Part shown: positions 1-64,000 of the stretch, piece after piece
How positions within the stretch are numbered: the first letter of the stretch is position 1
How the letters are laid out: the number at the start of each line of letters is the position of its first letter
Origin: Hygrophila difformis
Taxonomy: Eukaryota; Streptophyta; Magnoliopsida; Lamiales; Acanthaceae
Direction of reading: 5' to 3'
Assembly (NCBI GenBank): GCA_030278955.1
Contig: JAOANR010000012.1
Coordinates: forward strand, 30,627,491 to 30,691,490
DNA: 64,000 nucleotides
The notes under the pieces: model-generated
The model's database searches: none
Told to the model about the DNA's origin: nothing
What the model saw: the letters and a program-made list of their open reading frames with translations, nothing else
Translations under genes and position numbers: made by a program

Positions 1-240
1 ACATAATCAGCTAACAGCTAATTCCCAAACAGGTACATAGGATTATTTCTCTTCTGCAATATTGGAATGGAATGAAAATCCTAATATCCTACTCCTTGCG
101 TCCCAGCCATCTTGTGGTATAATATGACTTTTTTGGAGGGTTTATTGTAGTATTTAACTTTAACTCTATAAGTATATATTTAAAATAAAATGATCGAGTT
201 GAGTATTGTTAGAATCTTATGATAATGTAGTTTTATAATA

Positions 241-503
241 TACTTCATCTGTATTCAAAAAATTTTAACATTTTTTGTTTTCACGCAATCCAATACACAT
301 ATTTAAAGAGTAATATCTCAAATTTTATAAAATAAAAAATTATAAAACTTTAATATTATGAAAACTACAGGATTAGACGAATCCAACAAGATCTCATTTG
401 ACTATGTTTTATCTTATGTAGCTGTGTTAAAAAATCGAATCAAAGTTACTCAATGAATAGTGTTACTATGCAAACGTTAACATTTTAAAAAACGGAGGGA
501 GTA
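241..503. mobile_element. Mariner/Stowaway-like MITE
   Basis: The left end reads TACTTCATCTGTATTC. The right end is the inverted complement and closes with AACGGAGGGAGTA, so the two terminal inverted repeats match imperfectly over roughly 25 bp and are bounded by TA. The interior is AT-rich and non-coding. It holds the motif around ATCTTGTT...GTCTAAT that recurs in the other MITEs of this window. It is non-autonomous and must have been moved in trans by a Tc1/Mariner-type transposase. The superfamily call rests on the terminal consensus and TA target. Confidence 0.7.
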
Positions 504-504
504 C

Positions 505-612
505 TATATTTTACATAATTTTTTGTTGTACATATATTGAGATATTAATAATTGAAAAAGTGCATTATTGTGTATAGAAGTCAAATAAGTTAAATTGGAG
601 GGAGGGAGTATT
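505..612. mobile_element. Truncated MITE (right half only)
   Basis: This is the 3' half of the same MITE family. The shared internal block TTTACATAATTTTTTGTTG is followed by the terminal repeat ending GGAGGGAGGGAGTA. No left terminal repeat is present. It abuts the complete MITE at 241-503. Confidence 0.5.
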
Positions 613-644
613 AGATAGGAACAAGTGATATGTGTACTAATGAA

Positions 645-908
645 TACTACCTACATCTCTGTGTTTTTGTTACGGATGGTTTTTTGGCATTATTCACTGT
701 TTAACTTTGATTCAAATTTTTATTATAGTTATGCATAAAAAAAAAACAGTAAAGGAGATCTTGTTAAATTCGTCTAATCTTGTAGTTTTATAATATCAAC
801 ATTTTATAATTTTTCATTGTACATAATTTAAGTTATTAACCGTTAAAAATGTGTACCAGCATACATGCTGGGTGGGTTTGTAACAAAAATAATAAGACGG
901 AGGAAGTA
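645..908. mobile_element. Mariner/Stowaway-like MITE
   Basis: The left end reads TACTACCTACATCTCTG and continues with TTTTTGTTAC. The right end, GTAACAAAAATAATAAGACG followed by GAGGAAGTA, is its inverted complement with few mismatches. The element is about 264 bp and non-coding. With the two preceding entries it makes a cluster of three related MITEs in under 700 bp. Confidence 0.7.
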
Positions 909-1335
909 CTAACAGATAAAAGTATTATTTCGTGTGTTTAGAAATCTTGCAAATTCGTTAATACAATATAATACAAAAGTCACAATTAAACCTAAAAATA
1001 AAACACAAATATGTATATTGTGTGTTTCTACACATCATATACAAGGAGTTTACAATTTCTTAAATTCAAAATAAAGTAAAAAATGTCAATTAGATCTCAA
1101 AGCATAAAATCAATCTTCAGATGAAAATTGAGAGTAAAATTGATATGAATGATAGGAGCAAGATCTTAAGAGAAAATCAGAATGGTCGTAAAATCGTAAG
1201 ATATTAAGAGTAAAATTGAGATCTTAAGAGATTCTACTAATTTTAAGATTCTACAATGATCTAGGTCATTTTAATAACGTACTATCGTAAGATCTTAAGA
1301 TCATGATCAAGATCTTAATAACCTTGGATTTAAGT
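909..1335. other. AT-rich spacer, no gene
   Basis: There is no coding sequence here. The segment 1080-1320 contains several degenerate copies of the palindrome AAGATCTTAAGA, spaced irregularly. This looks like decayed repeat DNA rather than a regulatory region. Confidence 0.4.
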
Positions 1336-1908
1336 TAGGGGTGGAAAAAATTATTGAAATCTTGGTATACCGAGCTTACCGTATCGAAAATTACGGAAAA
1401 TTATTGAAATTTAGATATGCCGAAATTTAGGTATACCAAAATTTAGGTATGCCGAAAAATGGTACGATAACGGTATGGGCTACGAGATTTTCAGCATTTC
1501 GATATACCTTAATACCGAAACATTAATTTTAACATTATTTTAAAATTTAATGTTTATTGTTATGTTAAGACCTTTAGAACTTTGAAGGGCCAATTTAAGT
1601 AATTTTCGGTATACCCGCGATTGGAATATATTCCGGTATTAATTTTTTTCGGTATAGTTCGTATGTCGATTTGTAACGGTATGTAATGCATTTTTCGGTA
1701 TATAAAACTTTTTGTATTTTCAGTATATTTCGATATTTTCGGTACGGTAACAGTATATATTATAGGAAACTGAAATTTTCGTTATACCAAAAATTGGTAT
1801 ATCGAAATATCCGGTATCGGTATCGGTATGATTTTTACCATACTGAAAATTTCGGTACGGTACGGTAATGGTACTGTTATTTCATTATACCGTTTTTTGC
1901 CACTCCTA
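1336..1908. mobile_element. hAT-type MITE with GGTATACCG-rich interior
   Basis: The element opens with TAGGGGTGGAAAAAA and closes with the inverted complement TTTTTTGCCACTCCTA. It is flanked by a perfect 8-bp duplication, ATTTAAGT, at 1328-1335 and 1909-1916. An 8-bp duplication with a TAGGGGTG-type end is the hAT superfamily signature. The interior consists of dozens of imperfect copies of GGTATACCGAAATTT and its reverse complement, so the whole element can fold on itself. It carries no transposase. Confidence 0.85.
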
Positions 1909-1916
1909 ATTTAAGT

Positions 1917-2894
1917 ACAGAATCAGGATTTTTTTATTTGTAGGATTTGGAAAATAATATGTTGTTTTATGCGGATTGAGTTCTAGTGCATATTCAACTA
2001 AGCTAAATAGATGAATTTATTTCCCTACTTTCCAAGAATTGGTGCCCTAATATTTCATTTCTCCCACCCGCCTCCTTCACCTGGAAGACCTTCTCGCTCA
2101 ACTCCTCATCCCGTTGCTGCCATCTCCAGCAACTTCAAGCCACCACTAATGCTCTCCCACCACAATTGTTTCGCTGCTCGATTTCTGGCGCCTCCGCCGC
2201 GCCCATCAGATCCAACAACCTCCCCAGATGCTCAATCTCTAACGCTGTCGCTAGATCCAACCATTTCTATGAGTGCCGCCACCTCCATGCAATGCCACCG
2301 TCAAGCCTAGCGCCGCATCCTCCAGTCGCCTCCGATGGTGGGGTATTTGTCATCCTATGTTGATTTAATTGTCTTTACGTACTATTTTATTTGTCATCCT
2401 ATGATGGTTTTCTTTTCATGTGATTAGTGAGAACGGATAGGGCTAGAGACTGCCCACAGAGAGCGGAGGAGATGGGGTGAGGTTCAGTGGCGGTGCTGGT
2501 GTTATGATGGAATTAATTGATTGTTTTGCTGATTTATTTGTTATCTTGTGATAGTTTCTCTATCATCGTGTGCAGATATGTGAGGTCGCCACTGATGATG
2601 TTTAATTTTTCTTGTATGAACTAGGGTTTTCTGTAATTGGTTTATAGCTTACCCATGTTTCACTGAGCATTGATGATGAATTAAAATTTTTTGTATGCAT
2701 TATTTCATTACAGAATTAACTTTAAAAAATGTATATTTCATTGCTATTAATATAAAGTCATATAAATGATAATTGTTCTCCCAGCAATCCAATTAGCACG
2801 ACTAATACATTACACCACCACATTCAACTAGAGCTGAATATAGAGCATTCAGTATACTTAGTGAGTTGGGAAAAAAGTTAATTTAAGCATACAA
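1917..2894. other. Spacer with a GC-richer block, no recognised gene
   Basis: A proline/serine-rich open frame lies at 2011-2310 on the plus strand, in a block (about 2060-2340) clearly richer in GC than its surroundings. I recognise no domain in it and see no convincing splice partners. It may be a decayed 5' exon of a host gene. The rest, to 2894, is AT-rich and featureless. Confidence 0.3.
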
Positions 2895-3579
2895 CTAGTA
2901 AATAACCCGTCGAGACTCGATGGGCATAACTTTATATTTTATATAATATATATATATTTATATTATATAAAGTAATAATATAAATTATATGTTGAGTAAT
3001 GAAAAATGTGTAAGGATTTTTTTATATATTCAAAAGATGGTGTATATGATAATATAATTTAATTATTTTTAAAACTAACAAAGAAATTATATTATACCGT
3101 ATCTTTTAGCTTTTGTGGCTTGTCCGGTACAAACATAACGTCTCAATAAAAATAACTATTAAAATAATATTTTTATTGATTTGAAATTTATATTATGATA
3201 AAATAAAATTTAAAAATAATTATGAAGCATAATATGAAAATTTTTCTAACAATTTGCTGAAATTTCATTGATGAAAATCTCATAGATATGGGCTAGTAAT
3301 TTTTTAAAATGTTTGAATTTGAAATGGTGCAGTTCATATTTGTATATGTACTTAAAATTACCGCTATAGGATCACCCGTAGAGTTCATAAGAATATCATC
3401 CGAAAATGTCACATCTAATTGTACATCTCAAAAATCTATACACGCTTTACCATCACCTACATCAACTATCCATTTTCCAAAGTTTCTGTCATATATAAAT
3501 TTCATTGTAAACAACAATTCTTGTGGTATCTTGAGTTCATCATTGTTAATTGCATATTAATACTTTTAGTCACATCTTG

Positions 3580-4901
3580 CTAGTGACACGAAATATTACA
3601 ACATAACTGTTCATGACTAAAAACTGGTTTGGCATGATAAAATCCGACATTCTTTAAAGATTGACATTGACTTTTGTTTATAATCATAGCAAAACAAACC
3701 GTGAGTGAGAATTTTCTCATCTCAAATGGAATAAAAAATTTGGTTAAATCAAATAGGCTCATAATCATTCTAGCAATCAAGAATTTTCTACTTTCATGGT
3801 TTCCCGAAAGTTAGTTTAACCCCAACTATCTAATTCCGCATCTTGGTTACTATAAACATACTTCCATTACATAATTTATTTGATGTATATATATTCCTAA
3901 GAAGCATGACTATGCAACCCTCAATCAACCATATTTCATGATTCAGTAATCCAGAACAATTGAGAGTGTTTAGATATTCCCGTGAAAATAATTCGTTGGC
4001 ATTATCTATACTTTCATCATTTTGACAAATATTGTTAATTGATTGTAGTAGAGAGACATTGTTATTTTGATGGCTGTGAACTCACTTGTGTTTTGTGGGA
4101 ATAAAACATATTATTTCTCAAAAAAATTGGTAAAACTGATATATATATACACACATTTTCATTTGCAGACATACATACCATGATGTAATAATTGATCGTA
4201 TCAACAATCTCGTTGGTGGGGGTTAATATATATTAAAAATGTCAGGATTTGAAATGGTACAGTTTATATTTGTATAAGTACTCTCAACAATTGCCGCTAT
4301 AGAATCTCGTGTAGAGTTTATAAAATTATCATCTGGAAATGTCACATCTAATTGTAAATCTTCAAGATTAATACCAGCTTTATCAATGACCATCACGTAC
4401 ATGAAGTATTTATTGTGCAAATTTTTGCCATATATAATTTTCATTGTAAATAACATTTCTTATAGTATCTTAAGTTAATCCATCTTTATTACTATTAATA
4501 CTTCGAGTCCCCTCTTTACAGTGACACGAGATATTGCAACATATCACTGACATGAGTAAAAACTGATTTTTGAAGATAGAGTCTAACCTTCTTTAAAGGT
4601 TGACATCTACATTTTTTTTATAGTCATAGTAAAACAAATTATGAGTTGAATTTTTCCCTCTGAAATCGAATGGAGAATTTGGTTAATTCGGACGGGCTCA
4701 TAATCATTCTACTAATCAAGATTTTTCATACCAAATATTGAGCTTTGTTTTAATGAGAAGAGAGGTCAAATAATTTTCTAAGGTAAGTTTTTTGCATATA
4801 GAGTTCTCGTCACAATCTAGTGGAATAGCAAATATAGAATGTAAAGTCCTACCTCTTGGAATGAGTAAGGGTGCTATTCCATTGGATGCTACAGGCAGCA
4901 T
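3580..4901 (-). pseudogene. Helitron Pif1-like helicase, fragmented
   Basis: Three minus-strand pieces match successive parts of the Helitron helicase. Piece 4716-4901 carries the segment around SNGIAPLLIPRGRTLHS and a decayed Walker B (TKLNIWYEKS, where IIWDEA is usual). Piece 4223-4456 resembles the linker with LDVTFPDD. Piece 3580-3780 carries the C-terminal motif region FAMIINKSQCQSLKNVG followed by PVFSHEQL; intact helicases read TINKSQGQS here. The pieces are in different frames and separated by stops. Part of the coding sequence is also duplicated inside the element: 3300-3790 resembles 4235-4730. The Walker A motif was not found. It cannot be functional. Confidence 0.7.
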
Positions 4902-5614
4902 AATATTACATCTACCATGAAGGGCTAAACATAATATTTTCTAGATAAATTATCGATAAATGTATTGTCAGTTCCACTACGTAAAGAAAAATTAATCAAC
5001 ACCCATCACTATCAACCTTTGACATTATATTATTATAAACATTCTTCTTATGATTAATCAACAAAGGTAATACTTAGCGTGATCCGCTTTCATTTCTTCC
5101 TTATTATAATATGTCTCTTTTAGTATCAATAAATTGTTTGTTTCAGACGTTAAAACTTCATATAGTACCAGCATTCCAGAGAAAATTTTCAAACTTATAG
5201 AATTTGCAGCAATTAACCTTTCAATATGAACTTACTTTGATTATTCACAATCATAATTTTCTGAGTATTTGTTTTTCGTCAATTACAAATCTGTTAAAAT
5301 ATAGATTAATTAATTACATCATCCATTTTTTAAGTGTTACATTTTTCCTTTTTTTGGTGTTTGGAAATAAGTGTTATATTACCATATTTGAAATGTTTTG
5401 AGGGTTAATAATTTTTACTAATTATACATAAATTATTAATTTTTTATATTCATTAAAATAAAAATCAAAATGAATAAAGTCAAATGTAACTTATTTTTTT
5501 ATTCAATTACTTTTTACTAAATAAATTTTATTAACTTACCTTAAATCTTGTGTTATTTTCTAGTGTTACACTTATAATTAAACGTATGAGTGTATCTTAA
5601 AAAATATTCCATCC

Positions 5615-5872
5615 GTCTCACTCAAAATGTCTCATTTTGACTTTTTAATACTGTTTATTGATCAACTTTGACCTAATGTAATCGTAATTATATACGGAAA
5701 AATATAGTCAAATTTGGTCTTGTCAGATTTCTCTAATCATGTAGTTTTAGAATATATAAAATATTTTACATAATTTTTACATATGTATATTTTAAGATAT
5801 TTAATGTTAAACAAATGTATTGGACGACGTTTCCAAAAGTTTTAAGACAGAAATAATGGGACAGAGGGATTA
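5615..5872. mobile_element. MITE nested in the Helitron
   Basis: The left end reads TATTCCATCCGTCTCACTC and the right end, GACAGAAATAATGGGACAG then AGGGATTA, is roughly its inverted complement. The interior shares the AAAATATAGTCAAATTTGG block with the other MITEs here. It inserted into the Helitron and is therefore younger than it. Confidence 0.6.
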
Positions 5873-7098
5873 GATTAAAAAATTAAATTTTCTACTTTTA
5901 AGCCATCGTAGCCCGAATTCGGCCAAATTGCCTAAATTTAGGCCCAAAATCCTTCTAATGGTCCATTTGCTTAAATCAAAATATCGTGGCCTCAAAGTGG
6001 ATAGACCTTCTTCTCGTGACCTATTTTAGTTATTATCTCTTTACTTTATTTACTGATAGATCTATTTGTAACTATATAATTGTATATTACTTTTAAGAGA
6101 AGTGACATATTTTTGTGAAAACCTAGCCTAAATATATACATTAATTAATATATACAAATATTTTTTATATATTCATTAATGTATCTTTTAATAATATAAA
6201 TTCCATATATACACTGTAAATTCCATTTAAATTTGCAATTCCATTTTCTTAAAAAAATGAAAATTGTGGGAACTTCATATAAAATTGGAAATTAAATATC
6301 TTTTAAAAACTAAAAATTGGGATTTCCATATACACATTAACATATCTTTAACATGAATAAATAAATTTAACGTGCAATGTACATTTTGATTACATCGTCA
6401 TTCACCATACAAAAAATATAACCAAAATTGAGACCAAACCAACAAAAATTACAATATGTTCACCATATTGAAACATAAATGCAATATAATTCTTAGTTGC
6501 CAGTGCAAAAGCTCGTCATAATCCTATGGTCTATAAATAAATTCTAAATGCTGCAATAAAATTTAAAATAAATAAAATAAAAATACAAAATAATAAATTC
6601 TAAATTAGATAAAATAAAAAATGCATATAAATAAAATCCAACATAGATAAAATAAAAGTGCAAAATTTCAAATTTTATCTATCAAATCTTTCTAAAAGTA
6701 AATATATAGTGACATGATATGATGATCCAGTGGGAATTTATAAGTAAATGATATATTTTATACACGATAGACTAAAATCCATAATGAATAAATAAATAAA
6801 TACGAAAATCTAAAATTAGTAAATTAAAAATGCAAAATAATATAGATAAAATAAGATATGCAAAATTTCAAATTTCAAATCTTTCAAATCTTTTTAAAAG
6901 TGAATATTGCAGGAATTCCAGATATTTTAAAAACTGAAAATCTATAATAAATAAATAAATAAATAAATAAATAAATGTGAAAATTTATAATTGATAAATT
7001 AAAAAATGTAAAAATTTATAAAAATTAGAAATTTGAAATGGAGACACCACATTAAATGTAGGATAGGTTGTTCACTAATGCTTTAATATATATATAGA
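5873..7098. other. AT-rich 5' part of the Helitron, no gene
   Basis: No coding sequence is recognisable. It contains an (AAATA)n-like microsatellite near 6945-6976 and two related stretches, near 6590-6690 and 6780-6910, that share the words ATAGATAAAATAA and CAAAATTTCAAATTT. These look like a local duplication within the Helitron body. Confidence 0.4.
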
Positions 7099-7129
7099 TT
7101 AGTCGGGTTATATTAAATTTTCAATTAAA

Positions 7130-7308
7130 TACTCTTCCTCTCCTAATTAAAATGTCATACTTACTATTTGTAGATGTCCCATCATAAATGTATTGTTTCT
7201 ATAAATAGAAAAAAATTCCTCTTTCAATGATGTGGACCTATCATGTAACTCAATCTTGATTCTCGTGTCCAACAATAACATGGCATATTAATTGGGAGGG
7301 ATGGAGTA
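7130..7308. mobile_element. Short Stowaway-like MITE
   Basis: The ends are TACTCTTCCTCTCCTAATTA on the left and TAATTGGGAGGGATGGAGTA on the right. They are inverted complements over about 20 bp with a few mismatches and are bounded by TA. At 179 bp it is shorter than the roughly 260-bp MITEs elsewhere in the window, so it is either a different subfamily or a deletion derivative. Confidence 0.65.
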
Positions 7309-8110
7309 TTACATTGCTTTTATTTATCATTTAATTGTGGTCCAAAGTTGGTTGACAAATTTTTAGCCACGTGGGTACTATATATATATATATATATATA
7401 TATTTACCATAAACCAAGATTTTACTGGATATATTTCTATATACTGCATATATAGTATATATCATCACATGTTGAATATATTGTGATGCAGTATGCTGGA
7501 TATTTAAATGTATCATCACACGCATGATATTTAAAATGGAGTATGATGGATAAGTATCTCCAACCATATGATACGTTTTCAGTATAATGTGATGATATAT
7601 TAGTATGCTATATTTCCCTATGCATATATTGTTTCGATATCATCACATGGTTAATTGTGTTTGTTTAATGTTGTTACCATCGTTGATGTAAGTTGTGCTA
7701 ATTTCACATTATCACGTGCTAAATATAATTTTAAATTTTGGATCCCAATTTAACATTTAGTAATCTCATCCATGGTGTGAGTACGTTGCTCTCAGTACTC
7801 CTACTTGGTTCTGCTAAGTTTCGGATTGAAGTGATGGACAACCTGAAATTATGATGTATGATTTGTATTGCCTCCTATATATTGTTGAACATTATGTATC
7901 TTTCGCACGATATGTTTTTGGTTGTTTCACACATGAACCTTCATTAATGGGTCCGGTTATTGTACAACCAAGAAACTTTATGCATGTCAAGACAACAAAT
8001 CACAACCATCGACTTAAATCTGACGGCTATAAAGTAAAAAGGGTATAATTGTCAAAAAAAAAAAAAATTGTAACCATTTCTTGATATACCAAAACCACAA
8101 AGATTATTTT
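7309..8110. other. Spacer with TA microsatellite
   Basis: A (TA)n run occupies about 7378-7402. Beyond it, 7430-7680 repeats the word ATCATCACATG in both orientations. A 24-bp stretch around CTCCAACCATATGAT (near 7560) recurs at about 8870. No gene is visible. Confidence 0.4.
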
Positions 8111-8680
8111 CCTATATATAGTCATGTCGCTGAAATTTATATAGTTGGATTATGTCACTGAAATAGGCTATCTTACGTCGCTGAAAATGGATGTTAGTCG
8201 CTGAAATAGGATAACATATGTTGCTGAAAATGTATGAGCTAGACGCTGAAATAGGCTACCTACGTTGCAGAAAATATGTGGGTCATTCGCTTAATAATGA
8301 ATGAGTTAGTCGTTGAAAATGGTATTTAATGTTTTAACTCCTATTGCCACAAGAATAAAAGGGCTATGAGAACTTTGAAAAAATTTTGAAGTTTGGAATA
8401 TCAGGAAGACAAGATCTATGAGCCTATTACATCACCCTTGGTCTGGAGGGTTGATAGGGTGCCATTCATTTAATTTAAAGTGGGTCTCCACAGGGCTTTG
8501 GAGTCTGGAATCGTTGACTAGAGATGACTACAAAACAATTCAAATGGATATACACAATAATTATGCTCATTGACATGTCACTGAAACTTGGTATATCATA
8601 TCGCTGAATAAGTAATATCACGTAATGTACATGACCATGTTGCTGAAATGAATTAATTTTGTCGCTGAGAACACAACATA
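8110..8680. repeat. Degenerate GTCGCTGAAA repeat clusters
   Basis: About eight copies of a motif near GTCGCTGAAATAGG or GTCGCTGAAAATGG occur between 8120 and 8325, many about 20 bp apart and alternating between the two endings. Four more occur between 8570 and 8670. Such dense short direct repeats are typical of subterminal transposase-binding arrays in CACTA-like elements, but no matching terminal inverted repeat was found. An unrelated minus-strand open frame at 8475-8822 has no recognisable domain and overlaps the second cluster. Confidence 0.5.
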
Positions 8681-9251
8681 TTAATATGCCAACAGTGGCA
8701 AAATTACAAAATAACCCTAGGAATAATTTCAACCGTTCGATAACAACATATGATTTTTGTTGAAATAACCCTAGCAAAATTTCACGGCGGTGGCCTTTCC
8801 TTAGTATGTCAAGAAAGCTCAATTATGTACCATAACAGCCACCTTCATCAATGCTGAAATGACGATATACTCCAACCATATGATTTGCTTCCATTATAAT
8901 CCATTTTTGGAATGTATTAAATACCCATTTTTCATACCTATAATGGAGGGATTAAAGGGAATGAGTTCTGGTCCTGACTCTGCATATCCAGACGTGTTCT
9001 CTATATGCATTCCATGTGCTATTTTTTGTTGCTTTGACTTACGGATGTAGATTTTAATATAGATTCCTTTTTTATGCTTTATTAATTGTGTGCCAAATGA
9101 AGGATGATTCCATTTATTTCTCCTAGAATCCTTGGAGAATTTTGGGTAGGGACGTAACATTTACACATGTGGTGGGTTAATGTCCAAATTAAAAAAAATT
9201 CTACATATTTTTTATTTTAACAACAGATCGTGTGTGCTCCTCATGTTGTGC
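8681..9251. other. Spacer, no gene seen
   Basis: AT-rich sequence without a recognised coding region or clear element ends. Short open frames on both strands at 8859-9160 overlap each other and show no domain. Confidence 0.3.
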
Positions 9252-9514
9252 TACTCCCTCCGTCCCAGCTAACGTGTCCTGTTTGACTTTTTGACACTGT
9301 TCATTGTTCTACTTTGACTTGATTTTATTGCATGTATAGATTTCGAAAAAATAGTCGAATTTGGTCTTGTTAGAATCGTATAGTCATGTAGTTTTAGAAT
9401 ATATATTTTACATAATTTTTTGTTGTACACATTTTGAGATATTACCGGTTGAAAAAGTGCATTGGATTATGTGCAAAAGTGAAACAAGACAAGTTAAGTG
9501 GGACGGAGGGAGTA
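9252..9514. mobile_element. Stowaway-like MITE, well preserved
   Basis: This is the cleanest member of the family in the window. The left end TACTCCCTCCGTCCCAGCTA and the right end, ACTTAAC-type inverted complement closing in GGGACGGAGGGAGTA, match over about 26 bp. The ends are bounded by TA, the length is about 263 bp, and the interior is non-coding. Confidence 0.8.
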
Positions 9515-10972
9515 TTTAATTTGGCCAATGTAGATTCTACCAGATTCTACATGACCGCTGTAATATTTAATTTGGCACAACATGTTCTATTCAGACTTGC
9601 TATGTCTATGGCGAACATATGCGATTTTTTTATTTTTTTTTTTTACAAATGGAAGTAGAAGTTTTTTTGGGTACAGAAATGGAAGTAGAAGTTAATTTTT
9701 TTTTTCTTTTTATACTTTATTAAATTATGAAATGAAGGGATCTTTCAATTGTTTATTCCTAAAACGGTGGGATAATTTTACATAGGGATACACATGTGGT
9801 GGGCCAACATTGTTTTCCAAATTAAAGAAGATTCTACATATTTTTTTAATTTTAACAATAGATTTTATGTGGGATTTTTATCTTCAGCCGCCATTATCCA
9901 TTTTGGACCACTTTTTGTCTTAGCCTTATCATTTTTTAAAAGTTTTATGTCTTTTAAAGTTTAAGTCTGATAGAGACCTGACACAATACATCTATTCTCG
10001 TCGACAACACGAAGGCGGTGCACTCTGCCGGATTTGGAGAGCACGGTGTTCTTTGTATTTCAGAGCACTCACGCATTCCCTTGGTTCGCGACGCTCGATT
10101 CCAAACCAACGCTCGATTCCCATTCTGATTCGCACAATTTTGATTTGCACGATTTAACACTACCTAAATTGCAAATGTTTGATGTCAGTATCATAGTCTG
10201 TGCTTCAAAACAACATAATATGTGCTGCCATACCATTTATTATGTGATATATGAAAATATAAACGCTCAATTGTCAATTTTCCACTTGTTTTGCAGATTC
10301 ATTTCATTTGTGCTGTCAGCATCACTATTATGTGCTTCAGAACTACATAATATATGATGTCATAACGTTTATAATGTGATATCTTAAAATACAAAAAAAA
10401 ATAGTTCCACTTGTGTTGCGATTTCATTTCATTTTGCGCTATTCTCACAAATTTTTTGTGCTATTTAATTTGCATATACATGATGTAATTATTCTGGGAG
10501 TATTTTTTTTCCCTGCAGTCAAGCTACACTTACACCTACTGAAAGTCTATCACAGATCCTGACTACACCATTGTTTTGTGCTACAAGCAAATTGTTATAA
10601 TGCAACTCCTTTTTCATATTGTTTGCGCACCAAAAACCCACGGCTGTGAGTGAAGTTGCAGTACGCACTGTATGCATCTCTAGCACTTTTGAATTCACGC
10701 TGTTCAAAGTCCTTTATTTCTGCAAAGTATTAGGATGTAAAAAACAAATTAGCTTGCAAAAAATAGCATTATATTTTTTTTCCCTCATAAATGATTATCA
10801 TCCATAATCAAATTCTCCTATGACGATCATACATCATATTAGTGTGAATGAATATGGGTTTAGGGTTTAGGATCATACCTCATACAAGAAGACCAATTAA
10901 CATTTTTTTTAAAAAAAAATGAGGAAAAGTGCATCAGAAAACTAAAGTTTTGCATAGAAGAAGAATAAGCAC
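9515..10972. other. Spacer with no confident gene
   Basis: The sequence is AT-rich and has homopolymer T runs near 9626-9645 and 9690-9705. Short frames at 9954-10357 and 10519-10807 show no domain. Part of it could be intron or downstream exon of the minus-strand gene fragment at 10973-11331, but no further exon could be assigned. Two TTTAGGG units near 10858 are too few to be an interstitial telomere. Confidence 0.3.
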
Positions 10973-11331
10973 CTTGTTTTGGATTTGATTCATCCTCATC
11001 AAGATCAAGAACTGCCGCTGGTTTTGAGGTAGGACTTCTCCTTTGAGCCCTGCATTTTCTGAAGTTACCAAGTATTAAACCGAAAAAACGAGTGTTTCAA
11101 TTGTTTTCTTCACTCTTGGAATTTTAAAACCCTAATTCAAAGGAAATTCAAGAAACATAAAAGAAACCAAATTAACATCCTATGGCGATCGAAGTCGAAC
11201 CTTCTAGAATTTGTGGGTGGGGTTTTCAAACTGTGCAAATCGGATCTCTTTGTTTGCGTGAGTTGTCGATCGGGTGTGTCTTCGACAACAAGGCTTGCAA
11301 GTAGCAGTGCCTCTTCATCCCAACCGGCCAT
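10973..11331 (-). pseudogene. Unidentified gene, first two exons
   Basis: Two minus-strand exons join in frame. Exon 1 (11331-11201) begins MAGWDEEALLLASLVVEDTP and ends at a GT donor after the codons for TNSR. Exon 2 (11058-10973) follows a CAG acceptor, continues with the basic stretch RKCRAQRRSP, then an acidic LDLDEDES run, and ends at a GT donor. Charged, low-complexity composition is typical of the N terminus of a nuclear or chromatin protein, but I do not recognise the family. No third exon was found downstream. It is probably a 5' fragment carried by a mobile element. An in-frame ATG lies upstream at 11424; the one at 11331 was preferred because conserved-looking sequence starts there. 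Confidence 0.4.
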
Positions 11332-11396
11332 GGCAACGACAATTTGGAACCGTGGACTGAATAAAGTTTCATCTTTGTGGCCATTATCGATGAATT

Positions 11397-11789
11397 CTAG
11401 TCTTGAATCCTCCGCAGTTGGCATCTTCGTCCTGTCCAGTCCTCCTCCTTATATACACATATACAAATATCAGCGGCATCACTTATTGTGAACGAATCGG
11501 AGCGCGCTTCAATCACCGCCTCTCCATCTTCATCATTTCCGCCAACACCATTACCCGGTAATATTATTGAATCATCCCATCCTTGCACAACATCATCGCG
11601 CCCCGCTGTCAAGCCATCCCCATTTGGTGTAGCATCTACGCCGTTACGGTAGTGATCCGTTGATATAGCTTGGACGCGGTGTTGCCTATTTCGTCGGGGC
11701 AAGGAGTTGAGATCTATCATCCCCATTCGTGTGTTTCTATGAATATTGCCTGCTGTTGTTTTTGATTGGATTTGGGATTGACACTGCAC
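11397..11789 (-). CDS. Unidentified open reading frame
   Basis: This 130-codon frame lies just upstream of the preceding fragment on the same strand. It contains MGMIDLNSLPRR and an acidic middle, but no domain I can name. The IDLN motif also occurs near the start of FAR1-related proteins, which is too little for a call. It may be a separate captured exon or the 5' region of the same locus. Confidence 0.2.
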   Translation of the reverse strand: MQCQSQIQSKTTAGNIHRNTRMGMIDLNSLPRRNRQHRVQAISTDHYRNGVDATPNGDGLTAGRDDVVQGWDDSIILPGNGVGGNDEDGEAVIEARSDSFTISDAADICICVYKEEDWTGRRCQLRRIQD

Positions 11790-12187
11790 ACCTCCATATT
11801 TGTTCTATTATGAAAATGGAAGTTACAAATCACTCCCTTTTTTATGCCCATTAATTTGGGGCTTGACAGATTCCTTTCCAAATTTATTAATTGATTCCAA
11901 ATGAAATGATTGTACATGGTGTTGATGTATAGCACCTCTTCCTCTTGGTTGGAACAGTCCGCATATCCAAATTAATGAATAATCAGGATACTAACTTAAT
12001 TGGGATTAAAGATATTATTTCTATTAATAAGTGCTACCAAAATAGAAATACTAAAAGTATATAGCTCTCCAGCACAAAAACATCAAATCATGCATATTCA
12101 GGTCCTCCTAAATATCGCAATTTATGATACAAACTGGTAGCCTTTTTCCGACAATTGAAAAGAAACATAAATGCCTACAAACCAGGC

Positions 12188-12339
12188 CACATTAGACCCA
12201 AAACTAATCACTCGAGGATCTGCATGGGCAATGAAGGGCGTCTTTCCCAAAGCAGTTTTTTGCATACACAAAGCTCGAACTCGAGACCTTGCTTAAGCGA
12301 CTAGAGCCTCAATCCACTCAAGCCAACTGCTGTTGGTAG
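12188..12339 (-). mobile_element. SINE copy, interrupted by a hAT MITE
   Basis: On the minus strand this begins near CTACCAACAGCAGTTGG and contains a tRNA-like A-box region (TTGAGTGGATTGAGGC) and a B-box-like region (GTCTCGAGTTCGAGC). It is closely similar over about 150 bp to the SINE at 60794-60979, which supports a dispersed retroposon. The hAT MITE at 12340 inserted exactly at its 5' end, using GTTGGTAG of the SINE as target. Target duplications of the SINE itself could not be defined. Confidence 0.6.
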
Positions 12340-12682
12340 TAGGGGTGAAAACAGGACGGATACGGGCGGATAGTACTCGTCCCGCATCCTATCCCATATT
12401 TTTTTGTCGAATACGTAATCGAATACGAATAGGCCGGATACAAATACAAATTTGAATATTTCGGGAAATGGATACGAGACGGATTCAGATTTTAACTCGG
12501 ATAATCTTATCATTTTTAAAATTAGTTTTTTTTTTATAAATTTTTTTATAATATTTGCAATCCCATATCCGGTCCCGTATCCGCTAAATATCCGTCGGAT
12601 ATAAAAATTCGAATTCGGATTCGAATATAATCGAATACGGCATCGGATCAGGCGGGAATTATCCGTTCTGCTTTCACCCCTA
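12340..12682. mobile_element. hAT-type MITE with GGATACGG-rich interior
   Basis: The left end TAGGGGTGAAAACAGGA and the right end TCTGCTTTCACCCCTA are inverted complements. A perfect 8-bp duplication GTTGGTAG flanks it at 12332-12339 and 12683-12690. The interior is filled with short-period near-repeats of GGATACGGATACGAATACG in both orientations. It has the same architecture as the element at 1336-1908 but a different repeat motif. It has no coding capacity. Confidence 0.85.
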
Positions 12683-12690
12683 GTTGGTAG

Positions 12691-13989
12691 AACGTTATTT
12701 TTTTTTTCTTTGTATTTTCTTGTACTTTTACTCATTTGTAAATAACTACAATTGTTGATAGGCAACCTTTCAGTTAAATTGTTTACATTTTAATTTTTAT
12801 TGTAGTATTAGTAATAATTTTAAAAATTTGTAATTAATTTATAAGCATTGAGAAGGGGCCTAAAATGTTTATGGAACAGAGCCACATAAAATGTTAGACA
12901 ACGCTGGTAACAAGCAACATCATTGGGAGACCATGGCCATCATCAGCTTGCAAGAACAAGCTTCTCCGACGTCTCTCTTGCAGCGAGCCATCCTCGCCAA
13001 TTCCGTTCCAGCTGCTGCCAGCAAGCTCCATCACTCATCACCTTCACAGCAGTTTCCTCTCGCTGCCAAGAAAACACTCTCATCTCCAGCGATCAAACCC
13101 AGTTGCCACTCACCAGACTGATCTCCCCATTTCCAATCTCACAGTAGCCGGTCTCTATCACCTCCTCATCGCATCTCCGGCCAAGTTTCCGCAGTCATTG
13201 CCTATCGTCCAAGCTCGTAGCCCTCCTGTTGTCATTCTTCATCTCTACTGCCAAAAAAGTTGAAGCGCCACAAAACGCCTCAACCGCACCAGCGCTTCAA
13301 CTTCAACTCCATCCAGCGCTTCAACTCCATCCCACGCTGCAAGTCCACTCAGCGCCACAACTTCAAGAATGCTCCATGTTCTCGCGCCACGTGCATACTA
13401 TCAAGTTCTCTTGTCACGCCACAATTCCATCCTTGAAGTTTTCGCGCATTTAACCGCACAGTAACACAGACGCTGCAAGTCAGCATGTATCTTTCAAATT
13501 GCCGCGCTAATGCAACCACTTACTTTTGATTTGTTTCTTTTGTTTGAATATTCTATTTCATTGTTTAATTACTTATATTGCCGGAAGCGTATAAATAGGT
13601 CTTTCCTCATTATTGTAAGCTCCTTTGATTATATCTGAATGAGAATTTTCTCCCTATTTTCAAAGGTCAGCCGAGAGGTCTTCGAGCTCTCACTTTGAAC
13701 TTGTTTCAAGCTTAGGCTAAAGCTACAACCGGGGTCAACGAAACCGTGGTTGCATTTACCCTTGGGAGTCCAAATGCATGAGGAGGATAGCCACATTCGG
13801 CGGTATCGATCTTTTCGTTGGGATGCTGAAAATAGTCTCAAACTCTTATTTTCTGTTTTCTGATCATTCGCCGTTTTCGATATATTTCCGATAACTACCA
13901 ACGGGAAATCAATGGCATTTTCCCACCCCCACTAATTGTAGGCCTTTACTATCAACCCCTTTCCAAATCCATCGTCAAACTTTCTAGTC
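12691..13989. other. Unclassified sequence, possibly part of an LTR element
   Basis: From about 12890 the sequence is GC-richer and low in complexity: repeats of CTTCAACTCCATCC occur near 13285-13345, and open frames at 12891-13147 and 13229-13453 are Ser/Pro/His-rich without domains. A good plant TATA box, GTATAAATAGG, lies at 13589-13599 on the plus strand, about 700 bp from TGTTAGACAACGC at 12892. This could be an LTR with its promoter, but no second LTR, target duplication or primer site was found. A minus-strand frame at 13629-13901 is unrecognised. Confidence 0.3.
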
Positions 13990-15950
13990 AATAATATAAC
14001 ATACACGTATAGAAAGTTTATGCATCTGCATACTGTATGTAGGGATCGAAAATAGAACCGCATTTGCTAGGGTGATCAGTGCAACTCTGTTTGGTGTCAA
14101 TTTTCCTGATAAGACAATCAAAATGTTCATTTTTCATTCTTCCATGAATAACAGGGAACCTCATAGATCCTGTCCAGACAATATTTGGAGGTGACGAGAA
14201 GCCATCCCCTCTCACGTTGAGATGCCATCAGGGAGACAATGGCAGTGGATTTATCACACTTCATTCACAACCCGGATTGTGAGCCAAATCTCTTTTAAAC
14301 ACGAGCATTGCAGGTCAAACTATCCGCATGCAACTCAGAACATAAGATCAAGTCATCGGCAAACATGAGATAAGAGATCTCTAGTCCATTCTTATTCAGT
14401 CGGAGAGGTCTCCATTTATCATGTTGGAAAGCCTCCAGAATAAGACGCGATAATTTTTCTATGATGATAATAAATAAATATGGCGACAAAGGGTCCCCTT
14501 GGCACATGCCACACTGATTGAATGGGTTCAAGAGGCGAACCATTCCATAAAATAGAGAAGGAAGTAGAGCGTACACATGTCATGATCAACTCTCGAAACA
14601 AAAAGCTAAAGACATCTCAGTCAAACAAAGTTCAAGAAACTTCCACAGACATAATCGAACGCTTTGGCGATTTCAATATTTAAAATAGCACCCGGAAGAC
14701 CATCCTGCTTTCTTACCGATGAACTCACCATTTCCTAAAGGAGAATACCATTATCTTTCATCCCTCGCCCAAGGAGGAAGGTCAGGATCGATGTAATTAT
14801 AAAGGATTGGCTTCAATCTATACCTAATCACTTTTGTTATAAATTTATATGTCACGTTGCAGAGAATGAGAAGTCTAAGTTGAGTAATATCTTGGGGAAT
14901 CGGCATTTTAGGTAGGAGGCACATACAGGCTTGCCCACCTAAGTTGGAATCTCCTTAGTGGCAGCCACCATGCGGACAATATCTATAAATTTTCATCAAA
15001 CAATATCACGGTACGTCTTATAGAGTTCAGCAGGGAAGCCATCTAACCTGAACCATAGCAACCTCTTCCTTCCTTATTTCCTACTCCAAAGCATGGCGTT
15101 TTAATTCCGAAGTCCCGGTAAGACCAGGCAGCGCATCACCAGGGATGGCCTCCTGAGCACGCCCAAAAACTTAACGGAAAGGACCAATTGCTATCAGCTG
15201 CGAATCCACTTGGTCAGAAATAAGCTCACCTGAGGCATTCTTAAGGCAATAAATACGATTTCTCTTCTGTCTCATTTTGGTCTTGGCATGGAAATATTTT
15301 GTGTTTCTATCGCTACAGGAAATCCACTTCTCACGTAATTTTACAAACCAAAATTGTTCTTCCTGAAGAAACACTTTTCTAACTCGCCTTTCAATTCCCC
15401 TTCCAGGCGCCAAAGCCAAGTAAAATCCCATGTTTCCAGGCGTTTCTCAATACCTAAAATTCTTCTCTCCAATTTTTTCTTGTGGTCAATAATGTGACCA
15501 GAGACTTCCTCATTGAACACAAGTGATGCCTCTCGTGTGTCCCTAAGAATAGAATGCAGCGGCGTACTCCCAGAAGCCACACAAACACCGAGTTATGACC
15601 TCAATTATATTTTGGATGTGAAGCCCAAGATGCTTCCCATCGAAAGGGCTTCGGCCTATTTCTGCCAATTTGTATATTACAAAGTAATAGGAGCAGATTG
15701 TGATCGGAACCAAGACGTGGCAAGTGTTTGATACACACCTCCCTGAATAACTCGTGCCATTGGAAGTTCGCCACGCCCCTGTCAAGTCTCTAAAGAATTC
15801 TCCAATCTTTCCCAGCCTATCGGCACCAAGAAAACATCGGACCAATAGTGGAGATGTTAAAAAGACCACAAATATCAAGAATAATTCTTTGGCTTTCTCT
15901 TGTGCCTTGTCACTGTGATCCATTCACCATAGAGGTCTCATATTATTGTC
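13990..15950 (-). pseudogene. LINE ORF2 (endonuclease and reverse transcriptase), broken
   Basis: On the minus strand, the C-terminal half of an endonuclease domain comes first (15543-15923; recognisable in pieces as the region around an SDH-type motif). It is followed by a conserved basic segment around DRNTKYFHAKTKMRQKRNR (15171-15431). Reverse transcriptase sequence with CQGDPLSPYLFI and the catalytic-motif region YLMFADDLIL comes next (14295-14576). The thumb-region piece with PVIHGRMK and, in another frame, IPTYSMQM lies at 13995-14215. Many frameshifts and stops are present. The first half of the endonuclease is missing near 15930. The sequence stops near 13990 without a poly-A tail, so the 3' end is truncated. 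It belongs to the same family as the LINE at 61199-64000. Confidence 0.8.
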
Positions 15951-16430
15951 AAATCATCTGAATTTTGATTCCCCAAGGTCTCCTCTAGCTGCACCTTTTT
16001 AGACCCTGAAGGAGATGCCTTGTCAGCGTCGATATTGCCTGGAGGGTTGGTCATCCTATCATTCTCTTTCTCATTTGGGCCACCAGGTTCATTGAACGGC
16101 ACCCACTCGTCTCCTCCTTACCCCCCCCCCCCCTCGGGGAAAGCCCTAACAAAGTGGCCAGAACATTCACAAGTGTTACAGATTAAATGCAATCCTTCAT
16201 AAGATACATATATCCAGTCATTATTAACCATAAATTTGCCATAAATTTGCCAAGCACCGGGCGATCCAAATCCAATTCGACACAAATCCTATTAAATTTG
16301 CCATGTGATTATTCCAATGTGCATTTATCAATTTCACGACCTCTCCAACGCCAGAAGCAAACGCCGTCAAAATATCTTCTTTGTAATGGTGGAGGGAAAT
16401 ACAAAGCATCCGAACCCAACCCAAGGTTTT
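15951..16430 (-). pseudogene. LINE ORF1, 3' part
   Basis: Minus-strand sequence below the copia insertion continues the DUF4283-type ORF1. YKEDILTAFASGVGEVVK (about 16350) parallels the REDILWAIASGLGEVIK stretch of the LINE at 61199. A zinc-knuckle remnant, CNTCECSGHFV, lies near 16180. Beyond it the sequence is interrupted by a C12 homopolymer (about 16120-16133) and decays. The ORF1 5' half is at 21584-22066, separated by the copia element. Confidence 0.75.
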
Positions 16431-16901
16431 TGTTGTGGAAATCGGGAAGGTTTCTACCAAAATGAGAACCCGAATAAATGAGCTATTAATTAAACAATAA
16501 AGATAACACCAATATTTAACGAGGCTCGGCCCCAATTTACTACGTCCTCGGGCCCCACTGAATTATTATTTCACTATCAGGAATAAATATTACAAAAGGA
16601 TTTTGGAAATAATTTCCTGACAGACAAAATCCACTCGACAAGGAAGACTTACAAGAGCCTCAAAATCTACAGTCTCTCACAAGGATTTCAAGGCACTGCC
16701 TTGAATTTGGCTTTTGCTCTTTTGCTCGGTGTACCTTTGCAAATGGAAGATGCCTGATATTTATAGCCATGAGTTGTAGCCTACAATTTCAACAGACAAA
16801 TAAACAAAAATGAGATGACATTTGCACAGTATAGGCACGTTTAGACAATTTTTGTCAATAATTCAGCTACCACATTAAATGTGTGGGACCACCACTTTAT
16901 A
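16431..16901 (-). repeat. 3' LTR of copia element 1
   Basis: It matches 21114-21578 over its whole length with numerous substitutions. On the plus strand it begins TGTTGTGGAAATCGGG and ends CACCACTTTATA. Confidence 0.9.
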
Positions 16902-17230
16902 AATCTCCACCTTGGTGCGTCCCAAGTTCCAATCATAGTGTGAGTCTCCTTCAAGGTTCTCTCATCACGAAATTCGACAGGACCTCCAAATACGCTTTTC
17001 AGCACCAACTTCAATCCCTTGAGACGTTTATCAAGTTCAAACAATGTTCGAACTTGATACCTGTTACAACCTTCGTCAACGTTTCTCCAGGATTCTCGGT
17101 GGTCTTGATCTTTTGTACCTTGACTCCACCTTTTTCAATTATTTTCCACACAAAATGCTACCGTACATCGATATGTTTTGTTCTAGCATGATACACCTGG
17201 TTCTTTGCTAGATGAATAGCATTTTGACTA

Positions 17231-20200
17231 TCACAAAACACTGTTACATATTTTTGACAACTCCAAAGTCATCCGGAAATCTCTGTAACCAAATTTCTTC
17301 CTTAACAGCTTCAGTAATGGCCATATATTTTGCTTCCGTTGTTGACAAAGCAACGTTTGACTGTAAGGTAGACTTACAACTAACTGGTGCATTTGCAAGA
17401 ATAAACACATATCCAGTATTTGATCGATGTTTATCCAGATCTCCTGCATAGTTCGCAGTACCCAACTATATGTTGACCAGTAACATTATTATTCTCAAAC
17501 ATCAATCCAATATCTAAGGTTTTCAACATATACCTTAGAATCCATTTCACTGCTTGCCAATGATCTTTACCAGGATCATGCATGTATGTACCTGCTCACA
17601 ACTCCACCTGCATGTGAAATGTCAGGCCTTGTACACACCATTGCATACATCAAGCTACCCTCCGCATTTGAATAAGGAACCATTGACATGTATTCTCGTT
17701 CCTCCTTTGTCTTCGGACATTGTGAAGCACTAACTTTGAAATGAGGAACAAATGGTGTACTTACAGGTTTGGTTTTGTTCGTCATGCCAAACCCCTGTAG
17801 TACTTTCTTCAAATATTGCTTCTGGGTAAAACTCAGAGTGCCCCTTTTCCTGTCTGTCGTTATTCATACCAAGAATTTTCTTTGCTTCACCGAGATCTTT
17901 CATTTTGAACTCCTTGCTGAGTTGGGACTTCAACCTGTTTATTTATCATCTGTGTTTCGAATCAATTAACATGTCATCTACATATAGAAGAAGATAAATG
18001 AAAGATCCATCATGTAGCTTATGTAAATGTACGCAATGATCAAAATTGCTCTTGGTGTATTTCTGGTCAATCATGAATTGATCAAATCGCTTATTCCATT
18101 GCCTTGGAAATTGTTTCAATCCATAAAATGATTTGTTCAACATGAAAACTCAATCTTCTTTTCCAACAACTTTAAATCCTTTTGGTTGGGTCATGTATAT
18201 TTCCTTCTTCAAATCACCATGTAAGAATGCCGTCTTTTTACATCCATTTGAATTAGTTACAAATGAAACTATGCTACCAAGGCCAACAAAATATGAACAA
18301 ATTGTTTTACAACAGGGGAAAATACCTCATTGTAATCAATTCCCTCCTTTTGAACATAGCCTTTATCTACCAATCTTGCCTTGTAGCGAACGTCATTCTT
18401 TTCTGGAAATTCATCTTTCTAAGGATACACCAACTTGCAACGAATTGCCTTCTTTCCCTCTGGAAGTTTAGCTAGCTTTCACGTGTGATTTGCTTCAAGG
18501 GAAGACATTTCCTCATCCATGGCTTTCTTCCACTTTTCTTTTTCAAAACTAATTTTTACATCAAGAAAAGTTTGTAGTATATCTTCTTCAATAATTGCAA
18601 GTGCATAGGCCAACATATTTTCGAATCGAGCATGTCTCCGAATTTCTCTTCTGAGTCTCATAATTGCAATTGGTAAATCTTGTTGCTCCTGAGGTTCTTG
18701 GGTTAAAACCTCACTTTCTCTGGGATCTGCTTCGGTACTTGGACCATCGTCTTCTGTTGGTTGACCATCTGCAACTTTGGTTGTAGATTTCTGAAACTCC
18801 ACCCATTGAGGATAATGCTCCACCTGCTGAGGAGTACTATATATATGTCTGCAACTTGGTTACTTTATTCAACATTATTGATTCGTTGAAGGTAACATCC
18901 TTACTAAAGATCACATTTTTCATCTCCGAGCACCATAGGCGATATCCTTTTACTCTATAAGATATCCCTACGAAAATAGATTTTCTTGCCCTTGGATCCA
19001 GCTTTGATTCTTTCACGTGATAATATGCAGCGAAACTGAACACACGTAAAGAATCATAATCATTTCGAGGTTTGCCAAACCATGCAAACTAATATGATTA
19101 GATGGCTCACATATGTCACCGCTTCAGCCCAGAACTGCTTGCCCAAATTAATATTAGAAAACATACACCAAACTTTGTCCAACAAGGTTCGGTTCATCCG
19201 TTCACCCACCTCATTCTGTTGTGGCATTTCCCGCATTGTGAAGTATCGGGAAATACCTTCATTCTTACACAAATCGAAAAAAAGGGTCATTTCGATATTT
19301 TGTGTCGTTATCAGATCGAAGCATTTTAATCTTCCTCCCGGTTTGGTTCTTCATCATTTTCTTCCAAGTGAGGAATTTTCCAGATGCTTCATCTTTTGTT
19401 CGCATAGGATACACCCATACTCTCTTGGAAAAGTCATCAATAAATTTTAGAAAATAGTGGTTTCCTCCTAGAGAAGCCGTCTCGGTAGGTCCGCACACAT
19501 CTGAGTGATTGCAATCCATAATGCCTTTAGTGTTATGGATTGTTGTTCCGAACTTCACCCGCGTTTGCTTTCCCCGAACATATTACTCGCAAAATTCAAG
19601 TTTGCAAGTCTTTTCACCCTTTAATAATCCTTGCTTTTCCAGAGTCTGCAAGGATTTTTCCCCAGCATGCCCAAGCCTCATATGCCATAGCTTTGTCATC
19701 TCATGTTCCTTGTCTGCTTCTGATACTGCTGCTGCAATACAACTACCGTATTGCCTTGGAAGTGATATAATTTATTTTTCTTTATACCTCTTATTACGAC
19801 ATGTACTCCCGAGATCACTTTTAGAATCCCATTCTGAATGCTGATGGAGTGGCCTTTGGCCTCCAAGGCTCCCACTGATATGAGATTCTTGGCAAATTTC
19901 GGTATGTACCGAACTTCCGTCAGCACCTTGGTTGTTCCATCATGGTTCTTTAGATATATTGAGCCAACTCCAGCTATATGGCAAGGTTCGTTGTCGGCTA
20001 GGTAGACAAATCCACCGTCAACATTTTCAAAGTTGATAAACCACTCCTTCTTGGAATACATGTGGAATGAGCATCCCGAGTCTAGCAACCAGACGTCATT
20101 GCAGGTTATCGATGAGGCACAAGCTAAGGAATAATCTGTATCATCACTTTCGGCAGCACAAGCCTCTGCTACTGCTTTCCCCTTTTCTTTTGCAGCTTAG

Positions 20201-20989
20201 GACAATCTTTCTTCCAATGTCCTTTCTCGTGACAAAAGATACATTCGTGGTTTGACACTCTGCCTCTTGACTGGATCTGCCTCTTCTATCCGGCTTATAC
20301 TTGTGGCTACGGCCCCGAGCGATATGGGCTTCACTAGTCGAACTCCCGTGTTCTAGTTTATCTTTCTTCCTGATCTCGTTAGAATACAAGGCAATTGTAA
20401 ATTCTTTAAAAGAAATTGTTTCTTTTTCAATCAATATACTAAGAATTATATGCTCATATTCATCGGAGAGTGAAGCTAACAGTATCAGCGTCTTGTCAAT
20501 GTCATTTATTTTCTCGTCGAGATTTAATAAATCGGTGACCAAGAATCAAATCTGTTTATGTATTCATTCATCGTGTACCAAGCAAATATTGGAATCGATA
20601 TAACTTTGTCTTCATGTAGAGCTTGTTCTCCGTATTTTTTTTTCATGAATTCATCCTCTAGTTCTTTCCACAGTCTGTGAGTCATCGTCTCTCTCATAAA
20701 TGGATACTTCTGCTCCTTTGAGAGACATAGTCCAAATTGTACCACACGCAAGGCGGTTGATCATTTTCCAGTCTTTATCATTACCATTATTTGGTTTGGT
20801 TTCTTCAAGTGACCCATCCAGCTCCTGCTGGTACAAGATGTCCAACACCTCGCATTGCCACAGACCAAAATTATTGGTAACGTCGAATTTTTTAATGTCA
20901 AATTTCGCATTTGAAACCATCGTCCGTGATGACGATGTCACCAACAGCTTTGAACCTGAAGTTGACGTTACACTGGACCTTTCCGCCAT
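17231..20989 (-). pseudogene. Copia gag-pol polyprotein, multiply frameshifted
   Basis: Domains appear in copia order on the minus strand. Gag starts at 20989 (MAERSSVTSTSGSK) and runs to about 20524. A degraded zinc knuckle lies in 20144-20300. The protease with DSGCS is at 19696-20088, and includes the pre-integrase region SVGALEAKGHSI. Integrase pieces are at 19265-19558 (IDDFSKRVWVYP) and 19060-19290 (QQNEVGERMNRTLLD). The integrase C-terminal region, with ARKSIFVGISYRVKGY, is at 18837-19043. Reverse transcriptase pieces are at 17946-18143 (LNKSFYGLKQ; LLYVDDMLI) and 17576-17933. RNase H, with STTEAKYMAITEA, is at 17231-17465. The sequence resembles the Tnt1/Tork group. At least eight breaks separate these frames, so no polyprotein can be made. 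Confidence 0.9.
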
Positions 20990-21113
20990 TTCTACTTCAA
21001 AGTTTAATTAATAGCTCACAAATGGTAGCTCAACTGAGATGTGTTTATGATGTGGAAGATCAGATTAACTGCAACCACGGAGCATACTACGCAACCAAGG
21101 CTCTGATACATAT

Positions 21114-21578
21114 TGTTGTGGAAATCGGGATGGTTTTCACCAAAATGAGTACCCGAATAATAGAACTATTAATTAAATAATAAAGAGAACATCAATGTTT
21201 AATGAGGTTTGGCACAAATTTGGCTACGTCCTCTGGACCCCACGGAATATTTCATTATGAGGGTGAAATATTACAAAAGAGTTTGGAAATAATTTCCTAA
21301 CAGACAAAACCCACTCGACAAGGAATACTTACAAAAGCTTCAAAATCTACATTCTCTTACAACAATTTCAAGGTACTGCATTGAATTTGGCTTTTGCTCT
21401 TTTCTTGGGTGTACCTTTGCAAATGGAAGAGCCCTGGTATTTAGAGGCATAAGTAGCCTACAATTTCAGCAGATAAATGAACAAAAATAAGACGATATTT
21501 GCACATTATAGACATGTTTAGACAATTTTTGTCAACAATTCAGCTACCACATTAAATGTGTGGGGCCACCACTTTATA
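21114..21578 (-). repeat. 5' LTR of copia element 1
   Basis: This is the partner of 16431-16901. It would drive transcription towards lower coordinates. The primer-binding site lies immediately below 21114. Confidence 0.9.
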
Positions 21579-21583
21579 GTTTT

Positions 21584-22066
21584 GTTTACCCTTTGCTCTA
21601 GAAAGATTAAATTTATGTGTTCACTTCATGATGGAAAGATAATGGTCGAACATCCAGGGCCACAATAATAACCTCGTCCCAATCGACCTCACGTTCAAAG
21701 CGAACCACATAGTATCCGTATCCACCATTGATCAAATCGAACGTACCTTGAAGTTAAATAAACCTTCTAGGCAGGCCTTTAGAATCAAGAAACTGACTTT
21801 CATCCCCATAGATTTCAATACAAGGGCCTGTTCCCAGTCCTTGCCTGCTTTGATGTCGAGAGAATCCTGAATAAGAAAATGCGTATGCCTTAATTACTCG
21901 ACATGAAATAGTTTTTCACGTACATAATCCCTTTTCATCCGCTGGTCACCGTCGATGTCTGTCCACTCTGTAAAGCATCACGGAAAGAGGAAAAAGGTGA
22001 GCTTTACGTTTGTGAAGTAGGCGCAGTCGTCACCGCTGGGGCCGAGCCGGGGGAAAACCTAGACAT
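21584..22066 (-). pseudogene. LINE ORF1, 5' part
   Basis: An ATG at 22066-22064 on the minus strand opens ORF1, with an N terminus rich in Ser, Pro and Thr followed by stops. The DUF4283 region is recognisable near 21620-21750 (DLINGGYGYYVVRF, then a FDHYLS stretch) and breaks off at the copia target site. The reading resumes at 16430. The corresponding DUF4283 segment of the LINE at 61199 reads DLIDVGFGCYIVKF. The 5' end of the LINE lies between 22066 and the second copia element at 22097. Confidence 0.75.
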
Positions 22067-22096
22067 TCTTTTTTCCACTTGACAATACATCCTTAT

Positions 22097-22386
22097 TGTT
22101 GTGAATATTATGACTTTGGCCTATTATGTGTATATAAGTATATATGTATAACTTCTCTGCAACCTGCAAATGTGCCACGACAAAGAAAATAAAAGTGCAA
22201 GGACATAGAAAAATAGAAGAAGAAGAAAGATGATAGTAGACAGAGAAAGTTTTTCAATGTAGGAAATGAATTATTGAATCTGACCATTTTCATATGAATA
22301 CACGTCTTATAAAAGCCTTCAGCCTTGACACATTAAATGTGGTAGGTAATGATGAGACATCGACTTAATTTGTTAGCTATATAATA
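22097..22386 (-). repeat. 3' LTR of copia element 2
   Basis: Matches 27237-27502 closely. It carries an extra segment of about 23 bp near 22170-22193 that the other LTR lacks. Confidence 0.92.
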
Positions 22387-22439
22387 CCCCCTCTTGGATG
22401 TCTTTATACAAAAAATATGCCTCATTAAAACCTTACTAG

Positions 22440-25400
22440 ATAAAAACCCTCTAGGAAAAAAAATCTAGTGAATGAAAAAGAGTACATGATTCTTGTATAT
22501 TCATTTCTCTCTCTGATTTGGACATTATTTTAAATCTCGAAGCCGCCGCATTCCAATTTTCTTCACGAGCTTCTCGAATATTGATGTTGGTAGTGCCTCG
22601 GTAAACAAATCTGCAAGATTGTCAGCTGAACGGATTTGTTGCACATCTATTTCACCATTTTTCTGTAGATCATGAGTGTAGAAAAATTTTGGTGAAATGT
22701 GTTTCGTTCTATCTCCTTTAATATACCCTCTTCAATTGTGCTATACAAGCTGCATTATCTTCATATAAAATTGTTGGGGGTATCTTTTATTCAGTAGTTA
22801 TGCCACAATTTTTTAATATATGGTGCATCAAAGATCACAACCATACACACTCTCGACTGGCTTCATGTATTGCTAAAATTTCAGCATGATTTGAGGAAGT
22901 AGCAGTCAAAGTTTGCTTCATTGATCTCCATGAAATTGCAGTACCGCCACATGTAAAAACATAGCCAGTTTGAGATTTGGCTTTATGTGGATCTGATAAA
23001 TAACCAGCATCAGCAAAGCTGATTATTCCATGTCGAGAATCATTTGGGTAAAATAACCCAAGATCAATAGTTCCTTGGAGATAGCGAAATATATGTTTAA
23101 TTCCATTCCAATGTCGTCTTGTAGGAGATGAACTAAATCTCGCTAATAAATTTACTGCAAATGATATATCTGGTCTAGTGTAGTTTGCGAGATACATTAA
23201 AGCACCTATGGCACTTAGATATGGGACCTCTGGTCCAAGAATTTGTTCATCTTCCTGTTGTGGTCTAAACGGATCATTTTTTATATCAAGTGACCTTACG
23301 ACCATTGGAGTACTCAATGGATGTGCTTTATCCATATAAAATCGCTTTAATACTCTCTGAGCATATGCTGTTTGATGGACAAAAGTTCCATAATTTAAAT
23401 ATTCAATTTGCAGACCAAGACATGATTTGGTTTTACCAAAATCTTTGACTTCAACCTCTTTTTTCAGGTATTCGACAACATTTTGAAGCTCCTCTGGAGT
23501 TCCAATCAAGTTGAGATCATCAACATAAACTGCAATAATTACAAACTCTTGTCCATTTTTCTTAATGAAAATACATGGACAGATTGGGTCATTTGTATAA
23601 CCCTCTTGTACCAATGACTCACTGAGTCGGTTATACCACATTCGCCCGGACTGTTTCAGTCCGTATAGGGATTTTTGTAATTTGATGGAATACATATGTC
23701 TAGGATTTGATTCATATGTCTCTGACATTTTTAATCCCTCTGGGACCTTCATATATATATATCTGTATCTAAATTTCCATATAGATACGCAGTAATAACA
23801 TCCACTAATCTCATTTCAAGATTTTGATAGACTACTAAACTGATAAGATATCTAAACGTTATTCCAGCCATTACAAAGGAATATGTTTCATCATAATCAA
23901 ATTCGGGTCTCTTTGAGAACCCTTGGGCGACTAATCTCGCTTTGTATCTGACAATTTCATTTTTGTCATTTTTTTTCTTACAAAAACCCATCTGTATCCG
24001 ACTGGCTTTATATTTTCTGGTGTTTTAACAATCGGTCCAAACACATTTCGTCTAGCCAGGGAATCCAATTCAGATTGGATTGCATCTTTCCATTTTGGCT
24101 AATCTTTTCTTTTCCGGCATTCATCAACCGAATTTGGTTCATGATCCTCGTCATCATGTATGATGTCAAGTGCTATGTGGTACGAGAATACATTATCTAT
24201 GATAATTGCATCTCGATTCCAAACATTTCTGCTTGTGACAAAATTGATTGATATTTCATTATTTTCAATTTCCTGTTCTTCTGGAACTGCAAGTTCCTGC
24301 TCCTCTGGAGCAGTTTTCTCTTCAAGAGCTTCTTTTTCCTCTGGAATATTTTCTGCAATTTTGTCACTTTCAATGATTTGTGATCCTCTTTTCTTTCGAG
24401 GGTTTTTATCTTTGGAACCTGGTGGCCTACCACGCTTCAAGCGTGCAGTAGATTCATTTTTGGCACTTGTAATTGGTCCCTCTGGGACATTAAGTTTGAT
24501 TGGAACAATTGCTGCCGGTATAAGAGATTTTGTTACTCTTTTAGAGTCGCATAATGCATCTGGCAATTGATTTGCAATACTCTGCAAATGTACAATTCTT
24601 TGTACTTCTAGTTCACAATCATTTGTACGAGGATCAAAGAAATCTAACGGTGTTTTCCAGTTGATTTCTTTTTCTTTCTTTGGTTGATTTCTGTCTCCCC
24701 CTAATGTCGGGAAATTAGATTCGTCAAAATGACAATCTTTGAATTTCGCAGTAAATAAATCACCAGTTAATGGTTCAAGATATCGAATAATCGATGGTGA
24801 TTCATACCCGACATATATTCCCAATCTTCGTTGGGGACCCATCTTTGTGCGCTGAGGTGGTGCAATCGGGACATATACTGCGCAACCAAATATTCGGAGA
24901 TGGGATATATTGGGTTCATGCCCAAATGTTAATTGTATAGGGAGTATTGATGATAATGTGTCGGTCTTATCCGCACCAATTTTATTGCATGTAATATTGC
25001 ATGCCCCCAAGCTGTCAATGACAATCCAGATCGCATTAATAATGGTCTGGCAATTAATTGTAAACGCTTTATAAGCGATTCAGCAAGTCCATTCTGTGTA
25101 TGGACATGAGCAACAGGATGTTCAACTGTTATGCCAATTGACATGCAGTATTCATCAAACCTCTGGGTTGAATATTCACCAGCATTATCCAATCGGATAT
25201 TTTTTTATTGTATAATCAGGAAACTGTGCTCGTAATTTAATAATTTGAGCAATTAACTTTGCAAACGCATGGTTGCGAGATGATAGTAATGATACATTGG
25301 ACCATCATGTTGATGCATCAATTAGCACCATAAAATATTTAAATGGTCCACATGGTGGATCTATAGGTCCACATATGTCGCCCTGAATTCTTTCAAGAAA

Positions 25401-26290
25401 ACTAGGGCTTTCAGTTCCCACTTTTGTTGGTGAATGTTTGTAAATCAATTTTCCTTGGGAGCAAGCAACACATATATAATCATTATGTTGCAGCAATGTT
25501 TGTCCCTTTAATGAATGGCCATGACTATTTGTAATAATTCGCCTCATCATTGTAGAGCCGGGATGGCCTAGGCGATCAAGCCATATCATATATTCATCAG
25601 TAAGCCTGTGGCTTCCAATAGACCACTGGCCTATTTTGGGATGATATTCATTAGTGGGCTTCTGGCCATCAATAAACCTCTGGTTTATTTGAGGAATATT
25701 AGACCTGTGGTCTAAGTGATAATTTTCAATTGTATTTATCTTTGAAAAATACAATCCAGAAGACAGAGCTGGTAATTTTTCCAATACATATTTCTTACCA
25801 TAGTGATATTGGTAATTAATAAATATTCGACATTCTCTGAAGTCGATGTCTCGAGATGATACCCATTTTCTCGGATATCTTTAAAACTTAATAAATTTCT
25901 TCGAGACTTGGGAGATAGGAGTGCATTTTTCACAATTAATTTTGTTCCCTATGGGAAAATAAGGTTGGCTGTGCCAATTCCTTGTATAATATTTGTACTA
26001 CCATATATTGTGTTTATGCTTGTATCTCCCATTTTTAAATTGGAAAAATACCTTATGTCTTTTAGTATCGTGTGCGTTGAAGCACTATCAATAAGACATA
26101 TATTATCACTTTTATAATTCCCCATTTTGCTGTAATTAAAACAAAATATAATTAATACTAAAACAAGATTAAATATAAGTGAGACAACACAATGCATAGA
26201 TAATAATATAGCATAAAAAAATAAAAAAAAATCAAAGCGTAATAAAAACAATATTAAAAAATGTAATGCAGTATTTAAAAACTGTATCAT
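22440..26290 (-). pseudogene. Copia pol (protease, integrase, RT, RNase H), few breaks
   Basis: Minus-strand domains, in order. Protease with DSASTH is at 25949-26290. Integrase zinc finger, with GHPGSTMMRRI and CVACSQGK, is at 25305-25784. Integrase core, with GDICGPI and later DNAGEYSTQ, runs through 24929-25192. Integrase C-terminal region, with RRLGIYVGYESPS, and a linker rich in Lys/Glu are at 24099-25010. RT N-terminal region (KARLVAQGFSKRPEFDYDET) is at 23749-23991. RT and RNase H are at 22835-23752, with KSLYGLKQSGRMWY and the catalytic YVDDLNLIG. The end of RNase H, with QIRSADNLADLF, is near 22590. Only a handful of frameshifts and stops interrupt it. Confidence 0.92.
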
Positions 26291-27236
26291 TGAAGAATTT
26301 GTACATCTTTAGATGGTATAGTTAGCATATCAATAATGGTCTTTTGTAATATCAATAGTGTAGGCAGCATATTTTTTTTTTCAACAAGGTATATTTCAAC
26401 CTATTTATATCAAGTATTTTTGGTAAACTTGTACCAAATATTTGTATGAACGACCAATTTTTGGGACTATGTCCTCCTGCCATATTGATAGCGTTTTCCT
26501 TCAATTTCTTTGCCTTTTAGAGGCACAATTTCTGGCAATTATTTTGCCATGTAAGAATCTGACTCTGTCAGTACGCATGACCAAACTAAAGACCCATGAA
26601 ATCTGTTGGTATAACCGAACTAAGATTTATGGACTTTGTTGATATTCATGTCATTTTCATTAATTTCTTGTCACATATCTCAATTGTGAAATTATTCTGA
26701 ACATGACTGATTTATATCATTTACAAACTTATAGTTTTGCAGTCATTATGATGCCTCACATTTGGGATTTCACCCAAAAATCTCTATTTTATCAAAGAGC
26801 TGTCATTTGCCCCCACATTAAGGGAACTGTCACTATCTCTTATCAAAAATAAGAATTGGCAAGAGGCTTATTTCTCATATATAGATCAATATGATCTTTT
26901 GACCGTTGTTTTTTTTTCCCGAGGTCTTGGCCTGTGGTCGTATTTTCTTTTATAATGGTCCTTTTTTTTAAAGACCCATTGTTTGCAAATAACTTGCAAC
27001 ATCCATTTTCAAAATAAGTAATATCGGATCTTTCCAACGACATAGATTCCTGTTTTGACAAATTAGTCATAATTGATATTGAAAATAGTTGGAATATATT
27101 ACCTCAAGTGATTTTCTGATTTTCTTCTGGATCTGAAAAATTTTGGCAGAACTCTGGTATGAATTGGATTTTCCACAGAACTCCAATAGAACCTTCGTAG
27201 AATTGGCAAACTCTAATAGGGCTCGTGCTGATAACG
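26291..27236 (-). pseudogene. Leader and remnant of copia gag
   Basis: After the untranslated leader next to the 5' LTR, a short frame at 26843-27070 begins MTNLSKQE, which fits a copia Gag start, but it diverges within about 20 codons. The 550 bp between it and the protease do not encode the Gag core or zinc knuckle. The usual Gag of this group is several hundred residues, so most of gag has been deleted or replaced. Any mobility would need Gag in trans. Confidence 0.65.
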
Positions 27237-27502
27237 TGTTGTGAATATTATGACTTTAGCCTATTATGTGCATATAAGTATATATGTATAACTTCTCTGC
27301 AACCTGCAAATGTGCAAGGACAAAGAAAAATAGAAGAAGAAGAAAGATGATAGTAGACAGAGAAAGCTTTTCAATGTAGGAAATGAACTATTGAATCTGA
27401 CCATTTTCATATGAATACACGCTTATAAAAGCCTTCAGCCTTGACACATTAAATGTGGTAGGTAATGATGAGACATCCACTTAATTTGTTAGCTGTATAA
27501 TA
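27237..27502 (-). repeat. 5' LTR of copia element 2
   Basis: It is the partner of 22097-22386. On the plus strand it begins TGTTGTGAATATTATG and ends GCTGTATAATA, followed by the target duplication CTTAT. Confidence 0.92.
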
Positions 27503-27716
27503 CTTATTCATTATATATTACCATTAAATGTATTTTTTATGTAATACAGATGACAATAGTCATCCATCGAAAAAAAAAATGATAATAGTCAAGTAATCGT
27601 TGATGAATAAATCAAAATCACTACTCAGACCAAAAAACTATAAAAATTAACCAAAACACGCATCACTATTGCATGCTTACTGCCGGAATCACAAGTATAA
27701 TTAGTAATAAAATCTC

Positions 27717-28975
27717 GGGTCCGGTTATATACACTCCTCATTTTACTTCAAACACATAAAATTGGAGTAGGAATGGGACACACCTAAAACTTTTACCCAT
27801 TCTACCCTTCAACACACAACACACACAAGAGTCCGGGACTTTATTTTCCTCAACACGGTCCTGGTTATATACACACACAACTTTCCCAAAAAAACACAAA
27901 AAAACACAAAGTTAGGAGCACATCACCTATGAAATAAGAAAAAAAAAAAAAAAAGAGTTAGGGGCACTCCATATATTTTTACTCATCGGAGTCTTCAAAG
28001 ATGCCCCGTGTAATCGGATTAATTATAGACCAAAATTGGAATTGAGGTTGGAATTGAAAAAGAATTGAAAAAGAAACAAAGAAATAAAAAAATAATAAGT
28101 AAAGAAGATAAATGCCGCCACAGTACTTGGCCAACGTTGGCCGTCAAGCATTGTTAGAAATGGCCATTCATGGCCGTTTTGGATAAAGAAGACACGGTCT
28201 TTTATGGCCGTTTGGAGTTTTTGGGTATAATTTCATCCGGTGATCGATTTTGTGTGTATATTTCGGTTGATTCAGTGCAGACACCTTGCTTGATATGCGA
28301 TTATCCTGATAGAAACACATATTTAAAAAATATACACACCGATCCATATGAGGCATAAGAAGGAAAAATAAATTCTCACAGTGAACGGCCATACACAGCC
28401 GTTCACTCCTTTTGTGGGATGGCCACTGATGGCCGCCCCTTTTTCATGAGAAACGGCCATTCTCAATAGAAAAAATAAAAAAGTCCTAGAGCTATCGGCC
28501 ACCCATGGCTGATCCTTACATCTGCCAAACGGCCATGAGTGGTCGATTGAAGTGTTGCCCATCGGTCATTAGCCGCCGTTTTTTTTTTTTTGCAGATCCC
28601 AAGTTTTGTATAGAAAACTAAAATTTCAATCGTAAGAAAATGCCAAAAAACTCATATTTTTGACAACAATTCCTTGGTATTGATCTTCATCCATTAATAA
28701 TCCACTTTTGCGTCCAAAATGTTAACTATTACGAATCAAGAAAAAGAGGAAAAACAAAAGAAGGTGAACGGAAGCTAGATGGAGGTAGGGTTTTGGGTTT
28801 TCAATCGTGAAGAGTAGGAAATAATTATTGGGTCGTAACATTAATTTTGCATTTTGTGCCTCTAAAAATAAGATATGTGCCCCTAACATGATTCAATATG
28901 TAGTAACGGTAATAAAAGATATTTTAAATGACAAATAAGTGCCCCAACAATAGTTGTGTGTATATAACGGTGGCC
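27717..28975. mobile_element. Mutator-like non-autonomous element, GGCCAT-rich
   Basis: A perfect 9-bp duplication, TAAAATCTC, lies at 27708-27716 and 28976-28984. The left end GGGTCCGGTTATATACAC and the right end, inverted as GGCCACCGTTATATACAC, form a terminal repeat. A second copy of the left motif (GGTCCTGGTTATATACACAC) lies at about 27853. Inner inverted motifs GTTAGGGGCAC (27957) and GTGCCCCTAAC (about 28875) follow. The 9-bp duplication points to the Mutator superfamily. The central 28130-28570 has over a dozen copies of GGCCAT or ATGGCC in both orientations. Overlapping frames there (28168-28562) are by-products of the repeat. Confidence 0.75.
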
Positions 28976-28984
28976 TAAAATCTC

Positions 28985-29815
28985 TTCCATTGCCCATCAG
29001 AAGAATGATTCGTAGTAATTCATAATAGTACCATAATTTGAGCGAGTGTTTGGACTTGGAGTCCAGAAAATGGAAAAATTATTGGAGGAGGGAGAGACTG
29101 CCGACAGGGAATTGGGATTGCTGATACTGATTAGAGTGAGACTAGAAATATCATCCATTGATGCTGATTGCCTTCTATAAACCGACCCTTGAATACCATT
29201 CTATAATCAGTCCATTACTGATGTATTGATTTTAGACCCATTAACGGCTCCTGTACTTCCGGGGGGGTTTCGGCATCTATTACAGCATCATCTTGCAGAC
29301 ATTAGAACATTATGAGAGAGTATTTCTCAATCAGTAAACATTCTGATAAGATTTTCCATGAATTAGTCATAATTGCAAACAACTTACTAAATACTGGTAG
29401 TGTGTGTTTTTTTTCAATACGATAAATACTAGTAGTGTTTAGTATCCTAACAATTATGTAATCTGTTCCAACAAATTAAACTTGCTAAAATTGAGTTTAA
29501 AAAAATAAAAAAGCTCATCAAAAGGCACTTTGCTAATACTAACCACCAAGCAAGCAAGTTAAGCATTGTAGCTGGTTATACTCATCAAGGAAAATTTCAA
29601 CCACAACCATGACCGGCTCCCAACCCCTCATAAACATTACTTACGAAGTAGACGTTTTAAATATCAATTCAACAAGCACTAAAAAATTTGGGGAAATGTA
29701 AGAATTTGGAATGTCATCATCCAGTCTGTATAGAAGTCTGTATTCAGCTATCACACTAAATGTAGACATTCTTGTGAAAACAAGGTAGGTTTGAAACAGA
29801 ATTTTTTCACAAATT
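28985..29815. other. Region downstream of the pseudouridine synthase gene
   Basis: It would contain the 3' untranslated region of the minus-strand gene ending at 29816. A minus-strand frame near 29200-29300 encodes an acidic stretch (DDAVIDAETPPEVQEPLMG) and could be a last exon of an unrelated gene, but I cannot identify it. A direct repeat around AAATACT(A/G)GTAGTG occurs near 29390 and 29425. Confidence 0.3.
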
Positions 29816-32800
29816 TCATGTATCTGAAGGAAGATCATACTTCACATGCCCGAGATAGAGACCGTATGCGGGTGCCATTGGACTTGCAGCCGCAACATTC
29901 TTTGCTTCAAGTATTCGCGCAACTGAAGGAAACATAAGGTAAAATCATCAGCAGTGATAAATAAACAATGAGGCTAAGCTTCATTCATTCAACATGCATT
30001 CACACATCTAACCATCAGAGACGGTGAGATCACCGGTTCCCACTGCTTTCAGAACCCCAACAAGCAACCTAACCTGTGAATCCAATCAATGATAGGCAAA
30101 TGCTTAGTTAACTTTAAGAAAACAAGAAATATGCATGGAAGTCATGGAATTGAGTACCAATGTGCGAAACCATATTGGCAATTGAGTGGTTTAATTCTAA
30201 TGCGAGGATCGTGTTATTTAATGCATGATTCAAATGAAGTATGGTTTGGTGTAGGGTTAGCTTAAACAAGTATTGATCTATTCTGCACAACTAAACAATG
30301 TAACTAGTATGTAGTCAAGAACCGAGGGAGAATGCATATCAAAATGTAACCTGGTGGTAAAGGAAAGAGCGTGCTCGTGCAGTAACCACAAAGCAACGAT
30401 GCCTTCTCCTTACGCCGAATTCTTGACCAAAATCCTTCACCATGAGCATAGGATCAAGAGTGTCAGCATCTGATTCTTTCAAGCTAGGAAGTGAACCTTC
30501 CATGTCATTGTCGCTTTGTTTCCTTTCAAATACACTAGGAAAGTATGGGCTCGGAGCAACCTCGGTAACTGTTAGTTCATCCAAAGTTCTAATAGGTGAT
30601 TTGGCCTGTGAATTGCTAGGTTTAATTACTAGAAAACAAAATAATACTTCATAATCACCAAATCATACCAAAAGAATAAGGAAAAAAAGAAAAAGGGTCA
30701 TAATCAAAATAGTATCTCACGTTAAAGCATCGATGAGAACAACACACCTGACATGCAGCAGCCCTGAATGAACTAAAATCATGTCGTCCAACAAGTACTT
30801 GGCATGCTTTCTGGTGCAATGAGTAATAACGGCCATCAGCTGTTAAAATATCGAAGAACATAATAGCAGTAAAAATGGAAAATAGAAGTAATTCAGTAGT
30901 CAACCCGCATAGCTAAAAGATCAAGTTCCTCAGGCACATGCCACGCACGGTCTTTCTCAAAGCTTGACAGAGGTTCTGCTCCCGACAGTATTCTATAGAA
31001 GTACCTAATAAAATAATTGAAATACCAATCAGACAATTTTAGGCTTCACAACTTGAGACAAAGAAACACATTTACCATCGTCAATGGAAGCAATAACGGG
31101 ATGGAATGAACAGATAGAAAATTTAAACAGAAGCATTATGGTCTCATTATTAGCCACTGCAAGATTGTACAGGTACTTTGACCTTATTATTTCATAACTT
31201 ATGAAAATCTGCATAGAAAAACTCAATTCAGTAAAGTATACTACCTCCGTTCCTTTTTAAATGCACATTTTGACTTTCGGCATTGTTCATTGAGTAGCTT
31301 TGACTCGACTTTTTAATATAATTATATAAGATAAAATATAGTCAAGTGAGATCTTGTTAGATTCGTCTAATCGCATAGATTTAGAATATCAAAATTTTAC
31401 AATTTTTATTTGTATGCAATTTGAGTTGTGAAGCATTAAAAATATGTATTGGATTGCGTGAAATGTGGGTATGTAACATTTAAAAAGGAACGGAGGAAGT
31501 ATTAAATTAACATGATCGCACATTCTCACATGTGGAAGTGATTGGAGTACATGGATTGCATATTATCATTGTGATACCTACGTTCGTTCTTGAGCTTTAT
31601 ATCGAGCATGGAAGTCAGGTGAAACACACCGAACATCGATCAACGTAATATCACCATTGCTCTTCTGGACCACAACCAAATTAAACACATGCACATCATC
31701 AAAAAGACTAGAGAATTATTAGATTTCTAGAGGATTAACGTACGAGATTACAATTTGGAGCACATTTCGATGAATGCTTGTTCATTGCATTAGACCACAT
31801 AAAGATACTTAATTCGGAACAAATCGTACCAACAACAGCTCAACATTAAATGAACTGAAAATGGATGATCCTTTCACTAAAAGGATTTTAGATATCCAAA
31901 ATGGTTAAGCAAGGAAATTATACCTGTAAGAAATGATTGACAGCTCTTTTAACTACTGAAGGTTCATGTGGTGGTAACTGCATATAAAAATAGGGAAGAA
32001 TCCAGTCATTGACCTCTTAATTCATTTTTTATACTTCAACAGAAAAGGTTTGTAATACCAAGCAACCTAATCTAACCAACATTTAAAAAGAAACTACCCT
32101 AAGGGTCATCATATTGAAAAAAAAAAAGGAATTATAGAAGCTACTACCATACTTCATGATTTGGTTGGAAATGAGATATTGATGGAGAGAACAAATTGAT
32201 TCAATTTTTTGGCATGCCTTTTCTTTCAAAATTACAATCACTTATGGATGTAAAGCATGACTGACAAAACTAATTGAGTCAGTTTTCCAACAAAAGATTG
32301 GAAGGGGTAAAAGTAACTCATGATACCATGATCCCACTGTTTTACACCCTTTCATCCCTCTTGCAATAGGAATAATGCCTGATTTCTCATTCTACTTTCT
32401 TCCCCTTGTCCAGCAAGAGACCTCTATTGTAAACACCAGTACCAATGTCAAAAGAACAATCTACTCAATAGTCAATAGCAGCCTGAGTGGCCATGCTATG
32501 AAGATCATATCCATTTCAAGATTTTTATTCTTGCATTTTTATATATGTATCTAGTGCAATTCAAGTCGTATGCTTTACATTATTAAATCATCATCTACAT
32601 TCCAATACTCTGCTTTCTGTGGTGTGGAGAATAGAAGATTTTAGATGATATCTTAATTCCCATCGCAGGACCCCAATTTCACAAACAAACAAGTCACAAT
32701 CAGTGTAACCTTCCATATAGGGCAAAATGGATTGGTTAACAGAAGCCATCTCATAGTCTAAAGAAAATATAACTACAGTATAAATCAGGGTGCTGTATTG

Positions 32801-33532
32801 TCTATATATAGAGCTTTTAGAATAAATAAGCTAATCTGGCTCGATTTGTTAAGTTCGGGATCAGCTCGAGTTCAGCTCGTTCATTTAATAAACTAAACGA
32901 GCTCGAATACATTTTAGTACTCGAAAAATAAATGAGTATACTTGGCTTGTCTCGTTAATCGCAATAAAAGCATAATAATAATTTTAAATTATAGTAGGAT
33001 ATAATTTTTTAGATATTTGTTTAATTTTTTTTTTTATAAATGTATGAAATTGTTTAATGAGTTCATAAAATAAGGTTTGGTTCCCTTCAAACTCAAAATT
33101 TGATTCTCGCTAGTTAGTTTCGAGCTCGACTTGGATCCTTAAAAACTTGATTTTGGCTCTAACGTTTAATCTTAAAGAGCTAAATCAAACTTAATTTTAT
33201 ACTACTAGTTACAGGCCGAGCAACAGGTCTATCTACATATACCACTTCACCAGGCTTTCTTTTGCTGATCCTCTCGGCATCTACATGGCATACATTTGAC
33301 AAGGCATGAACTCCTGCATCCTGAACATACTCGGTAAAATTTAGCTGAAACAAATGGGTAATTATATGTCTACAAAAAAAATACTCACAGTCCGACTCGA
33401 GCAAAAAATCGAAACCGGCTGTCCAATAAATTGTTGAAACGCCTCCTAAAATTCAACCAGGGTAAAAAAATAAATAAAAAAAGGCAAAAATAAGATCAAA
33501 CATCACTAGGGCACAGCAATATCAATAGCTAG

Positions 33533-33571
<39 letters not shown>

Positions 33572-33842
33572 CGAGAACGCCGACAACAGTCCTGCAATTG
33601 GACTGCTTTTGGGCGCCGAAAAAACGAGTGCCAATGTATTCAATCGCAATCAAGTATCTCTGAGTACCAGGCTTCGGATTCATGTCTTTTCCAATCAAGT
33701 CTCCCGCGTCCGCCTCCTCCTCGCCGCGGCCGCCGTCCAACCTCGCCAGCTTGGAAGGACGTTGGGGAGATTCTGAGCGCTGATGGCAATGCGATTGATG
33801 CGAAGGGGTGGGATGCAAGGAATCGGATTTGTGGTCGGTCAT
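29816..33842 (-). CDS. tRNA pseudouridine synthase, TruA family, 10 exons
   Basis: Enzymes of this family isomerise uridine to pseudouridine in the tRNA anticodon arm. Ten minus-strand exons join in one open frame of 376 codons plus stop: 33842-33570, 33445-33389, 33320-33243, 31977-31924, 31664-31582, 31004-30905, 30810-30748, 30605-30351, 30073-30013, 29922-29816. All introns are GT-AG. Residues from about 70 read YLIAIEYIGTRFFGAQ, the TruA N-terminal motif. The catalytic aspartate lies in SSRTDAGVHALS, split between exons 2 and 3 just before the Asp. Later landmarks are RTYFYRIL, VGRHDFSSFRA, RSFLYHQVRLLVG and the C-terminal YGLYLGHVKYDLP. The first 60 residues are polar and unconserved, without a clear transit peptide. 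The ATG at 33842 is the first in frame. Exon 8 has a family-variable acidic insert. Codons and splice sites look intact, so the gene is probably active. The Arabidopsis orthologue is inferred to be one of the plant TruA-like genes; which one I cannot say. Confidence 0.92.
31239..31501. mobile_element. MITE inside intron 5 of the pseudouridine synthase gene
   Basis: The ends TACTACCTCCGTTCCTTTTT and AAAAAGGAACGGAGGAAGTA are near-perfect inverted complements bounded by TA. It lies wholly within the intron between exons 5 and 6 and leaves both splice sites untouched. The family is the same as the MITEs at 241-503 and 9252-9514. Confidence 0.8.
31978..33242 (-). other. Intron 3 of the pseudouridine synthase gene
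   Basis: This is the longest intron of the gene (1,265 bp). The part from about 32810 to 33180 is rich in GAGCTCG and CTCGAG-type words in both orientations, the look of an old hAT-like MITE. No ends with target duplications could be fixed. The rest is ordinary AT-rich intron. Confidence 0.5.
33533..33568. repeat. A36/T36 homopolymer at a splice donor
   Basis: On the plus strand this is a run of about 36 adenines. On the minus strand it follows the exon 1 donor directly, so intron 1 of the pseudouridine synthase gene begins G-T and then about 35 thymines. Length in the assembly may be inexact because homopolymers are error-prone. Confidence 0.9.
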
Positions 33843-34936
33843 ATGTGGTACTAGTATTGTTTCGATTCTTCCAGGGTTTAATCGTACATCGTCGTTGATT
33901 TTGTTTCACTTTCCACTTACCAGTGGTTTTAGGGCATGTATTTGAACCATAACTTCAATCTTACACTGTGTAGTGTAGTCCTTTGTTAACAAAGTGATAA
34001 CAAAGTGATGTATAAGCCTTATAAAAATTATTTATAGACAGTAGTTTGTTTTTTTATTAATTTTTGGTTCATAACTTTCATCCATCACTTTTTATACCCA
34101 CACATAATTTCATATACACATATCCATCACTTTTAAATTTACCAGCACCTATAGGCCGTCAGCACCAAAAGGATTTCCATCTTACACACTTAGAGGTCAT
34201 CTCCAACAATAACTCTATGTCAACTCCAACTTTATTATCCAATTAAATTTACAGTTTTCTACACTTCAATTCCAACCATCCACTCTAAATCTATATATAA
34301 TCTAAAACAAAATAGTCCCACACACACACACATTCCCGCCCAAATTTTTTCCCCTCACAAAAATCACTTTTTTACATTCTCTCACACACACTGAAATATT
34401 TACCGCACTGCTACTGAACCGTGCTCCACCTCGCTGATAATTACAAAATTGCCCCGGACCGTGCTCCAACAATCCCTATATCTCATTTATCTCATTCTCC
34501 TATAAATATGTGTCTATTATAATCCCCTCAAAATCATATCCTTACATCTTCATTTAACATTTCTTTCAATGTTCCATTTAACAAATACATCTCCTCACCA
34601 TGTTCTAGCTTTTATTATTCGAATTCATGTTTATTTCTCAGTATTTTTCTAATATTTTTGTTCTCTTTTGTTGTTGTTTTGGTGACAGTTATTGGGAAAA
34701 CGAGATTACAAACTCAAATGACGAAGAGCATCTTGAAGGGATAAAGAGATAAAGATTATTCATAACCATACAAGAATAAATCAATTGTTGCGGCATCTTT
34801 TTCTATGTTAAATACTCGGCGATTTCCCATTTCACTTCATCTTTTGGGGAAAGATTTGTTTGGCTATTGTTTTTGTGGAGAGATTTGTTCCACCAAGTGT
34901 AAATAATTGGATGAATTTAGTTGTTGTAGCATTAGG
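33843..34936. other. Upstream region of the pseudouridine synthase gene
   Basis: It holds the presumed promoter and 5' leader of the minus-strand gene; no clear TATA box was found. A motif GGTCATCTCCAACAATAACT near 34195 resembles the ends of common plant MITEs. Pieces to about 34900 are AT-rich and non-coding. Confidence 0.35.
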
Positions 34937-35104
34937 TTCTCACAATCTTTTGTGTTTCATTCAATAAGAGATAGTCTAAAATTTGTCTATATCATGTTTT
35001 TCCATTGGTTTCTCACAATCTTTGGTGTTTCATTCAATAAGAGATAGTATGAAATTTGTTTGTATCATTTTTATCCATTTGTTTCTCGCAATCTTTTGTA
35101 TTTC
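34937..35104. repeat. 73-bp tandem repeat, third unit split by a solo LTR
   Basis: Units starting TTCTCACAATCTTTTGTGTT begin at 34937 and 35010, and a third, TTCTCGCAATCTTTTGTATT, at 35083. The third is cut at 35104 by the LTR and resumes at 37729 with CATTCAACTGAGA. The spacing of the starts is 73 bp both times. Confidence 0.8.
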
Positions 35105-35985
35105 TGTAACGCCCCAAAAATTTAAAACCAAATTTCTGTGACGTCACTGCCGTGTTACCTCTCTTAAACTGTTGGCCAATCAATTTAAGATCAATAACAC
35201 GTAGCCAAGTAAACAGGAAGCCAATGAATCATAATACAAATCCAGAAAGGAAACCTCACATCATAACAGACGTCCGGCTTACAAGCCTTATTCATGCGAC
35301 TTACCAGTCGACATAACAGTCTCATCTCAACCTGTCAGAGATATCCAGTAAACACAAGACGGTACATAGTATAATATTCAAGACAAGCACATAAGTTCAC
35401 AACATGCTAATGCATCTCTAGGTAGATCACTCATCCCCAAACCCCACATCGTGCTCAGGCTCTGCGTCCTCCCCGGGAATATCTATACATGAAAACATAG
35501 CAAGGTTCAGTACAAGGTACTGAGCAAGAATAGAAGAATCGGCATAAGGGGAAACAAGAATTAACTTGATTCCCTAGAAGTATATTTATACATATATGTG
35601 AAGGTATATTCCGTTTTTAAACATTTGTTAGGCATAACATAAAAATTAAACAGTGCAAATAAGTAAACATCACACCGTCCCATACCGGTGCTTCAACCAC
35701 TGCAAATAAGATGAATGATGGATGATGAGATGAAATGTTATGACCTAAGATGTCTATCTACCCTAAATGCAACACATAAGCATGCCTAGCGCGCACCTAG
35801 GTACCATGGTCGGTATTCCCTCCCATATAAGGGTCCACTCCCCTTAATGGTCGAGAGACATACCCACAGTGCCCCCGCCGCGGACACTAACAGCTGAGAT
35901 CGTGGCTTACGGCAAGCGGGTCAGGCTAAAGGTCATGAGCCCTTTCTAGCCAAATACAGACTAGGATATAAATCCTTTTCAGTCT

Positions 35986-36147
35986 CAATGCCCCGGGAAA
36001 GATACCATTATGCCCAATCGGATACCGATTCGTAAGCATAGGGTATCCTACCCGCGTAGCATTATTCAATGCCCCGGGAAAGATACTACTATGCCCAATC
36101 GGATACCGACTTGTAAGCATAGCGTATCTTACCCGCGTAGCATTATT
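35986..36147. repeat. 81-bp tandem duplication in the solo LTR
   Basis: Two copies of a unit starting CAATGCCCCGGGAAAGATAC begin at 35986 and 36067. They differ at only a few positions, including ATT/ACT after GATAC and TTCG/CTTG. Confidence 0.85.
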
Positions 36148-36154
36148 TGATTCA

Positions 36155-36325
36155 CCAACATATCATCACAGATATTCAGATATCATCACAGATATCACAT
36201 ATCATCACAGATATTCACATATCATCACAGATATTCAGATATCATCACAGATATCAAGATTCATCACAGATTTCCACATATCATCACAGATATTCAGATA
36301 TCATCACAGATATCAAGATTCAATT
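36155..36325. repeat. Minisatellite in the solo LTR
   Basis: About nine imperfect copies of an 18-20 bp unit, ATATCATCACAGATATTCAC or close variants, run head to tail. A further pair of about 115-bp repeats follows (about 36320-36545), sharing ACAACTCRTCNCGAGTTAAG and GTGCCAAGTCCCACATATCG. Confidence 0.85.
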
Positions 36326-37728
36326 CAATCACATGTCCATACGCAAACCAACGCATCAGGACATAATAAACAACTCGTCTCGAGTTAAGTATAATCCGGG
36401 GTATGCCAAGTCCCACATATCGGCATCAACATATATTCAGATTCAATTCCACACATGTCAATACGTAATTTACGTGTCATGACAAAATAAACAACTCATC
36501 ACGAGTTAAGTGTAATCACGGGTGTGCCAAGTCCCACATATCGGCACCAACTCTCACATCAGCATAGAAGCGAATCAAGACTCGATCTTAACTAAGGCAT
36601 AGTAGATCACCGCTAATCGCAACTAGGTTCAAAGATTGTGAGCATAATGATAGTTATGGCATGCTAGAAGCATAAGAAGAACTAAGGAAACACGAAGGAC
36701 GAAGAATCGGAAAACGAGCGAACGAATCGCGCGGACAGGATGCACGGCGCGCACCCCGCGCGGTTTTCTTGAGAAAACCGCGCCAACAGCGCGCCGTTCC
36801 AGGTTCGACGTGGTTCGTGTTTCTCGCGCGCTGCCCGCGCGCGTTTTGGCTAAAGGGCGCGCCAAGTGCGCGCCGACACACCAGAAACGATGGAAATGGC
36901 GGTTTCCGGCCATTCCACCGATTATGCCCCCATTTAGGCCTATCTCTACCCTTGCCTGGTATTGAGGTGGTCCAAACTCTTCCAATACAGCTCCCCAACT
37001 CCTCCAAACACCAATACCAAGCTACATAACAAGAAAATCAACCAAATCATCAAAATTTCATTCAAGAACATGATTTCATCATCATGAAACCATTTGAAGC
37101 TCTAAAACTGAAATCATCAACACCAAAATGGTCTCAAGTACTAACCTTAGCTTCCTTTAACACTTATTCAGCTTCCAAACAAGAATCCAAGCTTCGATTC
37201 AACACCAAAAGCAAGAATTTCTACAAACACCCAATTTTCGTCACCAACTTTCATCACCCCAAAACTCACTCAAACATCATCAAAATCAAGTGTAGAACTA
37301 GGAAAATACTTACCAAAGCTTATATAAGTAATCCCCCAACTTGATTTGAGGAAGAAAACACCAATTCCAAGCCAAAATGAAGAACCCTATCTTCACCGAG
37401 AGGGAGTGACGGGAATGGTAAGATGAGGATGAAGAAATGGGTTTCCCAATGCCCAAATCAGATTTTTGAAGGATCAAAAATGGATCCGGGTCGGGTCGTG
37501 GGTCTCGGGTCGGGTCGGAATGTGGGTTAAAAGGGTTACACCACTTGTCTTGACCACATTGCACCCATTTGAGCACTTGACTCTTATTATCTAGTGAGTT
37601 GAATTCACTTATTCCTCCACTTAAATCTTCATTCCCTACAAAATAATCCATATACCAAGTCTTTTGTTAATTAACCATAACTAAATTAAATTAATTATGA
37701 GTTAATTAAATCGGGGTGTTACAATTTC

Positions 37729-38100
37729 ATTCAACTGAGAAGTGTATACAAGTTTAATACAATGCCTAGCAAGTTCTATATTTTGTGTAAGATAAGTTTT
37801 TTATTTGAATTGAACAAATGAAAATATACTCAGTTTCCACATTATTGAAATCATATTGAAATCACATTATTGAAATCATATTGAAATCATTTTCCAAAAA
37901 AGTAAATTATTTCTATTCTTGATTAATCAATGGATATTAATAAATTATCCCTTAAATAATCGATAATTAATGTAATTTAGTTGTCCTCAATCTTTAGTCA
38001 CTAATCCAAAATGGTAAATTAATTATATTCTCAATTAATCCCTCCAATGATTGTTTCACATTAAATGTAAATCTCTTATGTTTAATTTCTCTCCCAAAAA
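37729..38100. other. AT-rich spacer between the solo LTR and the repeat array
   Basis: It begins with the remainder of the 73-bp unit split by the LTR. Modules of the following array (AAATTATTTCTATTCTTGATTA; CCTCAATCTTTAGTCACTAA) already occur here, so the array may start before 38101. Confidence 0.4.
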
Positions 38101-41100
38101 TCTCTTCTATATATAACATTTAAATATCATTAGAATAATTTATTAATTTATTAAAATAAACCATTCAATATTAATATGATTTATTAATTAATTTATACAT
38201 ATCTATTACAATTATATAAGGATCTTCCTACAATTATATATAAGGATCATCCTATATTTTTATTGATTCAAGTGATTACTTTAATTAATGTGAATGAATC
38301 ATCGGATAAGATTACTTTTGAATTGAGAATAAAATCGGGAATAAAAATCAATGGACTTTTGAATTGATCAATGAAGAAAATTTTGGAAACACAATATTAA
38401 ATTATAAAATGGAAACTAAATTTTAGAATATGTATTTTGTTTAAATAAACCATTCTATATTAGTATGATTTATTAATTAGTTTATACATATCTATTAGAA
38501 TTATATAAGGATCTTCCTACCATTATATAAGGATCTTCCTATAATTTTTAGTCAATAATCCCTAAAAGATATGAAAAATTATAATATTAAGTAACGCATC
38601 AATGATTAATTAACATTAAATGAAATTATGAATAATTCGTTCAATAATTATCCGCATAAATATTAATTATATTATATTCACAATTAATGTAATGATCAAT
38701 GGATAAGATTACTTTACTTTAATTAATGTGGATGAATCATCGGATAAGATTACTTTCGAATTGGGAAGAAAATCGGGAATAAAAATCAATGGACTTTTGA
38801 ATTGATCAATGAAGAAAATTTTGGAAACACAATATTAAATTATTGTGTTAAATTATTAAAATCGGGAAGAAAAATCAATGGATTTTTGAATTGATCAATG
38901 AAGAAAATTTTGGAAACACAATATTAAATTTTAAAATGGATTTTTGAATTGATAAATGAAGAAAATTTTGGAAACACAATATTGAATTATAAAATGGAAA
39001 CTAAATTTTAGAACATGTATTTTGTTTAAATACATAAGTTTTAGTTAATAATTCCAAAAAGGTAAATTATTTCTATTCTCGATTATTATCTGAATGAATC
39101 CCTAATTTTTAGTCAATATTCCGAAAAAGGTATATAATATAATAAAAAGTAATCACATCAATGATTGATTAATATTAAATAAAATTATGAATAATTTCTT
39201 CAATAATTATTCGCATTAACATTAATTATATTATATTGACAATTAATATAATGATCAGTGGATATTAAATAATTATTGTTGAAAAAAATCGGGAAGAAAA
39301 TTAGGGATTACAGAAATTATTCAATGAAGAAATATAATTAATGTTAACAAGTGATTACTGTAATTAATGTGGAAGAATTATTATCGGATAAGATTACTTT
39401 ATATTTAGTTTCCCAACTTATGGAAACTAAATATCAATGAAGAAAATTTTGGAACAAAATAGAATTAATATTGTGTTAAATTATTAAAATCGGGAAGAAA
39501 AATCAATGGATTAAATTTTAGAATATGTATTTCTTTACCATCTGTCAAATATCCTACACACCAATAATCTTATCCTATAATTGATTATATTCCATAATTG
39601 ATTAACATTAAATGAGATGAATATAATCCGGAAAAGGTAATATAATTCTAATCTGAATGATTAATGCAATTAATCCCTAATTTTTAAACAATAATTCCGA
39701 AAAGGTAAATTATTTCTATTCTCGATTAATCAATGGATATATAAATAAATTATCCAATAAATAATCGATAATTAATGTAATTTAGCTATTCTCTTTAGTC
39801 ACTAATCCCAAAATGGTAAATTAATTATATTCTCAATTAATCCCTATAATGATTAATTGTCATTAAATGAAAATCTATCATGTATAATTTTCCTCCCAAA
39901 AATCCCTTCTATATATAATATTTTAATATCATTAGTATCACTTATTAATTTATACATATTTAATAAAATTCGATAACGATCTTATTATAATTTATTTGTC
40001 AAATAATTTTATTTGTATTGGCAACTAAATCTTTCTATATAAATTTATCCGTATTTTGGAAACACAATATTAATTATAAAATAGAAACTAAATATTAGAA
40101 TATGCATTTTTTTAAATAAACTATTCTACATTAGAGATTTATTAATTAATTTATACATATCTATTACAATTATATAAGGATCTTCCTACAATTATATAAG
40201 GTTCTTCCTATATTTTTATTTATTCAAGTGATTCCTTTAATTAATGTGGAGGAATTATCAGATAAGATTACTTTTGAAATGGGAAGAAAATCGGGAAAAA
40301 AATCAATGAATTTTTGAATTGATCAATGCAGAAAATTTTGGAAACATAATAATAAATTATAAAATGGAAATTAAATTTTAGAATATGTATTTCTTTTATA
40401 AAATATACCATTCTATATTAGTATGATTTATTATTAATTAATTTATACATATCTATTACACTTATATAAGGATATTCCTACAATAATATAAGGTTCTTCC
40501 TATATTTTTATTCATTCAAGTGATTACTTTAATTAATGTGGAGGAATTATCGGATAAGATTACTTTTGAAATAGGAAAAAAATCGGGAAGAAAAATCAAT
40601 GGATTTTTGAATTGATCAATGGAAATTTTTTTGGAAAGACAATATTAAATTATAAAATGGAAACTAAACTTTAGAACATGTATTTTGTTTAAATCCATAA
40701 TTTTTAGTAAATAATTCCAAATAGGTAGATTATTTCTATTACACTCACAGCACCGTCTACCTAAGATAAAAAACATCAAATCCGAATAAAATTCGCTTTC
40801 TGCGGGTCTTTGGCTCAAATTTTATTCGGATTTGATGTTTTTTATCTTAGGTAGAAGGTGCTGTGAGTGTAATTTGCTGTTGTGAACTCATATTTGGTTG
40901 ATGAATGAGAAATTCCTTTTCCTCAAAAAAAAACTTCTATTCTCGATTATTATCTCAATGAATCCCTAATTTGTAGTCAATAATCCAAAAAAGGAATAAA
41001 AATATAATATAAAGTAATCACATCAATGATTGATTAAGATTAAATAAAATTATGAATAATTCCTTCAATAATTATACGTATTAATATTAATTATATTATA

Positions 41101-42406
41101 TTCACAGTTAGTTTAATGATCAATGGATATTAAATAATTTTTATTGAATAAAATCGGGAAGAAAATTAGGGATTACATGAATTATTCAATGAAGAAATAT
41201 AATTAATGTTAACAAGTGATTACTTTAATTAATGTGGAGGAATTATTATCGGATAAGATTACTTTATATTTAGTTCATTGAATATTTAGTTTCCCCACGT
41301 ATGGAAACTAAATATTAATGAAGAAAATTTTGGAAGAAAATGGAAACACAATATTAAATTATTGTGTTAAATTATTAAAATCGAGAAGAAAAATCAATGG
41401 ATTTTTGAATTGATCAATGAAGAAAGTTTTGGAAACACAATATTAAACTAGAAAATGGAAACTAAATTTTAGAATATGTATTTTGTTTAAATACATAATT
41501 TTTAGTAAATAATTCCAAATAGGTAGATTATTTTTATTCTCGATTATTATCTCAATGAATCCCTAATTTTTAGTCAATAAGCCAAAAAAGGTATAAAAAT
41601 ATAATATAAAATAATCACATCAATGATTGATTAAAATTAAATAAAATTATCCAATAATTCCTTCAATAATTATTCGCATTAACATTAATTATATTATATT
41701 CACAACTAAATGTAATGATCAATGGATATTAATATTAATTATATTATATTCGCATTAACATTAATGTTAACAAGTGATTACTTTAATTAATGTGGAGGAA
41801 TTATTATCGGATAAGATTACTTTATATATTGTTCATTGAATATTTAGTTTCCCAACTTATGGAAACTAAATATCAATGAAGAAAATTTTGGAAGAAAATG
41901 GAAACACAATATTGAATTATTGTGCTAAATTATTAAAACCGGGAAGAAAATCAATGAAATTTTGAATTGATCAATGGCGATAATTTTGGAAACACAATAT
42001 TAATTAAATTATAAAATGAAAACTAAATTTTAGAATATGTATTTTTTAAAAATAAACAATTCTATATTAGTATGATTTATTAATTAATTTATACATATCT
42101 AATAGAATTATATAAGGATATTCCTACCATTATATAAGGATCTTCCTATAATTTTAATCAATAATTCCAAAAAGATATAAAAAATTATAATATAAAGTAA
42201 CCCCATCAATGATTGATTAACATTAAGTATCTTCCTATTCATATCTATTACAATTATATAAAGATCTTTCTATAATATTTTTATCAAAATATTTTTATTT
42301 CTATATCTGAGACGTTTTATTCTTTTGTTGAATCTTTAAATAATTAAAATTCCTTAATATTTTAGAAACATTTCTTCCCGCGCATTGCGCGGGCGGGTAA
42401 TTCTAG
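38101..42406 (+). mobile_element. Probable Helitron made of degenerate AT-rich repeats
   Basis: The 3' end is clear: a hairpin CCCGCGCATTGCGCGGG at 42377-42393, nine bases, then CTAG at 42403-42406 followed by T. The proposed 5' end is TCTCTTCTATATATAACATT at 38101, preceded by A. A related sequence, TCCCTTCTATATATAAT, recurs at about 39903, so the true start could be there or elsewhere. The body is non-coding. It repeats a set of modules at irregular spacing: TTAATTAATGTGGAGGAATT about seven times, ATATAAGGATCTTCCTA about five, TTTTGGAAACACAATATTAA about seven, and CACAATTAATGTAATGATCA about four. It is a non-autonomous element. Confidence 0.6.
40738..40933. mobile_element. Foldback retroposon-like insertion with poly-A end
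   Basis: Two 56-bp arms, 40738-40793 and 40818-40873, are inverted complements with a single mismatch and are separated by 24 bp. After the second arm comes about 50 bp and then A9-C at 40925-40933. The copy of this array module at 41510-41560 lacks the insertion, and the words TTCTATT on both sides of it (before 40741 and after 40933) look like a short target duplication. Poly-A plus duplication suggests target-primed reverse transcription. The long hairpin would also resemble a miRNA precursor if transcribed. Confidence 0.65.
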
Positions 42407-42481
42407 TTTTACTTTATTTAAGAATATTCTATTTTGATTCTGTTACTATTCATTTATTTTTTTTATTTAAAAATTATATTA

Positions 42482-43054
42482 TCTCTTCTCTCTATTATAT
42501 AAGAGAAGAAGTTCCAAATCCTGCCAAATTGAATTTCAATCTCCACCGTTGGATTAGAAAGCCAATTGGAATTGTGACCGTCAGATTAAAAATCCCATTT
42601 GCACATTATAGGGTCGGGTTTTCCCCGATTTTTCAATCTCTTCAATCTCTTCTGGAATGTTCGCTCATACCCCCATCGTTCTCCTTCCGCCCTAAATTTC
42701 CCACGCCCGATTTCACTCCGGCTCGCGATTCCATCCCAGGTTGAACCCGCGTAGAAAGTGTTCCTCTGCCCCGCGTCGCCGGTGGTTGGTTGTTGCGTTG
42801 CAGCCATCACTGTTTGGAAGATAGCGCCGCCGACACCGCACACGGTTCCCGCCATCGCCGCCGCTGAGGGCAACCGCCTTTGCCCGGCGCGGACCCTCCC
42901 ATCGTTGTCGCCGCCATCTCTGCGCGAGCCGCCATCGCCCGACGCCGCTGAGGGCATACCTTTGTTTTCCTAGCGATAGTTTAGGAAAAAAAAATTCAAA
43001 ACCCTAATTCTTCTTTTCGCTCCTCAAGACTCGCTGCTCAATTTCTCGCCTATC
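42482..43054 (+). other. 5' part of the capture element and SNU13 promoter region
   Basis: It holds the presumed Helitron start followed by a GC-rich stretch (about 42700-42970). Homologous words (GCCTTTGCCCNGCGCGGANCC; CCATCNTTGTCGCCGCC) recur at about 45064-45120, so part of this block is duplicated inside the element. The leader just before the SNU13 start, with AAAACCCTAATTCTTC, looks like a plant 5' untranslated region. A frame at 42385-42744 has no known domain. Confidence 0.4.
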
Positions 43055-43928
43055 ATGGTAATGCTTGTATTTCCGAATGCTGGTTTCGATTTTTACGTAT
43101 ACTATTCATCAATTTAATCATCTGCGGATATTAATAATGAACAGAGTGTGGAAACTGTGAACCCGAAAGCGATACCATTGGCGGATGCCCAGCTCACCAT
43201 CATTATCCTCTACTTGGTTCAACAGGCTGCCAATTACAAGCAACTCAAAAAGGGTGCTAATGAAGGTTGGGTAAATTTCTGATCTTCGTAAAAAAAAAAA
43301 TGATGGTTTGTCACTGGAACGAATTTCGTGGGCCTAAAAATAATGGCATCTTTTTTTTTATATTGCACAGCAACTAAGACACTGAACAGAGGGATTTGTG
43401 AGTTGGTTGTGATGGCCGGCGACACAGAGCCTATTGAAATCCTTCTCCACCTCCCACTTCTTGCTGAAGATAAGGTTTTTCCTTCTCCTGCCAAATATTC
43501 CTTGTACTCTGTTTTGAAGATTTGACTCATCAGTCACTGATCATACATTGAGGGAATGAAACAAAATCGTGTGATGGTTAATATGAGTGTTCTTGTTGGC
43601 ATGTTCCAATTTGAGTTATGATGATAGTTTTGTGTCTGCAGAATGTATGCTATGTGTTTGTTCCATGAAAGCAAGCACTTGGTAGAGCATGTGGAGTAAC
43701 TAGACCTGTCATTGCTTGTTCTGTGACAAGCAATGAAGGAAGTCAGTTGAAATCTCAAATACAACAAGTGAAGGTACTGCTGCTATTGGGATGCTTACTT
43801 AGTTTCTTGTGATAAGCTACATTTGCATGATGTTAATGGTAGTAATACTTTATGTATTTGTTTCATATAGTATTTCTTTCCTTTCTTGTCTGGTGTTGCA
43901 GAATGCTATAGAGAAGCTCCTGATCTGA
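43055..43928 (+). pseudogene. SNU13/NHP2L1 (15.5K) gene copy with one nonsense codon
   Basis: SNU13 is an L7Ae-family protein that binds kink-turns in U4 snRNA and box C/D snoRNAs. The copy keeps the whole exon structure: exon 1 is the ATG alone (43055-43057), then 43145-43265, 43371-43474, 43642-43773 and 43902-43928, all with GT-AG introns. The product of about 128 codons reads [40 protein letters not shown] and [20 protein letters not shown], ending NAIEKLLI, close to the plant protein. One break is visible: TGA at 43666-43668 where the conserved serine of VPSKQ is expected, a C-to-G change of TCA. Conserved retention of introns rules out a processed copy. A genomic fragment was taken up, probably by the Helitron. 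Confidence 0.85.
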
Positions 43929-44319
43929 TTGTTTAAAAGCTTCATCCAACATAATGGACCTCTTTATCAGTGAACCCCGAGGTTTTTTGATTGAGTCAAC
44001 ATCCTTTTACAGGTCTTTTTTTTCTTTTTTTTTGGGGGGGGGGGGGGAGGGGGGGGGGTTAACACACATGCCTTTTTCAGTTGATCTGTTTGAGAAATCT
44101 CTTTGCCAGTTAAAATTCTGCATATTTGAAATAGTTGAATCAGTATGAAAGTTGTACGATAGTGAGCAGGACTGGATTCTGAATTGCTGATGTATAACAA
44201 AGCTCCTACAAGATTGATTCAGTCAGTGGCGATTTTAGAGGGCTCTAGGTGGCGAATTTTTTTAGAAGAGCTCCAGGTGGTCATTTGACCCCCTCATTTA
44301 ATAAAAGAAAAAAATTTAA

Positions 44320-44626
44320 AAAATTATTCCCTCCATCTCATTTAATATGTCATGTTATCGTGGGTGGAAATTAAGTTGAAGTTCATTTATGAGTATATGA
44401 TGGAGTCCACATAATTGTTAAACAAAAAAATAACTTTTATTCATACATTTATGATAGGATATCCAAAAATAATAAGTAGATTATTATACAAAGAGAGTAT
44501 TTTTAGTTTAAAGTACTATATAATTAAAAAAATACTATCTCCGTTTCATAGTTTTTGTTACGGGTCATTTTTTGGCACTATAAACTGTTTAGCTTTAATT
44601 CAAACTTTTATCATGAACATGAGAGG
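44320..44626. mobile_element. Truncated MITE remnants
   Basis: TATTCCCTCCATCTCATTTA near 44320 and TACTATCTCCGTTTCATAGT at 44533 are left ends of Stowaway-like MITEs. Neither has a recognisable right end. The second is cut by the CACTA insertion at 44630. Confidence 0.5.
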
Positions 44627-44629
44627 TAT

Positions 44630-44772
44630 CACTAAAAAAAAAAATATCACGGAAGGTGACAATTCGCCTTCTTCGTCGTTTCGCACACGAGGTGAGGAAC
44701 AATGCGACGAAATTTGTCAGGTGATGATATTAGTCTCCTTTTTTGTCGCATTCCCACGAATTTCTTGTAGTG
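44630..44772. mobile_element. Miniature CACTA element
   Basis: It starts CACTAAAAAAAAAAATATC and ends GAATTTCTTGTAGTG, the inverse of the usual CACTACAAGAAATTC end. A 3-bp duplication TAT flanks it (44627-44629 and 44773-44775), as expected for CACTA (En/Spm) elements. The left end has decayed in the ACAAGAAA part. At 143 bp it is non-coding. Confidence 0.7.
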
Positions 44773-44993
44773 TATGAAATTCTCTTTGATTTTATCTTGC
44801 ACTCCCACGTATAAGTGAACTGTTTTTCCGAGAGATTAGTGAGTAATCTGTGTACATGTAGTGCTTAAAACTATTTTCAAGTAGGAAATGATAATAAAAG
44901 GTGGGCGAAATTTTGTTTCTTCAACAATGTGCTACTTTTAGTATAAATACTAGCTCTGATGTTCTGAGAAATTTTGTTTCTTCAACAATTGAG

Positions 44994-45195
44994 GGCGTCT
45001 CTCTCTCCCGACGAGCTCCAACCACCATGACGGAACTCCGGCCTCCGCAAGCCCTAGCCACCGCCTTTGCCCTGCGCGGAGCCTCCCATCATTGTCGCCG
45101 CCCTCCCTGCGCAAGCCGCCAACGTCCGGGGGCCTCTCTCCCTCTGGCCGACCCATCCCGCCGGCGTCTCTCTCCCGACGAGCTCCAACCACCAT
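44994..45195 (+). repeat. Direct repeat flanking a GC-rich segment
   Basis: The word GGCGTCTCTCTC(TC)CCGACG followed by AGCTCCAACCACCAT occurs at 44994-45028 and 45163-45195. The GC-rich sequence between them resembles 42830-42955. A second pair, AAATTTTGTTTCTTCAACAA, lies at about 44908 and 44971. Confidence 0.7.
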
Positions 45196-45490
45196 CACGG
45201 AATGGTCAGCCTTACAAACCAATCGTGTATTCCCAAACCGACAGGTAGCTTTCCTACTCTCTGGCCCTTAATTCCTTGTCTTCGTACCATGATTACTGTC
45301 GATTTTTCCAATTATATGGATGATTGTATAGAATTCTGATTTTGTGGAAGTCTGACGAACATTTGTATCATCCTTGTGAACACATGGATGTTTTAGGTTT
45401 TAAATTTCTGTTGGAACAATGGAAAGCATACCAATCGAACTTAGATAAACATTCTAATAAGCCAACAGCTGTGTTCAATATTTTTAGGAC

Positions 45491-45898
45491 CTATGATCCA
45501 TAGAAAGCAAAATGGAACAGTCAGGGACAACGAAAAGGGTTTCTTCCTGCAATCCTTCTATTGGGCATCCATCTGTAGAGGTGGAGGAACTGTTGCCATC
45601 AGAGTTGGAGAAGAATGTAGACCCTAGCAGTCGAAAGAGGGGTAGGAGAGGAGGTATACTGGAGATGGTTGCAGCTACAAAGCTCGAGGCCGAGGTTATA
45701 ACAAAAGTAAACAGCAAATTTCCTATAACCGATTGTGTCCAAGCCTTAGACGAGTTGCAAGGTATTGACAACCAAGTTTTTCTTACTGCATTAGATTTGT
45801 TTAACAACCGTAATGCGAGGGAGATGTTCTTAACTGTAAAAGCTGAGATACAACTTGAATGGCTTCGAAAGAAATGTTTGTGTTGTGGTCTTCAGTAA
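45491..45898 (+). pseudogene. MYB/SANT-like protein, C-terminal fragment
   Basis: The frame begins after a TTTTTAG acceptor at 45488 and stops at 45896-45898. It contains SSRKRGRRGGILEMVAATKL and then the block ELQGIDNQVFLTALDLFNNR followed by REMFLTVKAEIQLEWLRKK. This is the C-terminal module of plant L10-interacting MYB-like proteins, which are related to the DNA-binding partner protein of PIF/Harbinger transposons. The N-terminal trihelix/SANT domain is absent. The first ATG is at 45512. It is presumably a single captured exon; whether from a host gene or a Harbinger element is open. Confidence 0.6.
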
Positions 45899-46338
45899 AT
45901 TGATTGCATTTAGAAGCTGGTTTTTTTGCAGTGTATAATGTCTATATCAAATCAACCAACACTGACGAAGCCATGAGGCCATGTTGAAGAACATTTGTGG
46001 AGACTCTATGTATTTACTTTTCCGTAAGCGAATCGGCAAAGGATGGGCACTTGGTGGGAGCCATATACATTTTTTTTTACAAATCATTATAAAAAATTAA
46101 TCATGATACTATCATTGGATTGCCTATTTCAAATCTGTCCTGATTTATAATGATACATATCAGTCCTACCTCCCGCAATACATATTGGATGATTTATAAA
46201 TTTGCAAATTAATCATTATAAACATGTATGAGTGGATATGAAATACCAATCCTACCTGGTAATTATTTGTAAATGGGTTCTATGATATGCAAGCAGTGGT
46301 TTTTTTTTTTTTTATAACTGCATTTATGCTGTGCTAAG

Positions 46339-46777
46339 GACTTTGAATTTAAAGAGTGGAAAGAGGTTCAAAAACACTATCTTCATGGCTACCATGGTGT
46401 TGATAAGTCTGGAAGACTGGTATACCTAGAAAGGTTGGGGATGATAGCTTGCTATTGCGAATTACAACATTGGAGCGTTTGTGAAATACCAAGTTCAGGA
46501 GTTTGAGAAAACTCTTGCTACAAGGTTTCCTGCATGTTCTGTTGCTGCTAATAGGCACATAGACACGAGCACAACGATTTTGGACGTTCAAGGACTGGTA
46601 CTTTTTTCGTCCTAATTTTATGATGGGAGTATTTATGCGTAACTATCATGTACATTGTTCATTTGAGCTCTCTCTTTCAATCCAGGGTTTAATGAGTTTG
46701 ACTGGTCTGGTTATAGATTTCATTAAGATGGTTTAGAAGATTGACAATGACAACTATCCTGAAGTATGTCGCCTGAA

Positions 46778-46826
<49 letters not shown>

Positions 46827-47339
46827 CCCCCCCCTGTGTGTTAACTTTCTGACCCTTATGCCGAAACACATGTAACATTCTAGATATTTCAGTCTGCCCA
46901 TCTTGTTGAAGCAGATCTTATTGTTATTTGTGTTAGAGACACTTCATCGTATTTTCATTATTAATGCTGGTTCTGGCTTTAGGCTGATCTGGAATATAGC
47001 CAAGCCTTTACTTCACACTGATTCATCCGCAAAAATTCAGGTATGTCCGAGGCGCTCTTTCCCCTACATAACAATATTTGCTTTCCCAACTTGTAATAAC
47101 GATTTCAAATAAGTGCTTGGCAGTAAATACCTAGAGAAACTCCTTGAAGCAATTGACGAAAGGTGACTGCTTATTTCAACATTTGCATGCATACTAATTA
47201 AATACTTTTGAAAGCTCATGACATCTGTTTTGCTGGTAGGGAGCTATCGGAGTTCCTTGGTGGTAGCTGTACCTGCACAAATCAGGGGGGCTGTATGAAG
47301 TCAGATAAAGGTCCTTGGAAAGACGTGAATATATTAAAG
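46339..47339 (+). pseudogene. SEC14-like phosphatidylinositol transfer protein, five exons
   Basis: SEC14-like proteins exchange phosphatidylinositol and phosphatidylcholine at membranes. Exons, with GT-AG introns: 46339-46597, 46686-46763, 46939-47040, 47114-47162, 47240-47339. They encode the CRAL-TRIO domain: [73 protein letters not shown] and [20 protein letters not shown]. The latter Cys-rich motif marks the plant SFH subgroup. Damage includes a TAG stop at 46734-46736 (V*K, normally an Arg/Gln-type codon before KID) and a frameshift near 46440-46480. The N terminus and the C-terminal nodulin domain are missing, so only the middle of the gene was captured. Confidence 0.85.
46781..46823 (+). 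repeat. (TC)n microsatellite
   Basis: Twenty-one TC units lie in the intron after exon 2 of the SEC14-like fragment. Confidence 0.95.
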
Positions 47340-47502
47340 GTAATACAATTGTTACATCTACGTGCTTAAACGCTGCGTAACCAATTAAGTGCATAAAACT
47401 ATAGAAGGTGAAGAATCATATTATTTTTTGCTCTTATTGCATGCTTTGGCTGTGAAGCCAGATGGAACATTTGATTTGGTGTAGTTTGAAGAGAGTGTTT
47501 GA

Positions 47503-47646
<144 letters not shown>

Positions 47647-47928
47647 TAGCATCCTCAACTTCAATGGCACATTCTTTGTCTGAAAATAGTTTACTTGACC
47701 ATGGGTATTGATTGGCATTGACATTAATTATAGCTCAGAATGTGGCTTACTGGCATTTCCTGTATTATTATGTTTTTGATTGGTCATACGTAGAATATTG
47801 ATGCTGCACTTGATCTAAGTCACACCTAGAATATTGGAAGAATGATTAAATCTCACTATCCACATTCCCAAGTAGGTTTTCTGTTTCCCTTTCCACCTAG
47901 AATATTGGTGTCTTTGGTTTCTTTGCAG

Positions 47929-49670
47929 GGATTTTTTATGCAAAAGGATTCTAAAATGTTTCCTCCCTCAGTAGATTGGAATAATATTGATTGGTCTACT
48001 ATGCGGCATCAAATGGATTTTCCTGTTCAGGTGTTGCCACTTGCCTGTAAAGGTTTTTTTCAGCTACTATAATTTTATTAGGCATTGATTGATCCATACT
48101 ATAGTAACTAAATTATAGGGTTGATTTTCTGATTTTTTTTTAAGTCACGCTATAATCCTAAGTAGATCATAATTGAGCTACTGGAGTCACGATACTGGAG
48201 TGCTAAGTAGATCATAATTGAGCTAAATACCATATGTTGAAGTTTGGTTTGTTTAACATTCAAATACTATTTAGCTTGCAGAGTTTATGATTCGAATATA
48301 AGTCATCATATGAATTCGGCTTGATTATTTTCCAGATGACTCTATGTTTAATTCAACTTTGATTTGTTTATCATACTCGAAGTGAGGTTGAATTCGAACT
48401 TGAATTCATTAAGAAATAATTATTAGAAATTAAGTTAAAAAAATCATATAAAGAATAATATTGATCAATTTTTCAATAAAAACATATTTAAAATAATATT
48501 TAAATGTATTTTTAATATAAATATATTTTTTAAATATATTGAAGTGAATGCGAACAAGTTCCAAGTACTCGTAAACCAGTACAAACTCGGCTTGATTTGT
48601 AATCAAGTTGAACAGTTCGGTCCATTAAACTCTAGCACCATATTCTAGGAATCAACCTTCAACCAAAAGCTCATGTTTTCTCATTTTTCTTCATGTGTTA
48701 CTTAAAGCCTATGATCATGTACAGCTCCCACCCCCCCCCCCCCCCCCGTTCCTTCATATGTTGCTTAGAGCGCATGGCTTTCGAGTAAATGTTGGCATTT
48801 GTGCTGTTTGCAGTGTGTTGTTTGCAGTGCGCGATATGCTGTTTAGATGACAAAACAGTGGCAACGCCGGGCAAGGTAAGTATAATCTTCTTGTATCTTC
48901 TGTTGTGATACTACATACTTGGTCACTTCATCTGAGAGTTCCATACCAGTATAAAGTACAAACCATTATTCTGCTTTGATTCTTTTGGCCGATTCTTCAC
49001 ATGCCTATGTGCCTATTATACCTTTTCATACTTATATGAACTATTGGTGAATGGATAGCATATTCTAATCTTCCAAGGGTATTCAGTTTATTCCTTGAGG
49101 TACAGTGACTGTCTTCTGCCGACCATATCTGATTGTTAGGTAAATGTTACTACCAAATAATTGATTCTTTGTAATTGAAGATGTCATTGATTATGACCAG
49201 GTAAACATCAAGGATTATGCTTTATCCGGGGGTGGGCGAGGCATAGAGAGAGTAGAAGTATCTATTAATGGTGGCAAAACCTGGATCGAAGCTACCAACT
49301 ACCAGAAATCTGGCACCCATACATTTCAGATTCAGAAAATAGTGACAAATGGGCGTGGTGATATTTGAGGCTCAGGCTGATATCCATCAGACCACTGAAA
49401 TAGTTGCAAAAGCATTTTGTTCCAATTTTTTTGTTTGGAAATGGACTCAATTGCTACCTATTGGTTTAAGAGTCTAACAATGACCCAAAATTTGCATGGA
49501 TTACCGTGACTCTTTTTTTTGTCTTAGTTCTGATTTGGTGTTTCTGCAACTGATTCCAGATTGATACAGCCGCAAATGTCCAGCCTGAAAATGTAGATGT
49601 CACCTGGAACTTGAGGGGAATCTTATCATGGCATCGTGTTCAAGTCCGAATTGGTCACTCAAATCTGTAG
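47929..49670 (+). pseudogene. Sulfite oxidase, C-terminal exons
   Basis: Plant sulfite oxidase is a peroxisomal molybdenum enzyme that oxidises sulfite to sulfate. Exons: 47929-48030 (GFFMQKDSKMFPPSVDWNNI...DFPVQ), 48838-48875 (AICCLDDKTVATPGK), 49201 to about 49410 (YALSGGGRGIERVEVSINGG, then HQTTEIVAKA) and 49560-49670 (ANVQPENVDVTWNLRGILS...). The final residues SNL form a type 1 peroxisomal targeting signal. The middle exon has lost one base near 49368 (after the WAW codons), so the frame breaks. The molybdopterin-binding N-terminal half is absent. This is the dimerisation (Mo-co_dimer) region only. Confidence 0.88.
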
Positions 49671-51221
49671 GTGAAGGAGTTGCATCAAAGCTTCTGGCAT
49701 CCTGCCTGATTAATAATTAATATAAAATCGCACTCCACACTTGACAAGGCCATGCTGGTCCATAAGCTGCAATTAGCTGCAGTTCCTATAATCTCCATTT
49801 GCGTCTTAGCTGTCTTTGATCATCACTTGAAAGCAAGAACAGGGTTTTGAGTTTGCATGGATTATGATCTATGATGTGCCTTCATCTTTTTTCTGTTTGT
49901 TTAATGACATTTGTGCTCTCTTGATGGAATTGTTCTTTCTCCACCTGCCAAAATTGAGGAAAGATTGTTGATTTTTTAAGAATACAAGGAACCTATGTAT
50001 CAGCCTACTTTTTGGGAACCTGGCAATTCTTTCATTTCAGATCAAAAGAATGGGAGAGCTACTAAGCGCACCAAGTGTAAGTGATCTAAATCTAAGTTTT
50101 TTTTTTTTTTAATCTTATGCTTTTCGAATCAGGTTTATTTGTGGTTGTGTATTTTGAGACGATTTGTTGCTTAGTTCCTTAAGTGTTTTGAAAAAGAAGT
50201 TAAAACAAGAACAGGAGCAAATACTTTACCTTTAGTATTATTATTCATGATGCCTTGAATATGGTCGATAAAATGCTTAGTCATAAACTGTGTTATGCTA
50301 TGAGACCTGTTTTGATGATTGTTTTTGTGATCATAAATGATTGTGTTTAGCGATAGAATGATTAGTGTATAGCGATAGAATGTTTAGTGTAATTATTTCT
50401 GAGGAGTGTTTGTTTTGTGTCTATAACAGAGATTCTGAGGAGTGTTTAGTGTCTACTCCTGATGTGTTTACGCATTCTATCGCTATACACCAATCATATG
50501 TCCGTATTTATTGAAAATATGTCTCCATTTTGTAATAATGATTGTGGTTTTTTTTTTGTGTCATGCTCTTATGAACTATTTACTGCAACCTCCCATTATA
50601 TCCTTATTAAGTATCTTTTTATCCAATTTCAGTTTTTGTACTGTAGGAGACGGTTTGACCTTCTCCATCAAGCCCTTCACTGTGAAAATACATCTGGACC
50701 TTTTCATGAATCAATACAGCCCGTTCTGAAAACCTCGGAAACTGTGCTGGCGTTCACTCACTCGTATGTTGACTGTATTTCTTTTGTTCACTGCCATCAA
50801 GAGCGCAACTATTCTAAATAATTGTATCATTGCCAGTATTGTACTTGTATTGTCTTCTTACTCGAGGACTTGTTGAATGATTGAAGTAGTGTTTCGGGTT
50901 CATAAACTTGCTGAATGATTTGCCATAATGTTATTTTTACTTGTTTACTCTTTCATCTACTCCACTTTCACACCTTCCCTGCACCAGTCATGTCCTGTTC
51001 AATAAATCCGTGGCCATTAACCAAATTTTTGTGCCAATCCAAGGCTTGGTGTGCCGGACTCAAATGACAGACCTTAAACCCTGCTGCTCGGGTTTATTCA
51101 CCATTTTATATCCTCTAAGCGTATTTGCCTTTAAACAAAATAAGTATCATATAAACTATCCACATACGCTTACCTATAATTATTTCTTTTTCCCCCACGG
51201 GCGGTTGTACCCCTCAGTTCG
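49671..51221 (+). other. 3' part of the capture element
   Basis: It begins with sequence that looks like the 3' untranslated region of sulfite oxidase. An exon-like piece (DQKNGRATKRTK) follows a TTTCAG acceptor near 50040. A frame at 50462-50821 contains FDLLHQALHCENTSGPFHES, which I do not recognise and which could be a sixth captured fragment. Arms at 50359-50382 and 50473-50496 form a 24-bp inverted repeat with one mismatch. Confidence 0.4.
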
Positions 51222-51249
51222 CTGTGCATTTGCACAGTTTTTCAACTAG
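51222..51249 (+). other. Helitron 3' terminus
   Basis: Hairpin CTGTGCA-TT-TGCACAG followed eight bases later by CTAG and then T at 51250. This is the replication-termination structure expected at a Helitron 3' end. Confidence 0.7.
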
Positions 51250-51463
51250 TACTTATATATGTGAATATATTGTATTTAAAATTTAATAATGAAAATGATA
51301 TAATTACATATACTTCAATATTTGTTAAGATTGAATTTAATTCAATATTTTTATATATATTGGTATAATTTAAATAAATATTCCATATTTGGTAAATACA
51401 TTCAATATTTTATATATATTGGTATATTTTAATTAAATATTCCATATTTGGTAAATACAATAA

Positions 51464-51727
51464 TACTTCATCCGTTTCCGTGAAAGTGCAACATTCATCC
51501 AATGCACGTAGTCCAATGCATATTTTAAACCATTAATAATTTAAGTTCGGTATAAGTAAAAAATTTAAAAGTTTGATATTTAAAAACTATATGACGAGAC
51601 GAATCCAACAAGATCTCACTTGACTATGTTTTTCCTTGTATAACTATGATAAAAATTAGAGTCAAAATCGAATAATAAATAGTAGTAAATAGTGCTTTGT
51701 TGCACTATCACAAAAATGGAGGTAGTA
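51464..51727. mobile_element. Mariner/Stowaway-like MITE
   Basis: The left end TACTTCATCCGTTTCCGTGA, continuing AAGTGCAAC, is the inverted complement of the right end GTTGCACTATCACAAAAATG then GAGGTAGTA, with few mismatches. Bounded by TA, 264 bp. Confidence 0.78.
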
Positions 51728-52163
51728 AAAGTTAAATTATAATTAAAAATTATATCAAAAACACTAAAAAAAATGTAACAAAAAAAAAGTGGGAAGCGGG
51801 ATGAACAGTGACCCGCTACATTGAGCGGGTCACTGTAGCTGAACGTCATTTTAAGCAGACCGTCTGGAGTCTGGCGATTATCTTTGGAGAGCCTTTGATC
51901 TTTATTCTCCCGTTTGCCGGCAAAATAAAGGGAGCATTGGAGCTGCCCTTAGGGGATGTTGAGAGTTATAGCAGATTGGATAGAAAATTACTTCTATCTC
52001 ACACTTTTCTTTTGATTAGCTAACTCTCAAACATCCACTTAACTCTGACTCTTTTTCCCTTTTTTTTCTTTATTTTTATTTAAATTTAAAGTCTTCATGA
52101 TTTATCCGTCTCAGGGGAACCTACAAATCTAGTTTTTCCTATATTTAAAAATATTTTATTTTA
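51728..52163. other. Spacer with hairpin, no gene
   Basis: A perfect 13-bp inverted repeat, ACAGTGACCCGCT...AGCGGGTCACTGT (51805-51836), sits in a GC-richer stretch. The following sequence, with GGAGCATTGGAGCTGCCCTT near 51931, resembles ends of common plant MITEs, but the other end was not found. No coding domain is visible. Confidence 0.4.
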
Positions 52164-54473
52164 CGGGAAATTGCTAAAAAATCCCCCGTAGTAAGCCCTA
52201 CTCCTTTGCTTCCCCCCGATTCAAAATGCAAGAAAACCCCACAAAGTTTGAAATTATAATTAAAAATAAGAAAAAAGGGGGAAACAAATCAATTTTTTAA
52301 TTGAAGGGACTATGGGTTCAATTTTTTTAATTGAAACCGTACACGATATCCCCTCTTCTCTCACATCCCGCGACTGAGTTGGACTCTTCGAAGATTGAAC
52401 GGAGAAACGGCCGTGGTGAGGGCAACGTTGAGGCGGCGAGCGAAGTCTATAAGGCGCGTTTTGGTGGCGGGAGTGCAGTCCCCACGGTGGCCGGGGAACT
52501 GGTAAACGGAAGGAGAGGTCGACGGTTCCGGAAAGTAAGAGGGCGGCGTAGAAGCAGCGGAAAGGGGTTGGCTGAGGGCGTAGCCGGAGGTGGAGGGTGG
52601 CGAGGGGAAAATCAATGGTGTAGTACTGATAGTGGTAAGTAATTTCGGTTGAATTTTGTTGTTTTGTGGGTGGGGGGAAAACGGGATAGCTTTGGAACCC
52701 TAACCGACGGTGTTTGTTCTTTAGTTGGAAATTTACTTAATATTGTTGTGTTTACTGTTATTATTCTTTCGACGGAATGTTGATGCTTGTTACTCCCGGT
52801 AAACGAAGTCTTAAATGAGTCATAGTCACTTCCGTGTATTTCTCGTAGGGCTATCTCCCTCCCATTCCATGCCTTTCGATATTTAATCACAATACCAAAC
52901 TCCCTCTCTAAGTTCATCGCATTAATCGGCCCGTACTTTGGATCACGACGTAATTTCTCCTTTACGTAACCTGTTATCCATGTTGCATCAGCCTTCGAAT
53001 TGTCACGATCCTTTAAACTATCCAACCCACATGAATGCTTCAACACACATCTTTTAATCCCAAAAGACCTATCAACCTTATGAAAGGATGCGTACACCCG
53101 CCACCCACATCCTACAACCATGCACACCGCTGTTATTTTGTCATCGTCATTTCTCTCATACTTAAATGCACGTTTGTGCGCTATACAGTAGTTCTTTAGC
53201 ACCATTCAGAAATGGTTTGCATCATCAAAAGTTTGGCCTTCCCCCCTAATCGCACGACCTCAAATTACCACTCCAACGGGTGCATTTCTATTCAGTGTAC
53301 CTTTCTCCCTGTTCCTTTCTCCAATTGCTTCCCTGTAAACCAATTTTCATTAACAAATTCACATAAGTACAGGTGCAAATACCATATATTCTCCTTTTAT
53401 TATACAATCAATAACTCCCAAACTCATTAACAGAAATACTGGACAATCATTCAATCACAACAAACTAAGACCTACATACATAAACTTCACCACAACACTG
53501 CTCGCTACAATATTCCCACCACTATATCAACCCAACATACCTACATAGAACTTATACAAAACACACCAACCAACACAGTCACCATACAGTATACCTACTG
53601 GATTTCACAACAATTTACCACACATTAAACATATTTCCAATGAAAACCACAGTATATTCATAATCAATATCTTCAACAAACTCTACGATATGGACATCCC
53701 GATCTCTACATACAAAAAAACCCTAACCCGTAACCAATACAAGCACGCACACCAACATATTGTTTCAATCAAATCTGCATTTCAACATATGTCATTACCT
53801 TATTCTCTTATTCACATCTTCAGCCCTTTTAGCAGATATTTTGCACAATCCTTTCCTCATGAACCGATGCACCTCTACCATGTGAGCAACGTCATTGTCC
53901 GACCATAGCCCCACGGGAAACCTCTCCACAGGGTGCTCGTAGTGCAATACCAAACGGGAGACATCTAACCCTCGTTTCGATGCTACGCTGCCCGCAATTT
54001 CGCTAAGCTGTGTCCCATTCCCCACAATCAAAGACTCCATCACCCCGTCCAACTCACAAAATGCAAGAAGGGGCTGCTCACCACCGCCATTTTTCTCCAC
54101 AATTTCAACCATCTCCCCAATATTTCCCCTGCTTCGAATCGTCCCAAAATCCCCTTCCCAAAACTCTGTCGCAGCCCCTTCTTCTCGTTGGAAAAACGCG
54201 CGAATTGATTTGGTGCTTCCACTTTGCTATGCTTTCCTTCCAAAGCAAGACAAGCCCATATAAAAAAACCAAATACACCCTTACTGCAAAGCACTTTACA
54301 GGGGTAAAAGGGTATTTTACCATTATGGTTTCCCATTTTTTTTTTATTTCCAAACATTGGGTACTGAATCGTAACTTCTTGATACATACATGGGGTTTGA
54401 GTTGGCATAATATTCCTGCATGTACTGTCCAGGAACCTGTGCTTTGTGAAGGGGTTTTTTCGGGTAAAACCCC
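52164..54473 (-). mobile_element. Mutator-like element with decayed transposase
   Basis: The 9-bp word TTTATTTTA occurs directly outside both ends (52155-52163 and 54474-54482). The left end CGGGAAATTGCTAAAAAATC and the right end inverted, GGGGTTTTACCCGAAAAAAC, align loosely as terminal inverted repeats. Minus-strand MuDR-type transposase sequence lies inside. The AT-rich duplication could arise by chance, but the combination supports a Mutator-like element. Confidence 0.65.
52612..54112 (-). pseudogene. MuDR-type transposase, N-terminal part only
   Basis: A first minus-strand segment (54112-53795) encodes a sequence with LVLHYEHPVERFPVGLWSDN followed by DVAHMVEVHRFM, as in the N-terminal PB1-like module of plant MULE proteins. 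The second (53205 to about 52790) has the MuDR DNA-binding domain: LKNYCIAHKRAFKYERND, AVCMVVGCGWRVYASF, IKRCVLKHSCG and ATWITGYVKEKLRRDP. The DDE catalytic core and the SWIM zinc finger are missing. The element ends soon after, in GC-rich sequence at 52370-52620 of unknown origin. It is not capable of transposition. Confidence 0.75.
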
Positions 54474-54956
54474 TTTATTTTAATTACTTTTATTATTTAT
54501 TTATATTCTTAACAATTTATTAAATCATATATATTTAATTTTAATAAATACAGTAATTACCAAAAAAAATCATCCTAAACTTATCAACATTGGCCATGTA
54601 TACACATAAACTAATTTTTTAACCAAAAATACACTTTAAATTTTTGAACCAATCTACATTTCTACCTCCATTAATTTTTAAAATATCTGATTTTGGCCCT
54701 AAAGATTTGAAAAGAATATTCTTCCAAGCCTCAAAGCTCCAAAAAATAGCCCAAAAATAATATCCCCTTAAAAAACTTGGTATCATAGCATAAGTTCGAT
54801 TTTAGTGCTTTTTAAGACTTATGACTAATAAAAATATAAAAGATAATCTAAATCAACACAAGAAAAAAATTATTTTATTAACCAAAATTCGCAAATGAAC
54901 AAAGTCGGTTCCTTTTACTTATCGAATTTTTTTTCACTAATTAATGACTGATTCAC
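54474..54956. other. AT-rich spacer, no gene
   Basis: I see no coding region, terminal repeat or regulatory site in this stretch. Confidence 0.4.
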
Positions 54957-56205
54957 AAGGACGGGATGGTCGCTGATTATGGAAAATGGATAGGGTTGGA
55001 GTGGGATTGGGATATTAGTCTAAGAAGACCACTTTTTGATTGGGAAAAGGAGGTGTGGCAACAGTTCTTGCTGGTTATTGGCAGGATTAGTCTGAGTCGG
55101 TTTATGAAGGACAGGGTAGTTTGGATGCAGGACGGCAATGGTAGGTTCTCAATTAGATCGTGCTGGAGTAGGATAGCAGGGGGCAGAGGATGAGGTGAAT
55201 GCGATGTGGAGATTACTGTGGAAGATTAGAACACCAATGAAGGCAAAACTATTGGTATGGAAGGTGCTAAATCATGCACTACCTGTCAAGGAGGTGCTAT
55301 TGAAGAGAGGTTGTATCCAACATACTGAAATTATTTGTAAATGCTGTGGGAAGGAGGAAGAATCTATTAACCATCTTTTTTGTAACTGTGATCTTGCAAG
55401 TTTTTTGTGGAATATGGGAGCGGACTGGTTTGGGGTGGCATGGTCGAATCCTGGAAATATTAATAGTCTGATTATTTGGTGGTTGTGTGGAAACCAGTTG
55501 AAAGCTCATAGGGAGGTCTGGTTTATCACAGGGATTGCAATATGTTGGACAATTTGGAAGCTCCGCAACGACGCTATTTTTAGGGGTAAACAAATCGTGA
55601 CAATAGCAGTGTTGGAAGAACTTCAATGGAGGATCAGACTATAGGGGCAAGCCTTTCTGCTGACATGAGTCAACTGCTCGTTTGGTGTAGGGGGCAACTT
55701 CATGGACAACTTTGCTTCACCTCGGACGGACAGGGTGATAACCACCCAAAAGGGGTTTAACTTGGGTTCGGCCAACCAAAGGGTGGTGAAAGATCAACAC
55801 TGACGGTTCTTCCATTGGGAATCCGGGGCCGTTCGGGATTGGAGGAGTTATTAGAGAGGAAGGAGGTGAGACCATTTTCACATTGTCTGATCATATCGGT
55901 ATTACGGATTCAACAGAGGCTGAGATAACAGCAATTTGTCGAGTTTGCCAAGCTCTCATCCGTGACCAAGGTTTTCCCTTGCCCAAGCTTATTTTCGAAT
56001 GTGATTCCATTAATGTCGTAAGATGGCTCGACAATCCAGCGAGTGTTCCCTGGAGATCTCGTGAGAAAGTTGGTCCGATCATTTCAATGTTAAGATGCGC
56101 TGGGGAAGTGAGGTTTCAACATATCCTAATGGAGCGTAATTCCTTAGCCGATCATTGGGCGAAGCGCGGGGCATCCGATGCGGGTAAGATTGAAATGTGG
56201 AAATG
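54957..56205 (+). pseudogene. 3' end of a LINE: zinc-binding RT domain and RNase H
   Basis: The first piece, 54966-55193, has the spacer region typical of plant LINEs (EWDWDISLRRPLFDWEKE). The zf-RVT domain at 55195-55644 has LLWKIRTPMKAKLLVWKVLN, CKCCGKEEESINHLFCNCDL and WFITGIAICWTIWKLRNDAI. After a break, an RNase H domain (about 55795-56205) has NTDGSSIGNPGP in one frame and DSTEAEITAICRVCQALIRD, with the Glu of the catalytic set, in another. It ends in ADHWAKRGA. The element is 5'-truncated at about 54957, as is usual for LINEs. At least two frameshifts are present. Confidence 0.82.
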
Positions 56206-56570
56206 ATCAGTTTTGAGTAGATATTAATTTCTGGTGTTGGAACTCCGGATTGTGCCTTTATTTAGATATAAATGGCTTGCTCGAGAGGACCTTCTTCTAA
56301 CCCGATGGACTGGTTCTGGGCCATTTTTCTCCGTTCGAGCATGGTAATTGGGCCATTTGTGCGACTTGGGCCTATATATGTATTGGGCTTTATTAATACA
56401 TTTTTTAGGTGTTAACAGATTGCCCCGCCCCCGTTTATCAGCAAACATGGCCCGGGTTCAAGGCTCTTTTTCTGAAAAAGTGGTTTCTCACCGTTAACCT
56501 CTTTAGTCGGTTATCGATTTTCCAACTCCTTCTCTTGAACGTGCCCTGTGTAACGGGCGTCAGAGTGACT
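56206..56570 (+). other. LINE tail or promoter of the next gene
   Basis: Non-coding sequence between the LINE stop and the TATA box at 56572. No poly-A tail or target duplication was found to fix the LINE end. Confidence 0.3.
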
Positions 56571-56571
56571 A

Positions 56572-56583
56572 GATATAAATAGG
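56572..56583 (+). promoter_or_regulatory. TATA box
   Basis: GATATAAATAGG lies about 270 bp upstream of the first coding sequence of the plant mobile domain gene, on the same strand. Confidence 0.45.
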
Positions 56584-56799
56584 TTTTATGAAAATGAACC
56601 TCGGTATGTTTTCAAATGTCCCCCTGTCTGTTCCTCTTCCGCATTCCGTAGTTCCCAATTTCTTACTTGAAACCCTAAATGTGCAGGTATAGTAATCAAT
56701 AATAGTGCCCATTCTCGATGAAAATGATGATTTTTTCATCCAGCTAGTTCGCTCAAGTAGGTCGACAGACATTATTTCGGTTGTTGATCCTCCAGAAGT

Positions 56800-58500
56800 C
56801 CCAATTATGGCTGCTTGAGACGCCATACATGTATGAGTATCTTCCAATGCCAGAAAAGGAGCGATAATAGGCCAAGGAGCATAGCGACGAGATCAGATTG
56901 CAAGGTTGGGTATGGCGACTTTTGTAGAAGCCCCCTTATGGTCGCAATGGATATTGCAAGGTCGGGTATGATGACTTCTGTAGAAGCCCCCTTATGGTCG
57001 CAATGGATTGTGTGGATGTTGTCCTACTGTGAAGATCAGTGGAGGCGACAGGGTATTGATAGAGCCATTCATTTATTGGGGCATGCTAACCTTAGTCTCT
57101 ATTCTCGTTTTATTCTAGCTATCGCGACTTTCTAGAATCCCTTGATAAACTGTTTTATGTTTAAACAAGGTTTTATGAGTCCGACTCTGTTAGATGTGGT
57201 GATGTTGTCCTGTCTTCCGGTAGTCGGAGTTGAGGCCAATGTCGAGGCATTGGAACTTCCCTCGTGTAGGGTAGAGATGCATAATCCTTCCTGGACTGAT
57301 TTCATTGGGATTAATCTGGGAAGAGATTTGCCCCCTTCTGAGAAAGAACGCGTTGCTGTTATGCTATACTGGTTGAATCATTATGTGATTTCATCCCATA
57401 GCAAAGCGGTAAATGGTTATTTTTTCCAATGGCTTACAGGTTAGCGAGGGGTGACAAACTAAACAGAGGGGCCTTTTTCTTAGCCCAACTTTACTTTAGT
57501 ACGAGTATATTCTCAAAAGCGGCTAGGGCCAATAAACCAAATGTTGTGTCCCCACGTGTTGGGCTGCTCTGGTTCCTCGAAGCCTGGTTCCGATTATACT
57601 TCCTCTCTTCTTTCTCGGGTATGATTCCGGCAGTTGAGCCCAATTCTATGGCTTTGAACAAGACCATTTTTGACCAAACTAGATCCGATATGCAACTGAG
57701 GAATCTGGTATTGGGCATAGTTAGGACCGAGAGATCGAAACGCAATTTCTTTGCGTATTACATATATGATCATTTGGCCTCTTTGCCCTTCTAGGCTGAT
57801 CCGAGTAGCCAGTGTCCCTTCGATGTTCCCATAGAAGGTAATAATCTTGCCCTATCATGGGAGTCAATTGTTAAGCCCCGTTTTATCCTCTCTATGAAGA
57901 GGGATAAAAAATCAATGGTAAGAGCACGGGTTTATTACCGCACTTCCTATCTCGTCAACTTGGTTGTGCACAGGGTATCCCACGGGTGATCTACTCGAGC
58001 CATCTCAGTCAAGGACTCCGAGAAAAGCACAAGTTATCGGCGAGCCAATCCGAGATCACATTGTTCCACCTGCGGACTCAGGCATATTTAAGGAACAATA
58101 GATTAACGTCTTTTCGCCTGGAGTCCATTGTTCTTCCAGACTTTGAAGAGCAGTATCCCTCAGTGTGGGCATCTATCCGTGTCAGTTCCGAACTACTCAA
58201 CAGTCTGTATGGCATGAATGAAGCTTAATCGGGACTTAGAAAGAGGCAGCCTTAGTTGGCTATACGAAAGCCAATTCCTAGTATAGACAGACCTCGTCCC
58301 GTTCCAGGGGGATGGTGGAAAAAAGAAAAAAGGCAAGCATGGTTCTAAAACCATCACTTCTCATCGTAGGAAAGTTGCTCGTATACAGACTATTTCAGGT
58401 TAGTCTTTTTCCATATTCCGATTATCCCTTGTTCATATTTTGTCTTCCTTATGTCAATTGTGATATTTTCAGATGATGAAGGAGAAGACTTGTAGTCGGC
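56800..58500 (+). pseudogene. Plant mobile domain protein, frameshifted
   Basis: The plant mobile domain occurs in MAIN/MAIL nuclear proteins and in several retrotransposons and Mutator-like elements. Pieces in different frames: 56940-57135 (APLWSQWIVWML...), 57142-57444 (FMSPTLLDVVMLSCLPVVGV; SEKERVAVMLYWLNHYVISS), 57429-57794 (RGAFFLAQLYFSTSIFSKAA; LLWFLEAWFRLYF), 57795-57960 (ADPSSQCPFDVP...) and 57986-58228. A possible intron begins at 58409 (CAG|GTTAGT) and ends at 58472. A 56-bp tandem duplication breaks the frame at its 5' end. At least three other breaks are present. Host gene remnant or transposon-borne copy cannot be told apart here. Confidence 0.65.
56900..57011 (+). repeat. 56-bp tandem duplication in the plant mobile domain gene
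   Basis: Two adjacent copies begin GCAAGGTTGGGTATGGCGAC (56900) and GCAAGGTCGGGTATGATGAC (56956). They differ at about five positions. The unit is not a multiple of three. Confidence 0.9.
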
Positions 58501-59760
58501 TTCTTCAATTAGGAAGAAGAAAATGGAACGCTCCCATTCCAATTTACAAGCGTAAGTGGAGGCGCAAAAGCCTGTGGCAGCCCTAATTCATCTGGTACAG
58601 TCTCAGCAACCTTCGTCTTCCGAGGATGAACCGGAGCTAATTGAGGCCCTAACTTTGAATCGAGCGTGGCTTCGTCAAGTATGTACCATTAGAGTTTGGT
58701 TTTCCCTGGTTTGTCTGCCGTAATGCCTCTTCTTGGGTTTCAAGAGCGAACCAGTGGTACACAGTTCATCCTATATAAAGAAAGGTCTCGATAGGTCCAT
58801 TTTAACCAGCCCGCCAGTAATGTCAAGACATCAGATGACACCAATCTCGATCTCTTATTCATCACCTCATTTGCCATTTTTCTTTGGCATAGATGGCCAC
58901 AACTTCCGGATCTTCCTGAGGTGTGGAAATATTACAAGCTATGTCCTCAGACTCTGAAGAGGATGTCTCTATGTCCTGGCCAGTTATCCAAGAAATTGTT
59001 CCTACATCGAGTCCATATATATCTAGCTTGTTGTATCCGATGATTCGTGACATGTTCTTTCTTATGTGGTCCACTTTGTTTTTCAAACCGCCCCTGGCCA
59101 GACCGAGGCCATTCTAAACAGAAGTTCATCACGTGCCGCAATAGAAGAAAATCCTACAGATGTTGTAAGCTATTTTTCCTTCTTGCTGGCTTGGATACTA
59201 CTTATGTAACGGCCCTGACCACTTGTGCTTTGCAGGCCAATTTTGCTGATACTCATGTTATCGATGAAAGAACATCAGATGATAGGGATATTGTCTCCAA
59301 TGTCGAGCCTTCATCTCAAGATATGAATATCCCAATCCCGCTGAACACATCTTAGGATCAAGTATGTATCTTCCTTGCAAGTCTTTTCTAACCTTGCGTT
59401 TACAATTTCATCAAGTAGTAGCCTTTTATGCAGGGGTAGATCTTGATTATACCCCTAAAACCGAATGTAAATACAACGAGCCAAATAAGCACATAATATT
59501 TTCCTTCACAATAGTTTCTTTTCTTTTCTTTCTTTTCGATACAATTGAGATGAATAACGTTTTCCTTCACCATACTGAAATTAAATATCCTTTTAACTTC
59601 TTTAATAACTATCTTTTCTTGAGATAAACAGAACACCTCGGTAATAAAATATATTAAATAATAGAAAAATTTATCCAATATAAGTAAACAGCCAAATAAA
59701 AATTAATTCATCTATAAAGAAAACACGTCATTAAAGGGAAAATATTATCTACTTGTTTTT
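58501..59760. other. Region with no recognised gene
   Basis: Moderate-GC sequence to about 59360 may be the 3' part of the plant mobile domain locus. Short frames at 58733-58957 and 58923-59355 (plus) and 58862-59141 (minus) lack domains. The part from 59360 is AT-rich. Confidence 0.3.
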
Positions 59761-59933
59761 TCAAATCCGTCATTTTTGTTATTTTGGCCTAATTTAATCT
59801 TCCATGTTTCTTAATCTCAGGAAAATTAGAAATTTGCCTGAGATCATGTGTCTAATTTAGTCTTCTAATTTGCCCGAGATTAAGAAACATGGAAGACTAA
59901 ATTAGGCCAAAATATCAAAAAGGACGGATTTGA
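59761..59933. repeat. Long foldback (inverted repeat)
   Basis: Arms of about 65 bp face each other around a loop of about 35 bp: TCAAATCCGTCATTTTTGTT...AATCTTCCATGTTTCTTAAT on the left, and the inverse ending AAAAAGGACGGATTTGA on the right. Mismatches are few. Weaker pairing (GTTTTTT/AAAAAC) extends outwards. It resembles a foldback MITE or LTR fragment; no target duplication was fixed. Confidence 0.75.
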
Positions 59934-60377
59934 TCGAAAACAAAAAATAAAGGACTATATAGGTCATTTTTGCGGAACTACACCCTAGACGTATCTTTCG
60001 AATTCTAAGAAAAATGAAGTATATGACTTTCTATTGTCAAATATTTGAGGTATTACAATCATATCCAGAGAATTAATTTTCTCTGTAGTATCACAAAAAC
60101 TGATGATGAGTTAGGTTGAATTCGACCATAATGTTAGTCACGACACAAAAAACAATGAGGAAAGTTATGTTAAAATTGAGGATCGTGGTATCACCACGAA
60201 AATTAAGTGGTTGCACCAAGTCAAATCAAATTAATTTAAAAAATTTCTAACTTAAAATAATAATTTTAAATAATTAAGTGGTATTCCGTGTCACCATTAA
60301 CTATAAATAGATCGCCACTTATTACATTATCAATTATAAAAGAAAGAAGATAATTTCTTTTTTTTTCTTTTTTTGGA

Positions 60378-60543
60378 ATAGGGACTTGGTCCAGTGGTAA
60401 TGTCTCCAGACTTTTAACCTTATAGTTGGGGGTTCGATTTCCACCCGGCCCCTTATCTCTCCCTTTATCCCCTTTGTAATTTATGAGGCTTGGGCTCCCA
60501 CACATGTTTGGCAACACATGAGTGTCAATGTTTACGAAAAAAA
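60378..60543 (+). mobile_element. tRNA-derived SINE
   Basis: It contains an A box (ACTTGGTCCAGTGGTAATG) and a B box (GGGGTTCGATTTCC) spaced as in RNA polymerase III promoters. It is followed by a body with CACATGTTTGGCAACACATG and an A-rich end. A-G-A-R-GATAATTT-like words at about 60347 and 60544 may be target duplications. Confidence 0.65.
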
Positions 60544-60793
60544 TGATGATAATTTTAAAATTAATTAACTATGTAATTTGATTAATATGTTTGTTTTAAT
60601 TAATTTAATTAGTAAAAGAATATAAACTAGGGAAAACAGTATTTCGTCTCTTCCAAGGGAACGAATGGTTATTTTCCCTGTCTATATATTGTCTCCTCTT
60701 CATCGCCTCATTAGATGACGAGTTATTTTCCATCACGTATTATTATTTTTTTTTTGAGTAGTCGAACCCGGAGAAAAATTTCCATCACCTATT

Positions 60794-60979
60794 TTTTGGT
60801 GAAACCGGATATCGCCAGATAACATTGGACCCAAAACTAATCCCTCGAGAAGCTGTAAAGCTGCAAGGGCAATTAAGGGCGCCTCTTCCAAAGCAGTTTT
60901 TTGCGTACACAAGGCTCGAACTCGAGACCTTGCTTAAGGGACTAGAGTCGCTATCCACTCAAACCAAATGATGTTGGTA
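60794..60979 (-). mobile_element. tRNA-derived SINE with target duplication
   Basis: Words TTTCCATCACCTATT (60779-60793) and TTTCAATCACCTATT (60980-60994) flank the element, a 15-bp duplication with one mismatch. On the minus strand it starts TACCAACATCATTTGG, has an A-box-like TTTGAGTGGATAGCGACTC and a B-box-like GTCTCGAGTTCGAGCC, and ends in a short A run. It is the better-preserved relative of the copy at 12188-12339. Confidence 0.75.
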
Positions 60980-61198
60980 TTTCAATCACCTATTGACTAT
61001 TGTTGTCCTCCTATGATAATATTCTTAATTTCTTAGTATTTAAATTATTTCCAAAAATTGAAATAAAGCTCCTATAAATTTTTCACAGTACATAAAATAA
61101 AATAAAACCTAAAATATTTACTTACATGATTTTCGAAAATGATTTTTTTTATTTATTTTGTAATTGCTTTTTCAAACGCGTTTTCCTTTTCATTGAGA

Positions 61199-62673
61199 AT
61201 GTCTGCTCCTAGGGTTCCCGCCCATGCACGAACGGCCGTCGTTCCTTCACCCTCCACCGCTCCTCCTCATGATCCCGGCGGCAAGTCCCCAACTTTCGCC
61301 CATGTTCTCACCCAAGATCATATGGAGACCGATTTGCCCGCCTCACAGCCGCCTGTCCGGAGAGATCTTATTGCTGAGGGACTCGTTCGTATGAGTTTTG
61401 TGGACGACAATCCGTCGCTGCCTGATTTTGTGATAGACGAAGAACTTGATAAGGAGGCTGGATTGGCTTGGTCAGACGCTCTGGTGGTTAAGATCCTTGG
61501 AACCACAGCGGGATATAATTTGTTACTTGAAAGGCTTAAACGAATGTGGAAACCACAAGGGAGTATGGATTTAATAGACGTGGGGTTCGGTTGTTACATT
61601 GTCAAGTTTGGAATTGCCGTAGATCGGGAAAAGGTGGTTAATGGCAGCCCCTGGATGATTTTCGATCATTACCTCGCGATTATGCCATGGTCTAGGGATT
61701 TCGATCCCAGTGTTACCAAAGTGAACAAGACATTAGTTTGGGCTCGACTGAACGGCCTCCCAATGCATAGATACAGAGAGGACATTCTATGGGCGATTGC
61801 CTCGGGGTTGGGAGAGGTTATTAAATTTGATGCCAGCACTCATGATTCATCCAAAGGGAGGTTTGCGCGAGTATGTATCGCACTTGATTTGGAGAAACCT
61901 GTTAAGGGCAAATTGAGAGTCAACGGTAAATGGATCCCTGTCGCCTATGAGGGATTGCATTTAATTTGTACCAACTGTGGCCGATACGGACACTTTGTGC
62001 GTGGTTGTCCTCATGCATGCAATGACACAACCCATACCGCCGATCATGCAAGGCGAAGGTGGTGGTTGCGGAGGCAGGCGGCGCTGGCTCTTCCGGAGTT
62101 GGGGGTGCGAAGGATGGTGTATCTCAAGATGGTGTGCCTCCTTCGGGCACCGCGGAGGGAGATCATAAGCCTAAAGCGGGAGATGGTAAAGGGGAAGATC
62201 CTGTCTTTGGGGATTGGATGATGGTTGTACGTCGTAAAAATAAGGCACGAAAGCCTAAGGGGGATGTGCTTGCTAAGGATCACGTCCGTAAAGATAAACA
62301 GGGAGTTGACCCCATTCCGAAGCATGCTGAACACCGTCCCCATGTTCAGGAGGCGGGGGAGACGGTTACCATGGATTCCCAGCGGAGTCATGATGATGTG
62401 CGCCCTCAGCGTTTTGGTAAGGATCACCTAAGTCTTCAAAAGGCTAAATCTAATCCTGGGAGCCTTGCGATTGTCCCGGTGGTTAAGATGGGGGATAGGC
62501 GTAAAAATCCTATTCAAATTCTTAAAAGGCAAAGGGTGGAGGATAGGGATGATACGTATTCCCAGTCTTCAGATGATTTCATTGGTGCCGGACGGTTTGC
62601 ATCTCTTCAGGATGATACTGAGTCGAAGGATGGTGACAATTGGGCCGACGCGGATGATGCTAGCATCCAGTAG
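61199..62673 (+). pseudogene. LINE ORF1 (DUF4283 and zinc knuckle), one frameshift
   Basis: ORF1 of plant L1-type LINEs is a nucleic-acid chaperone that packages element RNA. The ATG at 61199 is preferred over 61139 because the sequence before it is hydrophobic leader-like A/T-rich DNA. The DUF4283 region covers about residues 95-230 (NLLLERLKRMWKPQGSMDLI; SPWMIFDHYLAIMPWSRDFD). The CX2CX4HX4C knuckle is at 61967-62008. Between about 62010 and 62058 the frame shifts, and the basic tail (DPVFGDWMMVVRRKNKARKP; QRFGKDHLSLQKA) continues to the TAG ending at 62673. One indel is enough to explain it. Confidence 0.85.
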
Positions 62674-62710
62674 CATCCTCTTGTTGGCCGATCACTTTCT
62701 ATTTCTTGTT

Positions 62711-64000
62711 ATGGAGTTTCAAGACTTTACTATTATCGCTTGGAATGTCTTTGGTTTGATGAGTCGTACGGCTCAGATATGGATGAGTGATCTTCTCCGG
62801 GATCACAAGCCTGATATTTTATGTGTCATGGAACCAAGGGGAGCGTTTTCCAGGTTGCGTCCTTTTTTCCTTAGATGGGGCTATGCAGCTACCTATATTC
62901 AAGAGGCTGTGGGCATGGGTGGTGGTATATGGATTTTGCAGTCTCTTGCTATCTCTTGTACCATCAACGTTTTACATATTCATACGCGTATGATATCTGT
63001 GGAGCTTATCAAAGGCAATTACCGATGGGCTTTCACGGCTTTATATGCAGACCCTCATTACCCGTGTAGGAAGGATAATTGGGAGGTTCTTATCCGGTTG
63101 GCTGAGGCTATTGAGATCCCATGGGCGGTCATGGGAGATTGGAATGAAATCGTAGAGAGAATGAAGTTAGTGGTGGGGTTTTCTTAGCCGAGAGAGCGGC
63201 TGAACTGAGGACAGTTTTTGATAGTTGTCAGTTACTTGATCTGAACACTATTGGACCTGAATTCACTTGGTCGCGTATGGCAGGTGGTGGTAGACGTATT
63301 TCTAAGAGACTTGATCGTGCAATGGTTAATTTGTCATGGGAGGCTCGGTTTGAGGAAGGTCACCTTATGCATTTGCCTCGAGTTGGATCGGATCATTGTC
63401 CCTTGAAACTTATATGTGGCGGCCGAATGGATACTCATACGAATCGGCCATTCCATTGGGAAGCTATGTGGAAAGAGCATAGCCATTATAAAGAAGTGGT
63501 CACAGCCTGCTCAGGGGGGGGCCTCCGGAACTCTCATGCAGTCTCTTGAGCAGGTGCGTGATAAATCCATTGCATTTAACAAAAAAATTTTTGGCAACAT
63601 TCGGGATAGGAAACGCAAGCTTAAGAACCGTATTCTGGGCATTGAGAAGCGTTTATCCCGTGTCGACTCGGCATGGCTTTGGCGGTTATATGATGAAGTG
63701 AGGGGAGAATTAGCTAATCTGCTAGTTCAAGAAGAGTTAATGTGGTATCAGAAAGCCCGTGATCCTTGGGTCAAAGTTGGTGATCGGAATACTAAATACT
63801 TCCATGCCAAAACCAAAATCAAAAGGAAGCGTAATCGGATCTATAGTCTTGAAATCGAAGATGGCCAGTGGGTTGACAATCAAGATATGCTAAAGGCCCA
63901 TGCAATTAATTATTTTACTGAGCTGTTTGTCGCCCCTGATATCACCAGCGTGGGAGCTGATCTTCCTGCTTTACTTCCTTTGAGTGCACATCATCGGCAT
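62711..64000 (+). pseudogene. LINE ORF2, endonuclease part, cut by the window end
   Basis: ORF2 encodes an apurinic-type endonuclease, reverse transcriptase and RNase H. The ATG at 62711 begins MEFQDFTIIAWNVFGLMS, the endonuclease Asn motif. CVMEPRG, VMGDWNEIV and, after a frameshift near 63160, GSDHCPL supply the other active-site motifs. A second shift lies near 63500, next to a G8 run. The frame then continues through DRKRKLKNRILGIEKRL and NTKYFHAKTKIKRKRNRIYS to the window edge. The catalytic YADD of the reverse transcriptase lies beyond it. Few lesions suggest recent activity compared with the LINE at 13990-22066. Confidence 0.88.

Follow-up and report, generated by a model that had tools for sequence, protein, structure and literature searches.

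A probable gene-capturing Helitron with pieces of five host genes in the genome of Hygrophila difformis

The window analyzed in this study, a stretch of 64,000 nucleotides from Hygrophila difformis, holds pieces of five host genes on its plus strand, in the order SNU13, a MYB/SANT-like gene, a SEC14-like gene, ethanolamine-phosphate cytidylyltransferase (ECT) and sulfite oxidase (SO). Protein matches to each of them confirmed the order, the strand and the presence of introns described in the initial annotation, and homology searches were carried out in the 915 Mb assembly of the same genome. The first part of the region, the 5′ terminal part (42482..42991, +), runs from TCTCTTCTCTCTATTATATAAGAGAAG onward and was recognized from matches of its first 300 bases. 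A GC-rich stretch is visible by eye within it, at approximately 42745-42965.

The SNU13 block (42992..44953, +) follows, corresponding to a donor-like locus at C1:9.2406-9.2429 Mb. Five exons (43055-43057, 43145-43265, 43371-43474, 43642-43773 and 43902-43928, +) are separated by GT-AG introns, and the product matches human SNU13 (1e7k, E 2.5e-56). Start codon, stop codon and all five exons agree with the near-complete gene previously proposed, but the reading frame is interrupted at codon 85 by an in-frame TGA, both in the window and in a second copy on contig C1. The best SNU13 matches are spread over many plant orders and by themselves give no indication of Lamiales. In a separate tally of matches, 119 of the 120 listed were used, with a nematode match (P0001) left out. 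The donor-like locus (C1:9240630, 93% identity) is a diverged and itself damaged SNU13 duplicate, homologous over 42992-44022, 44099-44247 and 44317-44539. In addition, 44773-44953 matches C1:9242748 and also other loci; the block was extended to 44953 because of the position and order of the C1:9242748 match. Among 8 matches, only the window copy, the C1 copy and the donor-like locus hold the full-length block.

Within the SNU13 block lies a small CACTA-like insert (44630..44772, unstranded), which starts with CACTA, ends with TAGTG, has TAT on each side and is present in the C1 copy too; from this terminal motif, we take it to belong to the CACTA superfamily. The block is followed by a junction stretch (44954..44993, +), where the 22 bases of 44907-44928 recur without any change at 44968-44989, in both full-length copies. 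Next to it, the stretch 44994..45479 (+) contains mobile pieces without recognized gene origin (45036-45239 and 45237-45467), common to many loci; it is 98% identical to C11:37929266-37929750, in a search for which 43 matches were listed in total.

The MYB/SANT-like piece (45466..46000, +), of the At2g29880 / L10-interacting MYB type, comprises the C-terminal part, the stop codon and following bases, with a frameshift at approximately 45515-45545 and a small deletion. Within a longer conceptual query, this C-terminus matched a Paulownia protein (60%, E 5.1e-39). The piece by itself remained below the Pfam cut-off and gave no match at E 0.001 in the protein database, where full-length relatives were outside the length limits. 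Its genome matches include C8:65276953 (87%) and a pair on C10 (94-95%). Several exons of a SEC14/SFH phosphatidylinositol-transfer gene follow (46342..47339, +), with stops in their frame; they match 7y10 (E 5.4e-72) and, among other places in the genome, C11:57347961 (92%). The ECT piece (47381..47756, +; exon 47524-47643) matches 3elb (E 3.4e-15), and its borders were deduced by comparison with C6:18034768-18035156 (93%), which we preferred as the donor-like locus over matches of 95-98% because the latter also carry SEC14. The SO piece (47929..49959, +) consists of C-terminal exons up to the stop codon and following bases; it matches 1ogp (E 9.2e-69) and its frame is broken at approximately 49320-49360. 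A gene-like SO locus is located at C3:50398481-50400476 (match C3:50398778, 86%), and its three protein matches are free of stops within the matched stretches. Further downstream, a repeated piece (49959..50334, +) is also found near SO pieces at C2, C5 and C9.

The region closes with a 3′ terminal part (50464..51249, +), common, as a whole or in part, to loci on C8, C12, C6, C7 and C10. Its last bases (51222..51249, +) form the hairpin CTGTGCA-TT-TGCACAG with a 7 bp stem, followed by an 8-base spacer and CTAG, an end that fits the CTRR rule for Helitrons. With respect to motifs, CTAG hairpin ends followed by T occurred on average 1.48 times in shuffled windows (n=60) and 3 times in the real window, where one of the three lies inside the element on the opposite strand, while A followed by TC, the 5′ pattern, occurred on average 0.73 times per shuffled window (n=60). 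As these counts are not beyond chance in the 60 shuffled windows, arguing the termini from motif alone was set aside, and the proof was taken from a second copy and from the family ends.

The second full-length copy was found at C1:895815-904933, in the same genome, which the initial annotation had proposed to search for other copies. It differs from the window copy at 158 of 8692 aligned bases (1.8%) and carries the same five-piece cargo and the same SNU13 stop codon, and the 500-base flanks of the two copies do not align. The non-autonomous Helitron spans 42482..51249 (+; 8768 bp), between A before TC and CTAG before T, or is 8763 bp long if the 5′ end is 42487, the first base of homology with the C1 copy in the alignment. 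The 5′ end is therefore uncertain by five bases, with a TC start either way; in the window, the preceding base is A for 42482 and T for 42487, while A precedes the 5′ end in the C1 copy and in C8b, and T in C8a. With assumed substitution rates between 4e-9 and 1.3e-8 per site and year, the divergence of the window and C1 copies dates to about 0.7-2.3 million years before present. The differences between them number 13 of 1529 in 42992-44539 and 145 of 7163 elsewhere (Fisher p 0.001, the test having been applied after the contrast was seen).

Identical joins in the C1 copy, on another contig and 158 substitutions apart, together with the recurrence of some joins at further loci, make it very improbable that unrelated pieces were joined by an assembly artefact, and nothing in favor of such an artefact was found. 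Ordinary chromosomal synteny could account for five pieces in one orientation with their introns, but the pieces are truncated or contain stops and frameshifts, their donor-like loci are on different contigs, and a second copy of the entire block has the same ends and non-aligning flanks. The doubts about synteny already raised in the initial annotation were well placed, and in the Hygrophila difformis genome this explanation is refuted, with hardly any probability left to it.

The ends were also found to be shared with a large family. The last 300 bases are represented 43 times and the first 300 bases 40 times among the matches listed, the window included in both cases, and 20 of the latter were read. 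CTAG followed by T was found at 25 of the 27 places read for the 3′ end, each counted once, with twice-fetched loci and weaker second matches in L027 and L032 excluded. In the C8 pair and in the C12/C6 pair, the alignment ends at the element termini. At the other 3′-end places, the 12 flanking bases shown are often AT-rich and alike. Within the stretches fetched, the five-piece cargo is absent from the C8, C12, C6 and C7 relatives and from 20 further 3′-end loci (L018-L037); the C12/C6 pair carries TOPLESS-type gene pieces. Of the termini and the Helitron identity proposed earlier, the hairpin-CTAG end before T and the assignment itself are upheld, and the 5′ end is left at one of the two positions given above. 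One refuting condition named in the initial annotation, a terminus found in no other Helitron of the genome, did not apply, since other elements share the 3′ end.

Another gene-capturing transposon, such as Pack-MULE or CACTA, could be suggested by the small CACTA-like insert inside the element. However, the ends are TC and hairpin-CTAG instead of terminal inverted repeats, the printed flanks of the window and C1 copies contain no target-site duplication, and CTAG before T at 25 of the 27 places also argues against it, so that we consider this origin extremely unlikely. A search of the window with the joined flanks of the element gave just short AT-rich matches apart from the flanks themselves, and no RepHel protein was found among ten chosen element pieces searched with Pfam. 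The element is best explained as a non-autonomous Helitron belonging to a large family of Hygrophila difformis, and it carries five host-gene pieces with introns.

In regard to the origin of the cargo, donor-like loci were found for SNU13 (C1), MYB (C8), SEC14 (C11), SO (C3) and, less surely, ECT (C6), and none of them adjoins the window. The parental genes sought for all five pieces are in this way accounted for in part, the SNU13 locus being damaged and the ECT locus less certain. The SO locus was shown to be free of stops in its matched stretches, and the MYB, SEC14 and ECT loci are candidates based on the match. Donor-like identity is 87% for MYB and 86% for SO, compared to 92-93% for SNU13, SEC14 and ECT; these values were taken over exons and introns together and do not translate cleanly into ages, and the lower identity would fit, without proving, an earlier capture of MYB and SO.

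A contiguous SEC14 and ECT segment is present at five other loci, and MYB adjoins SEC14 at two others. Since such junction-spanning segments recur elsewhere, the cargo was built up either stepwise or through exchange among elements. A cargo derived mainly from exchange or nested insertion among elements with one or two gene pieces each is a serious possibility, to which we give somewhat less than even odds. Besides the recurrent segments, it is favored by three loci that hold SO pieces with the next segment, and by the C7 locus, where the ECT part is 98% and the SEC14 part 92% identical to the element. Nevertheless, loci with shared segments may go back to earlier stages in a single lineage. 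Serial gene capture, as originally suggested, is thus supported, although part of the assembly may be due to exchange.

The explanation we prefer as a whole, with a probability of about 0.96, is a Helitron of a large family moved by the RepHel protein of another element, with a cargo acquired stepwise, SNU13 late, and at least one later transposition. The RepHel protein would act by rolling-circle transposition, inserting the element between A and T. The cargo would have been built in steps represented by the MYB and SEC14 and the SEC14 and ECT segments that other loci carry. The SNU13 block would be a late internal addition close to the 5′ end of the element, made by repair-like copying from which the 22-base copy was left at the junction. 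Once assembled, the element as a whole would have transposed at least once. SNU13 is placed last because its block is absent from the other listed matches, an absence that could also be due to loss. Somewhat more tentatively than the exchange described above, it is conceivable that capture proceeded by internal copying and not by 3′ read-through, where a diverged SNU13 duplicate of approximately 2 kb would be put upstream of older cargo and sealed by a 22-base self-copied filler, and chimeric segments would recombine among Helitrons as a combinatorial exon pool. In such a reading, the duplicate extends from just upstream of the coding start to the 3′ flank.

The element belongs to a known kind, the gene-capturing Helitron, and is well documented here. 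According to the sections of PMC3288121 compared, maize helA-type Helitrons carry 0-12 host-gene fragments per element, with a mean of 3 for helAs, relatives with overlapping sets of fragments are interpreted as the result of stepwise capture, and the joining of several genes in one element is called a puzzle. As described in these sections, our element resembles helA in its CTAG 3′ end, several host-gene fragments and overlapping sets among relatives, and differs in its plant lineage, Lamiales. We also propose a donor-like locus for each of its five pieces, with less certainty for ECT, and its most restricted piece, derived from a diverged duplicate, is located close to the 5′ end. With Helraiser and bat Helitrons, as presented in part of PMC4778049, it shares the 3′ hairpin as terminator and the carrying along of flanking DNA. 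That text describes Helraiser capture as 3′ read-through, whereas the block of narrowest distribution in our element, SNU13, precedes all other cargo and is close to the 5′ end. The 5′ TCT, the 3′ CTAGT, the preferred A before the 5′ end and the A+T-rich 3′ flanks are as reported for rice and maize non-autonomous Helitrons in the portion of PMC2575219 compared. Gene capture is there considered frequent for maize Helitrons and rare for those of rice and Arabidopsis, while gene pieces are found here in both full-length copies, in the window and on C1, as well as in the C12/C6 pair. Our literature search revealed nothing pairing Helitron with the string TATATAAGAG, nothing joining Helitron, Lamiales and gene capture, and, in the 8 papers listed out of 9, no joint occurrence of Helitron with SNU13, sulfite oxidase or ECT.

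In the literature compared, multi-gene capture by plant Helitrons is best documented in maize, as far as the sections of PMC3288121 extend. The presence of donor-like loci, loci with some of the junctions and two full-length copies in one genome makes both the order and the mechanism of capture testable in Hygrophila difformis.

The non-autonomous Helitron at window positions 42482-51249 (+ strand), bordered by A|TC on the 5′ side and on the 3′ side by the hairpin CTGTGCA-TT-TGCACAG, 8 further bases and CTAG|T, holds the five gene pieces reported in the initial annotation, all on the + strand, with introns, and each with protein matches. The SNU13 piece (E 2.5e-56 to human SNU13) comprises five exons, separated by GT-AG introns, together with its start and stop codons, but codon 85 of this near-complete gene is an in-frame TGA. 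It is followed by the C-terminus of a MYB/SANT-like protein from 45466 (60% to a Paulownia protein, E 5.1e-39), which has suffered a small deletion and, near 45515-45545, a frameshift. Next come SEC14/SFH exons (46342-47339; match to 7y10, E 5.4e-72), an ethanolamine-phosphate cytidylyltransferase (ECT) exon at 47524-47643 (3elb, E 3.4e-15) and sulfite oxidase (SO) exons at 47929-49667 (plant sulfite oxidase 1ogp, E 9.2e-69), the broken frames of the SEC14 and SO queries having been joined for the search. The MYB piece matches 31 proteins, and eight of the nine best come from Paulownia, Phtheirospermum, Sesamum, Castilleja, Salvia, Andrographis, Striga and Orobanche, all of which we take to be Lamiales; the conservation of SNU13 is too high to indicate a plant lineage. 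The SNU13 block is flanked by two versions of a GC-rich stretch of 72 bases (42870-42941 and 45057-45128, 87.5%), the second of which lies within a segment with many genome matches.

Termini recognized by motif alone cannot carry the case for a Helitron, since 60 dinucleotide shuffles of the window gave on average 1.48 3′-like ends (3 in the real window) and 0.73 5′-like patterns. The element's 3′-terminal 300 bases, however, have 43 listed matches, their own included, in the 915 Mb genome (246 contigs, here C1, C2, etc.), and at 25 of the 27 places inspected, window included, CTAG is followed by T, with an offset of one base at one of them (L032); of the other two family loci, L025 reads ATAG then T, and at L035 the alignment stops short of the end. 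The 3′ terminus is thus common to other Helitron-like places. As the flanks printed at these ends were 12 bases long and often AT-rich, differing flanks are demonstrated only for the element against its copy on C1 and within two pairs of relatives that cease to align at their ends, C8:37.91/C8:31.21 Mb (99.3% over 6.0 kb) and C12:53.74/C6:42.96 Mb (99.6% over 6.6 kb). The proposed 5′ terminus stays ambiguous by five bases within a slippery pyrimidine run (A|TCTCTCTATT in the C1 copy, A|TCTCTTCTCTCTATT in the window): both 42482, preceded by A, and 42487, preceded by T, where C1 homology starts, are possible, and similar variation is seen in several of 20 family 5′ ends.

Tail-to-head insertion is frequent in the family: by eye, six of the 20 5′ ends (L042, L046, L050, L052, L053, L057) start within about 10 bases downstream of another CTAG|T. 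A stretch of AT-rich degenerate repeats (about 37720-42406), including a MITE-like palindrome with long arms (40740-40871, by eye), ends 75 bases upstream of the element, in another 3′ terminus of Helitron type (CCCGCGC-ATT-GCGCGGG...CTAG|T). Other transposon pieces (Copia-type polyprotein, MuDR-type transposase, LINE-like) lie at 19696-25880, 52612-53205, 55177-56206 and 61130-63549, according to Pfam and partly to ORF reading.

The search for other copies yielded a second full-length one at C1:895815-904933, aligning from 42487 through the end of the element, with no alignment between the 500-base flanks on each side. The two differ by 158 substitutions in 8692 aligned bases (102 transitions, 56 transversions), a corrected divergence of 1.84%, and would have separated about 0.7-2.3 million years ago, assuming substitution rates of 4e-9 to 1.3e-8. 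The five pieces, the TGA in SNU13, a CACTA-like insert and a 22-base repeat are present in both and therefore most likely predate the split. Compared with the window element, the C1 copy contains three insertions, of 35, 262 (with MITE-like ends) and 97 bases, and is missing 14-24 bases at each of three points. Differences are fewer in 42992-44539 (13/1529, against 145/7163 elsewhere; Fisher p 0.001), for which a reduced rate of mutation or conversion between copies could account.

In regard to the parental genes, donor-like loci, i.e. proposed sources, were found for SNU13 (C1:9240630-9241471, 93%, introns included), MYB (C8:65276953, 87%), SEC14 (C11:57347961, 92%) and SO (C3:50398778-50400476, 86%, extending to window 49959 at 90%; three protein matches, stop-free), these being the only whole-query matches among those listed, the two copies apart. 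For ECT, no whole-query match was listed outside the two copies, and C6:18034768 (93% over 47381-47756) was chosen because it crosses a breakpoint common to most other loci and has no adjoining SEC14 match; the five closer loci (C7 98%, C87 and C5 96%, C151 and C12 95%) all carry SEC14 as well. All five donor-like loci lie on contigs other than C4, where the window occupies 30627491-30691490.

The SNU13 donor homology spans 42992-44539, and a match of 44773-44953 to C1:9242748 in the correct order suggests that it may continue to 44953, in a stretch also repeated elsewhere. The donor-like locus lacks 16 bases across the exon-3 acceptor. A SNU13 gene at C2:52.16 Mb is stop-free in its three matched stretches (short last exon unmatched). 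Element and donor share ten residues departing from the commonest among 119 homologues, five of them (positions 11, 21, 58, 79, 119) occurring in none of the 119. SNU13 has further paralogues on C11 and C144; from the comparison of the element, the C1 locus and the 119 homologues, we infer that the captured SNU13 would have been an already diverged duplicate rather than the working gene.

Segments spanning gene-gene junctions recur at other loci. At two C10 loci some 350 bases separate MYB from the start of SEC14, the spacing found in the element, SEC14 directly adjoins ECT at C7, C12, C151, C5 and C87, the piece preceding MYB and the MYB start occur together at four loci, and SO pieces lie near the next repeated piece at C2, C5 and C9. 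The serial gene capture first proposed is supported by these segments, as a stepwise or combinatorial process whose order is our reconstruction. At one cargo-sharing locus (C5:35513998-35514225) the SO exon holds a stop-free open frame of 104 residues. Among 8 matches in all, the SNU13 block is full-length only at its donor-like locus and in the two copies, which suggests that SNU13 was added last, 5′ of older cargo; alternatively, it could have been lost from other elements. Near the end of this block, 44968-44989 exactly repeats 44907-44928; templated filler is expected under repair-based capture, and this repeat could represent such filler. Excision is discussed in PMC4683698.

Gene capture in this genome extends beyond the window element, as a C12 relative carries a TOPLESS-type fragment (PF21889, two pieces). 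In L015 (2760-5231), from the C12/C6 relative, PF21889 is matched twice, with LisH_TPL just below and a transketolase C-terminal match below the cut-off. Read-through at the 3′ end, described for Helraiser in PMC4778049, would add sequence 3′, whereas here SNU13 sits 5′ of the other cargo. According to PMC3288121, maize helA elements hold 0-12 gene fragments each (mean 3), and their overlapping fragment sets were interpreted as stepwise capture. With five named pieces, the window element falls inside that range and so belongs to an already known kind; the strength of the present case lies in a single assembly containing donor-like loci as well as partial relatives and two full copies.
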